Assembly (NCBI RefSeq): GCF_007741495.1
Contig: NZ_CP036262.1
Location: 2,232,001-2,296,000, forward strand
Origin: Roseimaritima multifibrata
GTDB lineage: Bacteria > Planctomycetota > Planctomycetia > Pirellulales > Pirellulaceae
Direction: 5' to 3'
Length of the DNA: 64,000 nucleotides
Every line of letters begins with the position of its first letter. Within the stretch, counting starts at the first letter, position 1. The position numbers were made by a program, and so were the translations under genes. Under the pieces are notes generated by a model. The model was not told the DNA's origin, ran no database searches, and saw only the letters and a list, made by a program, of their open reading frames with translations. Below, piece after piece: positions 1 through 64,000 of this stretch.

Positions 1-3000
1 TGACCGAGATAAGCGTCGATGTCGCTGGGGTATCGCTATCGTTAAGGTAGGAAACCGTTCCAGAGCTTGTGCCTGTTAGCAGTTGATTGATTGCATCGAC
101 GGTACCAGTCAGAACGACGGAGGCGGAGGCATTGCCTGATTCGATGACGACTCCGCTGTCGCCCGCGGTGACGTTCAGTATCCCTTCGCCTACTTCGATG
201 GTAGTGGTGACAGAGGAGCCTGCGCTGTCAGCATCGCTGATGCTGAAGCCGATACCATGTAGGACAAGTTTCTGGTTTTCGATGGCGGTTAGAGAGTTGT
301 TCGGCACTACCACAAGCGGTGTGTCGTTTACCGCTGCGGTCGTGATCGTGCTACTAGCAACGACCGAGTCTAACCCGCTAGAATCCGTTACCGAAAACTG
401 AAAAGTCCGATCTCCCTCAAGTAGATTGTCACTGCTGTTTTCGTAGGTCATCGACTGAATCAACCAAGCGAGATTAGTGGCACTGAGTGAGTCACCACTT
501 GCTCGTGTAACGCTAAATTCAGTTCCGTCGTAGACGATCCGGACTTCGGTTCCTAAGGCTGTCGCAAAATCGGTTTTAGGTTCGGTTGCGTTAAAATCGA
601 CACCCGCGAAACGGACGATTTCTTGGTTCCCGTTTAGGATCCCACTGAAACGAACCGTCAGGCGGTTGAAGCTGGCATTGTCTAGATCCGAGACGGCTAC
701 ATCATTGTCCGCGATCGCGACCGGCATCCCATTTTCGATGTAGCTGGTGGTGTATCCGGTTCCGGGTTGAGGACCATTTAGGTCAATGACCGGCGCGTCA
801 TTGATCGCCACGATATAGACCGTGGTGATGCCGCTGACCTGCTTCGCATTGCCACTCCCCTGCGAGCTATCGTTTTGGTCATCAAAGGTCCAGGTGATTT
901 CTACCGTCGACGGAGGCGCGTCACTGCGATGAGAGTACGCGATAGACCGGATGACCTGGTTGACTTCAGTCCCTGTGGTGTTGGCAGCGAATGTGATCGT
1001 TAGTTGACCGTCTACGTTTACCAAAGAACCGACGATCGATCCGGAAAGTTTTACGTCGGAACCGTCAAACAGAAGATTCCCCGTCGCCGTGAATACATCG
1101 TTGATGTCAGGCCCGGTGCTGCGTGAGAGCGTCAGCGTTGAATCGCCAAAATCGTTGGCGTTGGAGAGTTCTTGATCGAAAACACTCCCCTCGGCGTCAA
1201 GCACTACGGGCGTGCCGTTTTCCACAAACGCGGCCGTTCCGCCAAGGGATTCGGTTCCGTGAAAGAACGGGTCTTCCGTTCCGTCCGCTGAAAGATGTTG
1301 AACGAAACTTTCGTTGCGGCCGCTCGCTGCCGTTCCAACAAGGTATAGAGAACCATCGATCCCTTCGATGATGTCATGGGCGGAGCTTTCGTCGGTGCCG
1401 ATGTCACTTATCAGCCAGCCGTTGTTCGCAAATCCGGTATCGACGGTTCCATTTTCCAGAAAGCGTAAAGCCATGGCTTCCTCGGTACCCGAGACGTCGG
1501 ACGAGCCGACCAGGATGATTTTGCCATCCTCAAGGATCTGAAGCCGATGAATGGTTTCCGTTCCACCGGAATCGACGGTGGTGTAGCCAGAGGACCCAAA
1601 CGAATTATCTAACGCGCCTGAGTGTAGGAAACGAGTAAGTCCAGCATCGCCGTTTCCAAGGTCTCCGGTAAGTAAATATTTTCCGTCGGCCTGAATTCCA
1701 AGACCTGTCACTTTTGTGGCCGAACCGTAGATGAAAATATATTTGCCGTCTGTCGAGAAGGTCGTATCTAATACGCCTACATCGGTGTAGCGTGCAATAA
1801 ATCCGTAATTGCCGTTAGCCAATCCGGCCATCACGATATTGCTACCACCCGTGCCGTCGTCCTCGACTTCTAAGTCAAGCAACTGATCGGTATTGGCTGT
1901 CAACGCGATGTCCAGACGTCCTCCGGTTCCAAAACCATTGTCCATCGTCCCTGTGGAATCGATCCGAAATGCCACCAAGTCCGAATCGCCAGATTGAACG
2001 AGAGTGCCGCCCAAAACCAATTTGCCGTCGGACTGCAGTGCAAGCGAATTGGCAGATGCGATTTCTGTGTTTGGGTTGAATTCATAGGTCCAAATGCCTC
2101 CTCCCCCGAACGTGCCGTCCAGCGATCCATCCACGTTCAGTTGTACGACTGCAAACCGGTTGGAAAGGCTGCCGTCGGTCGCGTCGCCGAAGAGGACAAT
2201 TTTCCCGTCGGGGCGAATGATCATGTCGACGACCCTGTCTTCACCACCGAAGATATCCAGCGTGACTTCGCCAGCGATTCCGAAGGTGAGGTCTGGAGTG
2301 CCGTCGGGGTTGATTCGGGAGACTAAAAAGTCGCCGTCGGATCCCGTTTCAGACTGCCCTGCAAAAACCAATCGACCGTCGGCTTGTCGCTGCGCTACGT
2401 GGGCCTCGGTTGCATCAGCGGCGGAATCATTGACTTGCACCGAACTCATCGAATCAAACGTCGGCGCATCGTTGACGCTGGAGATCGTCAGCTGAAAGGT
2501 CCCAATTGCCGCGGTACTTCCGTCCTCGCCACCGTCGCTTAAAGTAAACCCGAAAGAGTCGCTTGTGGATTCGCTGCCATAGTGGGCGTATTGAATGTGT
2601 CCCGCATCGATGTCCGCTTGAGTGAAGGTTCCGTTTACGGTTAAAGCCGTTCCGTTGTTCGTCAGCACGCCAAACCGGAGACCGTCTGTAATCGTATAGG
2701 TGACTTGGTCATCGTCGTCGTCGGGATCTCCCTCCAGCAGCATCGTTTGATTTATGACGTTCCCTTGGGATCCTTCCGCAAACGTAGCTCCCGTATTAAC
2801 CGCTACGGTAGGTGCACTATTGCTGGCGGCGATCGTCACGGTCGTGCTGGCCAACGCCTCCAGGCTTCCTCCTGTTCCCTGGCTTCGAAGATTGCCGTCC
2901 CGAAAAGCCCAGGCTATTTCGATGGAGGGTTCGACCCCGGGATTGCTGTTGTTGTAGGTCAAGCTACTAAGGATCTGGTTGACCGTACTGGTTGTCGGAA

Positions 3001-6000
3001 CTTCCCCTGCCGCATCGGAGAACGTGACCGTCAGCCGACCTGCTTGGGAAACGTTATCGAAGGATGCAATGATCTGGCCATTTTTAACCAAGTCAGCACC
3101 GACGAGGGTTATTTCGGCAGAATCGGTAAATCCAAAAACGTCGTCCGGCGAAACGCCCCCTTGTCGGTTTAGAACCAAGCTGGCTCCGGCGTAATTTCCG
3201 TTGCCGCCGTTTAGCGAGTCCAGTTCGGCATCGCGAACGATGACCGTCAAATCAAGCGAAACAGCTCCGTTGCCACCTGCAAAGGCGACGGTCGCGTCGG
3301 GAAGGTCGGTTACGCCAATATCGCTTTCGAACCAGACAAGTTTATCCGTGGTATCGCCGGTCGCTAACAGATCGCGATCCCCGTCGTTATCGAAATCACC
3401 GAAGTCCATTCCCCGCACATGCAGTGACGTCGCAATTTCGCTATCGCGGAAGGATTGATTTCCCTCATTCTGAAGCCAAATAATATTGTCGTCGAATCCT
3501 GAACTGACGACGATGTCTTTGTCTCCGTCGGAATCAAAATCGTCCACCACAATCGCTTCGACGCTCGATACAACGAAGGCCAACGTCTGTTCGGTGAAGT
3601 TGCCACTTCCGTCGTTTTCCAGCCAAACGATTCGCTCATCCGTTTGATTGGCGGTAACGATGTCGGCATCGCCATCCTGATCGATATCGGTGACAACCAC
3701 CACCAGATTGTTCGGAGTCGCAGCGTAGTCAACAATCACGGTTTTGGAAAAGTTTTCGTCACCATCGTTCTCGTACCACACGATTTGGTTTTCGACTAAC
3801 AATCCAGCGGCGATATCGATGTCGTTGTCCCCATCAAAGTCAGCCGCTACCACGCTATACGCTTGCTCTGCGGCGACGTCGATAAGAGTCGAACGAAACG
3901 TATTGTCGTCGGTGTCATTCTGCAGATGGAGTGCAATCACACCGGATCCTTGGGATGCGGAGACGATATCCAGACGACCATCTTGATCGACATCGACCAG
4001 CTGTAAGGATCGGAGACCATTGGCGTTTGTCCCCGGATTGTTTAACGTCCAGATGCTTTTGCTTGCGTTGCTAAAGTCGGCGGAACCGTCTGTTTCACTT
4101 GCGTTGATGTACAGCAAAATTTGATTGCTTTGTGCCGCAGTGACCACGATGTCAAGATGCCCGTCATCATCCATGTCGCCGATCGCAATGTCGGTAATCC
4201 CGTTGGCATCGACTGCAATCAGACGTTGAGTGAAGCTGCCGCTACCATCGTTTTCATGCCACGATATTTCCCCTGTAGAGAAATTTGACGTGACAAAATC
4301 AATGTCGCCATCGTTATCTAGGTCGGCCGTTTTGACGCTGTCGCCATAGTTAGAAATTGTGGTATCAATGCCGTGGGCGGCCAGACTGATGGTGGGCTGT
4401 CCGAAGGTTGGATCGCTATTGGTTTCGCTGACGTCGACGTTGACCGTTTCCGTAAATGTGTTGCCGTCGGTGTCGGTAACCAGGACGCTAAGCGTGTGAA
4501 TCGAAACCGAATTGTCGGACAATTGTTGCGAGTCTGCTAAGTGAATCGATCCGGTATCGCTATCGATGGAGAAGACACCTTGGACGGTTTGGTGGACCAG
4601 GGAATACGAAAGCGGATGGTTGGTTTCGAGGACTGCATCGGCATCCCATTGCACAATCGAATGAAACAGTTCGCCGCCAACCTTGTCAAACCATTGCCCC
4701 GAGTTCTGGTCGAGGATCAAGTAGTCGGAATTGCCACCGCTGTCATTTGGTTCGTTCTGAGCAAAATTTGTGTATTGTCCCGTTGGACTGGATCCGGTTC
4801 CGTCGCCGACCCAGAAATTTTCAGCCGGCGTATCGAACCAGCGCCATTCCCCTTCCACAACCGAATCCGATCCGCCAAGCCATACACTTGTCGTTCCTTC
4901 CTCGGCAAGTTCGTAAAGATATGCCTGCTCCGTCGCCGTTGTGATCGAGGCGAGCTGTCCGGCGACGGATTCCAGAAACATACTGTTTGCATTTGCGGTG
5001 GCGGTGGCAAGCGTATCCTCCGTCAGAATCAGTTTGTAAAACTGGTTCAGTTCACGATTGAAACGAAGGTCGGAATCGGTCGCCAGTAGGTTGGCAATCT
5101 TTGCTTCACGTTCGATGTCGTCGGCACGAAGTGTTCCAATGACCGAGCCGTCAGCACTTTCCTCGATCGCTCGCAGCGTCAATTCGGGGATGTCTGCCGT
5201 GAACCCTGGTTGGGACGCATGACGCAGGGTCAGATTGTTGCCGGCGACCGATTCAAGAAGGATTCCCCCGCGTTCCAGTTGATTGAAATCCCACTGAGCA
5301 AGCATTCCCGCTTCATCATCCGGTAGGCTTTTCCTCTGCGAGGCAACGAGATCTTCCGTGGATCGTAGTTCGTCAAAGAACCGTGCGTTGAAGAGTGTCC
5401 CAGTGAACGATGTGGAGGGGGTAAATCCTCCTTCGACACTTTCCTGATCCTGTCCAAAGATCAGCGTCCCCCCAGTCCCCAGGGATTGGCCCGTTGCCAA
5501 GTTGGTACCGCTGCTGACGACCAACCCTTCGTGAATGATTTGCCAATCACCGGTCGAACTATTCCAAGTGAATGCGAGGGTTTGCAGTGTGCCGTCTGCA
5601 AAGGAATCGTAGTTGAAATTGAGGACTTCTAATTGGCTGCCAGCAATTTCGATATTTGCATGCCCCGTGGATGTGATCGACAACGCAAATTCGTCACTGT
5701 TCGAAGAGGTCGCATAAGAGACAAGTGGCAACAGATTTGTCGTGTCGGTGGTCGCGAACTGGATTTCAAAGGTCAGTCGATCACGTCCTCCCAGAATCGC
5801 ATTCCCATCGTCTGCAATCAGGTAGGTGTCGTCGCCGCCACCTTTATTGAATCGAAGGCCTCCGTCGACAGTTTCGGCGATGCTGATTCCTGTCAGGGCG
5901 GACCCACCGGCATCGCTATCGGTTGCGACCGTGTACTGAGAAAATTCGGAGGTATTTCCAGTGGAGTCGGTCGCCAGCGCGGTAACCAATGCACCCGGGG

Positions 6001-8602
6001 ACAACGAAATTCCATTCAGAGTTCCAGTGACGGATGTCCCTTCGGCTTGAATGTTGATGATGGTTCCCAGGTATCGCGATCCTTCAACTTGCCCACCTTC
6101 CAGTTCGTCGCTGGCATAAAAGTCGATGGAATGGGCACCTGATTTGAAGGTTGATGTGTCCAGACTGTAGGAAAAATCGCCCGCATCATCGATGCTGATC
6201 GATTCAAGGATAGGATGGTTCTGCAAAGAATTTCCTCCAGCATCGATGTCCCCTAGATCGTTGCTGTTGAATCCTCTTTCTGTATCGCTGGCTAGGTCGA
6301 TACCCAATCCGTCATTAAGGAAAATGGAGTTCCTGCGAATCGTATTTCTTTCTGTGTTGTTGCCTGTGACGACGATGCCCGCGCCGCCATTGAATGCGAT
6401 CGTATTCGCATCGACCAGTTCGCCGCCGATGGTTGTCGTGCTTGCTTCTTCTTGGATCAGGATCCCATCAACTGCGTTGCCACGGTCCAGCAGGCCAGTG
6501 GCGTCGGTGCCAATAAAATTGCCGCGTATTGAGTTGTTGATGCTGGAGGCCAGACGGATTTGGATACCGGTCTGGTTGCCCGAGATCACGTTGCCTTCGG
6601 TCGCGTCATATAGTCCATCCGCATCGCTACCGATTTGAATCCCGCTTGCACCGACAAGGGCGATACCGATTCCTTGACTGCCAACCAAGGTGCTTCCATC
6701 GGCTCCAAGTCCAATCGTGTTACCCTGGATTAGGTTGGTGGTGGCCTGGTCGACCAAGATGCCGTACTCACTGTTTCCAGAGATAACGTTACCGCTTTCA
6801 GGTGACCTGCCTCCAATAATCGAGTCGGAGACTCCGCCGCCAAAGTAGATCCCTGTTGCGTTTCCTGCTTCGGTCAGCCCGTCACCGGTCGTGCCAATGA
6901 AATTCGATTCGATGATGTAGTTGTCGCCATCGGCGAAGTGGATTGCGGTTCCACTAAATCCTTGGAGAGCAAAACCTCGAATGGTGATGTCTCCACCGTC
7001 GGCAACAAGCCCATTGTTGTCGGCACCTAGGATATGACTGCCGTCCAAGACAATGCTTGGCGTCCCGTCATAACCCGATTGCGTGGTTGCATCCAGAGTC
7101 AATGCTTCGTTCATGAAGGGGAGCGTTTCATTCAGCTGAATCGTGTAGGTATTGTCGATCGCCGAGTAATTCAGGTCGGTGTTGGCAATCGAGAATTGAA
7201 TGATGTCGGCGCCCAACTGATTTTCGGCAGCATCCATCGCTTCACGCAGGCTGATCAGCCCGTCGTCCCCCATGTCCGCGCGAAGCGCTGCAAACGACGA
7301 GGTGTCGCCATAGTTAGCGTTCAAATCGCTGTAGTCGGCTGTCGTCGTTACGGTGATCTGGTTTGCCGGTTCAGAGTGCTCGATTTGGATTTGTAAGTGA
7401 TCCAGTCGAAATTGGTTTCCCGCAGCGGTATCAACGCTTCGCACAAGGATTCGGAAATTTTCATTCGCGAATTCTGCGTCATCCCAAGCGTGACCCCATA
7501 AATCACCACTGGATCCCACACTTTGAGTTGCGTCGGAATCGTTGTTCCACGAAAGATTTTTGACCGCCGTATAAGATGCCCCACCGTCCCAGGAAAGGGC
7601 GATCTGCGTGTTGACCGGCGCCGCTCCCGTTCGGCTTCCTTCCAAAGAGACTAGAATGCCTTGAATGTCATGGTTCAGCGGAATATCAAAATCGAAATTC
7701 TGCCAGTCTTGGTTAGCGTTCGCGAAATTTCCACTTGCATAGGTGTTGTCGCTGGAGGATGTTTCGTCGGGATTGTTCCAGTCTTGATAGTCGTCGCTGA
7801 ACCCGCTGGCTGTCTTCCATCCCGTGTTATCTAGCACTCCGTGCCACTGGGACCGAGCATCCATGGAAAATGCGACTTCGGTTTCGATCGCTCCCGTTTC
7901 GAATTCAAGATTCCAGTCGCCACCGCGCTCTTCATGTCCCGTGACGTCATCACTGGCTGCGATATCGGTCTCCGTTAAAACGGCTAACGATTCGATCAGG
8001 TCTTGGCCTTCGGCGCTGCTGGCAAGATCGCAGCCATAGATCAAAATATCGCCTCCGGAATCAAAGGCGTCTCGCCAATTGGTAATTTCACCCGCGTGCG
8101 CTTCCAACGATTGCTGATTCAGCAGCGTGCTACCAAGTTGGAGACCTTTGCCGTCGCCATGACTTAGCAAGTGGATCGCATCGACGCCGCTTAGGCTTGC
8201 CAGGGTCTGAGATATTTGTTCGACGCCGTCCGTGTACGGATTTAGTTCGACAATGATCCACTGTGTCTGTGCGCCTCGGTCCCCGCGCAGATTTTCAACC
8301 AGCGTGGCGGAGTCCTCGACGGCGGCGTCGACAAATATGATTTCGATCGGACGGTCTGTGCCGCTCGAGTCCGCAGGTTCGCCGTCCGGTTCGGCTAGGT
8401 CGGTCGCCAGCGATGTTTCCGAGCTTTCTAAAAGATTCTGCACGGGCTGGTCGGGAGGAGCTTCCCCGTCTGCCATCAGGGAAGCGACCAGGTCCGGATC
8501 GATCTCAACCGCTGCAGCGCCGTCAGGAGCTCCTTCGCCACTCAACAACACGCGGTCTTCAAGCGGGTAGAAATCTAGAGGTCGTTTGATTTTCCCGGGC
8601 AT
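1..8602 (-). CDS. Giant LEPR-box secreted mosaic protein (3' end beyond window)
   Basis: The frame is open from ATG at 8602 to the left edge, giving at least 2,867 residues; the C-terminus is not in the window. Residues 14-21 read PLEDRVLLS-like, the LEPR box found at the N-terminus of giant planctomycete surface proteins. Visible domains in order: DUF4347 (about 82-232), a CSLREA-type motif (ISLREAMDAAEN) leading into NTI-rich right-handed beta-helix repeats (about 450-800), a LamG-like fold (about 970-1120), a C-type lectin domain (about 1185-1310, with WLGGSD, EPNDSGG and WFD), one cadherin-like domain, FG-GAP/VCBS repeats (DxDxDGDxDI, about 1400-1760), then cadherin-like repeats interrupted by delta-60 repeats (LQSDGKxVLGG, about 2050-2450). 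The role is probably adhesion or carbohydrate binding at the cell surface, by inference from the domains. It stands alone, preceded by an 850-bp repeat-bearing gap. Confidence 0.9.
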   Translation of the reverse strand, partial: MPGKIKRPLDFYPLEDRVLLSGEGAPDGAAAVEIDPDLVASLMADGEAPPDQPVQNLLESSETSLATDLAEPDGEPADSSGTDRPIEIIFVDAAVEDSATLVENLRGDRGAQTQWIIVELNPYTDGVEQISQTLASLSGVDAIHLLSHGDGKGLQLGSTLLNQQSLEAHAGEITNWRDAFDSGGDILIYGCDLASSAEGQDLIESLAVLTETDIAASDDVTGHEERGGDWNLEFETGAIETEVAFSMDARSQWHGVLDNTGWKTASGFSDDYQDWNNPDETSSSDNTYASGNFANANQDWQNFDFDIPLNHDIQGILVSLEGSRTGAAPVNTQIALSWDGGASYTAVKNLSWNNDSDATQSVGSSGDLWGHAWDDAEFANENFRILVRSVDTAAGNQFRLDHLQIQIEHSEPANQITVTTTADYSDLNANYGDTSSFAALRADMGDDGLISLREAMDAAENQLGADIIQFSIANTDLNYSAIDNTYTIQLNETLPFMNEALTLDATTQSGYDGTPSIVLDGSHILGADNNGLVADGGDITIRGFALQGFSGTAIHFADGDNYIIESNFIGTTGDGLTEAGNATGIYFGGGVSDSIIGGRSPESGNVISGNSEYGILVDQATTNLIQGNTIGLGADGSTLVGSQGIGIALVGASGIQIGSDADGLYDATEGNVISGNQTGIQIRLASSINNSIRGNFIGTDATGLLDRGNAVDGILIQEEASTTTIGGELVDANTIAFNGGAGIVVTGNNTERNTIRRNSIFLNDGLGIDLASDTERGFNSNDLGDIDAGGNSLQNHPILESISIDDAGDFSYSLDTSTFKSGAHSIDFYASDELEGGQVEGSRYLGTIINIQAEGTSVTGTLNGISLSPGALVTALATDSTGNTSEFSQYTVATDSDAGGSALTGISIAETVDGGLRFNKGGGDDTYLIADDGNAILGGRDRLTFEIQFATTDTTNLLPLVSYATSSNSDEFALSITSTGHANIEIAGSQLEVLNFNYDSFADGTLQTLAFTWNSSTGDWQIIHEGLVVSSGTNLATGQSLGTGGTLIFGQDQESVEGGFTPSTSFTGTLFNARFFDELRSTEDLVASQRKSLPDDEAGMLAQWDFNQLERGGILLESVAGNNLTLRHASQPGFTADIPELTLRAIEESADGSVIGTLRADDIEREAKIANLLATDSDLRFNRELNQFYKLILTEDTLATATANANSMFLESVAGQLASITTATEQAYLYELAEEGTTSVWLGGSDSVVEGEWRWFDTPAENFWVGDGTGSSPTGQYTNFAQNEPNDSGGNSDYLILDQNSGQWFDKVGGELFHSIVQWDADAVLETNHPLSYSLVHQTVQGVFSIDSDTGSIHLADSQQLSDNSVSIHTLSVLVTDTDGNTFTETVNVDVSETNSDPTFGQPTISLAAHGIDTTISNYGDSVKTADLDNDGDIDFVTSNFSTGEISWHENDGSGSFTQRLIAVDANGITDIAIGDMDDDGHLDIVVTAAQSNQILLYINASETDGSADFSNASKSIWTLNNPGTNANGLRSLQLVDVDQDGRLDIVSASQGSGVIALHLQNDTDDNTFRSTLIDVAAEQAYSVVAADFDGDNDIDIAAGLLVENQIVWYENDGDENFSKTVIVDYAATPNNLVVVVTDIDQDGDADIVTANQTDERIVWLENDGSGNFTEQTLAFVVSSVEAIVVDDFDSDGDKDIVVSSGFDDNIIWLQNEGNQSFRDSEIATSLHVRGMDFGDFDNDGDRDLLATGDTTDKLVWFESDIGVTDLPDATVAFAGGNGAVSLDLTVIVRDAELDSLNGGNGNYAGASLVLNRQGGVSPDDVFGFTDSAEITLVGADLVKNGQIIASFDNVSQAGRLTVTFSDAAGEVPTTSTVNQILSSLTYNNSNPGVEPSIEIAWAFRDGNLRSQGTGGSLEALASTTVTIAASNSAPTVAVNTGATFAEGSQGNVINQTMLLEGDPDDDDDQVTYTITDGLRFGVLTNNGTALTVNGTFTQADIDAGHIQYAHYGSESTSDSFGFTLSDGGEDGSTAAIGTFQLTISSVNDAPTFDSMSSVQVNDSAADATEAHVAQRQADGRLVFAGQSETGSDGDFLVSRINPDGTPDLTFGIAGEVTLDIFGGEDRVVDMIIRPDGKIVLFGDATDGSLSNRFAVVQLNVDGSLDGTFGGGGIWTYEFNPNTEIASANSLALQSDGKLVLGGTLVQSGDSDLVAFRIDSTGTMDNGFGTGGRLDIALTANTDQLLDLEVEDDGTGGSNIVMAGLANGNYGFIARYTDVGVLDTTFSTDGKYIFIYGSATKVTGLGIQADGKYLLTGDLGNGDAGLTRFLHSGALDNSFGSSGYTTVDSGGTETIHRLQILEDGKIILVGSSDVSGTEEAMALRFLENGTVDTGFANNGWLISDIGTDESSAHDIIEGIDGSLYLVGTAASGRNESFVQHLSADGTEDPFFHGTESLGGTAAFVENGTPVVLDAEGSVFDQELSNANDFGDSTLTLSRSTGPDINDVFTATGNLLFDGSDVKLSGSIVGSLVNVDGQLTITFAANTTGTEVNQVIRSIAYSHRSDAPPSTVEITWTFDDQNDSSQGSGNAKQVSGITTVYIVAINDAPVIDLNGPQPGTGYTTSYIENGMPVAIADNDVAVSDLDNASFNRLTVRFSGILNGNQEIVRFAGVDFNATEPKTDFATALGTEVRIVYDGTEFSVTRASGDSLSATNLAWLIQSMTYENSSDNLLEGDRTFQFSVTDSSGLDSVVASSTITTAAVNDTPLVVVPNNSLTAIENQKLVLHGIGFSISDADSAGSSVTTTIEVGEGILNVTAGDSGVVIESGNASASVVLTGTVDAINQLLTGTSSGTVSYLNDSDTPATSTLISV

Positions 8603-8960
8603 CTTCGCCAAACCTATCTCTTGCCGTAATAAGTTTAAATAGGACAGCTTGCCCTGTAGTTAAAACTTACGGCTGTTGAGGGAGCTCAGGAAAAGGAAGC
8701 TCAGACGTTTTGCGGCAAATAGCTAGCAAAGATTTAGATAATCGTTAAAAGCCGCATGTCGGGTGATTGTATTTACAGCACAATCGGAGCGATCGTTATC
8801 TCCGGTTCGACCCGGCTGTAGAAGGTGCTAGGTTTGAAACTGGCCAACAAAGTCGGATCACAAATCCGGTCTCCGGAGCAGGTGTCTGGCGCCTTTCACC
8901 CTCCTTTTCGAGAGGGGACGATCCTAAACGAGGGGAACTTGGCCGGTAGAGAAAGCGGGC

Positions 8961-9350
8961 GGTCGCCCGCCACCTACTTTCTTAGCGGAACGGTGCGAGC
9001 CGTCCGGCAAGCGCACGGGAAACCCAATGAATTGGCCGAATCGGTTTGCGCCGGCTCGGCCAGCAGATGCCATTGGGTGGTCGCCCGCCATCTACCTTCT
9101 TAGCGGAACGGCGCGAGCCGTCCGGCAAGCGCACGGGAAACCCAATGAATTGGCCGGCTCGGTTTGCGCAGGCTCCGCCAGCAGATGCCAAAGCAGATGG
9201 AATTGGGCGGTCGCCCGCCACCTACTTTCTTAGCGGAACGGCGCGAGCCGTCCGGCAAGCGCACGGGAAACCCAATGAATTTGTCGAATCGGTTTGCACC
9301 GGCTCGGCCAGCAGATGCCAAAGCAGATGGCATTGGGTGGTCGCCGGATC
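8961..9350. repeat. Three-copy tandem repeat of 118-130 bp carrying a REP-like hairpin
   Basis: Units begin with GGTCGCCCGCCA at 8961, 9079 and 9209, and a truncated fourth begins at 9339. The second and third units are about 130 bp and the first is about 118 bp. Each holds the palindromic core CGGAACGGCGCGAGCCGTCC, in which ACGGC and GCCGT pair around a GCGA (GNRA-type) loop. The same core recurs at 12378-12456 as two inverted copies and at 57746-57766, so it is a dispersed intergenic family. No protein is encoded. The units have no unique spacers, so this is not a CRISPR array. Confidence 0.9.
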
Positions 9351-9361
9351 GTCGCCTGGTC

Positions 9362-9387
9362 TTTACTCTCCCCGAGGAGAGAGTAAA
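9362..9387 (-). terminator. Hairpin downstream of the aldehyde dehydrogenase gene
   Basis: TTTACTCTC (9362-9370) and GAGAGTAAA (9379-9387) form a perfect 9-bp stem about 60 nt past the stop of the dehydrogenase gene. There is no clean U-run after it on the minus strand, so its role as a terminator is tentative. Confidence 0.35.
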
Positions 9388-9448
9388 AACGGCTAACGTT
9401 TAGCGAGCGGCAAACATGTTGCGAACAGGTCGCAGGTCTGATGCAGCG

Positions 9449-10888
9449 TTAGGAATTTGCCGCCACGGGCATATCGGCCATTTGATAGGCTCGATTGCGG
9501 AAGAGGAATTCGATGATGTTTCCTTCGTGCGGCTGCAGCCAATTCAGACGGTTGGTCGCAATCGGTCCGATATTCAGGCGGTCGATTTCGACGGACCGGC
9601 TAGCCTCTTCGATCAGTTTTTCATCTCGAGTCAGGACGGTTCCGATCAATGTCGAACCGATCTTCTTGACCATCTGATCTTGAGGGCATTCGACGACGCT
9701 GACGAAGGGGAACATGTATTCCTTACTGGCGACTTCGCAGGCGGGCGATTCCGCATGCACGACCATCGGACGCAGGTACGCACAGTGCTCCTTTTCGATC
9801 AGCTTTTCGCCGTATTCCGCGGTCAGGTCGGTGACTCCCGATTCCTTCAGGTCTTGTTGAACCATCGCCCAGGTTCCGGTCGCCATCGCTGGCACGGTGA
9901 ACGCGGCCAATTGGGATTCAGGATCCGCCGGAGGAAGGACGTCGACTGGTCCGATCCGTTCGGCGATCGCTTGACCGATTTCACGGGTGTGGCGACTGGC
10001 CCAAATTCCCGAGCAGTTAATGCAGCTCCGTCCGGAATTGCTTAAGACGCTTTCGACCATCAGGTCTAGGAATTGCGGCCAATCATCGACGACGTCATCG
10101 CCGATAAGGATTTTGGAAAATCCAGGACCATGGGCTTGCACTCGAGGGTTTCCCGCGTGTTGCTGAAGCGTCTGAGCACTCCCGAAGATCATGCTCTTGG
10201 CGGTGTTGGCCATGATCGCTCCACCGGCATCATGCCCTCCCGGATACAAGCTAAAGGCTTCCCGAGGGATCCCGGCTTCGATAAACGCGGAAATCATTCG
10301 GTATGGAGTCCATGGTTCCTGGGAACCTGGTTTCAGTGCCAACCCGATTTGAAGGGGAACCGCCGGCAACCACAGTGTGTGAACGCCGGGGGAATTGTTT
10401 GGCAGGACCGCGCCCAAAATCGGAGTTTGAGCTTGGTAGCTGACGGTTACACCGCGACCTTCTTCACCGTAGCCACGCGACAAAATGGACAGATCCAAAC
10501 CGCGGGTAAGGCAATCGATAATCTGATCAATGTGTGCCAGAACAAAGGCATTTTTCCCCATGTTCGAGACACACATGTGCTCGGGCAAACCGGTACTGGC
10601 CGACTGCTGATGGACAAACTGATCGACGGTTTGCGTGCCGTCGCCCATTGGCAGTTCCGCCGTTTCGAAAAGGACGGCCGCCTTTTTGCAACGTTCGATT
10701 AAGTCACTGATGGGCAGCTGTAGCAACGCTTCGCGTGCTTTGTGGGCTTTCCTCAGGTCACGCTGCACAATCCCGCCGCCGATTTGGCTGACTTCGGCGA
10801 TCGGTTCCCCGGTCGCAAAGTGAACAACGTTCTGTTTATCCAATGACTCGTATGGCTTGCCCCAGCGAAGGGCTGGCAGATGTAACAT
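9449..10888 (-). CDS. Aldehyde dehydrogenase superfamily, CoA-acylating (acyl-CoA reductase) type
   Basis: This is a 479-residue member of the ALDH superfamily. The Rossmann landmarks are present: LPNNSPG with Asn164 and LKPGSQEPWTP with Lys186. The nucleophile is probably Cys289 in SGRSCIN, with a second Cys three residues on. The general-base Glu of hydrolytic ALDHs (ELGGK) is absent: the equivalent stretch reads AHGPGFSKI, resembling the GPG stretch of acylating ALDHs. This favours NAD(P)H reduction of an acyl-thioester to an aldehyde, or the reverse. ATG at 10888 is chosen because it lies 29 nt past the stop of the upstream gene. Starting at 10987 would overlap that gene and add an unconvincing 33-residue extension. 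It forms an operon with the adenylate-forming enzyme upstream. The substrate is unknown. Confidence 0.85.
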   Translation of the reverse strand: MLHLPALRWGKPYESLDKQNVVHFATGEPIAEVSQIGGGIVQRDLRKAHKAREALLQLPISDLIERCKKAAVLFETAELPMGDGTQTVDQFVHQQSASTGLPEHMCVSNMGKNAFVLAHIDQIIDCLTRGLDLSILSRGYGEEGRGVTVSYQAQTPILGAVLPNNSPGVHTLWLPAVPLQIGLALKPGSQEPWTPYRMISAFIEAGIPREAFSLYPGGHDAGGAIMANTAKSMIFGSAQTLQQHAGNPRVQAHGPGFSKILIGDDVVDDWPQFLDLMVESVLSNSGRSCINCSGIWASRHTREIGQAIAERIGPVDVLPPADPESQLAAFTVPAMATGTWAMVQQDLKESGVTDLTAEYGEKLIEKEHCAYLRPMVVHAESPACEVASKEYMFPFVSVVECPQDQMVKKIGSTLIGTVLTRDEKLIEEASRSVEIDRLNIGPIATNRLNWLQPHEGNIIEFLFRNRAYQMADMPVAANS

Positions 10889-10917
10889 GACAATATTCGA
10901 TCGGATCGGAAGGGATG

Positions 10918-12027
10918 TTAGTAAACTCCAACGGTCGTGCCGCTGGCCAGTTTGTGATAAGGGCGGACTCCGCTGACACCATCCCATGGGTAGGTGTCGT
11001 AGGGAGCTTCACGCTCCCCTTCGTCGCGTTCTAAGAAACCGGGGACGAAGAACTCGTCTGTCAATGTGTACAGTTTGACTCGGCCGGTTTCACCATATCC
11101 AACCACCTGTGTGTGGTCATCCATGTCGACCACTTCCGTGACGGCTCGCGGTTGTGGGGCATAGTAACTGATTTTGTAGTTGTCCTCGGCGGTAACCGGC
11201 TTGCTACAAGCCAATCCCATCAGCGTATTGCCGTAGGTCGGTGTCATGTAGACTCCGCCTTCTTCAGGGGGGCCGCCCAGCAGTTCTTCAACGGCATATC
11301 GCGTCCACTGGGGAGTGAATTCGGTTCCTCCTGAGAAGATTCCGGTGATCCCCATTTCTGGAAGGCTGGTTCCCTTTTCTTCCAACGCTTCGCCGAGCGA
11401 TTCCAGCAATTTTGGAGTGGCAAACATGCATTTCACGTCGTGATTGGCGGTCAGGACGGTCACCGCTTGGTCGACACAGTGCTGCTTGTAAGCTTCCAGG
11501 TGCTCCATCCAGCCCTTCTTGATCAGTTTGACAACCCAGCGTGGGTCCAAGTCGATGCAGAAGCAGATCCCGCCGCGATACTGAGCCAAATGTTCGACGG
11601 CCAAACGCAAACGTCGCGGTCCGCTTGGCCCCAACATCAGCCAGTTCGCCCCTTTGGGGAAATACTTTTCTGGCAGGGTGTGGGAGAACAGTTCGTAATC
11701 GGTCCAGTGATCTTCGACGACCGCGCGGCTTTTGGGGACACCCGTGGTGCCGCCGGTTTCAAAAACGTAAACCGGTTTGCCGGCCAATCCCTGGGGGACC
11801 CAGCGTCGAACCGGTCCGCCTCGCAACCAATCGTCTTCGAAGAGAGGGAATTTTTTGAGGTCTTCGAACGATTTGACTTCCGTCAAAGGATCGAATTTCA
11901 GTTCAGCCTTTTTCTCCAACCAAAAAGGACTTCCCGTTTTATCACTGAAGTGCCAGTGGACCATTTTGAGAGTTTGTTCGTTTAGAACTTCGCGGGCTTT
12001 GTCAGCCTTCGTCTGCACGCTGCTCAT
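10918..12027 (-). CDS. AMP-binding adenylate-forming enzyme, LuxE/PaaK-like
   Basis: This 369-residue protein carries the P-loop signature of the ANL (acyl-adenylate) superfamily, TGGTTGVPK at residues 91-99, and an A5-like segment, PTYGNTLMG. Its length resembles LuxE acyl-protein synthetase and is shorter than PaaK (about 430), so the C-terminal lid domain is reduced or absent. The acyl-accepting Cys near the C-terminus of LuxE is not evident: the last 30 residues have no Cys. It therefore may load CoA or another carrier. It lies 29 nt upstream of the acylating-type ALDH gene, suggesting acid to acyl-thioester to aldehyde. ATG at 12027 gives MSSVQTK and fits the family start. The activity class is fairly sure; the substrate is unknown. 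Confidence 0.75.
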   Translation of the reverse strand: MSSVQTKADKAREVLNEQTLKMVHWHFSDKTGSPFWLEKKAELKFDPLTEVKSFEDLKKFPLFEDDWLRGGPVRRWVPQGLAGKPVYVFETGGTTGVPKSRAVVEDHWTDYELFSHTLPEKYFPKGANWLMLGPSGPRRLRLAVEHLAQYRGGICFCIDLDPRWVVKLIKKGWMEHLEAYKQHCVDQAVTVLTANHDVKCMFATPKLLESLGEALEEKGTSLPEMGITGIFSGGTEFTPQWTRYAVEELLGGPPEEGGVYMTPTYGNTLMGLACSKPVTAEDNYKISYYAPQPRAVTEVVDMDDHTQVVGYGETGRVKLYTLTDEFFVPGFLERDEGEREAPYDTYPWDGVSGVRPYHKLASGTTVGVY

Positions 12028-12770
12028 CAGGGCGTTCTCTTACAGCAAGGGAGAATCGCGACGATTAAGGAAAAACCGCCGGAGGGTTGGAATGATGTAG
12101 ATTCTACCCGAAGATCAACCCGTCGGAGAAGGTGGTCGAGCGGTTTTACCTGGGGACCCGGTACACATACAAAACCCTAATACCATTATAGGAATTGGAT
12201 AAACCCTAAGGTCCTTTGGGGGCTTGTCGATCCGCGCCGTGAGCAAGGCGGTGTCGGTCCTTAATGGAGCCATGGGAGCCACCCGATCGGCGGATCGTGG
12301 TTCGTCCGAGGGGGCTGGACGATGCTCGGCCAGCGTCGCCACCGATCTTGGCATGTTGCGGGCGGTTTTCCTGCCAGAACGACGCGAGCCGTTCGGCAAT
12401 TGCATTGTGCTTTTCGATACGGCTGCCGGACGGCTCGCGCCGTTCCGCTAAGAAAGCGGATGGTATTGGGCTCGCGCCGATCCGCTTAGGAAGTAGATGG
12501 CATTGGTTGTGAGCCTGCCGGTGCAAACCCGGAAGCAGAAATCTTTCTGCAGATTTGGGCTTGGGAGCGTCGACGCAACGAGTGCTGTCGTAACAAGAAT
12601 GCAGCAGGAACCACCGTCTGGCGATGGTAGCTACGGCGGTTACGCCGCGAATCGATTTCACGTCCCGAGCGAAAGGCGACGACCACAACCACACTACCGC
12701 TTCGCACCGCCAGAAGTTTGGCGGGCGAGATAGGGCGGAGCGAAACAAGTCCGTCGGGACGGGCGTTGTT
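12028..12770. other. Intergenic region with inverted REP-like copies, no gene
   Basis: The gap lies upstream of the adenylate-forming enzyme and downstream of the BRCT-like protein gene. It contains the inverted repeat at 12378-12456. A motif at 12613-12640 (CCACCGTCTGGCGA) recurs near 37850-37888. Open frames here are repeat-derived and show no recognisable family. Confidence 0.6.
12378..12456. repeat. Pair of REP-like cores in inverted orientation
   Basis: The arm at 12378-12399 (GAACGACGCGAGCCGTTCGG...) and the arm at about 12424-12445 are inverted copies of the core seen at 8961-9350, matching at about 20 of 22 positions. The right copy carries the CGCTAAGAAAG flank, the reverse complement of the flank in the 9-kb array. 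A transcript would fold into one large hairpin. Confidence 0.75.
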
Positions 12771-14192
12771 TTACTTCTCTTCCTTGTACAGTTTGGATAC
12801 ATCGTTCGGTAAACGACGGCCTGTATTCTCAGGAGCTTCTGGCGGGAAGTCTTTGCCTCGAACTGCCGAACCGAATGGAGTGGTGCGAGCGTCGCTGATC
12901 ACCTGGATGTAGTTCATCAGTTTCCAGACAGGGATAACGGTGATCCCTAGTTCCTTCGCTTGGGCTCGGACTTCGCCTAGTTTTCCGGCTTCCGCTCGGA
13001 CTTCAGCATCGTCGTCGGTGCCCGCTTCTGGAGTGCTGCCTACAACAAGGAACCGAACGCTCGGGTCGAGCTCTTCGACGACTTCTCCACCGGCGGCAAG
13101 GATCATGCCACGCAAGACTTCGTTGTCGCTGCGTCGGTCGTCGTCGAAATCGATGTTTCCGGCGAGGGCGATTTTGACGGTGCGTCCTGGAGCCCAGAAT
13201 GGCGAATAAATCTTATCGCCTGGGATGATCGGGTCGCTGTTTGGAGCCGCATCGATGACTCGGCAAAGAGCCAAATGGTCTCTGCGAATCGCAATCACTT
13301 CAATTTTGGCTTTGGGTTCAGCATCGGTGATCCGTGTGGCATCGGAATCGACCACGCTAAAGACAACAGCGTTGCGTAGCGAATCGGCGGAGCCAAGGTT
13401 GATTTGAACCAGATTGTTTGAAACGTAAGTGACTTCGCCCTGTGCGACTTCGAATTCCAATTGCTGCATTTCGTTGATGCGGCGTTTTTGTTGTTCAACC
13501 ACGGTCAGCAAAGAGTCTTTTTCGCTCTTTTGGCTGGCGAGTTCTTGATTTGTTTTGGAGCGGTAATCGTTGAACTGCCGGTCCAGGTTGGTCAGGTTAT
13601 CCGCGATTTCCGCACTCTTCTGCTTCATGGAATTGCGGGCGGTATCGAATTCAACAATCCGTTCGTTCAGAGTCGCTTCCATCTTCTTTTTGTCAGCCGC
13701 TGCATCGGCGGCCGCTTGTTCGGCGATCGAAACGTCCGATTTTGCCTGAACTTCGATTCGCGTCGCTTCTTCGCGAGCTTGTTTGTACTGGACGTTGCGG
13801 TCACGAAGCGAATTCACCATGAACTGGGGAATCGCCGGATAATTGCGGTTGGCTGCGGGGATGTTTCGCCCCATTTGACCGACATCTTTGATGAAAGCCG
13901 ACGCGATCGCATCGATTTCGGCATCGTCGGTGGTCGATTCCTTCAACGCTGTAAATTCGTCATCGGTCAATTCTCCTTGACCGAGAATCTTCTTCAGTGT
14001 CGTCAGTTTCGCTTCCAAGTTGCGGATCGAACCGTTTGCATTGTTCAGTTGGTCTGACTTGGATTTCTCCGACGTGGCTTGCCCATCACCCCATCGATAG
14101 AGGAAGAAATTCAGGGCCAACGAAAGGACCAACAGAATTAGGGTAGCGATCAAACTGCCACGGATCACGGAATCGTCGCGTGCGGCTGCCAT
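12771..14192 (-). CDS. Membrane-anchored coiled-coil protein with BRCT-like C-terminal domain
   Basis: This 473-residue protein has one N-terminal membrane segment (about 15-32, LIATLILLVLSLALNFFLY) without a cleavage motif. A long charged heptad-rich coiled coil follows (about 45-270). At about 337-430 the pattern VKIALAGNIDFDDD, then a stretch ending LAAGGEVVEELD, then VRFLVVGS and ELGITVIPVWKLMNYI matches the strand-helix order of BRCT domains (G-x-I-D-D-D, GG turn, hydrophobic LVVG, buried Trp helix). BRCT is assigned by pattern only. An inner-membrane anchor with the bulk on one side is expected. It is divergent from gspG with a 307-bp shared upstream region; whether it relates to secretion is unknown. 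ATG at 14192 is the only start that keeps the membrane segment near the N-terminus. Confidence 0.7.
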   Translation of the reverse strand: MAAARDDSVIRGSLIATLILLVLSLALNFFLYRWGDGQATSEKSKSDQLNNANGSIRNLEAKLTTLKKILGQGELTDDEFTALKESTTDDAEIDAIASAFIKDVGQMGRNIPAANRNYPAIPQFMVNSLRDRNVQYKQAREEATRIEVQAKSDVSIAEQAAADAAADKKKMEATLNERIVEFDTARNSMKQKSAEIADNLTNLDRQFNDYRSKTNQELASQKSEKDSLLTVVEQQKRRINEMQQLEFEVAQGEVTYVSNNLVQINLGSADSLRNAVVFSVVDSDATRITDAEPKAKIEVIAIRRDHLALCRVIDAAPNSDPIIPGDKIYSPFWAPGRTVKIALAGNIDFDDDRRSDNEVLRGMILAAGGEVVEELDPSVRFLVVGSTPEAGTDDDAEVRAEAGKLGEVRAQAKELGITVIPVWKLMNYIQVISDARTTPFGSAVRGKDFPPEAPENTGRRLPNDVSKLYKEEK

Positions 14193-14499
14193 ATTTGATT
14201 AACTCGCGGGATACCAGAAAAGATTCAAAAAAGAGAAAAAACAGCCGTCAAGGCTGGTAGTGCAGACACGAGGCGAACGCATCCAGGCTTTTATATTATT
14301 CGCCTGTAAGCCGAACGCCAGTAAACTTTCTCAGATTCCTTCCTTGGAGGGACTGACACAAGCAATCCTCCCCGATTATACCACGTATAGCAGTCGCGAA
14401 GGAGCAAAGAAGTAGCGAAACTTTCTGTCTTGCACTGTGTTACTATAGGTTGGGAATGACCCATCTTTTTACTTTACCTGCGTTAGGAGCCAACCCACG
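14193..14499. promoter_or_regulatory. Divergent upstream region of the BRCT-like gene and gspG
   Basis: These 307 bases separate two divergent starts and should carry both promoters. A small hairpin, CAGCC-GTCAA-GGCTG, lies at about 14242-14256. TTACTATAGG near 14440 resembles a -10 for gspG, but no good -35 is seen. A TAGGAG ribosome-binding sequence at about 14484 supports the GTG start of gspG. Confidence 0.4.
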
Positions 14500-14928
14500 G
14501 TGAATCGACGTATCCAAACGAGCCGTATGTCCCGGAAAAGCCGACCTTCTGGTTTTACCTTACTAGAATTGTTGTTGGTTTTGGCGATTTTGGTCGTCTT
14601 GGGCGGCTTTGTGCTGACCAACTTCATCGGTGTTGGCGAAAATGCGAACGCCGATGCCACGACCGTCCAGCTGAATTCGCTGAAAAGCAACATTCAGATG
14701 TACAAAATCAACACGAAATCGTGGCCAGAATCGCTTGAGCAACTTCGCGACGGACCAACCGATCCCGCTCAGAAAGCACGCTTTCAGCCGATCCTGAGTG
14801 AAATTCCTGCCGATGCGTGGGGAAAAGAGATCAATTACACGCTAAATGGCAACACTTTCGAACTTCGCTCCGGCGGAATCGATGGGCAAATGAATTCCGA
14901 TGACGATTTGATCGTCAAAGGCCCTTAG
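14500..14928 (+). CDS. gspG: Type II secretion major pseudopilin GspG
   Basis: This 142-residue prepilin has the type IV signature SGFTLLELLLVLAIL: prepilin peptidase would cut after Gly18 and methylate Phe19, with Glu at +5. The C-terminal part (GPTDPAQKARFQP, EIPADAWGKEINY, SGGIDGQMNSDDDL) matches the calcium-binding loop region of GspG. It is the main subunit of the periplasmic pseudopilus that pushes exoproteins through the outer-membrane secretin. The GTG start at 14500 is supported by TAGGAG about 10 nt upstream; an internal ATG at 14527 lacks a ribosome-binding site. It is the first gene of a five-gene operon. Confidence 0.92.
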   Translation: MNRRIQTSRMSRKSRPSGFTLLELLLVLAILVVLGGFVLTNFIGVGENANADATTVQLNSLKSNIQMYKINTKSWPESLEQLRDGPTDPAQKARFQPILSEIPADAWGKEINYTLNGNTFELRSGGIDGQMNSDDDLIVKGP

Positions 14929-15053
14929 TTTTTCCTGAATCAGAGCGTGCTTTTTAAGCATCACGCGATCCTTAGGATGGATTTGACGGTTCTTGAAAAT
15001 CGTTTGTTCCCAAGTCCCAGCAGGTTTTGTCCCCCCCCTTCAATTGATGATGA

Positions 15054-15767
15054 ATGAGCCGCCAAACGAATGTCCGCTGCACGCCCCACGCTGAACGGCT
15101 CCGCAAAATGCGCTGCCTGGGGAAGTGCCATCGGCGTCGTGCGGGGCTAACATTGCTGGAGGTCCTGCTGACGCTGGCGATCATGACGGTTCTGGCTGCG
15201 TTTGCGCTGCCTCGATTGGACGGAATGCTGGGGGGGCGGCGGTTGGTTCGCGGGGCCGAAGTGGTGCGGGTTCAAATGATGCGCGCCCGCCTGCAAGCGA
15301 TGCGGACCGGTCGAACGCACATGATGCAGTGCCCGGTGAACGGGACTGCAATCACCACGTACGCCATTCAAAATTTGAATGATCTAACCGAAGCGGCCGA
15401 TCAATTGGGATCGGGGACCGCACTTTTGCAAGGTGGTCAGCCGATGGCCGCGTCGATGCAATCGGGACCCGAAACCGGCCAGGAAACCCAATCGGTCGAA
15501 CTGCCCGAAGATATCAAAATCTCGGAAGTCCGCGTCCAAGCGACGACCCGAGCCCTCCTGATTGAAAATCAAACGCAAAGCATGGCTCCGGCCAACGTCG
15601 AAGAAGGGCAACCCAGCCAACCCATTCTGTTTTACCCTGATGGCACCACCTCCAATGCGGCGGTGATTGTGACTCAAGCGACCGAGGGAACCGAAGGGGG
15701 AGCGAGAATCGTTGTCGTCCTCCGTGGGCTCACCGGCGATGCGACCGTGGGAGACCCGATCCAGTGA
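15054..15767 (+). CDS. gspH: Type II secretion minor pseudopilin, GspH-like
   Basis: A 237-residue protein with a prepilin leader, RAGLTLLEVLLTLAIMTVL (cleavage after Gly31, Glu at +5). A GspH-like segment follows, RLDGMLGGRRLVRGAEVVRVQ, in which the helix leads into a beta-rich globular domain. The C-terminal half (GQPSQPILFYPDGTTSNAAV) has the FxPDGT pattern of GspH/FimT proteins. It lies 125 nt after gspG and ends in a 4-nt GTGA overlap with the next gene. In position and family it would be a minor pseudopilin of the tip complex. Confidence 0.85.
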   Translation: MSRQTNVRCTPHAERLRKMRCLGKCHRRRAGLTLLEVLLTLAIMTVLAAFALPRLDGMLGGRRLVRGAEVVRVQMMRARLQAMRTGRTHMMQCPVNGTAITTYAIQNLNDLTEAADQLGSGTALLQGGQPMAASMQSGPETGQETQSVELPEDIKISEVRVQATTRALLIENQTQSMAPANVEEGQPSQPILFYPDGTTSNAAVIVTQATEGTEGGARIVVVLRGLTGDATVGDPIQ

Positions 15768-16342
15768 CAGTTCGCAACCGAATCCTACAGTGGCGTCGCC
15801 CCTTGGGGCAGCCTCGCGTCCGATCTTTGCCGGGTAGTCGTGAGCGGCGCCAAGGGTTCTCGCTGTTAGAGATTCTGTTAGCTCTTGCCATTTTGGGTGG
15901 ATCGTTAGCGATCCTTTCGTCGATCGCGATCACGGGAGCGGATGCCGCCAGCGAAGCGACCGATCTGGCGGTCGCGCGGATGCTTTGCGAAACCAAAATG
16001 AACGAGCAACTGCTAAACAGCGAAGTTGCTCCGGTGCCGGTTTCCATGATTCCTGTTCCAGCGGATGGCCTGCCCGATTCGGGGGGACTGGCACGTTTCC
16101 TCTATTCGGTCGAGGTCCTTCCCGCCACGATGCAAGGCTTGCTGACGATTCGAGTCACCGTGGCGAGTGAAGAACTGGGTTTCAATGAACAGCCTCGGAT
16201 CCAGTACTCGCTGATCCGTTGGATCGTCGACCCCGCCTTGGGATTGGAACAGTTGGAACGGGATGCCGAAGCCGAAGCCGAACTGGAAGCGGAGATGGCT
16301 GCGGAAGCAAGTGCCGATTCCGGTAGCGGAGACGCACCCTAA
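15764..16342 (+). CDS. gspI: Type II secretion minor pseudopilin, GspI-like
   Basis: A 192-residue protein with leader and hydrophobic helix QGFSLLEILLALAILGGSL (cleavage after Gly31, Glu at +5). The segment after the helix (ATDLAVARMLCETKMNEQLL) resembles the GspI region with a conserved ALAxxxAExK-like pattern. The GTG start at 15764 overlaps the gspH stop by 4 nt. The last ~30 residues are Glu/Ala-rich (EAEAELEAEMAAEAS) and look like a lineage-specific acidic tail. It is predicted to sit with GspJ and GspK at the pseudopilus tip. Confidence 0.85.
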   Translation: MTVRNRILQWRRPLGQPRVRSLPGSRERRQGFSLLEILLALAILGGSLAILSSIAITGADAASEATDLAVARMLCETKMNEQLLNSEVAPVPVSMIPVPADGLPDSGGLARFLYSVEVLPATMQGLLTIRVTVASEELGFNEQPRIQYSLIRWIVDPALGLEQLERDAEAEAELEAEMAAEASADSGSGDAP

Positions 16343-17400
16343 TGATTTTTCGTAACGCTACTAGCAGCCAGCCAAAATGCCGCGTCAATCGCTTGAATAA
16401 GCGGCTTGCTGGGAGAAGTAAGTTTCCAGGTAAACGCCCCGCGTTCACTTTGCTGGAAATGATCCTGACCCTTTCTTTGGCCGTGATCCTGACGGCATTG
16501 GTCGGAGGGGCACTTTCGTTTTACGGCAACAATATGGAGACTCGCGATCAAGAGGTGCGCCGAGTCCAATTGGCGACCGCGATCATGAAGATGATCGGCG
16601 ACGATTTAAAAGCGACTCTTATCATCGAAGAATTCGATGCTTCCGCGCTGGCGTCTGCTTTGGCGTCGACGGGGATGGATGCCGCTTCAGGCGGCGGCGA
16701 AGGGGAAGCCGAATCGACGGAATCGGGGTCTGCACTACTTGATATCGATGAAGATTCCATGGGGACCGGTGAGGAGGTGTCGGACGATTTGGCCACCGAA
16801 GCGGTCATGCTCCAGCGTCCCGGTTTGATGGGCAATCAATATCAAATCATGTTCGACATCAGCCGGACGCCGCGGTTGGAAGATTTTCAGCAGGTGGCGC
16901 AGGACGTCAGCGAGGGGCTGATGGATATTCCCAGCGACTTGAAAACGGTCACCTACTATGTCCAGCAGGAAGGAACGACCGGAGTTCAGGATCCGTTGAC
17001 TCAAATTTCCGAGGGACTGTCCATTGGAAGTCCCAACAGTGGCGGATTGGTTCGTCGCGCGGTCGATCGGTTGGTGACTCGGTATGCGATGGATTCGGGG
17101 AATGTGACAGGTTTGAACATGACCGGAGACCTCTTGGCACCCGAAGTTTTGCAGATTCAATTTGCATACTGGGACGGTTTCATGTGGCAGATCGAATGGA
17201 ATAGTGACGAAATGGGAGAATTGCCGATGGCGGTTCAAGTCCGTTTGACACTCGGGAAACGCGGTGTGGATTCGACGGTTGTCGATCCGACCAGTAGTGA
17301 TCAGGTAAGGGTTTTCCAGCAGATCGTTCGACTCCCGATGGGACGGTTGGTCGAAGAGGATGAATTCGAGGACGATGGCATGTCGGGAGTAGGGCTATGA
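16342..17400 (+). CDS. gspJ: Type II secretion minor pseudopilin, GspJ-like
   Basis: A 352-residue protein with prepilin helix PAFTLLEMILTLSLAVILTAL. Here the residue before the cleavage point is Ala34 rather than Gly, with Glu at +5. GspJ proteins are usually about 200 residues; the extra length includes an acidic, Gly/Ser-rich insertion (about 115-150). The C-terminal part (LLAPEVLQIQFAYWDGFMWQ, then an MAVQVRLTLG segment) matches the GspJ pattern of FxYWDG and VRLTL. Start and stop of neighbours overlap (TAATG with gspI, ATGA with gspK), indicating translational coupling. Confidence 0.85.
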   Translation: MIFRNATSSQPKCRVNRLNKRLAGRSKFPGKRPAFTLLEMILTLSLAVILTALVGGALSFYGNNMETRDQEVRRVQLATAIMKMIGDDLKATLIIEEFDASALASALASTGMDAASGGGEGEAESTESGSALLDIDEDSMGTGEEVSDDLATEAVMLQRPGLMGNQYQIMFDISRTPRLEDFQQVAQDVSEGLMDIPSDLKTVTYYVQQEGTTGVQDPLTQISEGLSIGSPNSGGLVRRAVDRLVTRYAMDSGNVTGLNMTGDLLAPEVLQIQFAYWDGFMWQIEWNSDEMGELPMAVQVRLTLGKRGVDSTVVDPTSSDQVRVFQQIVRLPMGRLVEEDEFEDDGMSGVGL

Positions 17401-19070
17401 TCGATCGCCGCCTATCAATGGCTCGTCGTCGACCATCCCCGCGTCATTCGCCGCGACGTAGCGGGATGTTTCTGATCTTAGTCCTGATCGTCATTGTGAT
17501 TGCCACGATGGCGGTCTATTCGTTCACCGACTTGATGTTGGCCTACGACGAATCGGTGCAGATCACCGCCAGCGGAACTCAGTGCGACTTGGCGGTCGAT
17601 TCCGCGATCGAGATGTCGCGGTTGCTTCTCGCTCAGCCTCGAATGACCCGCGAAGAAATGGGAGGCGTTCTGAACAACGCCCAGTATTTTCGGGGAATCA
17701 ATGTCGCTCCAGGTACGTTGGCAGTGGATCGTGTTAACTTCGCGATTGTCGCTCCCAATATGGACGAAATGGGCCAGTTTTCTGGAATTCGATTTGGGCT
17801 TCAAAATGAATCGGCTCGTCTGAATGTTAATGCCCTCGTGACGCTGGAGGCTAGTTCCGATGCCTTGATGCCGGTGCTGGATGTCGCGGAGGAAACCGAC
17901 TCCGAATTTGAATCTGAAAACTTGGCCGTATCGCTTCTTCTATCGCTACCGGGAATGACGGTCGATACCGCCGAAGCGATTCTTGACTGGTTGGACGACG
18001 ACATTGAACCGCGAGACAGCGGAGCCGAGTCGGAGTACTACATCACATTGCCAACCCCTTACGAGCCCAAGAATGGGCCGATCGATTCGATCGAAGAATT
18101 GTTGTTGGTCCGTGGCGTGACCCCGCAACTACTGTTCGGCGTCGATGCAAATCGCAATGGATTGGTCGACCCGTCGGAACAGGCGATGTTGGTCGGGGAC
18201 GCCGGGAGCGCCGCCGCGTTGGGGTGGTCCGCTTTCTTGACCGTCCATAGTGTCGAAGGGAACTACCGCGACGATGGAACGACTCGGATTGATCTGAACC
18301 AAGATGACCTTGAACTGCTTTATGAAGAGCTTAGTGAAGGGCTGGGGAACGATGACTGGGCTTCGTTCATTGCCGCTTATCGGGTGAGTGGCCAGCCGGC
18401 TGCTACGATCGCGTCGGCTGCACTTGGTGCAGGGGAAGAAGAACAAAACACGGCTGCCGACTCTGCCGATACGACGCCCTGGACCGCGGGAGCGATGGAC
18501 GACGTTGATTTGTCGGGCGGAGGCGGAACCGAGGTGACGCAGGTTTTAGATTTGATCGGGGCCACGGTGACCGTAGGAGACGTGACCTATGCTTCGCCCT
18601 TTGTGAACGATCCTTTTGCGATGGCACTATATATGCCCGCCCTGATGGAAAGTTTAACCACGCAGGCGGTGGAACGATTGCCGGGGCGAATTAATTTGAA
18701 TGAGTGTCCTGCCGAATTGTTGCGAGGGATTCCGCTGGTCGATGAAGAGACGATCGAAGCGATTATCGAAGCCCGCGGCGATTCCTCTGAAAGCGAAAAC
18801 CGGCGTTTTGAGACTTGGCCGATGGTTGAGGGATTGGTCACCATCGACCAAATGCGATTGCTGATGCCGCTGTTGACCGGAGGCGGGGACGCTTATCGGG
18901 CGCAAATCATTGGCTATTACGAACAAGGGAATCTGTTCAGTCGCGTCGAGGTGATCATCGATTCGACGACCATCAATCCGGATGTCGTCTTGTACCGAGA
19001 CCTCAGCCATCTCGGTCGCGGATTTGACGTTGCCGTCTTGGGGATTCAAGCAATCGATATGACGCAGTAG
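17397..19070 (+). CDS. gspK: Type II secretion minor pseudopilin, GspK-like
   Basis: A 557-residue protein with a hydrophobic N-terminal helix after SGMFLILVLIVIVIATMAVY. It lacks the +5 Glu, as is usual for GspK, which caps the pseudopilus. Two GspK landmarks are seen. One is a long segment with helix-hairpin-helix-like repeats (LSLLLSLPGMTVDTAEAILDWLDDD, quoted in two halves here: LLLSLPGMTVDTA and EAILDWLDDD; and GRINLNECPAELLRGIPLVD). The other is the EYY and GPIDSIEELLLVRGVT region. GspK in Proteobacteria is about 330 residues, so this is longer. ATG at 17397 overlaps the gspJ stop by 4 nt. No gspL or gspM follows. Confidence 0.85.
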   Translation: MIDRRLSMARRRPSPRHSPRRSGMFLILVLIVIVIATMAVYSFTDLMLAYDESVQITASGTQCDLAVDSAIEMSRLLLAQPRMTREEMGGVLNNAQYFRGINVAPGTLAVDRVNFAIVAPNMDEMGQFSGIRFGLQNESARLNVNALVTLEASSDALMPVLDVAEETDSEFESENLAVSLLLSLPGMTVDTAEAILDWLDDDIEPRDSGAESEYYITLPTPYEPKNGPIDSIEELLLVRGVTPQLLFGVDANRNGLVDPSEQAMLVGDAGSAAALGWSAFLTVHSVEGNYRDDGTTRIDLNQDDLELLYEELSEGLGNDDWASFIAAYRVSGQPAATIASAALGAGEEEQNTAADSADTTPWTAGAMDDVDLSGGGGTEVTQVLDLIGATVTVGDVTYASPFVNDPFAMALYMPALMESLTTQAVERLPGRINLNECPAELLRGIPLVDEETIEAIIEARGDSSESENRRFETWPMVEGLVTIDQMRLLMPLLTGGGDAYRAQIIGYYEQGNLFSRVEVIIDSTTINPDVVLYRDLSHLGRGFDVAVLGIQAIDMTQ

Positions 19071-19119
19071 TCTTTGCACTTGCTTGATTTCCACGACTGC
19101 GTACCGACGGTTCTCTTCG

Positions 19120-20109
19120 ATGACCACCAATCCTCTTGATCATTTGCCAACCTGTTCTCTTGAAATGTTGCGTCATCGATCCGCACTGCTCAAACAGGTT
19201 CGGCAATTCTTCGACCGCCGCGGCTTCATCGAAGTTCAAACTCCCTGCCTGTCGGCCGATACCGTCGTCGACGTCCACCTTGATCCGTTGGTTGTGCCGA
19301 CGGAATCCCTGCAGTTGGGAGGACACGATCTACCGACGAAGTTGTTTTTGCAGACCTCCCCAGAGTTCGCGATGAAGCGTTTGGTCGCTGCAGGAGCGGA
19401 GGCGATCTATCAGTTGGCTCCCGTATTTCGAAGTGGCGAGCGAGGCGATTTTCATAACCCCGAATTTACGATGCTGGAATGGTATCGGGTCGGAGACACC
19501 GCGAAGGTCGCTGTCGATTTATTGGACGAACTGTCGCAAGAGGTTCTAAACGCATTGCCTGCAACTCGGTCGACGTATCGTGAACTGTTTCAGCGTCTGC
19601 TTGGCATCGACCCCATCGATGGACCGTTGGAGCGATTGCGTGCACTGGCCGTCGCCGCTGCTCCCGGGTTGGAGGAAGCATTCGCAGACGATCGAGACGG
19701 GATCTTAGACGTGTTGTTTAGTTTGGTCATCCAGCCAAAGATGCCCATCGACCGACCTCAAATCGTGACGCACTACCCGCTCACGCAAGGAGCACTCGCG
19801 CAGCAGTCGAAAGACGATCCGCAAACCGCAGAACGGTTCGAGTGGTTTGCCAGCGGGATCGAGCTGGGGAATGGGTATGGGGAATTGTTGGACCCGACCA
19901 TTTTGGCAGACCGCGTCGCCAGTAATAACAAGGCACGATTGAGTAGTGGTAAAGCAGCTCTCCCGTCAGAAAGTCGCTTGCTGGAAGCGATGCGAAGAGG
20001 TTTGCCACCATGTGCTGGAGTCGCTGTGGGGCTGGACCGTCTGCTAATGGTGCAGCAGAAAGTAAAGCGAATTGAAGACGTGATTCCGTTTCCAATTGAG
20101 CGAGCATGA
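19120..20109 (+). CDS. epmA: EF-P--(R)-beta-lysine ligase-like protein (EpmA/PoxA/GenX)
   Basis: A 329-residue class II lysyl-tRNA-synthetase paralogue without the N-terminal anticodon-binding domain. Motif 2 reads [21 protein letters not shown] (shown in part: [14 protein letters not shown]), and motif 3 is [19 protein letters not shown] and [15 protein letters not shown] match the EpmA pattern. In E. coli the enzyme adenylates (R)-beta-lysine made by EpmB and attaches it to a lysine of elongation factor P, aiding translation of polyproline stretches. ATG at 19120 gives a length close to the 325 residues of E. coli EpmA; a TTG at 19084 is possible but less likely. It follows gspK after 49 nt. 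No efp or epmB is in the window, so its partner is not shown. Confidence 0.88.
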
Positions 20110-20379
20110 AAGAGGTCCTGTCCACTTCTTGGCGTATTGCCGGGATGCCGGGTGAGAAACAAGTTCTGTGTCTAGAGGTAATTTCATCGAAACATCGGCA
20201 AACCCCTATGGGCCATTGAGGATGACGCTGACACATGCATCAAGTCTCCACACGTGGGACGCCCACAAAATCTCCGTCGAATGCCGTACCGCTGCCAGCA
20301 CTCTCTGGATGGAGACTGCGATAGCTGATCCTATTGCGTAACGATCAATCGTTTCTGGATGGAGTAACCTGACGCATCC

Positions 20380-20456
20380 ATTCGCGTAGTCGACGCTATT
20401 AGCGGGCAAATTTGCGCATGTTTTTTTGCCCGCTAATGACGCTAATCTACGCGAAT
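20380..20456. repeat. Long hairpin repeat, copy 1
   Basis: ATTCGCGTAG starts the left arm and CTACGCGAAT ends the right arm. The inner arms are ATTAGCGGGCAAA and TTTGCCCGCTAAT. The loop is a short TTGCGCATG-type sequence. The stem is about 30 bp with small mismatches. Confidence 0.85.
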
Positions 20457-20559
20457 AACGGTGCTCGAGATGCGCGGTTGACTTCGGTGGTGCATAGCTT
20501 CGATCGCCGAGTCTGTAGCGTAACGATTGGTTGTTTCAGGGAGGGTACCTGGCGCATCC

Positions 20560-20627
20560 ATTGGCGTTATTAGCGGGCAAAATTGCGCATGGTTTTTTGC
20601 CCGCTAATGACGCTAATCTGCGCGAAT
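20560..20627. repeat. Long hairpin repeat, copy 2
   Basis: Same inner arms (ATTAGCGGGCAAAA and TTTTGCCCGCTAAT) and loop as copy 1. The outer left arm is shorter (ATTGGCGTT), so it pairs less well with the right end. Confidence 0.85.
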
Positions 20628-20754
20628 AACGGAGCTCGTGACGGGCGGTCGACTTCCTTGGGGTTTGTCTGTGATAGGCCCAGGATGTCAGGCAATGATT
20701 GATGGTTTTGGGGTGGGAGAAGCTGGCGCATCCATTCGCGAACCTGGCGCATCC

Positions 20755-20831
20755 ATTCGCGTAATTGGCGTTATTAGCGGGCAAAATTGCGCATGGTCTT
20801 TTGCCCGCTAATGACGCTAATCTACGCGAAT
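20755..20831. repeat. Long hairpin repeat, copy 3
   Basis: Full-length copy with outer arms ATTCGCGTAA and CTACGCGAAT. It is preceded by an extra partial copy of the left flank (GGCGCATCCATTCGCGAACC at 20735-20750), suggesting local slippage or duplication. Confidence 0.85.
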
Positions 20832-21231
20832 GATAGAACTCGAGATGCGCGGTCGCCTTGCTTGGGTTTTGTTTGTGATAGCCCAAGGATGTTAGGCAAT
20901 GATTGATGGTTTGGGATGGGCGAGGTTGCCGCATCCCTTCGCGAAATTGGTGGGCAAGGTCGTGCACCTTGTTTTGCTTGCACGTGGCGATGCTGGTGAT
21001 TTCCGACGAGCGTCAGATTGTGATCTGTTCTTGCTGTGGCTAGGCGAGATGTGCAGCTGAATATTGAAGAGTTTGTTTTGCAATCTTTGTTTCGGCACCA
21101 ATTCACTGGATGGTTTCTGCCCGATGCGAATTGCCTTCGTCGTGACGATCCGCTACTCAAACCGTCCGCAAGGCGCCAGGGTTGGTGGGCTTGGCCGTCT
21201 GCCGCTACGCAAACCATTGCGTCGTGGTGTC

Positions 21232-21255
21232 GGGGCCGCGTTTTAACGCGGCCCC
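21232..21255 (-). terminator. Perfect palindrome overlapping the protease stop codon
   Basis: GGGGCCGCGTT and AACGCGGCCCC are separated by two bases, giving an 11-bp GC-rich stem. The TAA stop of the protease gene (21243-21245) lies inside it. It could end transcription from the minus strand and also protect epmA-side transcripts. There is no U-run, so the role is inferred. Confidence 0.5.
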
Positions 21256-24011
21256 GCTCTTCGGCTTCCTCGCGAGAGGACTTTGGCTGCAACCAAACAG
21301 TCGAACGTGTGAAAAATCTGATCGCCTTTGTTGCCCGTGATCCCAATGACGACCGACTGTAATCCCTCCACCGCTCCACGCGGCGGAGTCCAAGTCAAGA
21401 CTCCATCGTTGGTGACACGCATCTCCGCGGGGCCTTCGACCAGTTTGAATGTAAGGGAGTCACTGTTTGTTTTACATTGGATCTCGTAAGTCAACTTCTC
21501 ATTCTTGAACGCAAGCAATGGGGGCAGCGATTCGACGAAGAGATAGTCTTCACCCGTTTCCTGGAGTCGAGCTTCGAAATCGTATTTCCGAACATAGATC
21601 CGTTTTTTGTCGTAGCCCGTGTACGCGATCAGTTTTGCCCATGGGACGTAGTGGACTTTGGTCTGCCCATACTCTAGATCTCGGACAATTTTATTGGCAT
21701 CGGCGGAGCGCCCGCCGTTTTGGGGCGAGAGTTCATTCAGGTCAAGATTGCTATGAACAATTCGAAGGTCCGATGCCGTGCAGACATCGAGGCTAGTGAA
21801 TCGTTCATTACCCGCGCGCGTCTTGAACCGAACGGAGATGAAGTAGCGAGGATCGACTGTGGGGAATAATCGAGAGTCCTTCAGCCATTGCGGTGAGACA
21901 TCTTGCAGCACCATGTTGTAGATCTGCCCACGTGGCAAAAAGAATAGTCTCCCATCGGCACTCGGAGCCGCCCATCGAATGGCGTTGGACGTGCTTCCGA
22001 ATTGTCCTTGGACAAACACGTCCTCTTCAAGGAAAAGCAAATCGTAGGAAACCGGCCCTAGCCCCGTCATGATGCTTCCGAATACCTTTCCATTTGCAGA
22101 CGCATCCATTTGACGTCCGAACCGTTCTCCGCCTGCGAATAGCTGCTTTCCATCAATTCGGAAGGGTTTCAATTGAGTGGTGTCCACGAAGTAGGCTTCT
22201 TCGCCATCGAAAAGCAGAATAGGGCCTTCGGCGTTGACGCCAATCACCGCTTGTTTCGGCGCATTCCTTGTGGTCAATCGGATTGTTTTTTCGATTTTGA
22301 AAGAATCCAGGCTGTAGCGGTGGATCAGCATCTGGCTTGGCAGCACCACGAATAAGTTTTTCGAGCCCGCGCACATCAGGGCGTCCGAATCGATGTTTTG
22401 AATTTCGTGAATGATGTTGCCGGCCAAGAGATCAAAAACAATGATCCGTTGCTGTTTTCCCATTTTGAAGATCATGTACTGGTCGCCGCGGCCCATTACA
22501 TAATCGTCGTACGGCGTTTCGAGTTCATAGACGACTTGATTTTCCTTAAACGTTGCCTCGCCGGTCGGTAGTTCGTAGTCGGGATCGCTTCCTGAGATCC
22601 CCTCTTCGGTTTCGCTGGCATCTTCGGCGTCATTCGTGCTGCCTGGCACGCCGATAAATTGGATCTCACCCTTGTTTCTAGCAATGATTCCGGCTGTCCC
22701 AATCAGCTTGGCTTCGTACGTCAGCGTGTCGGCGAGTTTTTTAGGCTTTCCAATTTCGATTTTGTTAAACGAATCGATCTCAAGTTTTATCTCGGATCCG
22801 CCAAGAAAGATCGTTGGGTTTGAAAATTCCAAATCGCCAAGCGTGACGGATTTGCCGTCGTAGCGAGTGAGACGCCACTTCTGAGCAGGCGTCCTTTCAA
22901 TCGATTTCATGTCCGTCAGATATTGAATGGAGTCCCCAAAACGGATTCTCTGTTCGTTCATCTCACCGCTGACGAGTCCCGATTCAAAGTTAACTTTTAC
23001 AGGCAGTCGCAAACGAGTCTTCGGACGCTGGACCGGAGACGCACGCAGGGAATAAATTCCTTGATCATTTGGTTCACCAGCGGACGTTTCTGAAACCTCG
23101 CCAAGGTTGTTTCGCAGAGTCAGTTCAAATCGATACTTTTCCGAGGCCGGTCCGAACGAGACGACACGAAAATTGAAATCGATCGGTACGTGGCGGAAGG
23201 GAAAACGAATCGTCGGTTTTGTAAACGCTAGTCCGGGTTTGTTTAAGAACGATTTGACGTTTGAAACCGGAATCGCAAAATTGACATCGGTGCCGACAAT
23301 CTTTTCAACAACGACGCCGACTACTTGGCCGTTGTCATTGACCACCGGCCCACCAGAATTCCCCTGATTGACCACCGCATCCATCTGGATCGATTCGAGT
23401 GAGTCGGCACGTCGGCGGAGCGAGGTGATCCGGCCAACGTTGATACTCACATTTGGGTATTTCTTGTTGTTCAGTGCCAGCGAGGTGCCGAACGGATACC
23501 CGAAAACGGTAATGCTCTGGGTTTCAAAAAGGTCCGCGTCGATCCCCAATTCCAACGCGGGCAAATTGTCAGGGACTTGGTCGGATCGCAATAACGCCAA
23601 ATCCTTTTTCGGATCGATTCGAACCACGTCCGCATGCACCGTGGTTTCCGATTTTGTCCCGGGAAATAAAATCAAAGGGATTTGCTCGGTCTCGCCGCGA
23701 ACGACGTGTTCATTGGTAATGAAAAAGCCATTCTTGCTGATGCAAAACGCTGTTCCAAAACCGTCTCCAGAGGGCCGTTCAACCAAAACGGTTGCGGCTT
23801 TCGCAAGCTCAACTTGCTCGCGTGCGACTTGCGCAAAACCAACCGTCGGATACTCCAGGCACAATCCAACGCTAAGGAAGCCGCAGAGCAGAATCGACCG
23901 CTTTAGAAGAAAGGAAAGCAGTGGTTGTGCTGAGTGCGGAGACGTTTGAGCGGGACGATAGGTCATAGTGGATGCCGACGTGGAATTTTCCTGGGGGTAA
24001 GCTGCAAACAT
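21243..24011 (-). CDS. Secreted trypsin-like (S1C) serine protease with large C-terminal region
   Basis: A 922-residue protein with an N-terminal signal peptide (hydrophobic about 36-52, likely cleavage after FAQ61). A chymotrypsin/HtrA-type protease domain follows, with His102 (TNEHVVRG), Asp137 (KKDLALLR) and Ser219 (NQGNSGGPVV). No PDZ domain is evident after it, unlike DegP. The middle has beta-rich segments, and about 500-800 looks like a degenerate beta-propeller (repeated short strands such as DDYVMGRGDQYMIFKM). The end has an Ig/cadherin-like domain (LPPLLAFKNEKLTYEIQ, GVLTWTPPRGA). It should act in the periplasm or outside the cell. ATG at 24011 has an AAGGA upstream; ATG at 23966 is an alternative. 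It is transcribed with, or after, the sulfatase gene 184 nt upstream. Confidence 0.85.
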   Translation of the reverse strand: MFAAYPQENSTSASTMTYRPAQTSPHSAQPLLSFLLKRSILLCGFLSVGLCLEYPTVGFAQVAREQVELAKAATVLVERPSGDGFGTAFCISKNGFFITNEHVVRGETEQIPLILFPGTKSETTVHADVVRIDPKKDLALLRSDQVPDNLPALELGIDADLFETQSITVFGYPFGTSLALNNKKYPNVSINVGRITSLRRRADSLESIQMDAVVNQGNSGGPVVNDNGQVVGVVVEKIVGTDVNFAIPVSNVKSFLNKPGLAFTKPTIRFPFRHVPIDFNFRVVSFGPASEKYRFELTLRNNLGEVSETSAGEPNDQGIYSLRASPVQRPKTRLRLPVKVNFESGLVSGEMNEQRIRFGDSIQYLTDMKSIERTPAQKWRLTRYDGKSVTLGDLEFSNPTIFLGGSEIKLEIDSFNKIEIGKPKKLADTLTYEAKLIGTAGIIARNKGEIQFIGVPGSTNDAEDASETEEGISGSDPDYELPTGEATFKENQVVYELETPYDDYVMGRGDQYMIFKMGKQQRIIVFDLLAGNIIHEIQNIDSDALMCAGSKNLFVVLPSQMLIHRYSLDSFKIEKTIRLTTRNAPKQAVIGVNAEGPILLFDGEEAYFVDTTQLKPFRIDGKQLFAGGERFGRQMDASANGKVFGSIMTGLGPVSYDLLFLEEDVFVQGQFGSTSNAIRWAAPSADGRLFFLPRGQIYNMVLQDVSPQWLKDSRLFPTVDPRYFISVRFKTRAGNERFTSLDVCTASDLRIVHSNLDLNELSPQNGGRSADANKIVRDLEYGQTKVHYVPWAKLIAYTGYDKKRIYVRKYDFEARLQETGEDYLFVESLPPLLAFKNEKLTYEIQCKTNSDSLTFKLVEGPAEMRVTNDGVLTWTPPRGAVEGLQSVVIGITGNKGDQIFHTFDCLVAAKVLSRGSRRAGPR

Positions 24012-24195
24012 CGACTAGCGAACGTCCTTGGCAATGCCGTCCGTCCGCTTGCCCAAGTGCTTTCGCATCGTTCAGCGCTCCCAGCAAGTGAACGTTCGCT
24101 TTCTGAGAGGTCACCAATCGTTTTTCCTGCCGAGGCAATCTAGCAGGAGAACGTTCTTTTTCAAATCGTCTCCGGTTCGACATGAAGTCGCGTCG

Positions 24196-26010
24196 CTACG
24201 GTTTGGCGGGACTGGTCCCCGTGTATTCCTGCATCCGGCTAACGTAGCCTTGATGACTGAATTTGCAGGCCCGCATTGCTTCGGCGTAGGGGGCAAATCC
24301 TTCGCCGATCCAGTCGGTGATATTGAATACCTTTAAGGATGCGTACGAGCTGTTTTTTAAGAGGTCATTCCAACACGCCTGGGCGACTTTCTTTTCGCCT
24401 CTGCGATACAGAATCCAAGCTGCCATGGCTCGGACATGGTGCGAACTGTCGTTCAGCAGGCCTTTGAAGACTTGCAGATCAAGAGGCGTTGCGTCGGGAA
24501 GGTTGAAGCAACCGACGACTCCCCAGTATCGTAATCCCACATCTTTGTCCTTCATTTCCTCATAGAAGGTCGGCAGGTTTTTGGGGTCTTGCGTCAGGGC
24601 GAGGGCCGAGGCTTTTTGAAGTGCAGGCAGATCGTAAAGGGCCGGGTCGCGGACAAGTTCATAAATCGTCTTTCCTGCCTGTTCGGCTCGCAGTGCGACT
24701 TCGCTTTCAGGTAGCAGTGCCGAATCGAAATTCTCTTGCTGCCATTGGTCCATCGCGTTCCGCAGACGGTTGGCTTCTTCGGCGAACTGCGGTGCATCGA
24801 TCAGGTTGTTTATGTTGTCTGGATCGACCGAGGTGTCGTACAGTTCTTCCATCGGTTTGGTGCCAAAGAAACGTCCCGTGATGGCATTTGTTTTGCCTTC
24901 AAGGTATTGCTCTTCCCAGGCTTGCGTGGCACGCATGTTCCATAGGTAATTGAGGTGCTGTCCCCAAGGGGCGTAGGGCATGTAGTTGCGAATGTACAGG
25001 AAGCGTCTGTCGCGGATCGCACGAACATTGTCACAGCGTTCGTCCATACGCCCACGGAAACTGACGTGGTAGTCTCGGGATTCTTTCTCGTCACCCAAGA
25101 AAAGGTTGCCCTGCATATAGGCTGGTGGTTCGACGCCACACAGTTTCAGCCAAGTTTTGGGCATGTCGATAAAGCTGACTAGGTCATCGACTTTGGTCCC
25201 TGGTTCTGCACGGCGAAGGTGTTTGTATTTTTCGGGGATCCGGATCACCAAGGGGCAGTGCGTGCCACTGTTAAAGAGGAAGCGTTTGCTTCGTGGAAGG
25301 ACTCCGCCGTGGTCGGAGTTATAAACGACGATTGTGTTTTCGGCTAAACCCGCTTTTTCCAGGTCGGCCAAAGCCTTGCCGATGTCGGCATCCATTTTGC
25401 GGATTTGGTCATGGTAGTGAGCGTAGTTTTTGCGGATCTCGGGGATGTCGGGATGGTATTTCGCCAGTTGGACGCGATCGGGGCTATGCGACGTATTGTC
25501 GGTATTGCCAAACGCTTTTGATTCGTGGGATTTGGTGGTATTGATGACCATGAAAAACGGCTGCTTCTGCTGCAGCTTGGACCAATCCGTTTTGCTGGTA
25601 TCCCACGCGCTTTTGTCCTCACGGCCTCCGATGTTGTAGTCCGTTTTGCGGTCGTTCCCGACGAAGTATCCCGCCTTCTTTAGGTGGTCTGGGTAATATT
25701 GGATCTGATCATGAGGGATCAGGTAGCGGCTCCGCATCGGGTGCGTTCCCATCGACAACGCGTGGACCCCCGTAATCCATGTGCTCCGTGAGGGGGCACA
25801 GACCGGGGCGTTGGCGTAGCAGTGCATGTATTGAACGCCCTCTTTCGCCAACGCGTCGATGTTTGGCGTTTCAGCATACGGATTTCCGTAGCAGCCGATC
25901 CAATTGACGTTGTTGTCTTCGCTGGTCAACCAGAGGATGTTGGGGCGATCTGCATTCACATTGGCCAGGCCAACAAGGAATGCCGCGAGAAAGACGAATG
26001 TCTTGATCAT
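24196..26010 (-). CDS. Secreted formylglycine-dependent sulfatase, sulfamidase-like, with HEAT-like C-terminus
   Basis: A 604-residue protein with a signal peptide (MIKTFVFLAAFLVGLANVNA). The type I sulfatase signature CAPSR at residues 71-75 is where Cys71 would be converted to formylglycine. Metal ligands are expected at SEDNN (Asp32) and in YNSDHGG. The overall order matches N-sulfoglucosamine sulfohydrolase-like (SGSH-type) planctomycete sulfatases. About the last 140 residues contain short helical repeats (GLLNDSSHHVRAMAAWILYR) resembling HEAT repeats. It would release sulfate from sulfated polysaccharides outside the cytoplasm. No sulfatase-modifying enzyme gene is nearby. ATG at 26010 begins directly at the signal peptide. 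Confidence 0.92.
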   Translation of the reverse strand: MIKTFVFLAAFLVGLANVNADRPNILWLTSEDNNVNWIGCYGNPYAETPNIDALAKEGVQYMHCYANAPVCAPSRSTWITGVHALSMGTHPMRSRYLIPHDQIQYYPDHLKKAGYFVGNDRKTDYNIGGREDKSAWDTSKTDWSKLQQKQPFFMVINTTKSHESKAFGNTDNTSHSPDRVQLAKYHPDIPEIRKNYAHYHDQIRKMDADIGKALADLEKAGLAENTIVVYNSDHGGVLPRSKRFLFNSGTHCPLVIRIPEKYKHLRRAEPGTKVDDLVSFIDMPKTWLKLCGVEPPAYMQGNLFLGDEKESRDYHVSFRGRMDERCDNVRAIRDRRFLYIRNYMPYAPWGQHLNYLWNMRATQAWEEQYLEGKTNAITGRFFGTKPMEELYDTSVDPDNINNLIDAPQFAEEANRLRNAMDQWQQENFDSALLPESEVALRAEQAGKTIYELVRDPALYDLPALQKASALALTQDPKNLPTFYEEMKDKDVGLRYWGVVGCFNLPDATPLDLQVFKGLLNDSSHHVRAMAAWILYRRGEKKVAQACWNDLLKNSSYASLKVFNITDWIGEGFAPYAEAMRACKFSHQGYVSRMQEYTGTSPAKP

Positions 26011-26071
26011 CGATTTTGAGGGGCTGAGGGAAAAGTGGAAGGGGCTGATCGGAGTAGGAGAAACTGTCTAC

Positions 26072-26077
26072 TATAAT
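26072..26077 (+). promoter_or_regulatory. Candidate -10 box (TATAAT) upstream of rdgB
   Basis: A perfect TATAAT in CTACTATAATCC lies about 80 nt before the rdgB ATG, in the divergent gap with the sulfatase gene. No good -35 hexamer is seen at 16-18 nt upstream. Confidence 0.4.
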
Positions 26078-26156
26078 CCTTTTCCGCTGTAATATGGGAA
26101 ACCCTGTTTGCGGGTTCCTCTCATTGCCAACTTTCACACTCGATATCATTCTGCTT

Positions 26157-26774
26157 ATGTTCGATTTAGTTTTGGGGACTTCCAATGCAAAGAAATTGCT
26201 GGAATTGCAGCAAATATTGCCATCCGAAGCGATTCGACTGACCTCGTTGGCCGAGCTTGACAACGCGATGGATGTCGAGGAAACGGGAACGACCTTTCTT
26301 GAAAATGCAACGCTGAAGGCGGCTGAACAAGCGATTCATTTGAAGCGATGGGTATTGGCGGAGGACAGTGGATTGTCGGTCGAAGCCCTGCAAGGAGCTC
26401 CGGGCGTTTATTCGGCTCGGTTTTCCGACCCCGGCGCAACGGACGAACGAAACAATGATCTGCTGCTAGAAAAACTGGAAGGTGTGCCCGCGGGGCGCCG
26501 CCGAGCCTTCTATAGTTGTCAGATATGTTTGTCGGATCCTGAAGGGAACATTCGTTTAGCTGCCGACGGGCGATGTTATGGCGTGATCGGTGAAACGCGT
26601 TGTGGTTCTCAGGGATTTGGGTACGATCCGCTGTTCATTGTTCCTGAATTTCATCAAACGTTTGGGGAATTGGGACCGATGGTCAAGCAGGCCATCAGTC
26701 ATCGCGCCCGGGCCCTCCGAAAGTTCATTCCCCAGTTAATGTCTCTTATCGAGTGTGAAGCAAATCATGGATAA
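26157..26774 (+). CDS. rdgB: XTP/dITP diphosphatase (RdgB/HAM1 family)
   Basis: A 205-residue protein of the HAM1 family, which hydrolyses dITP, XTP and dXTP to monophosphates and keeps deaminated purines out of nucleic acids. Family motifs are visible: TSNAKK near the N-terminus (SxNxxK), EDSGLSVEALQGAPGVYSAR, FGYDPLFIVPE, and a C-terminal ISHRARALRKF. ATG at 26157 gives a length close to E. coli RdgB (197); an upstream ATG at 26094 would add 21 residues that do not fit the family. The stop overlaps the next gene start by 8 nt, indicating coupled translation. Confidence 0.93.
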   Translation: MFDLVLGTSNAKKLLELQQILPSEAIRLTSLAELDNAMDVEETGTTFLENATLKAAEQAIHLKRWVLAEDSGLSVEALQGAPGVYSARFSDPGATDERNNDLLLEKLEGVPAGRRRAFYSCQICLSDPEGNIRLAADGRCYGVIGETRCGSQGFGYDPLFIVPEFHQTFGELGPMVKQAISHRARALRKFIPQLMSLIECEANHG

Positions 26775-27513
26775 CACGGAGAAGGATTTCCAGCATGAGC
26801 CCGCGCTCGATGTGATCGCGGTGGGGGCTCATCCCGACGATGTGGAAATGGCTTGTGGAGGCACGTTGGCTAAGCTTGCCAAACAAGGCTACCGCGTCGG
26901 GATTGTGGATCTGACGGATGGAGAACCGACGCCCAATTCCACGGGGCCGGATCAACGGCTAACCGAAGCTGGAGACGCTGCAGACAAATTGGGAATTCAG
27001 AAGCGGATCAACCTCTGTTTGCCAAACCGCCGTTTGATGGACGGACTGGAATCGCGGATTGCGCTCGCTCGTGAATTCCGACGGTTTCGACCGCGATTGG
27101 TTCTTGGCTTTGGCGAAAAAACGCCGATGGCATCCCCCGATCATTGGCAGGCGATGCAGATTACCGACGCAGCCATTTTTTACAGTCGGTTGAGTAAGTG
27201 GGATGACTATTTCGAGGATTTACCGACACATTCTGTCAGCCGGCATCTCTATTTCCGGATGCCTTCGGATCCAGAGCAATTGGCTGGTAATGGTTCACAA
27301 TTGACGGTCGATATTTCGGAGACGCTTGAGCAAAAGCTTGCCGCGATCCACTGCTACCATTCCCAGTTCGCCCATAAGCCTCAAACCGAAACACAAATTC
27401 GAGCCGCGGCAACGGTTGCCGGGCACGCCGCGGGCGTGATGGCTGGCGAAGTTTTTGCGGCGGCTCGCCCGATCGCCGTCGATGATTTAGTACGGACAGT
27501 CCTTTGGAGCTAA
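26767..27513 (+). CDS. LmbE/PIG-L deacetylase, BshB1-like
   Basis: A 248-residue zinc-dependent N-deacetylase of the LmbE/PIG-L family. The AHPDD motif (residues 21-25) supplies zinc ligands and the catalytic Asp. DLTDGEPTPNSTG and a PDHWQAMQITDAAIF segment carry the further His, as in BshB1 and relatives that deacetylate GlcNAc-malate in bacillithiol synthesis. Here the exact substrate is not shown; no bshA or bshC is in the window. ATG at 26767 is chosen over GTG at 26755; it overlaps the rdgB stop. The end overlaps the next gene by 10 nt. Confidence 0.88.
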   Translation: MDNTEKDFQHEPALDVIAVGAHPDDVEMACGGTLAKLAKQGYRVGIVDLTDGEPTPNSTGPDQRLTEAGDAADKLGIQKRINLCLPNRRLMDGLESRIALAREFRRFRPRLVLGFGEKTPMASPDHWQAMQITDAAIFYSRLSKWDDYFEDLPTHSVSRHLYFRMPSDPEQLAGNGSQLTVDISETLEQKLAAIHCYHSQFAHKPQTETQIRAAATVAGHAAGVMAGEVFAAARPIAVDDLVRTVLWS

Positions 27514-28877
27514 ACGAAACCACCGCCAATTCCGGTGATGCATCGGATCCTCGACGCCCCCTGACGACGTTGTCGCTGACTTGTTTGGTTGTCGCCAACA
27601 TGATTGGTGTCGGGGTCTATACCAGCAGCGGATACGCCCTGGCTAGTTTGCAGGATCCTGGACGAGTCGTTTGGGTCTGGGGGATCGCTGGCCTGATCGC
27701 GATCGCTGGTGCGTTCAGTTATTCCGGTTTGGCTAAGCAGGTCTCGGAATCGGGCGGCGAATATTTATTTCTTGCGCGCGGTGTCCATCCGCTGGCAGGA
27801 TTCATGGCTGGTTGGATTTCGTTGGTTGCCGGTTTTTCAGGGGCCGTCGGATTGTCGGCACTCGCGTTCGCGGATCACTTGCCAGCCTTGGATCCCAGCT
27901 ACCGGTTACCGATCGCGATTGGGCTTGTCCTCATCGTCAGTCTGCTGAACTGGATCGGGATAGGCCCTACGGCGAAGATCCAAAATGGAATGGTGCTGGT
28001 TAAATTGGCGATCCTGGTCGCGTTCGGATTTCTAGGGATCGCCACCTTGTTGCAACCTTCCGAGAGCATGGATGCGGGGGCGAATCTTTCAGCCATTCCC
28101 GTACCATGGGAGTGGGGCGCGGTTGCCAGCACTTTGATGTGGGTTTCATTCAGTTACGCAGGATACAACGCCGCGATCTATATCGCCGGTGCGGCAAGGA
28201 ATTGCCAGGCGAGTGTGCCGAGAGCCATGGTTTGGGGGACGCTAGGGGTGACGTTGTTATACGTTCTCTTAAACGCCGTTTTCGTGTTTGTGATCCCTCC
28301 GCAGGCATTTACCGATGACAACCGAGGCCAGGTCGCACTGTTGGCTGCATCGTATGTCGGCGGACCATGGTTAGTCGAAATCATTCGGTTGACGATTCTG
28401 GTTTCACTGGCAACTTCGGTCATCGCAATGACTCAAATCGGACCGCATGTCTACGGACAGATGGCTCGTGATGGCCTGTTGCCCAAGTGGTTGGAAACCG
28501 CCCAGGCGACGCCTCGCAGTGGGATTGTCCTGCAAGGCGTCATCGTCATTTTTCTAATCGTGAACAGTTCGTTCTTAGGCCTGCTGGACTATCTAGCTTT
28601 TCTGTTATCGATAAGCAGTGCAGCGACAGTGGCTTGTTTATTTCTACCGGCTTTTCGGGGAACGCGAGGAAACCGGCCCGTGGTCCTGTGGCCCGTGCTG
28701 CCCGCATTTTTTGTCATCGTGACATTAGCAATCGCCGGTTACGCCTTCCATTTTCGCTGGACAACCGATTCCGCCGGCGTTTTAAAAGCGCTGATCGTGC
28801 TGCCGCTAGGGCTGGTCGTCTATGGTTTGGTAAAACTGACGAGGTCGCCAGTGTCGCCTATCGCTCCGCCAAAGTAG
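27504..28877 (+). CDS. APC-superfamily amino acid permease
   Basis: A 457-residue integral membrane protein with about twelve hydrophobic segments. The first helix contains NMIGVGVYTSSGY, the GxGI-like substrate and sodium-site motif of APC transporters. ESGGEYLFLARGVHPLAGFMAGW matches the second and third segments (shown here as two parts: ESGGEYLFL and HPLAGFMAGW). It probably takes up an amino acid or amine across the inner membrane. The TTG at 27504, overlapping the deacetylase stop, is the only start that preserves helix 1. It is the last gene of a three-gene coupled group; a functional link with the deacetylase is possible but not shown. Confidence 0.88.
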   Translation: MELNETTANSGDASDPRRPLTTLSLTCLVVANMIGVGVYTSSGYALASLQDPGRVVWVWGIAGLIAIAGAFSYSGLAKQVSESGGEYLFLARGVHPLAGFMAGWISLVAGFSGAVGLSALAFADHLPALDPSYRLPIAIGLVLIVSLLNWIGIGPTAKIQNGMVLVKLAILVAFGFLGIATLLQPSESMDAGANLSAIPVPWEWGAVASTLMWVSFSYAGYNAAIYIAGAARNCQASVPRAMVWGTLGVTLLYVLLNAVFVFVIPPQAFTDDNRGQVALLAASYVGGPWLVEIIRLTILVSLATSVIAMTQIGPHVYGQMARDGLLPKWLETAQATPRSGIVLQGVIVIFLIVNSSFLGLLDYLAFLLSISSAATVACLFLPAFRGTRGNRPVVLWPVLPAFFVIVTLAIAGYAFHFRWTTDSAGVLKALIVLPLGLVVYGLVKLTRSPVSPIAPPK

Positions 28878-28899
28878 CGCCAAGCTGGGGATGAAGCGC

Positions 28900-29117
28900 T
28901 AGCGATTGTCCCCTTTCGCGGAGAACGTGAACAGAACAAGTGACGAAAATCTGGCTCCCCTCGCCCTCAAGCAAGCTCCGCCAATTCAGACGAAAAGGCC
29001 GAGACCACGGAATGAGCTAGCTAAGATTTCTTCCGCAACAAAGAGCTTACTTAGGAGCGAGGGGAGCCAGACTTTCGCCAGTTACAAACTTCACGGTCCC
29101 CGCCAAAGGCGACATTA
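28900..29117. repeat. Short inverted-repeat element related to the 46-kb elements
   Basis: The inner arms at 28941-28979 and 29043-29078 are inverted copies containing TCTGGCTCCCCTCGC and GCGAGGGGAGCCAGACT. The imperfect match extends outward to about 28900 and 29117. The same TCTGGCTCCCCTCGCCC core is in the arms of the elements at 46026 and 46750. No gene is encoded, so it looks like a non-autonomous, MITE-like element. It fills the gap between the convergent permease and ATPase genes. Confidence 0.75.
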
Positions 29118-29129
29118 ATGCCGCGACGC

Positions 29130-32100
29130 TCATTCCTCTTGCTGGTCGTCTTCCTTGAGGATTCCGGCGGCGCCTTCTAGTTCGGTTTGCATTCGGTCGT
29201 AATCTTGCAAAGTGGTTTCGACTAGGCTTTTTAGTTTTTCTAGATCCTTGCCGTTTCGGGTCGCTTCCATGGTTAATGGACGCATCCACTCTTGCATCAG
29301 ATGAAATTGCCCACGAATCAAATTCAGCATGACTCGAGGCATTTTGTGCTGCACGATCACGTTTTGTTCGGGGGGATTGGATGCTTGTTGGGTGCTGATC
29401 TGCTCTAGTTGCTTGGATGTTTTTTGTAACGCCTCGGTCAGTTGCTGACCTGCGGCAGAAAAACTTTGACGGAGGTTTTCGACGCGTTCGTCCATCCGAA
29501 CTTCGGCCGAATCGCCTCCGGATGCCACTGCTCGGGCGATGACTTGCCGGATCGATTCCAGCCCATCTCGCATCGAACCTAATTGACGCATCAGTTGGCC
29601 GGCTTGGTCATCGGAATCCAGGCCTGCCATTTTGATGCTTTCGACAAAGGCATACTTGATCGATTCCCAGCGTTCCTTTTCGGCTGCTGTCAGTAAGCCG
29701 TTTAGTTCTTTGAATTTCAGGACGTTTGATTCGTTGTCCGTTGTTAGTGTCTGTGCGTCTTGTTCGTAGTTGGAGATGATCAAGGACTGCAGTTCGGCAT
29801 CGTTCATCACCGACACGACCCGTTCGGCCATCCGGTTCATATTGCGGTAGCTGCCCTGTAGCTTGAACGCGGGTTCCGTGCGGTATGCGTCTGCTTGAGC
29901 GGCGGATCGAATGTACTGACGGTTTACTTTCAACACGCAGTCGCGAACAACCAGCAGTTTTTTCAAGACCTCAAACATCTCACGTACGGCATCCGCTGAG
30001 AAGTTGCTTTCCAGTTGCAGGTCATCCATGTTCCCGCGTTCGGCAGCGTGGATGAGGGCTCTGGCATCGGCTGGCGAAGCGGCTGCCAGCGGGGCCAGGA
30101 CGGTGTTGCTGGTCAAACAGTTTTCCAGATAACTGATCTCGAAGGCTTCTCTTGATTCGCCGATGATTTCGCCCAGGTTGTAGACATCCGCTCGGTTGGA
30201 AAGCATGTCGGGAATCTGGAATCTGTCGCCGCTTTCGGTGTAGGGGTTGCCAGCCATCACCACGGCGACTCGGCGACCGCGAAGATCGTAGGTCCGTGTT
30301 TCGCCGTTACGCACCCCTTCGATCTTGCGAGTTGCATCACAGAGCGAAATGAATTTCTGCAGGAATTCAGGGTTGGTATGCTGGATGTCGTCCAGGTACA
30401 GCAGGACGTTGTCACCCATTTCCAAGGCAAGGTTAAGGCGTTCGACTTCTTCACGAGCCGCCGCATTGGGCGCCTCGGCGGGGTCCAGTGAAGTTACGCT
30501 GTGTCCAATCGCCGGACCATTGATCTTCATGAAGACCAACCCGAGACGGTTGGCGATGTATTCCATCAAAGTCGTTTTACCGTATCCAGGCGGGCTGATT
30601 AGCAACAGCATTCCCATCCGGTCGGTTCGTTTGTTCTCACCCGACGTGCCCATCTGTTTGGCAAAGTTGTCACCAATCAGAGGAAGGTAGACCTCGTCAA
30701 GCAATTGATTGCGGACAAAACTTGTTAGCACGCGAGGACGAAATTCTTCCAGTCGCATCGCGGTCCTGGCGTCGTCCACTAGCTGATGCTTGGTTTCCTG
30801 CAATTGTCGGTAACGAGGGAGTGTATTGTTTTGATAGTCGCCGATTCTCGCTTGGATTTCGTGGTACTGCAGCGGCAAAAGTCCCGCTTGAATCCGCGGG
30901 TGAGCGCCGGCCATGCCCTCTAAGTCGACACCAACCTCTACCGACAATGGGGTGGTTTCTAGGTCATTGCGATAAGCCAACAGGATGGCCAGTTCATCGC
31001 GATAGGCGTCTGGTTGGTCATTGCCCAAAGCCGGCCGGTTGCTTTTTAGAAAAGCATCTGCCCAATTCCTTGCCAACACAAATATCTGTAGCGGTTGCCC
31101 TGCGTTGGCTTGAAGTGAGTCTTCCAACCAGCGTTTTCGGTCTGCCGCAGGAAGAGACGCATCGAAATTCGCCCGCATTTTCTCGGCTTGGCCGCTGATC
31201 GTAAAGGAAGAGGCCTGGCTGATTAAATGTTCAAACAGATAGTTGGCAATCGCGGTGGGGGTGACCGTTGGGAACAGACTTTTCAGGCATAGTTTGTCTT
31301 CGCCGTCCGCGCTTTCGGATGCTTCGTTGTAGAGCTTGGATAGGGTTGCTCTGAATTCGACGGATGGTTCCGCATTAGGAAAGGCGCTCGCCAAATTTGC
31401 AAAACCATGGATCCAGGCGATCAGTTTTTTCTGAGTTCTCTTGTCGGCGGCTAAGATTCTTGTCCACCACAGCATGGCTGCGGCGCGTACGGTTGGCGAG
31501 TGACGCAGAAGGCCAATCCGCTGGTCGATTTTGACCAGGGCATCGAGGATTTTAAACGCGTCCGCGTCATGGACTCCTTTGGCATACCCCTCGGCAAACC
31601 GTCCGCGGATTTGCAGCCGCAACCAATCCATGTCGACTTTGGGACGCATGCTGGGAATCTGCTTGCGCCATTGCTCAAACAGGTCGACTGCAAGAAATTC
31701 CGCGCGATAGACGTTGGGGTTTTCGTTTGCCAATTCCTGTGTCCACAGGTCTTTGGCATTCAGCAGGTCTTCGTGCTGAAGGGGTTCGAAGAACTGAGTC
31801 CCGGTCAGGTGCAAAGCCAACTCGCCCTCTCGGAGGACCGTCGTCAAATCAAGAGGCTGAGTGTTGACGGCGAAGCGATGCCGTCCTAGTCGGATCGTGT
31901 CACCGCCGTCTTCGTAAAGGTCTTGTCGGTCCTTCAGTTGCCGGATAGCATCTTCGCGAATCGTTTTTAGTCGGCTTTGAATGTCACCGACTCGGACCGC
32001 GTCTTCCAATTCTTGCAGCTGTGCGACGATGCCTCGTACTTTGTCGACCATTAGGTCGGCGGCAAAGTAGGAGAGGATTTGGTCGGCGGAGTCCATCCCA

Positions 32101-34439
32101 CGGGCTCGTGATTCGATCCCTGTAAGGATTCGAGTCGCTGCCGCCGCTAATGATTCGGCTCGGCGGTTTCGTTTTTCGACTAACTGAATTTTGCGGGTTT
32201 CAAACGCGTTATACAATTCCTCGCGTCGTTCGGTTAGCTGCGAAATGAATTCATCGAATTCGGCGAACCGACCTTCCAGTTCCTCCAACTGGACCATTAC
32301 CTTGGTGAGGTAGTTGTCACATTTTTCGGGAGTGTCGCAGATGTCCAGATAACCGGCGACCGTTTGCTCAAGCAGTTTCAGTTGCGACGCGAATTCGGCT
32401 CGGCCCTCATCGCCAGCCAATTCGTTGATGCGGGCTTTCAGTTGGTGGCGAACGCGATTGACCGAGGCGAAGACTTCACTGATTTGATCGATGATCTGCG
32501 TGCGTTTTGTCGTGTCCTCGATCTGCAAATTACTGACTGTTTCGGTTAGCAGTTCCAATTGCTTTGACGATTCGTCGATATGTTCATCGATCGTTTTGGC
32601 TTCGGCAACCGTTGCGACGCTAGCGACTTCCGTTTCGGTTTTTGCGATCCGAACGCGGTAGGGTTCCAAGGCCGATTCTTGCAGGAGGAATTCAATGCAG
32701 CGTCGGCTGACGCGTTCGCTCAATTCTGCGATTTCAGTTTCAAAACCAGCGATTCGATCTGGATCGACATAACGCAATTCTTGCAACGCGAGCGCTTGGC
32801 CGCGTTGTTTACGCAGTTCCGACAGCGCCGTAACAAATGCATCGATCGATTCGAATCGAGACCGCTCAATCGATTTGACAAGCTCCGTAATCGCTTTCTC
32901 GACGGCGGAGGTCCGTTCTTCGGTATCACGGCGGACGCGTACGACTCGCTCAAATTCTTCGACCGCTGCGTTTGCAGTGTCGCGAATCTGTTTTAGCGGC
33001 TGATTCAGATGCTGCGTTTCGTCTTTGTCCAGCCAGAAATAGCTGTCCAGAATGTCGCCTGCCTTCTTCGCTAGATCGACATACAGTCCGTCGTAGTTGT
33101 CATCTTTGTCGATCAACTGCAGGACTTCGCTGCACTCCGCCATCCCGCGGACGAGGTCTTTGTTTCCGATTTTGAACAGCAGCGAATCGGTATCGCTCTC
33201 AGGGACAAAATTCGGACCTGTGAAAGGGGTTTGCCACAGTTGAATCGCGTGATGTTTTTGAGGTTCCGCTTGAGCGCGAAAGCAGACCATCAGGCCATTT
33301 TCGAAAAACGTTTGACCATTGCAGACCAGCGGCGTGTCGACCTGTTGCCGAATCACGTTGTACCGCAATTGAATGTAGGTTCCCTCGTCTCGATTGTAGA
33401 ACAGGTACAAATAGTCTTCGCCGTTCGTGGCGGCCAACGTCTGCTCATAGAGCATTTCGGTGAGACCATGTTCAAACCGTTTGTAGTCGCCGGTTTGTAG
33501 ATAGTAACCGCCTGAGAAAATGATCCCATGATCGTCGGGAAGCATGATGCAGGCATACTGGATATCGTCCAGTCGCATCGCCTTTTGGATCTTGGCGTTG
33601 TATAGCAGATGGCGAGGTTCCCGTTCCTGATAGGGAAGCATTTTCAGTAGGATCAGGTTTCCCAGACTGGCCCAGTGGACTTCGCCATCATCGAGCGTCT
33701 GGTCGGGATTTTCGACCGGTTCTTCGTAGATCCCTCGACCGGATTCGGTGTTGTCTTCGACCTTAATCGTAAGGTCCCCGCCAACCATTTCGACAAACAC
33801 GCGATCTTCGATAGCGATATGGGGATGCACCCCGTAGCGATGTTGATCGCGAGTGACTCGTTTCCACTGGAACGCATGCTGAGGCGGGTAGACGACCTCA
33901 TGATCACTGCGGTTGTCGATGTATTCGAAATGGTCGCCAGCCAACCGCCACTTGAAGGTCTTGATATCCGAGGCGGATTTGCCGACTCGGAACACCATGT
34001 ACACAAATGGCCCGGCGGCAAAAAACTTGATAAAGGTGGTCTGTTTGTAGAACTTGTAAAGTTCTTTGAAATCGCGTGCGAAACGCTCATCCGAAATCAT
34101 GTCGGAGAGCGGGCAAGCGTGGAAGGTATTGTCTTCCAGACGGAAAACACCAAACACATCCGTAAGGTTCGTTTCGGTCTTTAGGCCGAACTGGACGTTG
34201 TACCCAAACAGAAAGCAATTGCCGATCGCGATTAAATCACGAGGAACGCAGTTGTGATCGGTCGTGATTCGTTCGGTGGAGAGCAGTTGCGTTTCGATGG
34301 TCCCGAATGTCGCCGCACGTGCGGCGTTCAGGTCGTTCAACTTGGATCTCAGCAGTTGCGCTGATTCCCTAAGTCGGTTTCGAAGCACCTCGTAGGTACC
34401 GGTGGCCATCGATTGGTCAACCGTCACGTTAGTCTCCAC
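29130..34439 (-). CDS. Giant coiled-coil AAA+ ATPase, DUF3686 "DNA repair ATPase"-like
   Basis: A 1,769-residue protein. The first ~450 residues form a beta-rich domain (GNCFLFGYNVQFGLKTETN, FRLEDNTFHACPL) like the DUF3686 family, annotated as ATPases involved in DNA repair without proven function. About 470-890 is a long heptad-rich coiled coil. A helical region follows, then a MoxR-like AAA+ module: Walker A PPGYGKTT (1283-1290), Walker B YLDDIQ (Asp1350/Asp1351), sensor-1 Asn in VVMAGNPYTES, and an arginine-finger-like SNRADVYNLGEI. The C-terminal ~250 residues are again coiled coil. It has no signal peptide and should be cytoplasmic. It is third in line after the yqiJ-like and flotillin genes, with a 268-bp hairpin-bearing gap. 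GTG at 34439 gives METNVTVDQS; ATG at 34409 is an alternative. Confidence 0.8.
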   Translation of the reverse strand: METNVTVDQSMATGTYEVLRNRLRESAQLLRSKLNDLNAARAATFGTIETQLLSTERITTDHNCVPRDLIAIGNCFLFGYNVQFGLKTETNLTDVFGVFRLEDNTFHACPLSDMISDERFARDFKELYKFYKQTTFIKFFAAGPFVYMVFRVGKSASDIKTFKWRLAGDHFEYIDNRSDHEVVYPPQHAFQWKRVTRDQHRYGVHPHIAIEDRVFVEMVGGDLTIKVEDNTESGRGIYEEPVENPDQTLDDGEVHWASLGNLILLKMLPYQEREPRHLLYNAKIQKAMRLDDIQYACIMLPDDHGIIFSGGYYLQTGDYKRFEHGLTEMLYEQTLAATNGEDYLYLFYNRDEGTYIQLRYNVIRQQVDTPLVCNGQTFFENGLMVCFRAQAEPQKHHAIQLWQTPFTGPNFVPESDTDSLLFKIGNKDLVRGMAECSEVLQLIDKDDNYDGLYVDLAKKAGDILDSYFWLDKDETQHLNQPLKQIRDTANAAVEEFERVVRVRRDTEERTSAVEKAITELVKSIERSRFESIDAFVTALSELRKQRGQALALQELRYVDPDRIAGFETEIAELSERVSRRCIEFLLQESALEPYRVRIAKTETEVASVATVAEAKTIDEHIDESSKQLELLTETVSNLQIEDTTKRTQIIDQISEVFASVNRVRHQLKARINELAGDEGRAEFASQLKLLEQTVAGYLDICDTPEKCDNYLTKVMVQLEELEGRFAEFDEFISQLTERREELYNAFETRKIQLVEKRNRRAESLAAAATRILTGIESRARGMDSADQILSYFAADLMVDKVRGIVAQLQELEDAVRVGDIQSRLKTIREDAIRQLKDRQDLYEDGGDTIRLGRHRFAVNTQPLDLTTVLREGELALHLTGTQFFEPLQHEDLLNAKDLWTQELANENPNVYRAEFLAVDLFEQWRKQIPSMRPKVDMDWLRLQIRGRFAEGYAKGVHDADAFKILDALVKIDQRIGLLRHSPTVRAAAMLWWTRILAADKRTQKKLIAWIHGFANLASAFPNAEPSVEFRATLSKLYNEASESADGEDKLCLKSLFPTVTPTAIANYLFEHLISQASSFTISGQAEKMRANFDASLPAADRKRWLEDSLQANAGQPLQIFVLARNWADAFLKSNRPALGNDQPDAYRDELAILLAYRNDLETTPLSVEVGVDLEGMAGAHPRIQAGLLPLQYHEIQARIGDYQNNTLPRYRQLQETKHQLVDDARTAMRLEEFRPRVLTSFVRNQLLDEVYLPLIGDNFAKQMGTSGENKRTDRMGMLLLISPPGYGKTTLMEYIANRLGLVFMKINGPAIGHSVTSLDPAEAPNAAAREEVERLNLALEMGDNVLLYLDDIQHTNPEFLQKFISLCDATRKIEGVRNGETRTYDLRGRRVAVVMAGNPYTESGDRFQIPDMLSNRADVYNLGEIIGESREAFEISYLENCLTSNTVLAPLAAASPADARALIHAAERGNMDDLQLESNFSADAVREMFEVLKKLLVVRDCVLKVNRQYIRSAAQADAYRTEPAFKLQGSYRNMNRMAERVVSVMNDAELQSLIISNYEQDAQTLTTDNESNVLKFKELNGLLTAAEKERWESIKYAFVESIKMAGLDSDDQAGQLMRQLGSMRDGLESIRQVIARAVASGGDSAEVRMDERVENLRQSFSAAGQQLTEALQKTSKQLEQISTQQASNPPEQNVIVQHKMPRVMLNLIRGQFHLMQEWMRPLTMEATRNGKDLEKLKSLVETTLQDYDRMQTELEGAAGILKEDDQQEE

Positions 34440-34563
34440 CTGTCAAAGCTGCTGTTAGTGAAACATGTTGCTGGAGGACGTGCGCTCAAAAAGTTGCGAG
34501 AGACTGACTTAAGTGCTTCGCCCTCCTTTTACAGAGGGGCGACCCTACGCGACGAGGGACCGT

Positions 34564-34636
34564 GGCGACCGCTTACAGGCGGTCGCCTTTTCCTCGCTGC
34601 GACTGGATTCTCCCAGGGGGAAGAGTCCAGACTCTT
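34564..34636. other. Two hairpins between the flotillin and ATPase genes
   Basis: GGCGACCGC and GCGGTCGCC (34564-34587) form a perfect 9-bp stem around TTACAG. AAGAGTC-CA-GACTCTT lies at 34621-34636. A transcript running from the flotillin gene into the ATPase gene would carry both, so they could set stability or partial termination. The only T-run is on the plus side of the first hairpin. Confidence 0.5.
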
Positions 34637-34707
34637 AAATCCTCGCGACATGTCAAACCATTGACTTGTCATTCGCACGGCCGTCCGCCGCATCGCTACT
34701 AATCGGA

Positions 34708-36870
34708 CTAGTTCGAACCGTTCGGTTTCGGACGGGTCGTTTTCGTCGGCAGTTTCTTGGCGGGTGACGAAACGTTACCGGTGATCGTGCCGACCGATTT
34801 GTTGGTAATGTTTGCGGTTCCTGCCATTCCCAGTAGCGACGTCAGTTGGCTGCGGACATCGTCGGTGTTTGCCATCCCCATCAGTTTTGCGATCAGGGCG
34901 GCAACCGAAAGGTCTTTGACGTCTCCTGTGTCCAGATTGAACTGGGACGTCAGATTCATCAGTTGGTCACGGAAGTAGTCAGGATTGCCGTTGAAGAACG
35001 TATCCTTCACATCCGTCGCTACGCGGCTGTTGTAGACAAAGCGATCGATCGCTTTGCCACCTTTGACCGCCGAGGTGATCTGGTCGAAGAATTCGCCGTC
35101 TCCGCCAACGATATCGATGCGAGCCGCTTTGAGGGCTTCGCCGACGACACCGGCTTGGCTTTCGGCAATTCCACGTTGAGCGTCGATGGCAGCGATTTCG
35201 ACATCTTTTTCCTTTTCGATTCGGATCTTGAATTCTTCGTGATCCTTGCCGACACCGTCCAGCATTTTCATCGCTTCGGCTTTTTCGGTGATACCGGTCG
35301 CTTCGCTGTGGTATTTCTCCAAGGAGACCTTGGCTTCGGCCAGTCCCTGTTTCTCCAATGCTTCGGCTTTGGCTTCGATGCCCTTTGCTTCGGCGACGGC
35401 TTTCTTTTCCAGGACGGTCGCTTCGGCCAGACCTTCTAGTTGCAACGCGCTTGCTTTGGCTTCTTGGACCTGAGCTTCTGCCAGTCCGGTTGCAGCGGAG
35501 GTCGCGGCAGTACCTTCGGCAGTCATTTTTGCCGCTGCGGTATCCTTTTCTGCGGCATCGCGACGAGCTTCGGCTTCGACACGAACTTTCTCGGCCAGCA
35601 AGTCGGCCGATTCGCGTTCGGCTTGGGCCGCTTTGACCTGTTTGATCAGGGCTTCTTCCGCGTTCATTTCTGCGGCCGTGACCTGAACCTTTTTCAGACG
35701 ATCGGCTTTCGCGATTTCTTCGGTATCTTTGATCCGTTCCTGTTCTTCGACAACGGCGCGTTCGACGGCGACGCGTTCGCGGATCACTTCTTGGATGTTC
35801 CGTTTTTCAACTTCGATCGCCTTCTCTTTTTCGATATCGGCGACACCGACCAAACGCATCCGTTCGGTCATTTCCAAATCACGGTCACGGGTGACACGTT
35901 CCTGCTCGACCGCATCGGTTCGTTCTTTGTTTCGCTGGGCGACCAGGATCTGTCGCAGTTTGTTTTCTTCAGCGACCCCCAGTTCTTCTTCGGTTCGAAT
36001 CCGAGCCGAAATCGCTTCCAGGCGTTGTTCTTCTTCGACCTTCGATGCAGACGCGTGTTCGCGGGCCCTGATTTCAGCAATTTCGCGAGTCTGTTTCTCG
36101 ACCGCTTCAACGCGTTGTCGTTCCAGTTCCAGGATGGTTTCTTCTGCTTCGACGTCTTGTTTCTTAAGGGTCTTTTCTTTGTCACGAGTGAATTGGTTTT
36201 CTTTAACCTTTTCACCCGAGGTCAGTTCGGTGATCTTTTTGATCCCTTCCGCGTCCAGGATGTTGTTGGGATTCAACAATTCCAGCGGTGTTTGTTCGAG
36301 GAAGTCGATCGCGGCGTCATCAAGGCGGTAACCGTTTAGGTCGGTACCGATCACCTTGAGGATCTCTCCTTTGAACTCTTCACGTTTTTCGTACAGGTCG
36401 ATGAAATCGAACTGCTTGCCAACGGTTTTAAGGGCTTCGCTGAATTTCGAATCAAACAGTTCTCGCAGCGTTTCCAACTGGCTGCAGCGTTTCGCACCAA
36501 TCGACTGGGCGACTTCTTTGATCTCTTCCGGACTTTTGTCGACTCGAATGAAGAATGCCACGCGGATGTCGGCGCGGATATTGTCACGGCAGATCAGACC
36601 TTCGGAACCTTCGCGAGCGATTTCAAAACTCTTTAGCGTCAGGTCCATGTGTTCCATGCGTTGCAGCAGTGGGATCACAAAGATACCGGCGGCGGTACAC
36701 GTTTTTAGACCTCCCGATCCACTTCGGATGACCGCTTCGTCAGGACCGACTTTGATGTAATACTTGCTGGTGATGATCGCCGCGAATAGAGCGATGAAGA
36801 TCATCACGCCAATCACGGTAATGCCAGTCCAAGCCAAGCTGGAGACGGCTAGAACGATGGGGAAAGTCAT
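34708..36870 (-). CDS. Flotillin-like SPFH/band-7 protein, YqiK type
   Basis: A 720-residue protein with an N-terminal membrane segment (about 10-34) and an SPFH domain (about 36-230, with YYIKVGPDEAVIRSG and RADIRVAFFIRVDKSPEEI). A very long Glu/Ala-rich coiled coil follows (about 235-560, with many EAKA and AEAK repeats). The tail contains FNLDTGDVKDLSVAALIAKL and a Gly/Thr/Pro/Lys-rich end. This architecture is that of bacterial flotillins such as YqiK, which form membrane-microdomain scaffolds. ATG at 36870 overlaps the stop of the YqiJ-like gene by 4 nt (ATGA), as in yqiJ-yqiK operons. It probably scaffolds the upstream membrane partner and the downstream AAA+ ATPase; that link is inferred from gene order. 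Confidence 0.92.
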   Translation of the reverse strand: MTFPIVLAVSSLAWTGITVIGVMIFIALFAAIITSKYYIKVGPDEAVIRSGSGGLKTCTAAGIFVIPLLQRMEHMDLTLKSFEIAREGSEGLICRDNIRADIRVAFFIRVDKSPEEIKEVAQSIGAKRCSQLETLRELFDSKFSEALKTVGKQFDFIDLYEKREEFKGEILKVIGTDLNGYRLDDAAIDFLEQTPLELLNPNNILDAEGIKKITELTSGEKVKENQFTRDKEKTLKKQDVEAEETILELERQRVEAVEKQTREIAEIRAREHASASKVEEEQRLEAISARIRTEEELGVAEENKLRQILVAQRNKERTDAVEQERVTRDRDLEMTERMRLVGVADIEKEKAIEVEKRNIQEVIRERVAVERAVVEEQERIKDTEEIAKADRLKKVQVTAAEMNAEEALIKQVKAAQAERESADLLAEKVRVEAEARRDAAEKDTAAAKMTAEGTAATSAATGLAEAQVQEAKASALQLEGLAEATVLEKKAVAEAKGIEAKAEALEKQGLAEAKVSLEKYHSEATGITEKAEAMKMLDGVGKDHEEFKIRIEKEKDVEIAAIDAQRGIAESQAGVVGEALKAARIDIVGGDGEFFDQITSAVKGGKAIDRFVYNSRVATDVKDTFFNGNPDYFRDQLMNLTSQFNLDTGDVKDLSVAALIAKLMGMANTDDVRSQLTSLLGMAGTANITNKSVGTITGNVSSPAKKLPTKTTRPKPNGSN

Positions 36871-37607
36871 GGAAGTACCTCAGGGTCAACTTTGGTGACG
36901 ATGTAAATGCGTTTGACGGGGTCGAAGCCAATGATCCGTGCTTGTTCGCCTTTGGAGAGGATGGCTCCATCGGTTCGAATGTTCAGCAGTAGTGGGGAGG
37001 CATCCGTTTTGTAACGCCCCTGTCCAAAGGATGAATCCGCACGAAACGTGCAGACCGTACAGTCCCGACCCATTAAATGGGCCGCATCGAACTGCGGTTC
37101 GGGCGCAAAAACTTTCGCCATCGGTCCCGTCATTATTTTTGTTAGACCTACGGCTATCACAATGTTCCTTATCGTTAGCAATAAGCTAATCCAAAGAGTT
37201 GGTTGATAACGGAAATTGTCAGATTGGGACCACAGAATCCATGTGACCGTCCAATACAGCAGGGTAAAGGTCCCTGCCCACATGATGATGGGAACGCGAC
37301 CGAGGTTCAGCCAACGCAGGGTCAGCATCCCGACTCCGCCAAAAATATCAGAGGCTCCGTGCCCCACGTCGATATTCGATTCGAAGTCGACATCAAAGTC
37401 AGCGTCGGGAGATTCCGGTAGATCGATTCCGGCATCGGGGGCGTCTAAGTCCAGCCCCAAGTCGGCATCGGGGCTGTCCATGTCCAGGTCGACCGCCCCC
37501 AGGATCGAGAGCAGTAAATAGCAAATCAGTAGCCCCATCAGGACGGATGCAGGCCACATCGGTCCGACGAACATGGAATCGAGAAAAGTTTCGATGGCAT
37601 TCCACAC
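36867..37607 (-). CDS. YqiJ-like membrane protein with C-terminal OB-fold (NfeD-related)
   Basis: A 246-residue protein with hydrophobic segments at about 17-38, 100-120 and 140-160, and an acidic Asp-rich stretch (about 41-75, with repeated DLDxPDA units) between the first and second. The last ~75 residues (LMGRDCTVCTFRADSSFGQG, ARIIGFDPVKRIYIVTKVD) form a small beta domain like the OB-fold of YqiJ and NfeD, the usual operon partners of flotillins. The GTG start at 37607 is the only in-frame start before the first membrane segment. It is the first gene of the flotillin operon, with an ATGA overlap to the flotillin gene. Confidence 0.82.
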   Translation of the reverse strand: MWNAIETFLDSMFVGPMWPASVLMGLLICYLLLSILGAVDLDMDSPDADLGLDLDAPDAGIDLPESPDADFDVDFESNIDVGHGASDIFGGVGMLTLRWLNLGRVPIIMWAGTFTLLYWTVTWILWSQSDNFRYQPTLWISLLLTIRNIVIAVGLTKIMTGPMAKVFAPEPQFDAAHLMGRDCTVCTFRADSSFGQGRYKTDASPLLLNIRTDGAILSKGEQARIIGFDPVKRIYIVTKVDPEVLP

Positions 37608-38036
37608 GGTTGGAAAACCCTTAACAGAGGAGTGATGAGCGAATGGACGCTAGTCTAGCCCGTCCGGTTTGAGGCATGTCGCGCCTCCAAGCTTTCCAAA
37701 GCAAGAAATTACGGAGCCGCCGCAGGCCGAAACCCTACCCGTGAAGGCAGGAAGCCAAGAAAAGTAGGGCGCTCAAAGCGGTCGGAAAACCGAAGAATCG
37801 CGAGGTTTGCGAGAGCGTCAGATGGTGGGGAGTGTCGTTTGACCAGAGTCTGGCGAGCGTCGCGACCGTCGCCAGACGGTGGTTTCTGAGCATTCTTCAC
37901 GCTCTGGCCAGCCGTATAGCTTGCGGGCAGATGGTGTCCCCGCTCTGGCCAGTCGTAGGTGCGGCCAGGCGTTGGAATTCTGTCCTTGGCACTTTCTAAA
38001 TCGCTTTGCCTTCTTCCCTGAGGCATTGCTAAAAAG
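37608..38036. other. Intergenic region with a hairpin, no gene
   Basis: This 429-bp gap should hold the promoter of the yqiJ-flotillin operon. It contains the inverted repeat GTCTGGCGA ... TCGCCAGAC at about 37848-37876, related to a motif at 12613-12640. No clear promoter hexamers or gene were found. Confidence 0.5.
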
Positions 38037-39956
38037 CTACTCCTTGGGGGCTTCGGTCTGCTTCGTGATCGAAACCGTATCAAAAAGTTGCCCATCCAAG
38101 TCGTACGATTTTAGTTGCAGTTCCTTGCCGTTGACGGCGACATAGACGAAGTGGTGGCCGCGGCGAACGGTTTGCTGGAATGGAGGTCGGATCGGTCCGG
38201 CTTGCTCCAGTCCTCCTCCACCGCCTCCGGTGACCATGTAGATGGTGCCACGATCGTTTTGAGGTTTTTCGTTGTGCATTTTCCAGGTTCGCTCGTAGGA
38301 ATGGATATGACCATTCCAGACGATGTCGACGCCGAAGCGATCGAACAACTTGGTCATTGGGCGAATCCTTAGATCGCCCCAACTGCTTTTTCCTTTCCAG
38401 AGGTCTCCGTAGTCGTTTTCGTCGGAGGAATAGGCCGGGTGATGAAAGCTAATAAACGTCCAAACGACTTTGCCTTCTGCTTTTTCTGTTTCGAGTGCGG
38501 CGAGTTGTTTTTCTAACCATTGGTACTGTTCGCTTTCAGGCCCCATTTCCTTGTTTGAATCGAGCATAAAGAAGGCCGCGTTTCCATACCGAAACGAGTA
38601 GTAGTACTCGGGGGAAGGAAGGTCCATGTACCGGTAATAATGATCCGCGTTCCGTTCATGATTCCCAAGCACCGGGTAGAAAGGGACTCGCGAGATCAGC
38701 GGGTTCATACTGGAGAAAAATTGATAGACCCATTGGTTCTTTTCGGTGCCAGTACTGACAAGGTCGCCAGGGATCACCAAAAAGTTGGGGCGAAGTCCCC
38801 AAGCTAATTCGCCGACTTTGCCACTGACGGCCGGGTTGCCCTGCGTGTCAGAGATGACTGCAAAGGCGTATGGGGTTTCCGGTAGCGAAGCGGTCTGAAA
38901 TGAAAGGACTTCGCTTTGGACCGAAGTTTTTGTTTCCGGATCGGTCGCCGTGACTTGGTAGTAATGCCCGGTTTGTGGTGCCAATCCATCAAGCAATGCC
39001 GAGTGGATCGTTTTGTCGTCGGAGGCGGCGGACGCTTTGCGGTTGAATTCAGCGGTCTCTCCGAAGCGAACCGATACTTCGCATTCCGCGTTCGTTTCGC
39101 AGACCACACGGATGCTGTCGGTGGTCGCGTACTGTAGGAAAGGGGCGACTAGAAACGCCAGTGGTTCTTTCTTCTTTGCTGTAGGAGGCAGTTCCGCCCA
39201 ATCTTTTTGATGTTCGAAATCATGTTCAATCCAGGCTTGTTTTGCAGCCAAGTCGTAGACGGCGATTTTGGCTAACCGGCCACGCATGGGAATCCTTTCA
39301 TTCATATCCAAATAGGCGCCGACTGCGAGGGTCGCTGTGTCGGGATAAAGGATCGGGCCACCCTGGGCATCGGATTCTGCATCCAGTTTTCCATTGACCC
39401 ATAGCTGCATGGTTTCACCATCGTAGACCCCGGCGACGTGATACCACTTTCCCTGGACGACTTCGGTTTTGCCTTCCAGATAAGTCATCATTCCATTGCC
39501 ATCGTCTGCATCTTGGCTGGAAAGCCCGAATGAAAAAGTATCGTTGTTGTAGCCTAGGATCCAGCCTGTTTCGGCGTCTCCGTTATCCTGCAGGGCTGAG
39601 ACGATCCCGCCATAACGTGTCATTTCGTCCAGCGATACCCACGCGGCAATTGTGATGGCCTTTGGCGGAAGCTTTTCTTGCAGGGCTGCCCAAGGCTGAT
39701 CAGCGATGAAATACGATTTGCTTCCTTCAAGGCGGATTGCGTTTAGGCCGTCGGAATCTTCGAGGGTCGGAGTCCCTTGGGCCGTCAGTTTGGGACCAAG
39801 TTGGCTTTCCAGGATCCCATCCTTAAAAAATGGAATTCCGAAAACCCAATGGGCTCGAGGGTCAGGGCCATCGTGTCCGTAGGTCCCCGATAGGTTCACG
39901 GCGACCAGGAGTAGACAGGTAACCGAACGAACAAGCCATTGTCGTGTCAGACGCAT
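38037..39956 (-). CDS. Secreted LamG-metallophosphoesterase (purple acid phosphatase-like)
   Basis: A 639-residue protein with a signal peptide (hydrophobic core SVTCLLLVAVNLSG). A LamG/concanavalin-like domain spans about 45-250 (ITIAAWVSLDEMTRYGGIVS, WYHVAGVYDGETMQLWVNG). A fibronectin III-like linker follows (about 265-355), then a calcineurin-type phosphoesterase. The metal-site motifs are SDTQGN, PGDLVSTG, GNHER, FHHPAYS and GHIHSYER. The order FnIII-like then phosphoesterase is that of purple acid phosphatases. It would hydrolyse phosphate esters outside the cytoplasm, held by the LamG domain to some glycan or surface. ATG at 39956 is preferred over TTG at 39968. It follows the DUF1559 gene after 57 nt, so co-transcription is likely. 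Confidence 0.88.
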   Translation of the reverse strand: MRLTRQWLVRSVTCLLLVAVNLSGTYGHDGPDPRAHWVFGIPFFKDGILESQLGPKLTAQGTPTLEDSDGLNAIRLEGSKSYFIADQPWAALQEKLPPKAITIAAWVSLDEMTRYGGIVSALQDNGDAETGWILGYNNDTFSFGLSSQDADDGNGMMTYLEGKTEVVQGKWYHVAGVYDGETMQLWVNGKLDAESDAQGGPILYPDTATLAVGAYLDMNERIPMRGRLAKIAVYDLAAKQAWIEHDFEHQKDWAELPPTAKKKEPLAFLVAPFLQYATTDSIRVVCETNAECEVSVRFGETAEFNRKASAASDDKTIHSALLDGLAPQTGHYYQVTATDPETKTSVQSEVLSFQTASLPETPYAFAVISDTQGNPAVSGKVGELAWGLRPNFLVIPGDLVSTGTEKNQWVYQFFSSMNPLISRVPFYPVLGNHERNADHYYRYMDLPSPEYYYSFRYGNAAFFMLDSNKEMGPESEQYQWLEKQLAALETEKAEGKVVWTFISFHHPAYSSDENDYGDLWKGKSSWGDLRIRPMTKLFDRFGVDIVWNGHIHSYERTWKMHNEKPQNDRGTIYMVTGGGGGGLEQAGPIRPPFQQTVRRGHHFVYVAVNGKELQLKSYDLDGQLFDTVSITKQTEAPKE

Positions 39957-40013
39957 TGGGTAACTCAAGCAATCAGGAAGGAATTCTTAGAAGTCGTCAA
40001 GCAATGGGATGGG

Positions 40014-41108
40014 TTACGGTTGTTGGACCGCTTCGCCGCCACTTCGAGTTCCCAAGGCAGAGAAGATGGCCATGTCGACCGTTTCGGAAAGAAATCGAAC
40101 CGATCCATCCCCAAAACAGAACTGCGCACCGCTGGGGTGCTGGCTGCTGAAACTGACTTCGTAGGCGCCCCATTCTGGCGAGGCGTCCGCACGAGCAATT
40201 GTAACCGGTTTTGGATAGTTGATTTGGACGGCTGTCGAGCCACCCATTTCGGACCAGTCCGTACCTTCCCAGTTATCGAAGTCGTCCCCGCCGATCGCCC
40301 AGTGGTCTTTCCGGCCGGAATTGGCTTCTTCGGCGGTCGATGCGATCGAGGCCAATTCGGGGTCGGGTTCGGCTTCCCCAAACATCAGCGTGTTCGACAG
40401 TCCGTCGGTGACGTCGCGGAAACCGGTTGCGCCACCCATGCCACCTTGGCTGATCCGAGCGCGGTCGGGATGGCGTGTTTGGATCATGCCGTCTAGTTCG
40501 GCGTGGTGTTTGGTCGTCTGGCCGCTGCCCCAGGTAGCGATATTTCCTCGTCCCCATCCCCATGAAGGTTTCCAGTCGTTGGGTTGGATTCCGGTGACGA
40601 CCGCTAGGTAGTTTGCCGGCACGCGAGCGGCAACAAACCATGGCGGCGAGTATACCGACGCGTCAAAGACGGCCTCTGGGGCGACCGAAGATGGGCACCG
40701 CATCACGCTGATCATGGTTTCGCAGGCGGCTACTTGCCGGTCCCGCGGATTGGAGGACGTGATGTCGGCGTTGCTGAGGGCGGTTCCCGCAGCCCAGTTG
40801 GTCGAACCGAATGTAAGCGATTCGTACAGGTTGGTCTGTTCACAGTAGGGCATCACAAACGCGCTCCAGTGGCCACCTTCCTGAGCTTCGCCAAGCATCG
40901 GCAGGTCTTCTTTGTGGGTGTCGGCAAAGTTGTGCGTCGCCAAGCCCAGTTGCTTTAGATTGTTGCTGCATTGCATCCTGCGTGCGGCTTCACGGGCCGC
41001 TTGGACCGCGGGCAGTAGCAAGCCGACAAGGACGCCGATGATCGCAATGACCACCAGCAGTTCTACAAGGGTAAAGGCGTGTCGTTGATTTAGGTTTTGA
41101 AGTTTCAT
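40014..41108 (-). CDS. DUF1559 (H-X9-DG) pilin-like protein
   Basis: A 364-residue member of the large planctomycete DUF1559 family. The N-terminus has a prepilin-type helix, HAFTLVELLVVIAIIGVLVG, followed by AVQAAREAARRMQCSNNLKQ, both diagnostic. The C-terminal H-X9-DG motif is HPSGAQFCFGDG. These proteins are exported and membrane-anchored; their role is unknown, with an extracellular pilus- or pseudopilus-like assembly suspected. ATG at 41108 gives MKLQNLNQR; a TTG at 41141 is less likely. It follows a lipoprotein gene by 47 nt and precedes a secreted phosphatase. Compare the DUF1559/lipoprotein pair at 48719-50171, where the order is reversed. Confidence 0.92.
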   Translation of the reverse strand: MKLQNLNQRHAFTLVELLVVIAIIGVLVGLLLPAVQAAREAARRMQCSNNLKQLGLATHNFADTHKEDLPMLGEAQEGGHWSAFVMPYCEQTNLYESLTFGSTNWAAGTALSNADITSSNPRDRQVAACETMISVMRCPSSVAPEAVFDASVYSPPWFVAARVPANYLAVVTGIQPNDWKPSWGWGRGNIATWGSGQTTKHHAELDGMIQTRHPDRARISQGGMGGATGFRDVTDGLSNTLMFGEAEPDPELASIASTAEEANSGRKDHWAIGGDDFDNWEGTDWSEMGGSTAVQINYPKPVTIARADASPEWGAYEVSFSSQHPSGAQFCFGDGSVRFLSETVDMAIFSALGTRSGGEAVQQP

Positions 41109-41155
41109 CGGTTGGGTCTTTTGAATGAAGAACGTTTGCAAAACGGAAGAATGAG

Positions 41156-41611
41156 CTAGGATTTTTCGGCGGGGATATCGAATTCAAACCGGTTGTCGGG
41201 GCCGGAAACGACCTCAAATTCGAGTGCCGATTCGCCACCGTCGCCGTAAGCCGCTGGAACCAGTTCTTTGGTGATTAGCCGCCGGTCGTCGTCCGCCTTC
41301 TCATCGCTGGACCCGACGGTTTGTCCTTTGTCGCTGACGATGCAGGTGAAACTGACGCGATAGTTCCCTGCAGCCAGCCCTTCGCCGGCGGTCGAGCGGA
41401 GGAACAGTTTTCCGCTCGCGTCGGTTTCTCCGACGCCGAGGTTGTACTTTGTGACTTTTCCGTCGAGGGGGCGGAAATAGACGATCAACCGCTCGTAGGG
41501 CTTGCCGCCAAGGGTTATCTGGCCGCTAATTGGATGGAGCGGAGGCTCGGAATTGCAGCCGGCAAGCAGCAGGCATGATGTCAAGATCAGCAACGCGGCG
41601 AAGGGTTTCAT
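41156..41611 (-). CDS. Lipoprotein with carboxypeptidase-regulatory-like domain
   Basis: A 151-residue protein with a lipoprotein signal peptide, MKPFAALLILTSCLLLAGC, whose lipobox LAGC puts the lipidated Cys at 19. The mature part (PISGQITLGGKPYERLIVYF, GVGETDASGKLFLRS, LAAGNYRVSF) is the beta-sandwich pattern of carboxypeptidase D regulatory-like domains, common in small planctomycete lipoproteins beside DUF1559 genes. ATG at 41611 is chosen because it starts the signal peptide exactly; an earlier in-frame ATG adds 28 non-signal residues. It is first in a likely operon with the DUF1559 and phosphatase genes, and divergent from the PSD1 gene. Confidence 0.88.
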   Translation of the reverse strand: MKPFAALLILTSCLLLAGCNSEPPLHPISGQITLGGKPYERLIVYFRPLDGKVTKYNLGVGETDASGKLFLRSTAGEGLAAGNYRVSFTCIVSDKGQTVGSSDEKADDDRRLITKELVPAAYGDGGESALEFEVVSGPDNRFEFDIPAEKS

Positions 41612-41815
41612 CAAAGGGGCCCCATGAATGGTGAAGCAATGAATGTTTGTAAGAGACCCAAGTTGTACTGAGCGAATGTGAAGAACCGGTGGCACGTTTG
41701 TTTAGGTTCAGTGAATCTCTAAAGAGTTCAAGCTATGCGTCCGTTGCGCGATCGACTAAAATGAAGGTCTCCCCCTGCCCTTTTGAAAAGTGGTCCCACC
41801 TTGAAAGATTCCCGT

Positions 41816-44482
41816 ATGTCAGCCCATGTTTTCGCTGTCGAACAACGAAGCTGGTTGGTTTCAGTGCTTCTTTTCACCGTTGGTGTTGTGTGCGTTGACG
41901 TTGCGCGAACCGACGCGGATGAGAAGATCGATTTCTTTGAATCAAAAGTTCGTCCACTCCTGATCGAACACTGCTACGAATGTCACAGTTTGGAAGCGGA
42001 TGAATCGGCGGGTGATTACCGGCTTGATTCGGCGGCAGCCATGCTTCGCGGCGGCAGCCGTGGGCCATCGATCGTTGCCGGCGATGCCGCCAAAAGTCTG
42101 TTTCTAAAAGCGGTTGAATACAAAGATTCCGAATTGGAAATGCCGCCAAGCGGAAAATTGAGCGATGAACAGATCGACGTTTTGAGGCAATGGGTCGAAG
42201 CAGGGGCCGTCGATCCACGCTCGACAGAGGAGGAGGCTGCCCATGCGACGCCCGCCAAGGTGGATCCGGCACAGCATTGGGCTTTTCAACCATTCCGTCG
42301 CGCCGCCCCCCCACAGAAAATTGAACAACCGGCACACGATATTCTTGATGCTCTGGTAGCGGAGCACCTGAACGGAGATCTGGAATCGGGAAAGGACGAT
42401 CGACGTAATCCCGTTGCCTCTCCTGAAACGCTGATTCGCCGGTTGACCTTTGACCTTACCGGGTTGGCACCGACGAAGAATGAAATCGATTCGTTTATTG
42501 AGGACTCCCGGATCGACGCCTATGAGCGTTTGGTCGACAGGCTGTTGGCTAGTCCCGCGTTCGGCGAGCGTTTCGGTCGGTACTGGTTGGACGTGGCCCG
42601 ATACGCAGATACGGTCGGCTATACCTTGGCGGGACGCGAACGTCGTTTGGCAGGCAGTCATCTGTACCGTGACTGGACGATCAAAGCGTTTAACCAAGAC
42701 CTTCCATACGATGAAATGATCCGCTACCAGTTGGCTGCCGATCGTTTGGACCCTGAAAACAAAGCGGGGCACCTGGATGCGATGGGTTTTTTGACCGTTG
42801 GTCGTAGATTTCTTAGGCGTCACGACACGATCGACGATCGAATCGATGTCATTAGTCGAGGCCTGTTAGGGCTGACGGTCGCTTGTGCTCGCTGCCACGA
42901 CCATAAATTTGATCCGATTCCGACGCTGGACTATTACTCCTTATATGGGGTAATCAGCAGTAGTCGCGAAAAGGAGGATGGGCCTTCGCCACTGATGTTG
43001 GAAGACCACAATCCTCGTGACTCTCATGTGTTTGTCCGCGGGCAAGCCGGGAACCGCGGCCCGAAGGCTCCGCGTGAATACCTAACCGCTTTGCGAGGCG
43101 AGCAGAGTATTCCGCTGACAACGGGAAGCGGGCGGATTGATTTGGCCGAACAGATCGCCAGTGCAGAGAACCCACTGACAGCGAGGGTCATGGTCAATCG
43201 AGTCTGGGGACATTTGATCGGCAAGCCGCTGCTTTCGACACCAAGCGATTTTGGTGTCCGCAGTCCCGCACCTGAAATCCCGGCACTGATGGATGATTTA
43301 GCGAGCGAGTTTGCCGAAGACTGGAGCCTAAAGCGATTGGTTCGCCGGATCGTTACGACTCACATTTACCAACAGTCCTCGACTGCCACCGAAGAGTCGA
43401 TCACGGCTGACCCCGACAACCAGCAATTGGCCCGAGCCAATCGCCGCCGACGTGATTTTGAATCCCTGCGCGATAACCTGTTGCTTGCGTCCGGTCGGCT
43501 GTCGCGGACCCTCGGAGGCGAGCCTGTGGAAATCACGGTCACCCCTGCGATCCCGCGGCGAACGGTTTATGCCTTCATCGATCGCCAAAACCTCCCAGGT
43601 ATTTTTCGCACCTTTGATTTCGCCAGCCCCGATGCCCATACACCACAGCGTGCTTTTACGACGGTTCCTCAGCAGGCATTGTTTCTTTTAAATGATCCGA
43701 TGGTCTTGGATGCTGCGGCGGACGTTGCCAATCGGGCCATGCGTGAGGTGGCAGAGGATGATCCCGCTGAATGGATCCAGGCCATTTACGGGTATGTGCT
43801 GGGCAGGACTCCTTCGAAAGCTGAACACGAAGCAGCATTGACATTTTTAAAGCTGCCCGAATCGACGATGCAGCCTTCGCCCGATCCTCGTTCCGTGTGG
43901 GAATACGGTTACAGCACGATCACCGAGAGTGGCGCAGCATCCAGTTTTACGCCGTTCCCAAAATTTGAAGAGGGACGTTGGAAGCACGACAAAGCGGAGA
44001 CCGATCCGGCCTACAAATACTTGTTCCTAACCAAAGGGGGCGGGCACCCAGGGAACGGCAACGATCTTGTTCCGAACCGACGCTGGGTGCCGCCGGCGGA
44101 TGGTGAAGTCGAAATCCTGGGCGCGTTGGAGCATCCTTCCATGAAAGGAAACGGCGTGAAAATCGTGATTGCCAGCGGTGATAAGGTTTATTGGCAGACC
44201 GATTTGCATAAACGGAAACAGCCCTATGGGCCGATTCGAGTGCCCGTCAAAAAAGGCCAAGCGATCGACTTCTTGGCTGGCGATAATGGTGGCACCAATA
44301 GCGATAGCTTCCGCTGGAAGATCAGTCTCCATTTCAAAGGGACTGCGGGCGAACAAGTGGATTCCGATTCGGAACTCGATTTTTCGGGCCCCTTCCAACC
44401 TGGCCAGAATGAGCCACTTACACGACCTCAACAGCTGGCCCATGCCTTGCTGATGAGCAACGAATTCATCTTTGTGGATTGA
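41816..44482 (+). CDS. PSD1 cytochrome-c-like protein (PSCyt1-DUF1549-DUF1553)
   Basis: An 888-residue secreted protein. The N-terminal hydrophobic stretch (WLVSVLLFTVGVVCVDVA) is a signal peptide. A c-type haem motif, CYECH, lies at residues 53-57, with a likely distal Met in LEMPPSGKLSDEQ, forming a PSCyt1 domain. DUF1549 follows (RRLTFDLTGLAPTKNEID, FGRYWLDVARYADT) with a second CARCHDH-type pair, then DUF1553 (VMVNRVWGHLIGKPL, FGVRSPAPEIPALMDDLASE). About 180 residues (WEYGYSTITESG to GPFQPGQ) are inserted before the final QLAHALLMSNEFIFVD. The domain set is confined mostly to Planctomycetes and relatives. ATG at 41816 is preferred over TTG at 41783. It is followed after 4 nt by its usual DUF1501 partner. 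Confidence 0.93.
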   Translation: MSAHVFAVEQRSWLVSVLLFTVGVVCVDVARTDADEKIDFFESKVRPLLIEHCYECHSLEADESAGDYRLDSAAAMLRGGSRGPSIVAGDAAKSLFLKAVEYKDSELEMPPSGKLSDEQIDVLRQWVEAGAVDPRSTEEEAAHATPAKVDPAQHWAFQPFRRAAPPQKIEQPAHDILDALVAEHLNGDLESGKDDRRNPVASPETLIRRLTFDLTGLAPTKNEIDSFIEDSRIDAYERLVDRLLASPAFGERFGRYWLDVARYADTVGYTLAGRERRLAGSHLYRDWTIKAFNQDLPYDEMIRYQLAADRLDPENKAGHLDAMGFLTVGRRFLRRHDTIDDRIDVISRGLLGLTVACARCHDHKFDPIPTLDYYSLYGVISSSREKEDGPSPLMLEDHNPRDSHVFVRGQAGNRGPKAPREYLTALRGEQSIPLTTGSGRIDLAEQIASAENPLTARVMVNRVWGHLIGKPLLSTPSDFGVRSPAPEIPALMDDLASEFAEDWSLKRLVRRIVTTHIYQQSSTATEESITADPDNQQLARANRRRRDFESLRDNLLLASGRLSRTLGGEPVEITVTPAIPRRTVYAFIDRQNLPGIFRTFDFASPDAHTPQRAFTTVPQQALFLLNDPMVLDAAADVANRAMREVAEDDPAEWIQAIYGYVLGRTPSKAEHEAALTFLKLPESTMQPSPDPRSVWEYGYSTITESGAASSFTPFPKFEEGRWKHDKAETDPAYKYLFLTKGGGHPGNGNDLVPNRRWVPPADGEVEILGALEHPSMKGNGVKIVIASGDKVYWQTDLHKRKQPYGPIRVPVKKGQAIDFLAGDNGGTNSDSFRWKISLHFKGTAGEQVDSDSELDFSGPFQPGQNEPLTRPQQLAHALLMSNEFIFVD

Positions 44483-44486
44483 TCAA

Positions 44487-45923
44487 ATGAAACCGTTTCC
44501 TTGGAATCAAGCAGCTCAAGACCTGGGACTTTCTCGTCGGACGCTTTTAAAGGCGTGCGGGACCGGACTGGGGGCGCTGGCGTTAAGTGACCTGTTGGCA
44601 ACCGAAGCTGCCGCCGAGGCTTCGCCACTTGCTGCGCGTCTGCCTCCGCTGCCGGCCAAAGCCAAACATGTGATTCACCTGTTCATGAACGGTGGACCCA
44701 GCCATGTCGATACGTTTGACTACAAGCCTGAATTGGCAAAGTACGACGGCAAGACCGCACCGATGGGGAACCTGAAAACCGAACGCCCGACAGGGAACGT
44801 GTTGGGGTCTCCTTTTGCGTTTAAGCAATACGGGGAAAGTGGCATCCATGTCAGCGATTTGTTTGCCAAAACGGCCGAGCATATCGATGATATTTGCGTG
44901 ATCAATTCCATGCACGCCGATGTGCCCAACCACGAACCTTCATTGATGTTGATGAACACGGGCGAATCCCGCCAGGTTCGGCCTAGTATGGGATCTTGGC
45001 TGACTTATGGACTGGGAACCGAAAACCAAAATCTACCTGCATTTGTGGCGATGTGCCCTGGTGGGTATCCGATCAAAGAATCGCAAAATTGGCAGTCGGC
45101 GTTTTTGCCGGGGACCTATCAAGGAACCTACGTCGACAGCAGTCATTCACGCATCGATCAACTGATTGCGAATATTGACAATCGACGGATCAGTCGCGAT
45201 TCACAGCGGCAGGAACTTGATTTTCTGCAAAACCTGAACGCGATGCACGCCGGCGATCGCGAAGCGGATGGACGCCTGAATTCACGGATCCAGTCCTTTG
45301 AGCTGGCGTACCGTATGCAATCCGATGCTGCAGAGGCTTTTGATGTCTCGCGTGAACCGGAGCATGTCCTGAAAGCCTACGGTGAAGGGACTCAGGCCAA
45401 GCAGATCTTGATCGCCAGACGATTGGTGGAACGAGGCGTCCGCTACGTTCAGCTTTGGCACGGGGCGGGACAACCGTGGGATAATCACGATGACCTGGAA
45501 ACGGCCCATAAACGGCTCGCCGGTCAGTGTGACCAAGCGATCGCGGCGTTGCTGAGTGACCTGAAACGAACCGGCTTGCTAGACGAAACCCTCGTAATTT
45601 GGGGAGGCGAATTTGGTAGGACTCCGGTGGTCGAAATGCCAAAGAAAGGGTCGAACCAGGGCAAAATGAACGGCCGAGATCACAATCATCACGGGTTCAC
45701 GGTCTGGATGGCAGGCGGCGGTGTTCGCGGAGGCCAACGATTTGGAACAACCGATGAACTGGGGTTCAAGGCGGTAGAAGATCGCGTCCACGTGCACGAC
45801 CTGCACGCCACGATCCTGCAGTTGATGGGATTCGATCACAAGCAACTAACCTACAGGTACGCAGGTCGAGACTTCCGGCTAACCGACGTCCACGGACGCG
45901 TCATCGATTCGGTGATCGCCTAA
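44487..45923 (+). CDS. DUF1501 family protein with twin-arginine signal
   Basis: A 478-residue protein. The N-terminus has a Tat motif, LSRRTLLK (Arg17-Arg18), then a hydrophobic stretch (ACGTGLGALALSDLLA), so it is exported folded. The DUF1501 body is marked by HVIHLFMNGGPSHVDTFD, NPxxQ-like RPTGNVLGSPF, VWGGEFGRTPVVEMP and GRDHNHHGFTVWMAGGG. The family has an alkaline-phosphatase/sulfatase-like fold and is routinely encoded after PSD1 genes; its activity is unknown. ATG at 44487 lies 4 nt after the PSD1 stop, so the two are translated together. Confidence 0.93.
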   Translation: MKPFPWNQAAQDLGLSRRTLLKACGTGLGALALSDLLATEAAAEASPLAARLPPLPAKAKHVIHLFMNGGPSHVDTFDYKPELAKYDGKTAPMGNLKTERPTGNVLGSPFAFKQYGESGIHVSDLFAKTAEHIDDICVINSMHADVPNHEPSLMLMNTGESRQVRPSMGSWLTYGLGTENQNLPAFVAMCPGGYPIKESQNWQSAFLPGTYQGTYVDSSHSRIDQLIANIDNRRISRDSQRQELDFLQNLNAMHAGDREADGRLNSRIQSFELAYRMQSDAAEAFDVSREPEHVLKAYGEGTQAKQILIARRLVERGVRYVQLWHGAGQPWDNHDDLETAHKRLAGQCDQAIAALLSDLKRTGLLDETLVIWGGEFGRTPVVEMPKKGSNQGKMNGRDHNHHGFTVWMAGGGVRGGQRFGTTDELGFKAVEDRVHVHDLHATILQLMGFDHKQLTYRYAGRDFRLTDVHGRVIDSVIA

Positions 45924-46025
45924 GGGGCGTGCCTGAAGAGTGTCGCCTTTGGCTCGGGATACGTGACGCATTGCGGTAGCACGTAGCCGAGTCTCTCCGA
46001 GACTCGTGCTTGCGGATCTTTCCGC

Positions 46026-46437
46026 CTCGGGGGACGTGCGATTTATAAATGAAGTAAGTCTGGCTCCCCTCGCCCCTAAGCGAGCTCTTTGGCGCGGAAG
46101 AAATCTCTGCTAGCTCATTGCGTGATCTCTGCCTCTTTGTTTGATTTAGTGGAGCTTGCTTGGGGGAGAGGGGCTGGGGGAGAGGGGGAGATTTCCAGGC
46201 GGCGATTTTGCAGCGAAGACGCGTTTAACGCTTCGGATTCCAAGCGATTATGCAACGCCTTGCCCAACGCTGTCGGCCCCTCTCCCCCAGCCCCTCTCCC
46301 CCAAAACAAGCTTTTGAATCGTACTTAATTGAATTAGCTGGCGAACCGTTGATCCAGTATCAAACCTGTTTTAAACGAGCTTGTTTTGAGGGCGAGGGGA
46401 GCCAGACTTACTTCACCTATAAATCGCACGTCCCGAG
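46026..46437. mobile_element. MITE-like inverted-repeat element, copy 1
   Basis: The arms at about 46026-46087 and 46377-46437 are inverted copies of roughly 60 bp. The outer end reads GGGACGTGCGATTTATAA (the reverse complement closes the right end with one small change), then AAGTCTGGCTCCCCTCGCCC, which is matched exactly on the other side. A second inner pair is GGGGGAGAGGGGCTGGGGGA and its complement. No transposase is encoded, so it would be non-autonomous. It splits a unit of the 106-bp array: TCCGCCTCGG lies to its left and CGAGAGGCGGAG to its right. Confidence 0.75.
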
Positions 46438-46749
46438 AGGCGGAGCTACGAGGGGTGATCGTTCGCCAGATCGCTATCGCATTGCGGTAGCACGTAGCCG
46501 AGTCTCTCCGAGACTCGTGCTTGCGGATCTCTCCGCCTCGGAGAGGCGGAGCTACGAGGGGTGATCGTTCGCCAGATCGCTATCGCATTGCGGTGGCACG
46601 TAGCCGAGTCTCTCCGAGACTCGTGCTTGCGGATCTCTCCGCCTCGGAGAGGCGGAGCTACGAGGGGTGATCGTTCGCCAGATCGCTATCACATTGCGGT
46701 GGCACGTAGCCGAGTCTCTCCGAGACTCGTACTTGCGGATCTTTCCGCC
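46438..46749. repeat. Tandem array of a 106-bp hairpin unit
   Basis: GCATTGCGGTRGCACG starts at 46479, 46585 and 46691, an exact 106-bp period, with a further separated copy at 45968. Each unit has two strong hairpins: CGAGTCTC-TCC-GAGACTCG, and CTCCGCCTC-GGA-GAGGCGGAG. Units differ by only a few bases, so the array is recent. No spacers are present. Confidence 0.9.
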
Positions 46750-47147
46750 TCGGGGGACTTGCGATCTATAAATGAAGAAAAGTCTGGCTCCCCGCGCCCC
46801 TAAGCGAGCTCTTGGTTGCGGAAGAAATCTCTGCTAGCTCGTTGCGTGATCTCTGCCTCTTTGCTTGATTTCGTGGAGCTTGCTTGGGGGAGAGGGGCTG
46901 GGGGAGAGGGGGAGATTTCCTGGCGGCGATTTTGCAGCGAAGAGGCGGTTAAAGCCTCGGATTTCAAGCGTTTATGCCACGCCGTTCCCAACGCTGTCGG
47001 CCCCTCTCCCCCAAAACAAGCCTTTGAATCGACCTTAATTGAATTAGCTGGCGAACCGTTGATCCGGTATCAAACCTGTTTTAGGCGAGCTTGTTTTGAG
47101 GGCGTGGGGAGCCAGACTTACTTCACTCATAAGCCGGACGTCCCGAG
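46750..47147. mobile_element. MITE-like inverted-repeat element, copy 2
   Basis: This is a direct repeat of copy 1 with the same terminal and inner inverted repeats (arms about 46750-46811 and 47097-47147). It differs at scattered positions: the right inner arm has lost one CTCTCCCCCAGCCC unit. It ends 18 nt before the stop of the prolyl-isomerase gene and may serve as its 3' hairpin. Confidence 0.75.
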
Positions 47148-47164
47148 AAACTTGTGGATTGCGT

Positions 47165-48337
47165 CTAACGCTGCATCAGGGTTTCCGAGACCTGTTTGGC
47201 CATTTTGGTTTTTCCTAGGGGCCGAGCACCCTCGACGTCCTGTGGGAAGATGCTCCAGACAGGAATTTTTTTCTCCATCTCTTTGACTAGTTTCTCTTCG
47301 TCCGCTGCAATCTTCTTCCTTCGCAAGATTTCGCGGATGTCTTCTTGGACATCGGCGATCGACTGGACACCTGCCTTTCTTCTGGCGGTGACTTTGATAA
47401 TGTGAAGACCGAGCTCATCTTCGATGAATTGGCTCATTTCATTAATTGGCAGTGAGAAAATCTGTTCTTCCAGGGGCTTGGAAGCGAGCGAACCTTTTTG
47501 GGTCCAGTCGTGAACGCCGCCGGAGGAGGCAAATGGTTCCTGGGAACTTTCCTTGGCGACGGCCTGCATGTTGCCTCCGTAGAGCGCTTTGTTGCCCATT
47601 TTCGCCAATGCTGCTGCCGCCGCTTCTCTCGTTGGGAAACGATCGAACAGGACCGTCAATTGCTCCCATTTGGCGGCGGCTTTCTGTTCAAATTCTTTTG
47701 AGTTTTGGTCGTAATAGGTTTGGATTTCAAAAATCGAGACCGTTGGTTTCTGATTGACCATCTCGTTCAGGTACATCTGGCCAAGCATGCTGTCGATGAA
47801 TTCTCGTTGCTGAGCCTGCAACGAAGCCCCTTCCGAACGTAGTTTCGCATCCAGTTCGACTCTGTCGGTCGTTTCGGTCTTTTCCAGCAATTGGGGGACG
47901 CGGTTGTCGTAGAACAATTTACGAGCTCGCCCGTGCATCATCCGTTGGACTTCCGCCCTTTTGGATGCGTCTTGGGTGCTGACTTGTGAAAGGAGGAATG
48001 ATTCCGCTAGCATCTTTCCTTGGATGGCTTGCCGCAAAAGTCCACGGAGCATGTTTACGCGTCCGAATTTCTCTTCCTCTTCGGTTAGTGGCCGCCCCTG
48101 TTGCTCGACGACCATTTTTAGGCGAGCGTCGATTTTGGGCGTCAGATCCCCCATTAAGATCGGGGATTGCCCGACAACGGCGATCAGGGCTGCGGGGGAT
48201 TCGGGCAGTTCGACCTCTAACGCTTCCCGGATTGCTGATTCCGACGGCGCATTCTGAGCCGAAACGTCTGCATGGCCGAGGAGCATCGCCACGGCGAGGG
48301 TGCTGATGGAGCCCCAAGATAGGAGTGGTCGTGTCAT
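47165..48337 (-). CDS. Periplasmic parvulin-type peptidyl-prolyl isomerase (SurA/PpiC-like)
   Basis: A 390-residue exported protein with a signal peptide (LSWGSISTLAVAMLLGHADVSA). An N-terminal SurA-like helical part (ALIAVVGQSPILMGDLTPKI) and a long helical region precede a PpiC rotamase domain at about 240-340. The rotamase pattern includes AVAKESSQEPFASSGGVHDW, LEEQIFSLPINEMSQFIED and GLHIIKVTARR. It probably aids folding of outer-membrane or secreted proteins. ATG at 48337 starts the signal peptide directly; ATGs at 48352 and 48367 would add 5-10 residues. It stands alone, ending next to the element at 46750-47147. Confidence 0.87.
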   Translation of the reverse strand: MTRPLLSWGSISTLAVAMLLGHADVSAQNAPSESAIREALEVELPESPAALIAVVGQSPILMGDLTPKIDARLKMVVEQQGRPLTEEEEKFGRVNMLRGLLRQAIQGKMLAESFLLSQVSTQDASKRAEVQRMMHGRARKLFYDNRVPQLLEKTETTDRVELDAKLRSEGASLQAQQREFIDSMLGQMYLNEMVNQKPTVSIFEIQTYYDQNSKEFEQKAAAKWEQLTVLFDRFPTREAAAAALAKMGNKALYGGNMQAVAKESSQEPFASSGGVHDWTQKGSLASKPLEEQIFSLPINEMSQFIEDELGLHIIKVTARRKAGVQSIADVQEDIREILRRKKIAADEEKLVKEMEKKIPVWSIFPQDVEGARPLGKTKMAKQVSETLMQR

Positions 48338-48718
48338 AGGACGGTTCGTGGCATGGGCAGCGGGCATGGATACGCTGTCGGTAAATCGAAGGAAATTGGA
48401 TTTGTGTAAATCCTCTGTACGCCCTTTCGGGACTGGGAGGCAAGACAGAATTTGCAGCCCCTAGGGTGATCGGAGCCTCAACCCCTCGGTGGAATTGCTA
48501 AGGAAAGTGAATATTGGATGAATTTTTCAACCTTTGCGGGGGGGAATCCATTTGTGGATGGATTCTAAGTCTGCTAAGATGCCCTTCTGATCATGGGATT
48601 GGTCTCTTCTTCTCCCTAGATTCAATGCTTGGATTTACCAGTATTTTCTTCTTCCATCGATCGCAGGGTGGTTGGAGCTTTATTTGATGCGGTTTTGTTC
48701 TTTTCTAATGGTGTTCTT
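48338..48718. promoter_or_regulatory. Divergent upstream region with a hairpin at 48544-48565
   Basis: These 381 bases separate the isomerase and DUF1559 starts. GAATCCAT and ATGGATTC (48544-48551 and 48558-48565) form a perfect 8-bp stem about 150 nt before the DUF1559 ATG, possibly a protein-binding site. No clear promoter boxes were found. A frame open from 48629 continues into the DUF1559 gene but adds 30 residues ahead of the prepilin leader and is not used. Confidence 0.4.
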
Positions 48719-49711
48719 ATGTCTAAACGTCGTGGATTTACTCTTGTTGAATTGTTGGTGGTCATTGCGATCATCGGCGTGCTTGTCGGGTTGCTGCTTC
48801 CTGCAGTCCAGGCCGCTCGTGAAGCAGCCAGACGCATGCAGTGCAGCAATAATTTGAAGCAGCTGGCCTTGTCGATGCATAACTACCAAGACACTCATGG
48901 CTCGTTGCCTGCCGGTTATGTCGATTACACTCCAAAAGTTGACAACGAGGGCTACTGGTCCTGGAGTGCTCTGATTTTGCCGTTTATCGAGCAATCCAAC
49001 CTGCACGATCAGCTTCAGGTCAATAAATTGCGTCCCAGTGAGTCAATGGCTTTGTATCAGGTCGCCATGCAGGCCCCTATGGCTGCATTTCGCTGTCCTT
49101 CGGACGTGAACCCTGGCGTTCATGACGACGCGATCGCAGCTGGATATGCGATCACAAAAGTTCCAGGCGGAGGCAACTTTGGACTTCCCGTTTCGAATTA
49201 CGTCGCCAGCAATGGCACCGCGAACGTTCGTCAAAAACCGGCAACGAACATGAAACTTGGCACCAGTGGTGCCGTGGGGCCTTTCTACCGCGATAGCAAG
49301 GTGCGGCTAGAAGACATTAAAGACGGAACCAGCAACACGTTTTTGCTTGGAGAGCGTGCCTGGGAAGTTAATGGCGTCCGAACCGACGGTGGGACGGCAC
49401 TCGCCGTTCGCGATGCAAATGCCAAGGGGCCGACTGCCCAAGATGCGGATACGGGTTGGAATCAGGGGCTGGTAACGATTTTCGGTACGGTCCGTTTCGG
49501 AATCAATCCTCCTGTGACCGCATCGAATACCGAAATGCAGAACTCGTACATGAGCCTGCATCCCAGCGGTTCTCAGTTTGCTTATGCAGACGGTAGCGTG
49601 CACTTTGTCTCTGAAACGATCGCCACCAACCAACTAAGTCCGTGGTATATCGACAGTCCACTGGAAGCCCTCGTTGGGATTCGTGACGGCGTGCCTGTTA
49701 CCGGTCCATAA
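48719..49711 (+). CDS. DUF1559 (H-X9-DG) pilin-like protein
   Basis: A 330-residue DUF1559 protein. The leader is MSKRRGFTLVELLVVIAI, so prepilin cleavage is expected after Gly6. The following AVQAAREAARRMQCSNNLKQ is identical in sequence to that of the protein at 40014-41108. The C-terminal H-X9-DG motif is HPSGSQFAYADG. Middle features include a GTSNTFLLGERAW segment. ATG at 48719 gives the short basic leader typical of the family. It is followed after 52 nt by a small lipoprotein gene and then a terminator, so the two form a bicistronic unit. The role in the cell is unknown. Confidence 0.93.
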   Translation: MSKRRGFTLVELLVVIAIIGVLVGLLLPAVQAAREAARRMQCSNNLKQLALSMHNYQDTHGSLPAGYVDYTPKVDNEGYWSWSALILPFIEQSNLHDQLQVNKLRPSESMALYQVAMQAPMAAFRCPSDVNPGVHDDAIAAGYAITKVPGGGNFGLPVSNYVASNGTANVRQKPATNMKLGTSGAVGPFYRDSKVRLEDIKDGTSNTFLLGERAWEVNGVRTDGGTALAVRDANAKGPTAQDADTGWNQGLVTIFGTVRFGINPPVTASNTEMQNSYMSLHPSGSQFAYADGSVHFVSETIATNQLSPWYIDSPLEALVGIRDGVPVTGP

Positions 49712-49763
49712 TTTTGTTGTTGGTTGTTTTCTATTGTTTCCAGTACCTGAGAGTTTATCTTTG

Positions 49764-50171
49764 ATGTTGAAATTTGTACCGTGTTTGTTTTGTCTTGCTG
49801 CACTTGTGCTTAGCGGGTGTGGAGACGGAGTTGACAATTCTGCGGTTTCCGGAACGGTTACGTTGGACGGGGCCCCTCTGGAAGGGGCGGTTGTCGAATT
49901 TCAGCCGACAGACGGTCGCTCTTCCGTTGGAGTTACCGACGCCGAAGGGAACTATACGCTTCAGTTAACCGCGTCTATTAGTGGCGCGATTATCGGTGAC
50001 CACAAAGTCACCATTACCACGGCCCGAGCCGCCTCTGGTGGCGAAGGAAGTGATCCGTTGGTGGAAGCACGCGAAGAGCTTTTGCCAGCGAAATACAACG
50101 AGGCGACCGAGTTAACCGAAACGGTTGAATCGGGAAGTAATACGATTAATTTTGATTTGCAGTCCAAGTAG
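49764..50171 (+). CDS. Lipoprotein with carboxypeptidase-regulatory-like domain
   Basis: A 135-residue protein with a lipoprotein signal, MLKFVPCLFCLAALVLSGC (lipobox LSGC, lipidated Cys19). The mature part (AVSGTVTLDGAPLEGAVVEF, GVTDAEGNYTLQ, GDHKVTITT) is a carboxypeptidase-regulatory-like beta-sandwich, the same family as the protein at 41156-41611. ATG at 49764 begins the signal peptide; longer frames upstream are read-through of the intergenic DNA. It follows the DUF1559 gene and ends 28 nt before a strong terminator. Confidence 0.9.
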   Translation: MLKFVPCLFCLAALVLSGCGDGVDNSAVSGTVTLDGAPLEGAVVEFQPTDGRSSVGVTDAEGNYTLQLTASISGAIIGDHKVTITTARAASGGEGSDPLVEAREELLPAKYNEATELTETVESGSNTINFDLQSK

Positions 50172-50198
50172 ATACGACTGCCAATCTAATCGAAACGC

Positions 50199-50234
50199 AA
50201 AACAGGGTGCACGAAAGTGCTCCCTGTTTTCTTT
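50199..50234 (+). terminator. Rho-independent terminator after the DUF1559-lipoprotein pair
   Basis: AAAACAGGG-T-GCAC, a GAAA tetraloop, GTGC-T-CCCTGTTTT and a T-rich tail. The stem is 13 bp with one T-T mismatch. Confidence 0.9.
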
Positions 50235-50240
50235 TGGAAT

Positions 50241-50267
50241 GTCGCTCGGTTCGGTGGACCGAGCGAC
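50241..50267. repeat. REP-like hairpin
   Basis: GTCGCTCGGT and ACCGAGCGAC (10-bp perfect stem, 7-nt loop). A related copy (TCGGTT-CGGAG-AACCGA, then GCGATAATCC) is at 50825-50850, so the pair brackets the inverted-repeat element at 50310-50601. The second copy sits just past the mfd stop and could serve as its terminator. Confidence 0.65.
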
Positions 50268-50309
50268 AATCCTGTGATTGGTCGCTCCTCTGCCTTTGTG
50301 TCGGCCCTT

Positions 50310-50601
50310 GGGATGTGCGATATATAAGTTGACGGTTTGACAGCAGCTGGCACCTGCCCAGACATCCAAGCGCCACGTCCCCTCGTCGGTTTACCCGACA
50401 GGAACGCAAGATTTGAAATTAGAGGTGGTTGTCCCCACGGTTTTCGCTTCCCGTTCGGATTGCCGCTGAAAGCGGCAATCCGAACGGGAGGCGTTTTTCT
50501 AGAGCCATGCGAACTAATTTCAAATCTTGGCTTCATGCCAGGCAAGCTGGCATGGGGCCTTTTCTCCCTGCCACACTCACTACTTATTTATCGCACAACC
50601 C
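50310..50601. mobile_element. MITE-like element with nested inverted repeats
   Basis: The outer ends are GGGATGTGCGATATATAAG (50310-50328) and CTTATTTATCGCACAACCC (50583-50601), 17 of 19 matching. The middle arms are AAGATTTGAAATTAG and its exact complement (50408-50422, 50514-50528). The centre is a perfect 18-bp hairpin, CCCGTTCGGATTGCCGCT-GAA-complement (50450-50488). The outer end resembles that of the 46-kb elements (GGGACGTGCGATTTATAA). No protein is encoded. The rest of the 50172-50860 gap shows no gene. Confidence 0.65.
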
Positions 50602-50860
50602 TCGGGCCTTTTCGGCGGCACTTAGCCGGATTCTGGGGGCTTCGCCTCCGGCAGAGATTGTCTCGGCCCTTCGGGCCTGCAAAGAACGAGAGCCTTTGGC
50701 TCCGAGGAAATAGGCCCGGAGGGCCGGCACAAATCCGTGATGTCGATGCCAGCGAGGGTAACCGCAAATCCCTAACTGATAGATCGCACGTCGCCCGAGA
50801 CGAAAGCGGTCGTTCGCAACGCTTTCGGTTCGGAGAACCGAGCGATAATCCCTATGCATT

Positions 50861-53800
50861 TTATCCCAAATGCAACACCGCTCTTGCTCGTTTTAACCAC
50901 GCAACTCCGGTCGGATCGTTGGTGTCGATATCCTTAACGGGGACGTAGGCCTGCCGTTTATCGACAATGCGAACGGGCGTCTTTCCTTTGTTCTGCCGCA
51001 CCAATTGTTCCATGCGAGCGGGATCGCTGTAATTGAGGACCAGGAAGCCTTGCTTTTGGGTGATGCTGGAGATCAGCCAAATCGCCGCGTCCAAGCGTAG
51101 TTCGGCCAGCTGCAGCATTCGTTCTGCCGGAGCGGGCAGCGGCCCAAAACGATCGTGCAGTTCTTCACGGATCGCCGTGATTTGGCCAGCGCCGTCGATT
51201 CTTGCGATTCGCCGATAGAGGTCAATCTTGTGACGCATGTCCGATACGTAGCTGGGCGGAAGGTACGCCTCGACCGGCAGATCGATGTCGACTTCGGCGG
51301 ACAATTTTGGCGGCAGGTTTTGAGCTTGGCGGACAGCGTCCTCAAGTAGCTGGCAGTAAAGTTCATATCCGATCGCGGCGATGTGCCCGCTTTGCTGAGT
51401 CCCCAGAAGGTTCCCTGCACCGCGGATTTCTAGGTCGCGCATCGAAATCGCGAACCCTGCTCCCATCTGCGAGAATTCTTCGATAGCTCGCAGTCGTTTC
51501 GCCGCTTCAGGGGTAAGGAATTTGTTGCGATCGACCAGCAGGTGGCAGTAGGCTTGGTTTTTATATCGTCCTACACGCCCTCGCAATTGGTGTAGGTCTG
51601 CTAGGCCGTAGCGATCGGCCTCGTTGACGAAAATCGTATTGGCGTTGGAAATGTCCAAACCGCTTTCGATGATCGTGGTGGCCAACAGCAGATCAAATTG
51701 GCGATCGATAAAACCGACCATTACCTTTTCCAGTTCGCCTTCGGCCATTTGTCCGTGCCCCATTCCGATCCGGACTTCGGGGACGATCTGGCGGATTCGA
51801 TTCGCGATTTTCTCCATGTCGCTGATGCGATTATGGACGAAGTAAAGCTGTCCGCCGCGGTTCAGTTCGCGGACGATGGCGTCACGAATCACTTTGTCAT
51901 CCCAGCGGCCGACATTGGTTTCCACCGGCATCCGGTCTTCTGGGGGCGTTTCCAGATTGCTGATGTCGCGGACGCCGACGAGCGCCATATGAAGCGTCCG
52001 CGGGATCGGGGTTGCCGAGAGCGTTAGGACATCGACGTTGCTGTGGCGTGTTTTTAAGCGTTCCTTGACCGCGACGCCAAAGCGTTGCTCTTCATCGATA
52101 ATCACCAGGCCGAGGTTATCGAAGACAACATCTTTGGAAGCCAAGCGATGGGTCCCGATCACGATATCGACGTTCCCCGAGCGAATCCGTTTGATCGTAT
52201 CGCGTTGTTCGGCAGCGGGAACGAAGCGGCTTAATTTAGCGATGTCGAAAGGGAATTCTGCCATTCGCGTGACAAAGCTGTGGTGATGTTGTTCCGCCAG
52301 CACGGTGGTGGGGACAAGGACTGCGACTTGGAATCCGCTGTCGACCGCCTTGAAAGCGGCCCGCATCGCGACTTCCGTTTTTCCGTAACCGACGTCGCCG
52401 CAAATCAGGCGGTCCATCGGCCGCGGTTGCTGCATGTCCTCTTTTAAGGCTTCGATCGCGAGCAATTGATCGGGGGTTTCGGTGTACGGAAAGATTGCGT
52501 CGAATTGGTGTTGCCAGTGACTGTCGACGTCAAAGACCAGGCCGACACGTGAGGACCGCACGGCTTGGACCTCAAGCAGTTCCGAGGCCATGTCATGGAC
52601 GGCGGCTTCGGCTGATTTCCGGTTCTTCGCCCAAGAGACGCCGCCGATTTTTGCTAGGCGTGGGCGAGTCTTACTGCCGCCGACGTATCGCTGGATTAAA
52701 CCGATCCGAGCCGCCGGGACGTAGATCGTCGTCCCCCCAGCAAATTCGATCACTAGGTGTTCTTGCCCGTGGCCCCCTTTTTCGATCAGCTCCATTCCGC
52801 GATAGAGGCCGATACCGTGTGACAGGTGGACCACCAAATCGCTTGGCTTCAGTTGCTGGAAGCTATCGATGGGTTTTCCGCGGACGCGGGTTTTGACGCG
52901 GCGGACGGGGCTGCGATGAAACAGTTCCGCGCCGGTCAGCAGGAGGACTTCGGCGGCGGTTAAGCGAAAGCCACTGCTGAGAGAAGCCACCGTAACGGTC
53001 AGTCGACCATGCTGGGCGGCTTGGGTGGGACGTAGCAGTTCGCTAAGTCGTTCGGCTTCCGCCGCGGTATCGCCGACCACGATCACACGGTGACCTGCGG
53101 CGACGGTGTCGATCCGTTCTTGGACGTGTTCTAGGTTGCCGATAAAACTATCGACGGAACTGGTCCGAAGCGGAAAAAGGTTGTCCGCATCGCCGGGGGC
53201 CAGTTCGCAGGCCAAGCCGACGCGATGCCCGGCGAAGGATCCGACCAGTTCGGGCCAGTCCCCAAAGTGATTTTCGTTGCCCGCGCGATGAAGCAGGGTG
53301 GCTGCTGACTGTTGGCAGCGTTCAGGGTCGACGATCAGGATCGCGGCATCGGGGGAAAGGAAATCGATCAATCGGCCGGGACTGGCGATCGCGGCGCCGA
53401 CAGCGGCCAAATCGATTTCCGTTAGAACTTCCGTGCTCCGCTGGCTAGCGGGGTCAAAGCGGCGGATCGATTCGATTTCGTCGTCAAATAATTCGATGCG
53501 GACCGGCAGGGGCTGGTCGGGGGAGTAGATGTCCAGGATCCCGCCACGCTGACAAAATTCTCCCGGCAGGTCGACCGCGGTGGCGGGGTGAAATCCGGCT
53601 TCGGCCAGCCATTGACGTGTCCCTTCCAGATCGAGGGTTTGGCCAACTTTTAGGGTTCGAGTGGCGGTCGCGATCGCGTTGGGGCTGGGGACCTTTTGCA
53701 TCGCGGCGCCGACGTAGGCGGTCACGATCAACGGTTCCTTGTCTTTGCCCTCAACGGACTGCCGCATCCGTTGGAGGACCTGCAGTCGTTCGGCGAAATC

Positions 53801-54115
53801 GGCGTCGCGGATGGAGTCAGGAGCCTGCGAATTCGCGGAAAGAGGCAGGGAGCAAACGTTGGTCGCTCCGAACGCTACCAGGTCCCCCGCGACGATGTCG
53901 GCATCAACCGCCTGGGGCAGAAGCACCAGCACGGCAGGACAATGGCCGGAAATGGCCGTTGCCAAGAGAGCCCGCAAACTGTCTTGGACCCCTTCAAACC
54001 AAAGGTCGGTCCCTGGTTTCCAGTTTTTCAGCGGCGCAGCAAGCCCGGCCCCTTTCACTAAAAGTGAGGGAAGTTGCGTCAGCGAAACCTGCTGGGGGGA
54101 TGCTTTTTTGTTCAC
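50861..54115 (-). CDS. mfd: Transcription-repair coupling factor Mfd
   Basis: A 1,084-residue protein matching Mfd in length and order. The UvrB-like N-terminal part contains DLPGEFCQRGGILDIYSPD. The RNA-polymerase-interacting domain is at about 418-480 (PSDLVVHLSHGIGLYRGMEL). The RecG-like translocase has Walker A CGDVGYGKTEVAMRA near 571, Walker B IIDEEQRFGV near 674, then TLSATPIPRTLHMA, DLLLATTIIESGLDI and QLRGRVGR. The C-terminal TRCF domain follows. Mfd removes polymerase stalled at lesions and recruits UvrA. The start is GTG at 54115; an internal start would clip the UvrB-like domain. It is divergent from the oxidoreductase gene with a 140-bp gap and has repeats past its end. Confidence 0.96.
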   Translation of the reverse strand: MNKKASPQQVSLTQLPSLLVKGAGLAAPLKNWKPGTDLWFEGVQDSLRALLATAISGHCPAVLVLLPQAVDADIVAGDLVAFGATNVCSLPLSANSQAPDSIRDADFAERLQVLQRMRQSVEGKDKEPLIVTAYVGAAMQKVPSPNAIATATRTLKVGQTLDLEGTRQWLAEAGFHPATAVDLPGEFCQRGGILDIYSPDQPLPVRIELFDDEIESIRRFDPASQRSTEVLTEIDLAAVGAAIASPGRLIDFLSPDAAILIVDPERCQQSAATLLHRAGNENHFGDWPELVGSFAGHRVGLACELAPGDADNLFPLRTSSVDSFIGNLEHVQERIDTVAAGHRVIVVGDTAAEAERLSELLRPTQAAQHGRLTVTVASLSSGFRLTAAEVLLLTGAELFHRSPVRRVKTRVRGKPIDSFQQLKPSDLVVHLSHGIGLYRGMELIEKGGHGQEHLVIEFAGGTTIYVPAARIGLIQRYVGGSKTRPRLAKIGGVSWAKNRKSAEAAVHDMASELLEVQAVRSSRVGLVFDVDSHWQHQFDAIFPYTETPDQLLAIEALKEDMQQPRPMDRLICGDVGYGKTEVAMRAAFKAVDSGFQVAVLVPTTVLAEQHHHSFVTRMAEFPFDIAKLSRFVPAAEQRDTIKRIRSGNVDIVIGTHRLASKDVVFDNLGLVIIDEEQRFGVAVKERLKTRHSNVDVLTLSATPIPRTLHMALVGVRDISNLETPPEDRMPVETNVGRWDDKVIRDAIVRELNRGGQLYFVHNRISDMEKIANRIRQIVPEVRIGMGHGQMAEGELEKVMVGFIDRQFDLLLATTIIESGLDISNANTIFVNEADRYGLADLHQLRGRVGRYKNQAYCHLLVDRNKFLTPEAAKRLRAIEEFSQMGAGFAISMRDLEIRGAGNLLGTQQSGHIAAIGYELYCQLLEDAVRQAQNLPPKLSAEVDIDLPVEAYLPPSYVSDMRHKIDLYRRIARIDGAGQITAIREELHDRFGPLPAPAERMLQLAELRLDAAIWLISSITQKQGFLVLNYSDPARMEQLVRQNKGKTPVRIVDKRQAYVPVKDIDTNDPTGVAWLKRARAVLHLG

Positions 54116-54255
54116 AATCGACGCGGTTTAATGGGGGGCGTCGCGGGAGGCGAGGTCCGGGCGCCTACAAAGCGGAGACCCTGGCCCCTATATTGGCGTT
54201 TTCTGTGCGGGGTACCAAGAGCCCTGCTTCAAATCGTGAAGAAAATGAGGAAAGT

Positions 54256-55302
54256 ATGACCGTCGGTTTTGGTGTCGTTGGATGTGGCATGATCGCTAAT
54301 TTTCACGCTCGAGCCCTCGCGGATGCTGCCGGGGCCGAATTGGTCGCGTGCACAAGTTCGCGGCTTGCGAAAGCTGAAGAATTTGCCAAAGAACATGGTG
54401 GCAAACCCTACGATTCGCTGGAAGCGATGTTGGCTGACCCACGTGTCGATGCGATCACGATCTGCACCCCTAGTGGTAGCCACCTGGATCCTGCCGTGGC
54501 CGCAGCGGCTGCGGGCAAACATGTGTTTGTCGAAAAGCCGCTTGAAATCACCCTGGAACGCTGCGATCAGATCATTCAAGCCTGCGAGAAAGCGAATGTG
54601 AAACTGGGGGTCGCCTTTCAAAGTCGTTTCCATGAATCGTCGCAGATGATGAAAAAAGCGGTCGAGGAAGGCCGTTTTGGAAAGATCACGATGGGGGATG
54701 CGTATGTGAAGTGGTACCGCAGCCAAGAGTACTACGACAGCGGAGCTTGGCGTGGGACCTGGGAATTTGATGGCGGCGGTGCATTGATGAACCAGGCCAT
54801 TCATACGATCGATTTGCTTTCTTGGGTGATGGGCCCGATCGTCGAAATTTCAGCGTTCACCAGCACTTTGGCACATGAACGGATCGAAGTCGAAGACGTC
54901 GCAGTCGCCACCCTGCGGTTCGCGAACGGCGCCCTCGGAGTGATCGAAGCGACCACGGCTTCCTATCCCGGCAGCCTGAAACGGATCGAAATCAGTGGCA
55001 GTGAAGGGGCGGCGGTCCTGGAAGAAGAAGACATCAAATCGTGGGAATTTGTGAACGCAACGGACGATGACGAGCGAATTCGTACGGAACTTGCCGGCAA
55101 GACATCTTCCGGTGGTGGAGCCGCAGACCCGTCAGCCATCGGGCATCACGGACATACCGAACTGTTCAACGATTTTGTACGAGCCATTCAGGAAGACGGG
55201 ACTCCGGCTGTCTGTGGTAGCGAGGGACGCCGCAGCGTCGAAATTATCCGCGCGATCTACGAATCGGCTAAAACAGGCCGGACGGTGAAATTGAACGCTT
55301 AG
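54256..55302 (+). CDS. Gfo/Idh/MocA family NAD(P)-dependent oxidoreductase
   Basis: A 348-residue protein with an N-terminal Rossmann fold (GFGVVGCGMIANFHARAL, residues 4-21). The family EKP motif is at 93-95 (VFVEKPLE). The GGGALMNQAIHTIDLLSW segment carries the likely catalytic His near 184, and C-terminal VEDVAVATLRFANGALGVIE is the family beta-sheet domain. Such enzymes oxidise or reduce sugars, sugar acids or inositols; the substrate cannot be read here. GAGGAAAG just before ATG 54256 sets the start, although the frame stays open upstream to 53617 across the mfd gene. The next gene, 78 nt on, is SMP-30-like, which suggests a sugar/lactone pathway. Confidence 0.92.
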   Translation: MTVGFGVVGCGMIANFHARALADAAGAELVACTSSRLAKAEEFAKEHGGKPYDSLEAMLADPRVDAITICTPSGSHLDPAVAAAAAGKHVFVEKPLEITLERCDQIIQACEKANVKLGVAFQSRFHESSQMMKKAVEEGRFGKITMGDAYVKWYRSQEYYDSGAWRGTWEFDGGGALMNQAIHTIDLLSWVMGPIVEISAFTSTLAHERIEVEDVAVATLRFANGALGVIEATTASYPGSLKRIEISGSEGAAVLEEEDIKSWEFVNATDDDERIRTELAGKTSSGGGAADPSAIGHHGHTELFNDFVRAIQEDGTPAVCGSEGRRSVEIIRAIYESAKTGRTVKLNA

Positions 55303-55380
55303 GTTCGCGTTGGGCTGCATTTATACTTTTTGCCTGCTTTCAATTTCAAAATCCCTCCAAACCTAAACCCCTGAAACTCG

Positions 55381-56361
55381 ATGACGGACCCCAACCAAAT
55401 CACCGCCACACGCCTTTATCGATCTCCTGATCCAAAAATGCGTTTTTTGCCCGAAGGACCTTACCCGCTTGGGGAAGGACGCTTCAGTTGGGTGTCGATT
55501 CAGTTGGGTGGAGATTCGAAGGAGGGGGCGTTGAATGTCCTGGATCTGGAATCGGGAAACCATCGCTCGCATCGGCTTCCCGGCCGTCCAGGTTTTGCGT
55601 TCCCATGCGATGACCAAAAGCACTTCATTGTTGGGTGTGAACGCCAAATTGGTTTGTTCAATCCCGTTGATGGAATTTGGAGCCCCCTTGTTGCGGCGAT
55701 CGATTCGGCTGTCGACAACACCATTGTTAACGATGGAGTCGTCTTCGAAGACAACCTGCTGTTTGGGATGAAGGATCTAGAATTCGCAACCAAAAAAGCT
55801 GGATTGTATCTGTTCCGGGGATCGGATCGAAAACTGATTCAGTTGCGTGACGACCAGATCTGCAGTAATGGCAAAGCGGTCGTCCGAGAAGGCGAGAACG
55901 TTTGGTTGTATGACATCGATTCGCCGACTCGAGAAATCGTTCGTTACCGTCTGGATATCGAAGCCGGGAAAGTGAGCGAGCGGACCGTTGTTGTCGATCT
56001 GACCGCCGACCCTGCGGTTCCCGATGGAATGATTTTGACCCCCGATGGGCAATCCTTGATCGTGGCGATGTTCCATCCTGGTCAGCCCGAATTTGGGCAG
56101 ACCCGTCAGTATGGGTTGAAAACCGGGCAACTGGAGCGAACTTGGAAGACTCCGGGGTCTCCACAAAATACATGTCCAAATTTGGTCGCCAATCAAGGGA
56201 AAGTCTACTTGGTTATCACGACGGCCGCCGAACACATGAGTCCCGAACAACTTGCTGCGGCTCCGGAAGCTGGCAGTTTGTTTGTTGCCGAAACCGATTT
56301 TGAATCGACCGGCTCTGTTCCTGAATACCCAACGCCTGCTTTGGACGATCCGGCGATGTAG
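55381..56361 (+). CDS. SMP-30/gluconolactonase-like beta-propeller protein
   Basis: A 326-residue protein without a signal peptide. The pattern of SMP-30/gluconolactonase/LRE proteins is visible: LPEGPYPLGEGRFSWVSI with the metal-site Glu, FAFPCDDQKHFIVGC, a VDNTIVNDGVVF segment with Asn, and ADPAVPDGMILTPDGQSL with the catalytic Asp. Such six-bladed propellers hydrolyse sugar lactones with a divalent metal. The order after a Gfo/Idh/MocA dehydrogenase fits oxidation of an aldose followed by lactone opening, but that is inferred. ATG at 55381 is the first start after the oxidoreductase stop. The last ~40 residues (QLAAAPEAGSLFVAETDF) look usual for the family. Confidence 0.82.
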   Translation: MTDPNQITATRLYRSPDPKMRFLPEGPYPLGEGRFSWVSIQLGGDSKEGALNVLDLESGNHRSHRLPGRPGFAFPCDDQKHFIVGCERQIGLFNPVDGIWSPLVAAIDSAVDNTIVNDGVVFEDNLLFGMKDLEFATKKAGLYLFRGSDRKLIQLRDDQICSNGKAVVREGENVWLYDIDSPTREIVRYRLDIEAGKVSERTVVVDLTADPAVPDGMILTPDGQSLIVAMFHPGQPEFGQTRQYGLKTGQLERTWKTPGSPQNTCPNLVANQGKVYLVITTAAEHMSPEQLAAAPEAGSLFVAETDFESTGSVPEYPTPALDDPAM

Positions 56362-56468
56362 AACCAGGTGAGAGTACCTGATCGCTGTCTTTACGCTATC
56401 GACGTGTCGGCTCTTCGCTCGCGTCGATCGGTTGTTTTATCAGAGCGTTTTAACTTAAGGTTTATCCA

Positions 56469-57719
56469 TTGGCCGCTTCATCGGTTTCTGACAGTGCTAC
56501 ATTTCAGCAGGCAACGCTTCCCAACGGTTTGCGAATTGCAGCGGAGATTGTGCCAGCGGCGTACACCGCTGCGTTCGGCTATTTCGTGCGGAGCGGGGCG
56601 AGGGATGAAACCGATTTGGAATCGGGGCTAAGCCATTTCCTCGAACATATGGTCTTCAAAGGGACGGCTCGTCGGACCGCGGCCGAAGTGAACCGGGAAC
56701 TGGATGAACTGGGGGGCCAATCGAATGCCTATACCAGCGAAGAACAGACGGTTTATTACGGGACGGTGTTGCCAAAATATCAACACCGCAAGGTTGAATT
56801 GCTGACCGATTTGATGCGGCCTACTTTGCTGGATGCCGATTTTCAAACCGAACGGATGGTGATTTTGGAAGAGATCGCCAAGTACGAGGATCAGCCTCCG
56901 TTTGGGGCGTTTGAACGTTCGATGGAATCCCGCTACGGGCTGAGCGGATTGGGACGTCGAGTCCTAGGGACTACCGAGTCGATTGAAGCGATGACGCCAG
57001 AGTTGATGCGAGCTTATTTCGAGCAGCGTTATCAACCGAGCAACATGGTCTTGGCCGCATCGGGGAACGTAGATTTTGACGCTCTGGTTCAGCAGGCAAC
57101 CGAATTGACGGCGGACTGGCCCACTCTGCCAGTGCCCAGCAAACTGCTCTATCCAGCTCCAGAGCGTTCCCCTGGACCGCTTGAACCGTTGTCGACCAAG
57201 CCGGTCGACAATGCATTGGCGTATGTCGTGCGACATGCAAATGCGCCGAATGCGCTTTCGGACGATCGAATCGCGATGCGTTTGCTTTCGACCATCTTGG
57301 GCGATGATGGGAGTAGCCGCTTGTTTTGGGAATTGATCGACACGGGAAGAGCCGAAGCGGCTGCAACGTGGACGCAAGAGTTCCTCGACAGTGGGCTGAT
57401 GTTCTTGTATCTGTCGTGTGCTCCGGAAGACGTCGACAGCAATCTGCGATTGATCGATGAGGTTCTGGAACGCGTGCGTCGTGATGGAGTCGAGAAGGAC
57501 GAACTAGAGCGTGCGATTCGCAAAACAACCGCGGCGGCGATCATGCAAAGTGAACGCCCCGGAAGTCGGCTCTTTTCGGTGGGGGCAAACTGGTTGACCC
57601 GCAACGAGTACGTCGGTCTGGACGAGATCATCGCGCGTTACGAAGCGGTTAGCGTCGATAGCATCCAGCAATTGATCCAAAATTACAGCATGGAAACGAT
57701 CACCGAAGTCCGTTCGTAA
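56469..57719 (+). CDS. M16-family zinc metalloprotease (processing-peptidase-like)
   Basis: A 416-residue protein with the inverted zinc motif HFLEH at residues 56-60 (HxxEH) and the distal Glu ligand in VILEEIAKYED (about 134-135). The order GLSHFLEHMVFKGTARRTA, NAYTSEEQTVYYGTVL and GDDGSSRLFWELIDTGRAEA matches bacterial homologues of the mitochondrial processing peptidase beta subunit. No signal peptide is evident, so it is probably cytoplasmic. The start is TTG at 56469, supported by TAAGG 9-10 nt upstream; no ATG fits the N-terminus. The hairpin after its stop is the REP-like family. Confidence 0.9.
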   Translation: MAASSVSDSATFQQATLPNGLRIAAEIVPAAYTAAFGYFVRSGARDETDLESGLSHFLEHMVFKGTARRTAAEVNRELDELGGQSNAYTSEEQTVYYGTVLPKYQHRKVELLTDLMRPTLLDADFQTERMVILEEIAKYEDQPPFGAFERSMESRYGLSGLGRRVLGTTESIEAMTPELMRAYFEQRYQPSNMVLAASGNVDFDALVQQATELTADWPTLPVPSKLLYPAPERSPGPLEPLSTKPVDNALAYVVRHANAPNALSDDRIAMRLLSTILGDDGSSRLFWELIDTGRAEAAATWTQEFLDSGLMFLYLSCAPEDVDSNLRLIDEVLERVRRDGVEKDELERAIRKTTAAAIMQSERPGSRLFSVGANWLTRNEYVGLDEIIARYEAVSVDSIQQLIQNYSMETITEVRS

Positions 57720-57745
57720 GCACCGGAACCCGGCCCCTTTCTTAG

Positions 57746-57774
57746 CGGAACGGCGCAAGCCGTCCGGCCTTTTT
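57746..57774 (+). terminator. REP-like hairpin followed by T-run after the M16 protease gene
   Basis: CGGAACGGC-GCAA-GCCGTCCG followed by GCCTTTTT. It is a copy of the dispersed core at 8961-9350 with a GCAA loop, and here it has the shape of a factor-independent terminator. Confidence 0.7.
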
Positions 57775-57834
57775 GCGAGAGGTGGTTGCCGGGCCGGAGC
57801 ACTCGCGCCCTGCCGCTGCAAACCTGCCCTACGC

Positions 57835-58137
57835 CTATCCCAACAATTCGGAAAGTTTGTCTCCGATGGTCTGTTGGACTTTTCCTTTAAAAGGCAGGGC
57901 CGCCAAGGGGATGTTTCCGTTGACGATGACGCATTCAACATGCACTTCGAGGGCGGATTGGATCTTGAATCCGTAAACACTGAACTGCAACGAAAGAGTG
58001 TTCTCGTTCCATTCGCTGGAGAGGTCGCTGACCAATCCAGGGTACTGCTCGTGAATCGAATCTTTCATTTGATCGACCCGTTCCCTTGCATCTTCTTGGC
58101 TTAAGCTGTGGGGAACTTCGGTTTTAAAGGCTGGCAT
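57835..58137 (-). CDS. Small PHA-granule-system-like protein (PHA_gran_rgn family)
   Basis: A 100-residue protein. The pattern KTEVPHSLSQEDARERVDQM, EYPG-like spacing, then FSVYGFKIQSALEVHVECVI and IPLAALPFKGKVQQTIGDKL matches the short family annotated as polyhydroxyalkanoic acid system protein (PHSLxxxEARxRV start, LPFxGK end). The function of that family is not settled. It lies 50 nt after leuS on the same strand, so the two are probably co-transcribed. ATG at 58137 gives the usual family start. No PHA synthase is in the window, so a PHA role is unproven here. Confidence 0.75.
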   Translation of the reverse strand: MPAFKTEVPHSLSQEDARERVDQMKDSIHEQYPGLVSDLSSEWNENTLSLQFSVYGFKIQSALEVHVECVIVNGNIPLAALPFKGKVQQTIGDKLSELLG

Positions 58138-58187
58138 AGGAATTTCGCTTGAAGGTTGTTTAAGAATTGGCTGGAGGGGAAACGCTG

Positions 58188-61019
58188 CTACCCTTTGACC
58201 ACGATGTTTACCAGACGCCCAGGCACAACAATCGTTTTAACGATTTGTTTTCCAGCCGTTGCTTCTTGGATTTTTTCCAATTCCATCACCTGTGCTTGCA
58301 GGTCCTCTTTTTTGATGTCCGCGGCAACGACTAATTTTGTGCGTACCTTGCCATTGATTTGAACCGGAATTTCGACGGTCGTTTCGATCAAGGCCGCTTC
58401 GTCCCACTCTGGCCAAGCTTCGTAAGCCAACGTTTTCTTGTTGCCCAAGATCTCCCAAAGTTCCTCTGCGATATGTGGAGCAAACGGCGACAAGAGAAGC
58501 ACGAAGGACTGCATTGCAGCGCGAGGCCGCTGTTTCTCGCGGGTGAAGAAATTGACGAATTCCATCATGCGCGCGATAGCGGTGTTGAAGCTGAGCGATT
58601 CGATATCTTCGCTGACACTTCGAATCGTTTTGTGTAACTGCCGGTTCTGAGCTTCGGTGCATTCCTTGTCGGTGATCGCAGCGGACAATTCAATTTGCTC
58701 GGCGTCTTTGTCGACGATCATTCGCCAGCTTCGGTCCAGGAAATTGCGAACTCCGCCGACCCCTGCCATGCTCCACGGTTTGGTGGCTTCCAGCGGGCCC
58801 ATGAACATTTCGTACAAACGGAGACTGTCCGCACCGTACTCTTTGACGACCACGTCGGGATTCACTACGTTGCCGCGGCTTTTTGACATTTTGAAGGAGC
58901 GGCTTTCCACGCGGATTTCCGGTTCGGCGGCCAAGACAAGGTTGTCGCCTTGCTTTTCCACATCGGTATCCTGGACGGAAACCGGATGGACGGGGCTGCC
59001 GTCGGGGGCAGTCGGACCTTCTTCACTGCGGCGAACATCTGCGGGCGAAACGTACGCTCCCGCTTCGGTTTGAAAAACGGTCAATTCCGCTTCGCCGAGG
59101 ATCATCCCCTGGTTGATCAGTTTTTGGAAAGGTTCGTCGCAGTGGACGTGGCCACGGTCGAACAAGACTTTGTGCCAGAATCGCGAATACAACAGGTGCA
59201 ATACCGCGTGCTCGGCTCCACCCACATACAAGTCGACAGGCATCCAAGCCCGTTCTTTGTCGGGATCGATCAGGCAGGTGTCATTCGTTGGATCGATGTA
59301 CCGCAAAAAATACCAACAGGAACCAGCCCATTGAGGCATCGTGTTGGTTTCGCGGCGGTAGCGTTTCCCATCCAGTTCGACCTGCAGCCAGCTTTGGTCC
59401 GCTTTCTCCAACATCGGTTCCGGCCGGCCGTGTGGCCGAAAGTCTGCCAATTCGGGAAGCTGTACCGGAAGGTCGCCCGTCGGGACGGTCCGTTTGCGAC
59501 CGGTATCTTTGCCGTCGCTATCGATTTCGTGGAGGACCGGGAAGGGTTCGCCCCAGAATCGTTGGCGGCTGAACAGCCAGTCACGCAGTTTGTAGTTGAT
59601 GGCGGATTTGCCCAGGCCCGCGGTTTCCAGGTCTTGCGTGACGGTTGCTTTGACTTGCGTTGTTTCCTGGCCGTCAAACGATCCACTGTTGATTGCCAAG
59701 CCCGTACCGGCAAAGCAAGCTTTGCCCGCCAAGATGTCTTCGCGGTTCTCTAGATCGGCAGGAGGATCGACAACGGCGATGACGGGTAAAGCGAATTGAC
59801 GTGCGAATTCGAAATCGCGTTCATCATGGGCGGGGACAGCCATGATGGCTCCCGTGCCGTAGCTGGCCATGACGTAGTCGGCGATCCAGATGGGAACCGG
59901 TTTGCCGTTGACCGGATTGATTGCGAAGCTTCCGGTGAAGACGCCGGTTTTCTCCCGTTCGCCTTGTGTCCGTTCACGCTCGCTTTTGAAAGCGGCCGCG
60001 TCGCGATACTTCTGGACATCGGCTGCCGCTGCGGGGGTGGTCAGGCGATCGACCGCTGGATGTTCTGGAGCGACCACCATGTAGGTGGCGCCAAACAACG
60101 TGTCGGGACGAGTCGTATAGACCCGCAGGGCATCTTCAGCCAGTTCGGTGGGCATTGGTTTGCCTGCACGCGATTTTTTCCAGTCGGCAAAATCGGTTTC
60201 TTTCCCGATGAAAAAATCGACTTCGGCACCCGTGCTGCGCCCGATCCAATCTTGTTGGAGCGTTTTGATTCCGCCCGGCCAATCAAGGTTTTCTAAACCC
60301 GACAGCAGCCGTTCGGCGTAGGCGGTGATTCGCAACATCCACTGGCGAAGCGGCAGTCGCCGAACGGGGTGTCCCCCTCGCTCGCTTTTTCCGTCGATCA
60401 CTTCTTCGTTGGCAAGCACGGTTCCCAGGGCGTCGCACCAATTGACAGGGGCTTCCGTTTCGTACGCCAAGCGAAATTCCGCTTGGTAGGTCTCGATTGC
60501 CGTTTCGCCGGCGGCTGCAATTTCGGCGGGGATCGGCAATTCACTGATCGGCCGACCTTTGTTTTGTTCGGGATCGAACCAGGTGTCGTAGAGAACCGTG
60601 AAAATCCACTGAGTCCAGCGGACGTAGCCCGGATCGGTCGTTGCGATCGCGCGATCCCAGTCGTAACTGAACCCCAACATTTTCAGTTGGCGAGTGAATT
60701 CGGCGATGTTTTTTTCGGTTTGGATTCGGGGATGTTCTCCCGTCTTGATCGCATGTTCTTCAGCTGGCAGCCCAAAGGCATCAAAACCCATTGGGTGCAG
60801 AACCGTTTCACCCTTCATACGTGCGAACCGAGAAACGATATCGGTTGCCGTGTATCCTTCGGGGTGGCCTACATGAAGTCCCTCGCCGCTGGGGTAAGGG
60901 AACATGTCCAAAACATAGCGTTTGGTGGGCCCAGGCGATTCGGGAGTCGCAAAGGTGCGATTCTGTTCCCAGTAGGCCTGCCAGCGAGGTTCGATTTCTG
61001 AGGGGGTGTAACGGGGCAT
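58188..61019 (-). CDS. leuS: Leucyl-tRNA synthetase
   Basis: A 943-residue class I aminoacyl-tRNA synthetase that charges tRNA-Leu. The HIGH signature is HVGH at residues 49-52 ([20 protein letters not shown]), and KMSKS lies at 710-714 ([17 protein letters not shown]). The editing (CP1) domain has [20 protein letters not shown], and [17 protein letters not shown] is a LeuS signature. The length is near the bacterial norm (about 860) plus an insertion before KMSKS (about 660-705, with [20 protein letters not shown]). ATG at 61019 gives [10 protein letters not shown], the usual start. It is divergent from map and followed by a small PHA-system-like gene. Confidence 0.97.
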
Positions 61020-61128
61020 GGGGCTATTGTTGGGATTAGGATGAAGATTCGAGCGAGAGTATTTTAATCGTCGAAGGCCGTTTGGGGCAGCCGACCAAAA
61101 GGCTGTTCTATAGGGGCAAAAGGCGTGC

Positions 61129-61134
61129 TAGAAT
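61129..61134 (+). promoter_or_regulatory. Candidate extended -10 (TGCTAGAAT) for map
   Basis: TGCTAGAAT at 61126-61134 has the TGN extension and a TAGAAT hexamer, about 180 nt before the map ATG. The upstream TTCTAT at 17-nt spacing is a weak -35. It lies in the 294-bp divergent gap between leuS and map. Confidence 0.35.
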
Positions 61135-61313
61135 CGGCGTTTAAGGGCTGAGACGCGAAGCACTCAAAAATCCATGCGAAAACATGGGCAAAAATGAGGG
61201 TGGTTTTTTGGGGCTGGATCCTGGCCAACGGATTTTTAACAATACGCACTACCGCCAGCTGGCAGGTCATGGTTTCGCCGTTGCGACGTGACACCTGTAC
61301 GAGAACTAATCGA

Positions 61314-62114
61314 ATGCTGAGAAAACGAAACAAACTACAACTGACCGCTGCCCAACGGGATTCCATGCGGAAAGCAGGACGCTTTAACGCGGATTTGCTG
61401 GATTATCTTCGACCCTTTATTACCGCCGGTGTTACCACCGGCTCGATCGACGATCGAGTCTGCGAGTATACCCAGAAGCATGGGCATCGGGCGGCGACGC
61501 TCGGCTATCAGGGGTATCCCAAGTCTTGCTGTACAAGCATTAACGACGTGATTTGCCACGGGATTCCCAACGAATATGTCCTCCAGGATGGGGATATCGT
61601 GAATGTCGATTTGACCAGTGTCGTGGATGGCTGGTTCGGGGATCAAAGCGAAACCTTTTTGATTGGCGAAGTTTCCGACGAAGCTCGTGCCGTGACGCAG
61701 TGCTCCTTCGATTGCCTTTACATGGCCATCGAAGCTCTGGAACCTGGGTGCCCGGTAAGTGTGATCGGTGAAACCGTTGTGCGTGAGGCTCAGGCCCGCG
61801 GATTTTCAGTGGTGCGCGAATATGTGGGGCACGGGCTGGGGCGTGCCTTTCACCAAGATCCTTCGATTCCTCATTTTCCCAATCGCCAAAGCCGAATCGA
61901 TCGGTTGTTGCCCGGAATCTGTTTTACCGTCGAGCCGATGATCAACGCCGGGACGCGGTATGCCAAACCTGTCGATAAGGCGGATGGCTGGACCGTTCGC
62001 ACCAAAGACGGAAAATTGTCCGCTCAGTTCGAGCATTCGGTCTTGATGACCGAAACCGGCCCAGAGATTCTGACGTTGACGCAAGATGGTCCCCGTCGAG
62101 GGCATCGGTTCTAA
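61314..62114 (+). CDS. map: Methionine aminopeptidase, type I
   Basis: A 266-residue enzyme of the usual length for bacterial type I MetAP (about 264), which removes the initiator methionine. The metal ligands are visible: Asp in VNVDLTSVVDGWFGD, His in YVGHGLGRAFH, and Glu in TVEPMI and in QFEHSVL. YPKSCCTSINDVICHGIPN is the family signature. ATG at 61314 gives MLRKRNKLQL; the frame is open upstream to 61194, but that segment is not family-like. It ends before a shared bidirectional terminator and is divergent from leuS. Confidence 0.96.
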   Translation: MLRKRNKLQLTAAQRDSMRKAGRFNADLLDYLRPFITAGVTTGSIDDRVCEYTQKHGHRAATLGYQGYPKSCCTSINDVICHGIPNEYVLQDGDIVNVDLTSVVDGWFGDQSETFLIGEVSDEARAVTQCSFDCLYMAIEALEPGCPVSVIGETVVREAQARGFSVVREYVGHGLGRAFHQDPSIPHFPNRQSRIDRLLPGICFTVEPMINAGTRYAKPVDKADGWTVRTKDGKLSAQFEHSVLMTETGPEILTLTQDGPRRGHRF

Positions 62115-62281
62115 GGTTTGGCGTTCTTGAAATGTGTGCTCGGATGAAAGCGGGCACGCAATAGGTTAGGAACAACGTCCCTGTCGTAGCTGCACTCGCC
62201 ATCGCGTGGGCAGGCCGGCGATTCGGCACAAATCGATTTTACGTTATTTGGGCGAGACTAACGGATTGCCAAAACGACAAA

Positions 62282-62311
62282 AAAACCCCGCCACAATCGT
62301 GACGGGGTTTT
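62282..62311. terminator. Bidirectional terminator between map and the BBP7 gene
   Basis: AAAACCCCG-C-CAC-AATC-GTG-A-CGGGGTTTT is a symmetric stem with A and T runs on both sides, lying between the convergent map and BBP7 genes. Confidence 0.85.
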
Positions 62312-62343
62312 CTGGGATCTTCATTCCATCGGACAATCTATCA

Positions 62344-63861
62344 CTACCAAGTGTACTCGGCTCCGAACGTGAACCCTTGAAGGACAAGAGGATCGTAGCT
62401 GACCGGAGCGTTGGCGTTGCTTACTTGTGGAGTCAGCAGCAAGTTGCGGCTTTCGGTCAAGTTCATGCCTCCGCCGATTTCGTCGACAGCAAGGATGTAG
62501 TAGGAGGACCGGAACGCCCATGAGTGGCTCAAGCGATAGACGATCGCCGTGTTCAGTTCCAGCATTCCTGTCGTTTCCGAGCTTCCGATAAAGTCACCGC
62601 GAGATCCAGCGGTTGCACCTGCTCCGATGTTGCTGCCGGTTGCGTAGATGTTGCGATTCACGTCATTTTCTAGGACCCCAAGCTTAAGCTCCGATCCGAT
62701 GCTGACGCCAGCCATTAGGTTCCACCAAAGGTCTCCACCAATCTGGACACCAAACAGGTCGTTTTTGGTGCTGTTGGTCAAGTTCAGGTAGCGTGGGGTT
62801 CCTCCGACGTTTCCTGTCGATGTGAATGTCAGTGCTTCATCCAAGCGAATGTAGCGAAGTCCTGCAAGCCACGATCCTTGCAATCGCCCGGTCGCACCGG
62901 CTGTCCGCTGGCGGTAGTTAATTTCCCCACTGTGGAAATTCGCTTCCCCAGAAATGCCCTGCCGGGATGCATTGTCGGAATCTGCATAGCCACCAACGGG
63001 GTTCGTGCCGTAGAAGCTGATGAACGAGAACAGGTTTAAGGGGGGGGCGGTAGTGGCGTTCACTGCGGAACTATCTTCCCACTTGTTGCCGCCCATGTAG
63101 GTCAGTTCAAGATTGCTTCCGACGCCCAAGATAATGGCTCCGGACAGACGGATCCCTGCTTCGATGTCCTCCAAGTCGGCAGCACTGCTATACAACGCTG
63201 GCGTTCCTGCGGCACCAAAAGTGGAAAGTAGCGACGATGGGTTTTGAGTGTTCCGCTTAAGGAAGGTCGCTTCGGCAGAGAAGTCAAACCAACGTGGAGC
63301 GTTGGGTCCGGCTTCACCGTAGGGCATTAGCATGCCGAGCAAGCCCGCGATGTGCCCATGTCGGAGGCGTCCGTTTCCGAGCAGCCCCATGCCGCCACAG
63401 CTACCGCAGCCACAGCCGCCGCCATGACCCATCATGCCGTATCCCATGGGGCCTTGCCCCATCATGCCAGGGCCGCCGCCACGCATGCGATCCAAAATGC
63501 CGCCGCTTCCGACCGGGCCGGAGCTGCAGCGGTTGCAACCGTATCCAAGGCAATCACAGCCGGATGCGTCGCATCCCGAGCTGCCGTTGAAGCCGGCGGG
63601 AGAAACTCCCTGGCCTCCTGGCATTCCCATTCCGCCTGCCTGCATCACTCCCATCGGAGGACCGGGCATCGCGGAATACATCGCGGGCATGACGCCCGGT
63701 GTGCCTACAGGGGGCATCCCCCGAGGTGTTAAGTAACCGCTGGCACCGTAATCGGCGTCGGCGGCAGGCGGCATCGGCGGTGCGGCAACAGCGAAGGTCG
63801 CTACTGCCAACGTGGCCGCCAAAGTCAGAACGGTGCGAGACCATTGAATTATTTTAGGCAT
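62344..63861 (-). CDS. BBP7-family outer-membrane beta-barrel protein
   Basis: A 505-residue protein with a signal peptide (LTLAATLAVATFAVAA). The next ~140 residues are low complexity: Gly/Met/Pro-rich (MPAMYSAMPGPPMGVMQAGG) with Cys clusters (CDASGCDCLGYGCNRCSS, GGGCGCGSCGG). The last ~300 residues are alternating amphipathic strands ending with FTFGAEYTW, an aromatic C-terminal residue as in outer-membrane barrels. APRWFDFSAEATFLKRN and SWLAGLRYIRLDEALTF match the planctomycete BBP7 family. GGAGA about 9 nt before ATG 63861 supports the start. The barrel is inferred from pattern; function is unknown. Confidence 0.85.
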   Translation of the reverse strand: MPKIIQWSRTVLTLAATLAVATFAVAAPPMPPAADADYGASGYLTPRGMPPVGTPGVMPAMYSAMPGPPMGVMQAGGMGMPGGQGVSPAGFNGSSGCDASGCDCLGYGCNRCSSGPVGSGGILDRMRGGGPGMMGQGPMGYGMMGHGGGCGCGSCGGMGLLGNGRLRHGHIAGLLGMLMPYGEAGPNAPRWFDFSAEATFLKRNTQNPSSLLSTFGAAGTPALYSSAADLEDIEAGIRLSGAIILGVGSNLELTYMGGNKWEDSSAVNATTAPPLNLFSFISFYGTNPVGGYADSDNASRQGISGEANFHSGEINYRQRTAGATGRLQGSWLAGLRYIRLDEALTFTSTGNVGGTPRYLNLTNSTKNDLFGVQIGGDLWWNLMAGVSIGSELKLGVLENDVNRNIYATGSNIGAGATAGSRGDFIGSSETTGMLELNTAIVYRLSHSWAFRSSYYILAVDEIGGGMNLTESRNLLLTPQVSNANAPVSYDPLVLQGFTFGAEYTW

Positions 63862-64000
63862 TAGGAATGTCTCCGCGGCCCCCCGGCCGCTGCTGCTTGT
63901 CCGAATGGCGAAGACGGAGACATACTGATTAGGTCAGTACGCCGTGATTCAGCTTGTATACGGATGGTGCACACAAACGAAACCACGGTCGCTCGACCGC
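63862..64000. promoter_or_regulatory. Upstream region of the BBP7 gene
   Basis: It contains a GC-rich palindrome (CGGCCCCCCGGCCG near 63877) and TACTGA-TTAGG-TCAGTA at about 63923-63939, either of which could be a regulatory site in the leader of the BBP7 transcript. No clear promoter hexamers were identified. Confidence 0.35.

Follow-up and report, generated by a model that had tools for sequence, protein, structure and literature searches.

A conserved flotillin, YqiJ-like and DUF3686 AAA+ ATPase gene triad in Roseimaritima multifibrata as a candidate inner-membrane machine

Bacterial flotillins are commonly referred to as scaffolds, with no cargo defined for them, and the locus described here raises the question of what such a scaffold might hold. 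In the window (the whole 64,000-nucleotide stretch of the Roseimaritima multifibrata genome that was analyzed), a YqiJ-like membrane protein, a YqiK-type flotillin, and a very large DUF3686 ATPase are encoded together. An earlier note had proposed three co-oriented minus-strand genes, with a 4-nt overlap between the first two and a 268-nt gap before the ATPase gene. All three open reading frames (ORFs) were found in place, the overlap is ATGA, and the gap has the length described:

36867..37607, minus strand: YqiJ/NfeD2-type membrane protein gene (ORF, 246 aa)
34708..36870, minus strand: YqiK-type flotillin gene (ORF, 720 aa)
34996..35358, minus strand: flotillin C-terminal module, residues 505-625 (121 residues), candidate ATPase-docking region
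34440..34707, minus strand: flotillin-ATPase gene gap, 268 nt, strong folding (z = -4.42)
29130..34439, minus strand: DUF3686 AAA+ ATPase gene (ORF, 1,769 aa, GTG start; Pfam)

The triad itself is not new, as Ravi et al. 2024 (PMC11237479) already describe it. What is new here is its presence in a complete genome that lacks a recognizable PspA, a flotillin module that coincides with the ATPase, and a distance pattern relating this module to the ATPase propeller and coil. One flotillin subtype is accompanied almost without exception by a partner whose motor looks intact, and a single 121-residue module coincides with having that partner, so that the question of what a flotillin scaffold holds becomes one of binding between two proteins.

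The window ATPase is the only DUF3686 match in a search of the whole R. multifibrata genome; sequence and alignments leave its start codon uncertain by ~4 to 12 residues. The DUF3686 N-terminus proposed earlier is borne out by Pfam (PF12458, residues 30-468, E = 1e-184, 614.5 bits against a curated cut-off of 25, model positions 2-448 of 448). Other Pfam matches are DUF7902 (residues 590-672), AAA (1278-1354), and an AAA_5 match just over its cut-off (23.8 versus 22). The protein can be divided as follows:

33225..34304, minus strand: propeller-like N-terminal domain, residues 46-405 (AlphaFold2 model, Foldseek)
31920..33182, minus strand: long helical/coiled-coil arm including DUF7902, residues 420-840 (Pfam, AlphaFold2 model)
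30735..31919, minus strand: middle region, residues 841-1235 (predicted small beta element, then mainly helical)
29640..30734, minus strand: AAA+ core and lid, residues 1236-1600 (Pfam, model, fold search, alignment)
30570..30593, minus strand: Walker A PPGYGKTT, residues 1283-1290 (G1285, K1288, and T1289 each in 109/109 sequences)
30381..30398, minus strand: Walker B YLDDIQ, residues 1348-1353 (D1350 and D1351 in 109/109)
30243..30254, minus strand: sensor-1 AGNP, residues 1396-1399 (N1398 in 109/109)

The propeller-like domain is modeled with block pLDDT values mostly about 90, and Foldseek matches it to several propeller families at E values of 1e-6 to 1e-4 with low TM scores. The predicted arm accounts for the long coiled coils noticed earlier. 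The 109 aligned sequences, which include the window ATPase, also share R1416 (109/109) and R1532 (107/109, with a gap in the other 2), which we assign as arginine-finger and sensor-2 candidates. In the Walker B motif, D replaces the usual E. With all checked AAA+ catalytic positions conserved, the protein appears intact and would fit a predicted active AAA+ ATPase.

The description of this core as MoxR-like proved partly right. The three motifs are present, and in the fold search with the C-terminal half CbbQ came first and NorQ fifth, but RuvB was second, with MCM6 and MgsA completing the top five; the structure model, like these MoxR-type proteins and RuvB, has a predicted hairpin before sensor 1. 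However, placement in the MoxR family proper did not hold up. A helix-2 insert defines the MoxR clade, and the secondary structure of our model has no helix-2 beta-insert; AAA_3 (PF07726), which we take to be the MoxR model, is not among the Pfam matches of the ATPase down to an E value of 1. The DUF3686 core further differs from those proteins in being fused to a propeller and coils. Two apparent ATPase fusion ORFs of 3,300 to 3,400 aa (loci L047 and L072) were discarded as runs of N.

The assignment of the flotillin to the YqiK type was upheld, as a search with the SPFH profile of its family hits E. coli YqiK (7e-39). A six-frame search of the genome gave a Band_7 match to the window flotillin (E = 2e-13, 52.7 bits versus a cut-off of 23.6), hmmscan of the protein against Pfam returned no flotillin or Band_7 match, and NCBIfam FloT matched it weakly, far under its cut-off. 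The protein runs from an N-terminal hydrophobic segment (residues 1-42) through the SPFH domain and a long central region to the C-terminal module. When compared by sequence with solved structures, neither the flotillin nor the ATPase profile had a match at an E value of 0.001. For the small protein, its family profile matches E. coli YqiJ at 8e-8, the Pfam YqiJ_N match (E = 0.019) is below cut-off, and simple hydropathy gives two clear hydrophobic stretches (residues 11-44 and 136-160). Profile homology and the overlap with the flotillin gene place it among YqiJ/NfeD2 proteins, for which three membrane helices and a C-terminal OB fold are expected, and the gene occupies the same place in all 31 fetched loci of the phylum. 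The E. coli YqiJ-YqiK and SPFH2-NfeD2 operons (Hinderhofer et al. 2009, PMC2636767) encode homologs of the membrane protein and of the flotillin, arranged in the same order, but no ATPase lies beside the E. coli pair, and YqiK lacks the C-terminal module.

The 268-nt gap has one 10-bp hairpin, which lacks a T-run on the coding strand. We rejected a terminator there, the sole terminator-like site being on the plus strand, and likewise a dispersed repeat, the hairpin pattern occurring once in the genome. No sigma-70-like site was found in the gap, and no Rfam family matched at gathering threshold within 24000-44000. Across 100 loci, the equivalent gap has a median of 131 nt (range, -10 to 1668). 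We counted the 268 nt, as it bears on cotranscription, against a single machine.

The association of flotillin, YqiJ-like protein, and DUF3686 ATPase is genuine and holds with great consistency. Of 294 genomes of the same phylum, 32 carry DUF3686, and every one of these has the intact triad, with order and strand as in the window in all 31 other carriers, which answers the call for a search for conserved co-occurrence. Rather than lying mainly away from flotillin genes, which the note took as grounds for refutation, the ATPase gene has a flotillin gene on the same strand no more than 2.5 kb upstream in 31/31 fetched phylum loci and in 60 of the 63 examinable named loci. The named loci, being the best 80 of at least 538, are biased toward close relatives; the count covers the 63 with 3.5 kb of upstream sequence, the other 17 having been dropped. 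The three exceptional genomes each still encode a YqiK-type flotillin, and in two of them (L077 and L084) the genes are apart and the flotillin retains the module.

The C-terminal module coincides with the ATPase. In the 294-genome sample, the 32 genomes with DUF3686 are the same 32 whose flotillin matches through the module, and in a 392-genome sample (the phylum of G294, read as Bacteroidota) 10 genomes have DUF3686 and the same 10 have a module-type flotillin. The module is thus in 42/42 ATPase-bearing genomes, with each sample including a center genome known beforehand to carry the ATPase (31/293 and 9/391 without the centers). In a further 15 genomes (12 and 3), a related flotillin occurs in the absence of DUF3686; of these flotillins, 14 are complete, all 14 without the module, and one is cut by a contig end. 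None of the 686 genomes has a module-type flotillin without DUF3686. The module profile was built from 98 ATPase-linked flotillins whose species may overlap the sampled genomes, and it is therefore the module negatives that carry weight. In a plasmid collection, 12 records (several of them chromosome-sized) have the ATPase, and all 10 flotillins fetched from these (H4 and H8 were left out) have the module; of 316 records with a flotillin, 6 without the ATPase were fetched, a sampling that covers the plasmid records themselves. The module is absent from 7/7 flotillins from records that lack the ATPase.

Module evolution follows the predicted propeller and coiled coil of the ATPase better than its AAA+ core. 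Among 71 dereplicated loci, module distances correlate with those of the propeller at 0.76, the coil at 0.72, the AAA+ core at 0.47, and the middle region at 0.39, and, within the flotillin itself, with the central part at 0.62 and the SPFH domain at 0.42; the bootstrap range for the propeller-minus-core difference is 0.17 to 0.38. When all 96 loci are used, no other part of the ATPase correlates as well as the propeller with any of the three flotillin parts, and therefore some of the signal may reflect clock quality. Within Planctomycetota, the module correlates equally (0.89) with its own central part and with the propeller, and the 30 Bacteroidota loci show only small differences. An SPFH-domain tree (48 linked and 22 unlinked rows, quick search), which used 70 of 134 rows, namely one in three of the 98 linked training rows together with named additions, did not reject a single clade of linked flotillins (p-AU = 0.57). 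Independent gains of the module-ATPase coupling, which we had considered, are thus not supported, and the module could be no more than the marker of a single inherited clade of flotillins.

We propose that the flotillin scaffold docks an active AAA+ remodeler at the membrane and that the three genes encode one inner-membrane machine. We give this about an even chance, having lowered our confidence slightly because one linked clade was not rejected. The flotillin would anchor through its N-terminal hydrophobic segment and SPFH domain and build a membrane-attached scaffold, probably a ring or cage such as other SPFH proteins form, and the YqiJ/NfeD-type protein would join it as a partner integral to the membrane. 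For the DUF3686 protein, we envisage an active, probably hexameric remodeler without a recognizable protease: its propeller and coiled-coil arm would dock on the module at the C-terminus of this flotillin subtype, and its AAA+ ring would spend ATP on pulling apart or remodeling clients at the membrane. The earlier suggestion that the flotillin recruits the ATPase to the membrane stays at the level of what we infer; the module coincidence and the distance correlations favor it without proving it. In Bacteroidota, the client or cofactor may be PspA with a CesT-like chaperone, while in R. multifibrata, whose genome has no recognizable PspA, the client of a single machine must be something else.

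Ravi et al. 2024 (mSystems, PMC11237479) report the triad with or without PspA and a CesT-like chaperone, and state that abbreviated operons that have no PspA occur widely among bacteria and archaea and in some cases include the ATPase; for these, they suggest a PspA encoded elsewhere in the genome. On that basis, the ATPase could be a Vps4-like disassembly motor for PspA polymers, with the flotillin only an anchor, which we consider doubtful. Of the 63 examinable named loci, 22 contain PspA and 21 a CesT-like gene; in L075 and L117, both Phycisphaerae-type records, PspA follows the ATPase at a distance of 27 to 31 nt downstream; and PspA (PF04012, E ≤ 1e-3) occurs in 24/32 DUF3686 genomes versus 50/262 others (Fisher P = 3.5e-10 across the 294 genomes, uncorrected for kinship). 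Yet 8 of the 32 carriers lack PspA and 2 more have it only below cut-off, several of the matches are partial (model positions 3-138 of 220), and PspA is near the triad in only 1 of 31 fetched loci by our profile (L054) and a few kilobases upstream in 1 more by Pfam (G020). In the R. multifibrata genome (one contig, completeness 100), neither the Pfam model (13 candidates, 9 scored) nor a PspA protein query (29/29 scored, best E = 0.021) found PspA, in the operon or elsewhere, so the triad does not need PspA here; as an obligate partner in this genome it is rejected, and the locus falls outside the PspA system. A distinctly unlikely reading is that joint inheritance, transfer, or regulation keeps the genes together while they act separately, flotillin and YqiJ in membrane organization and the ATPase in a soluble pathway. 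The gap length and the possible single clade agree with this, as do the flotillin-YqiJ pairs without the ATPase in 15 sampled genomes and E. coli K-12 and the presence of the ATPase in 2 of 10 sampled genomes of this family, so that the set comes and goes; against it stand L077 and L084, which keep both proteins, module included, though the genes are apart, and the 0/686 count.

Database names ("ATPase involved in DNA repair" in Pfam, "DNA repair ATPase," "DNA repair protein"), a weak RuvB_N match (3e-5, below cut-off), and the rank of RuvB in the fold search would favor a repair role, which is very improbable given that the constant partner is a membrane scaffold and that 0/9 scanned neighbors match a repair family (Ham1, a family found among the neighbors, acts in cleansing the nucleotide pool). 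Resemblance of the coiled coils to SMC/Rad50 may be where the repair label comes from, and nothing in this analysis supports that label; if the single machine is real, a widely distributed family would leave this unproven label behind. Anti-phage defense, raised earlier as a possible stress- or phage-linked machine, is likewise very improbable. The patchy distribution (32/294 genomes) would suit it, but PADLOC matched the three proteins only once, through a weak 30-residue P-loop match to IetA (E = 0.0018, residues 1277-1306), and the nine scanned neighbors look metabolic or structural, with no defense genes among them apart from one protein's trypsin-domain matches. Scans of viral contigs and of phages, within their sensitivity, turned up no relative, and we rejected a viral or phage origin of the triad.

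Returning to a single machine, SPFH proteins are known to form cages that hold the AAA+ protease FtsH (PMC11260169 and PMC12048511). Like HflK/C-FtsH, our triad may pair an SPFH assembly with an AAA+ hexamer at the membrane, a likeness of working only. FtsH is a membrane-embedded protease, and HflK/C reaches into the periplasm, whereas the DUF3686 protein has no Pfam protease match and no strongly hydrophobic segment by hydropathy. The triad of Ravi et al. likewise combines YqiJ, flotillin, and a propeller/coiled-coil AAA+ protein (the propeller being predicted here), but the PspA they suggest elsewhere in the genome is not recognizable in this complete one; the passages of PMC11237479 that we consulted do not mention the flotillin module. 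Tentatively, these proteins could form a distinct class of SPFH-AAA+ machine, in which a dedicated module docks the propeller and coil of a giant motor with no recognizable protease, strictly coupled across phyla and able to work without PspA, for bacterial membrane remodeling or protein extraction; we hold this to be possible, with less than an even chance. Of the neighboring gene clusters listed across 111 loci, those that recur widely upstream are limited to an XRE-like regulator, PspA, and the CesT-like gene, all in the named loci, and the remaining clusters look like single-lineage synteny or common planctomycete families.

The genes under study lie together on the minus strand, and the ORFs of the window bear out the positions, shared orientation, overlap and gap that the earlier note had read there:

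36867-37607, minus strand: YqiJ-like gene
34708-36870, minus strand: flotillin gene
29130-34439, minus strand: DUF3686 ATPase gene

The YqiJ-like and flotillin genes share an ATGA overlap, and 268 nt separate the flotillin gene from the ATPase gene. This gap (34440-34707) folds far above its shuffles (z -4.42) and contains a 10-bp hairpin with a single occurrence in the genome, which is not a plain terminator because the coding strand carries no T-run. Profile searches identify the small membrane protein as a homologue of E. coli YqiJ (8e-8) and the flotillin as a homologue of YqiK (7e-39). DUF3686 was matched once in the host genome (one contig, 7,216,590 bases, completeness 100), and the nearest named relatives of the ATPase, among the best 80 of at least 538, come from Rhodopirellula, Roseiconus and other Planctomycetota (64-66% identity). 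These relatives, together with the PSCyt/PSD1 domains of a neighbouring protein, led us to place the host in Planctomycetota. The three-gene operon is already known from Ravi et al. (2024, mSystems, PMC11237479), the one open-licence paper in which at least four of six terms for the triad occurred together; a full-text search of open-licence papers returned nothing for "DUF3686" or for "DNA repair ATPase" plus flotillin.

The order of the genes is conserved. DUF3686 was detected in 32 genomes, counting the host's own, out of 294 sampled across the phylum; of the 10 representing the host's family, 2 have it. In all 31 other carriers, whose surroundings were fetched (up to 20 kb each), the YqiJ-like, flotillin and ATPase genes follow one another in the same order and on the same strand. 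When 84,980 species genomes were scanned with a pattern, at least 538 ATPase relatives emerged; judged by their record titles, the best 80 belong to Planctomycetes, Verrucomicrobia, Bacteroidetes, desulfobacterial MAGs, Clostridia, a Myxococcus and others. Among the 63 named loci having 3.5 kb of upstream sequence, 60 carry a same-strand flotillin gene within 2.5 kb upstream of the ATPase, 57 with a YqiJ-like gene too; at these loci the family is therefore not mainly found apart from flotillins, contrary to the refuting condition set in the earlier note. No such upstream flotillin was found at L077 and L084, where it is encoded elsewhere in the genome, or at L126, where it and the YqiJ-like gene diverge from the ATPase; all three genomes encode a flotillin of the linked type, that is, of the type that accompanies the ATPase. 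In a plasmid collection, 12 records contain the ATPase, with an upstream flotillin in 10 of the 10 fetched and a YqiJ-like gene in 9. Seeming ATPase ORFs of 3,300-3,400 residues at L047 (634-10875) and L072 (9860-19822) were rejected as fusions: in each, a genuine ATPase frame continues into stretches of N that were translated as open frame.

The presence of the ATPase coincides with one part of the flotillin, a C-terminal module (residues 505-625) that is a candidate docking region. The module is conserved among linked flotillins and aligns poorly or not at all to E. coli YqiK. Its profile matches all 10 linked flotillins of the plasmid records, as well as those encoded away from the ATPase gene in the L077 and L084 genomes, and none of seven from ATPase-less records (E. 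coli K-12 YqiK and six plasmid-borne). The flotillin profile matched 35 of the 294 genomes (E ≤ 1e-30), the 32 ATPase genomes via the module and 3 others outside it, and 22 of 392 genomes of the phylum of G294, a second draw centre (E ≤ 1e-20), 10 via the module and 12 not. DUF3686 is present in exactly those 10 and absent from all 12 + 3 genomes matched outside the module. Both draw centres (G000 and G294) were known beforehand to have the ATPase; without them, the carriers number 31/293 and 9/391. In stretches fetched from the 15 ATPase-less genomes, a YqiJ-like gene adjoins the flotillin in 15/15 and no ATPase was found in any; none of the 14 complete flotillins matched the module at E up to 0.01, and the fifteenth is cut by a contig end. 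The tally is thus 42/42 ATPase genomes versus 0/14 complete unlinked flotillins, a coincidence that we did not find described in open-licence full texts.

The weakest complete profile matches are divergent linked flotillins of two Verrucomicrobia (L124 7565-9892 and L129 7586-9904; 775 and 772 residues), next to which no YqiJ-like gene is recognisable. A YqiJ-flotillin pair without the ATPase also lies on an E. coli conjugative plasmid (L159 5375-7716) and on similar plasmids; Escherichia accounts for 229 of the 316 plasmid records that carry a flotillin.

The ATPase combines DUF3686 (residues 30-468; Pfam, E 1e-184), DUF7902 (590-672) and an AAA core. Its AAA+ motifs are intact, as previously claimed: over 109 aligned sequences, the window's counted, Walker A G1285/K1288/T1289, Walker B D1350/D1351, sensor-1 N1398 and R1416 are invariant, from which we infer an active ATPase. 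An AlphaFold2 model of residues 1-880 (71 sequences, mean pLDDT 86.9) is beta-rich at ~46-405 and continues in long helices. Many of the 50 Foldseek matches listed for this half are propellers (E 1e-6 to 1e-4, low TM), including Ski8, WDR91, the Elp complex, prolyl oligopeptidases and the clathrin terminal domain, alongside coiled-coil giants; we assign a propeller with moderate confidence, and Ravi et al. (PMC11237479) state one too. The model of residues 841-1769 (mean pLDDT 86.1) has a helical middle, an AAA+ core in which a hairpin precedes sensor 1, and a C-terminal coil; its top five folds are CbbQ, RuvB, MCM6, MgsA and NorQ.

The favoured explanation is a flotillin scaffold with a docked motor. 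SPFH proteins build membrane-attached cages, of 22 pairs for flotillin 1/2 (PMC11260169), and an HflK/C cage surrounds FtsH (PMC12048511). The triad may work analogously: its YqiK-type flotillin would build the scaffold, presumably a cage, the YqiJ-like protein would accompany it in the membrane, and the motor would be the DUF3686 ATPase, probably a hexamer, docked via its N-terminal half and acting on some client. According to the summary in PMC13086221, FloA and NfeD of S. aureus reportedly stabilise unfolded proteins in an ATP-independent way, so a motor-equipped version of such a system would be a reasonable extension.

The module might instead mark a clade. SPFH-domain scores of linked and unlinked flotillins do overlap, linked Vibrio and Photobacterium ones reaching 189-193 bits and six unlinked ones 201-212, but in an SPFH tree built on 70 of 134 rows the linked flotillins require two changes; a single clade was not rejected (p-AU 0.57), the constrained tree being slightly better, so a single origin of the module-bearing flotillin is possible. 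The coincidence would then reflect joint retention rather than repeated joint gain, and for this reason our confidence in the scaffold-motor explanation as a whole, formerly a slight leaning in its favour, is now evenly balanced. Docking at the propeller or coil would fit the distance correlations over 71 dereplicated loci, in which the module follows the propeller (0.76) and coil (0.72) above the AAA+ core (0.47) and middle (0.39), and its own flotillin's central part (0.62) and SPFH domain (0.42). Taxon bootstraps put propeller minus core at 0.17 to 0.38 and propeller minus coil at 0.00 to 0.09; when every part contributes the same number of columns, the first three ranks are unchanged (0.67, 0.65, flotillin centre 0.55), while SPFH (0.43) and core (0.40) swap ranks. 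Against a module-specific reading, the propeller is the best-correlating ATPase part for every flotillin part over all 96 loci, the module correlates equally (0.89) with propeller and flotillin centre in Planctomycetota (43 loci), and differences between parts are small in Bacteroidota (30 loci), both groups being taken from names in the records. The preference for propeller and coil over core is thus suggestive.

A phage or defence role, raised in the earlier note, found no backing: no defence island was seen in the part of the window covered (about 21-44 kb), and ATPase relatives were not found in the viral contigs and phages scanned. Eight of nine neighbouring ORFs match Pfam families (trypsin-like peptidase, sulfatase, Ham1, PIG-L, amino-acid permease, metallophosphoesterase, DUF1559 and planctomycete-type PSCyt/PSD1); PADLOC matched nothing in these nine beyond the trypsin-like protein, and in the ATPase only a 30-residue P-loop stretch.

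PspA looks like a frequent partner and not a necessary one. It accompanies 22 of the 63 named loci and a CesT-like gene 21, mostly in Bacteroidota, in agreement with what Ravi et al. (PMC11237479) report on these two genes. PspA was matched, in some cases partially and in 2 of the 24 below the cut-off, in 24/32 DUF3686 carriers versus 50/262 other genomes (p 3.5e-10, kinship ignored). It was not found in 8 of the 32 carriers, the complete window genome included; we did not find a complete PspA-free genome with the three genes described in open-licence full texts. An XRE-like gene, read from sequence (e.g., L099 4847-5602), was found at 24 loci, 23 times upstream and 23 times on the opposite strand; it adjoins the CesT-like/PspA/YqiJ/flotillin/ATPase run and is a candidate dedicated regulator. 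On the Pseudomonas fluorescens SBW25 plasmid pQBR103 (L152 1016-14220), one run joins the three genes to YjfI, PspA, a rhomboid protease, DUF2491, DUF350, DUF1190 and a glutathionylspermidine-synthase-like gene.
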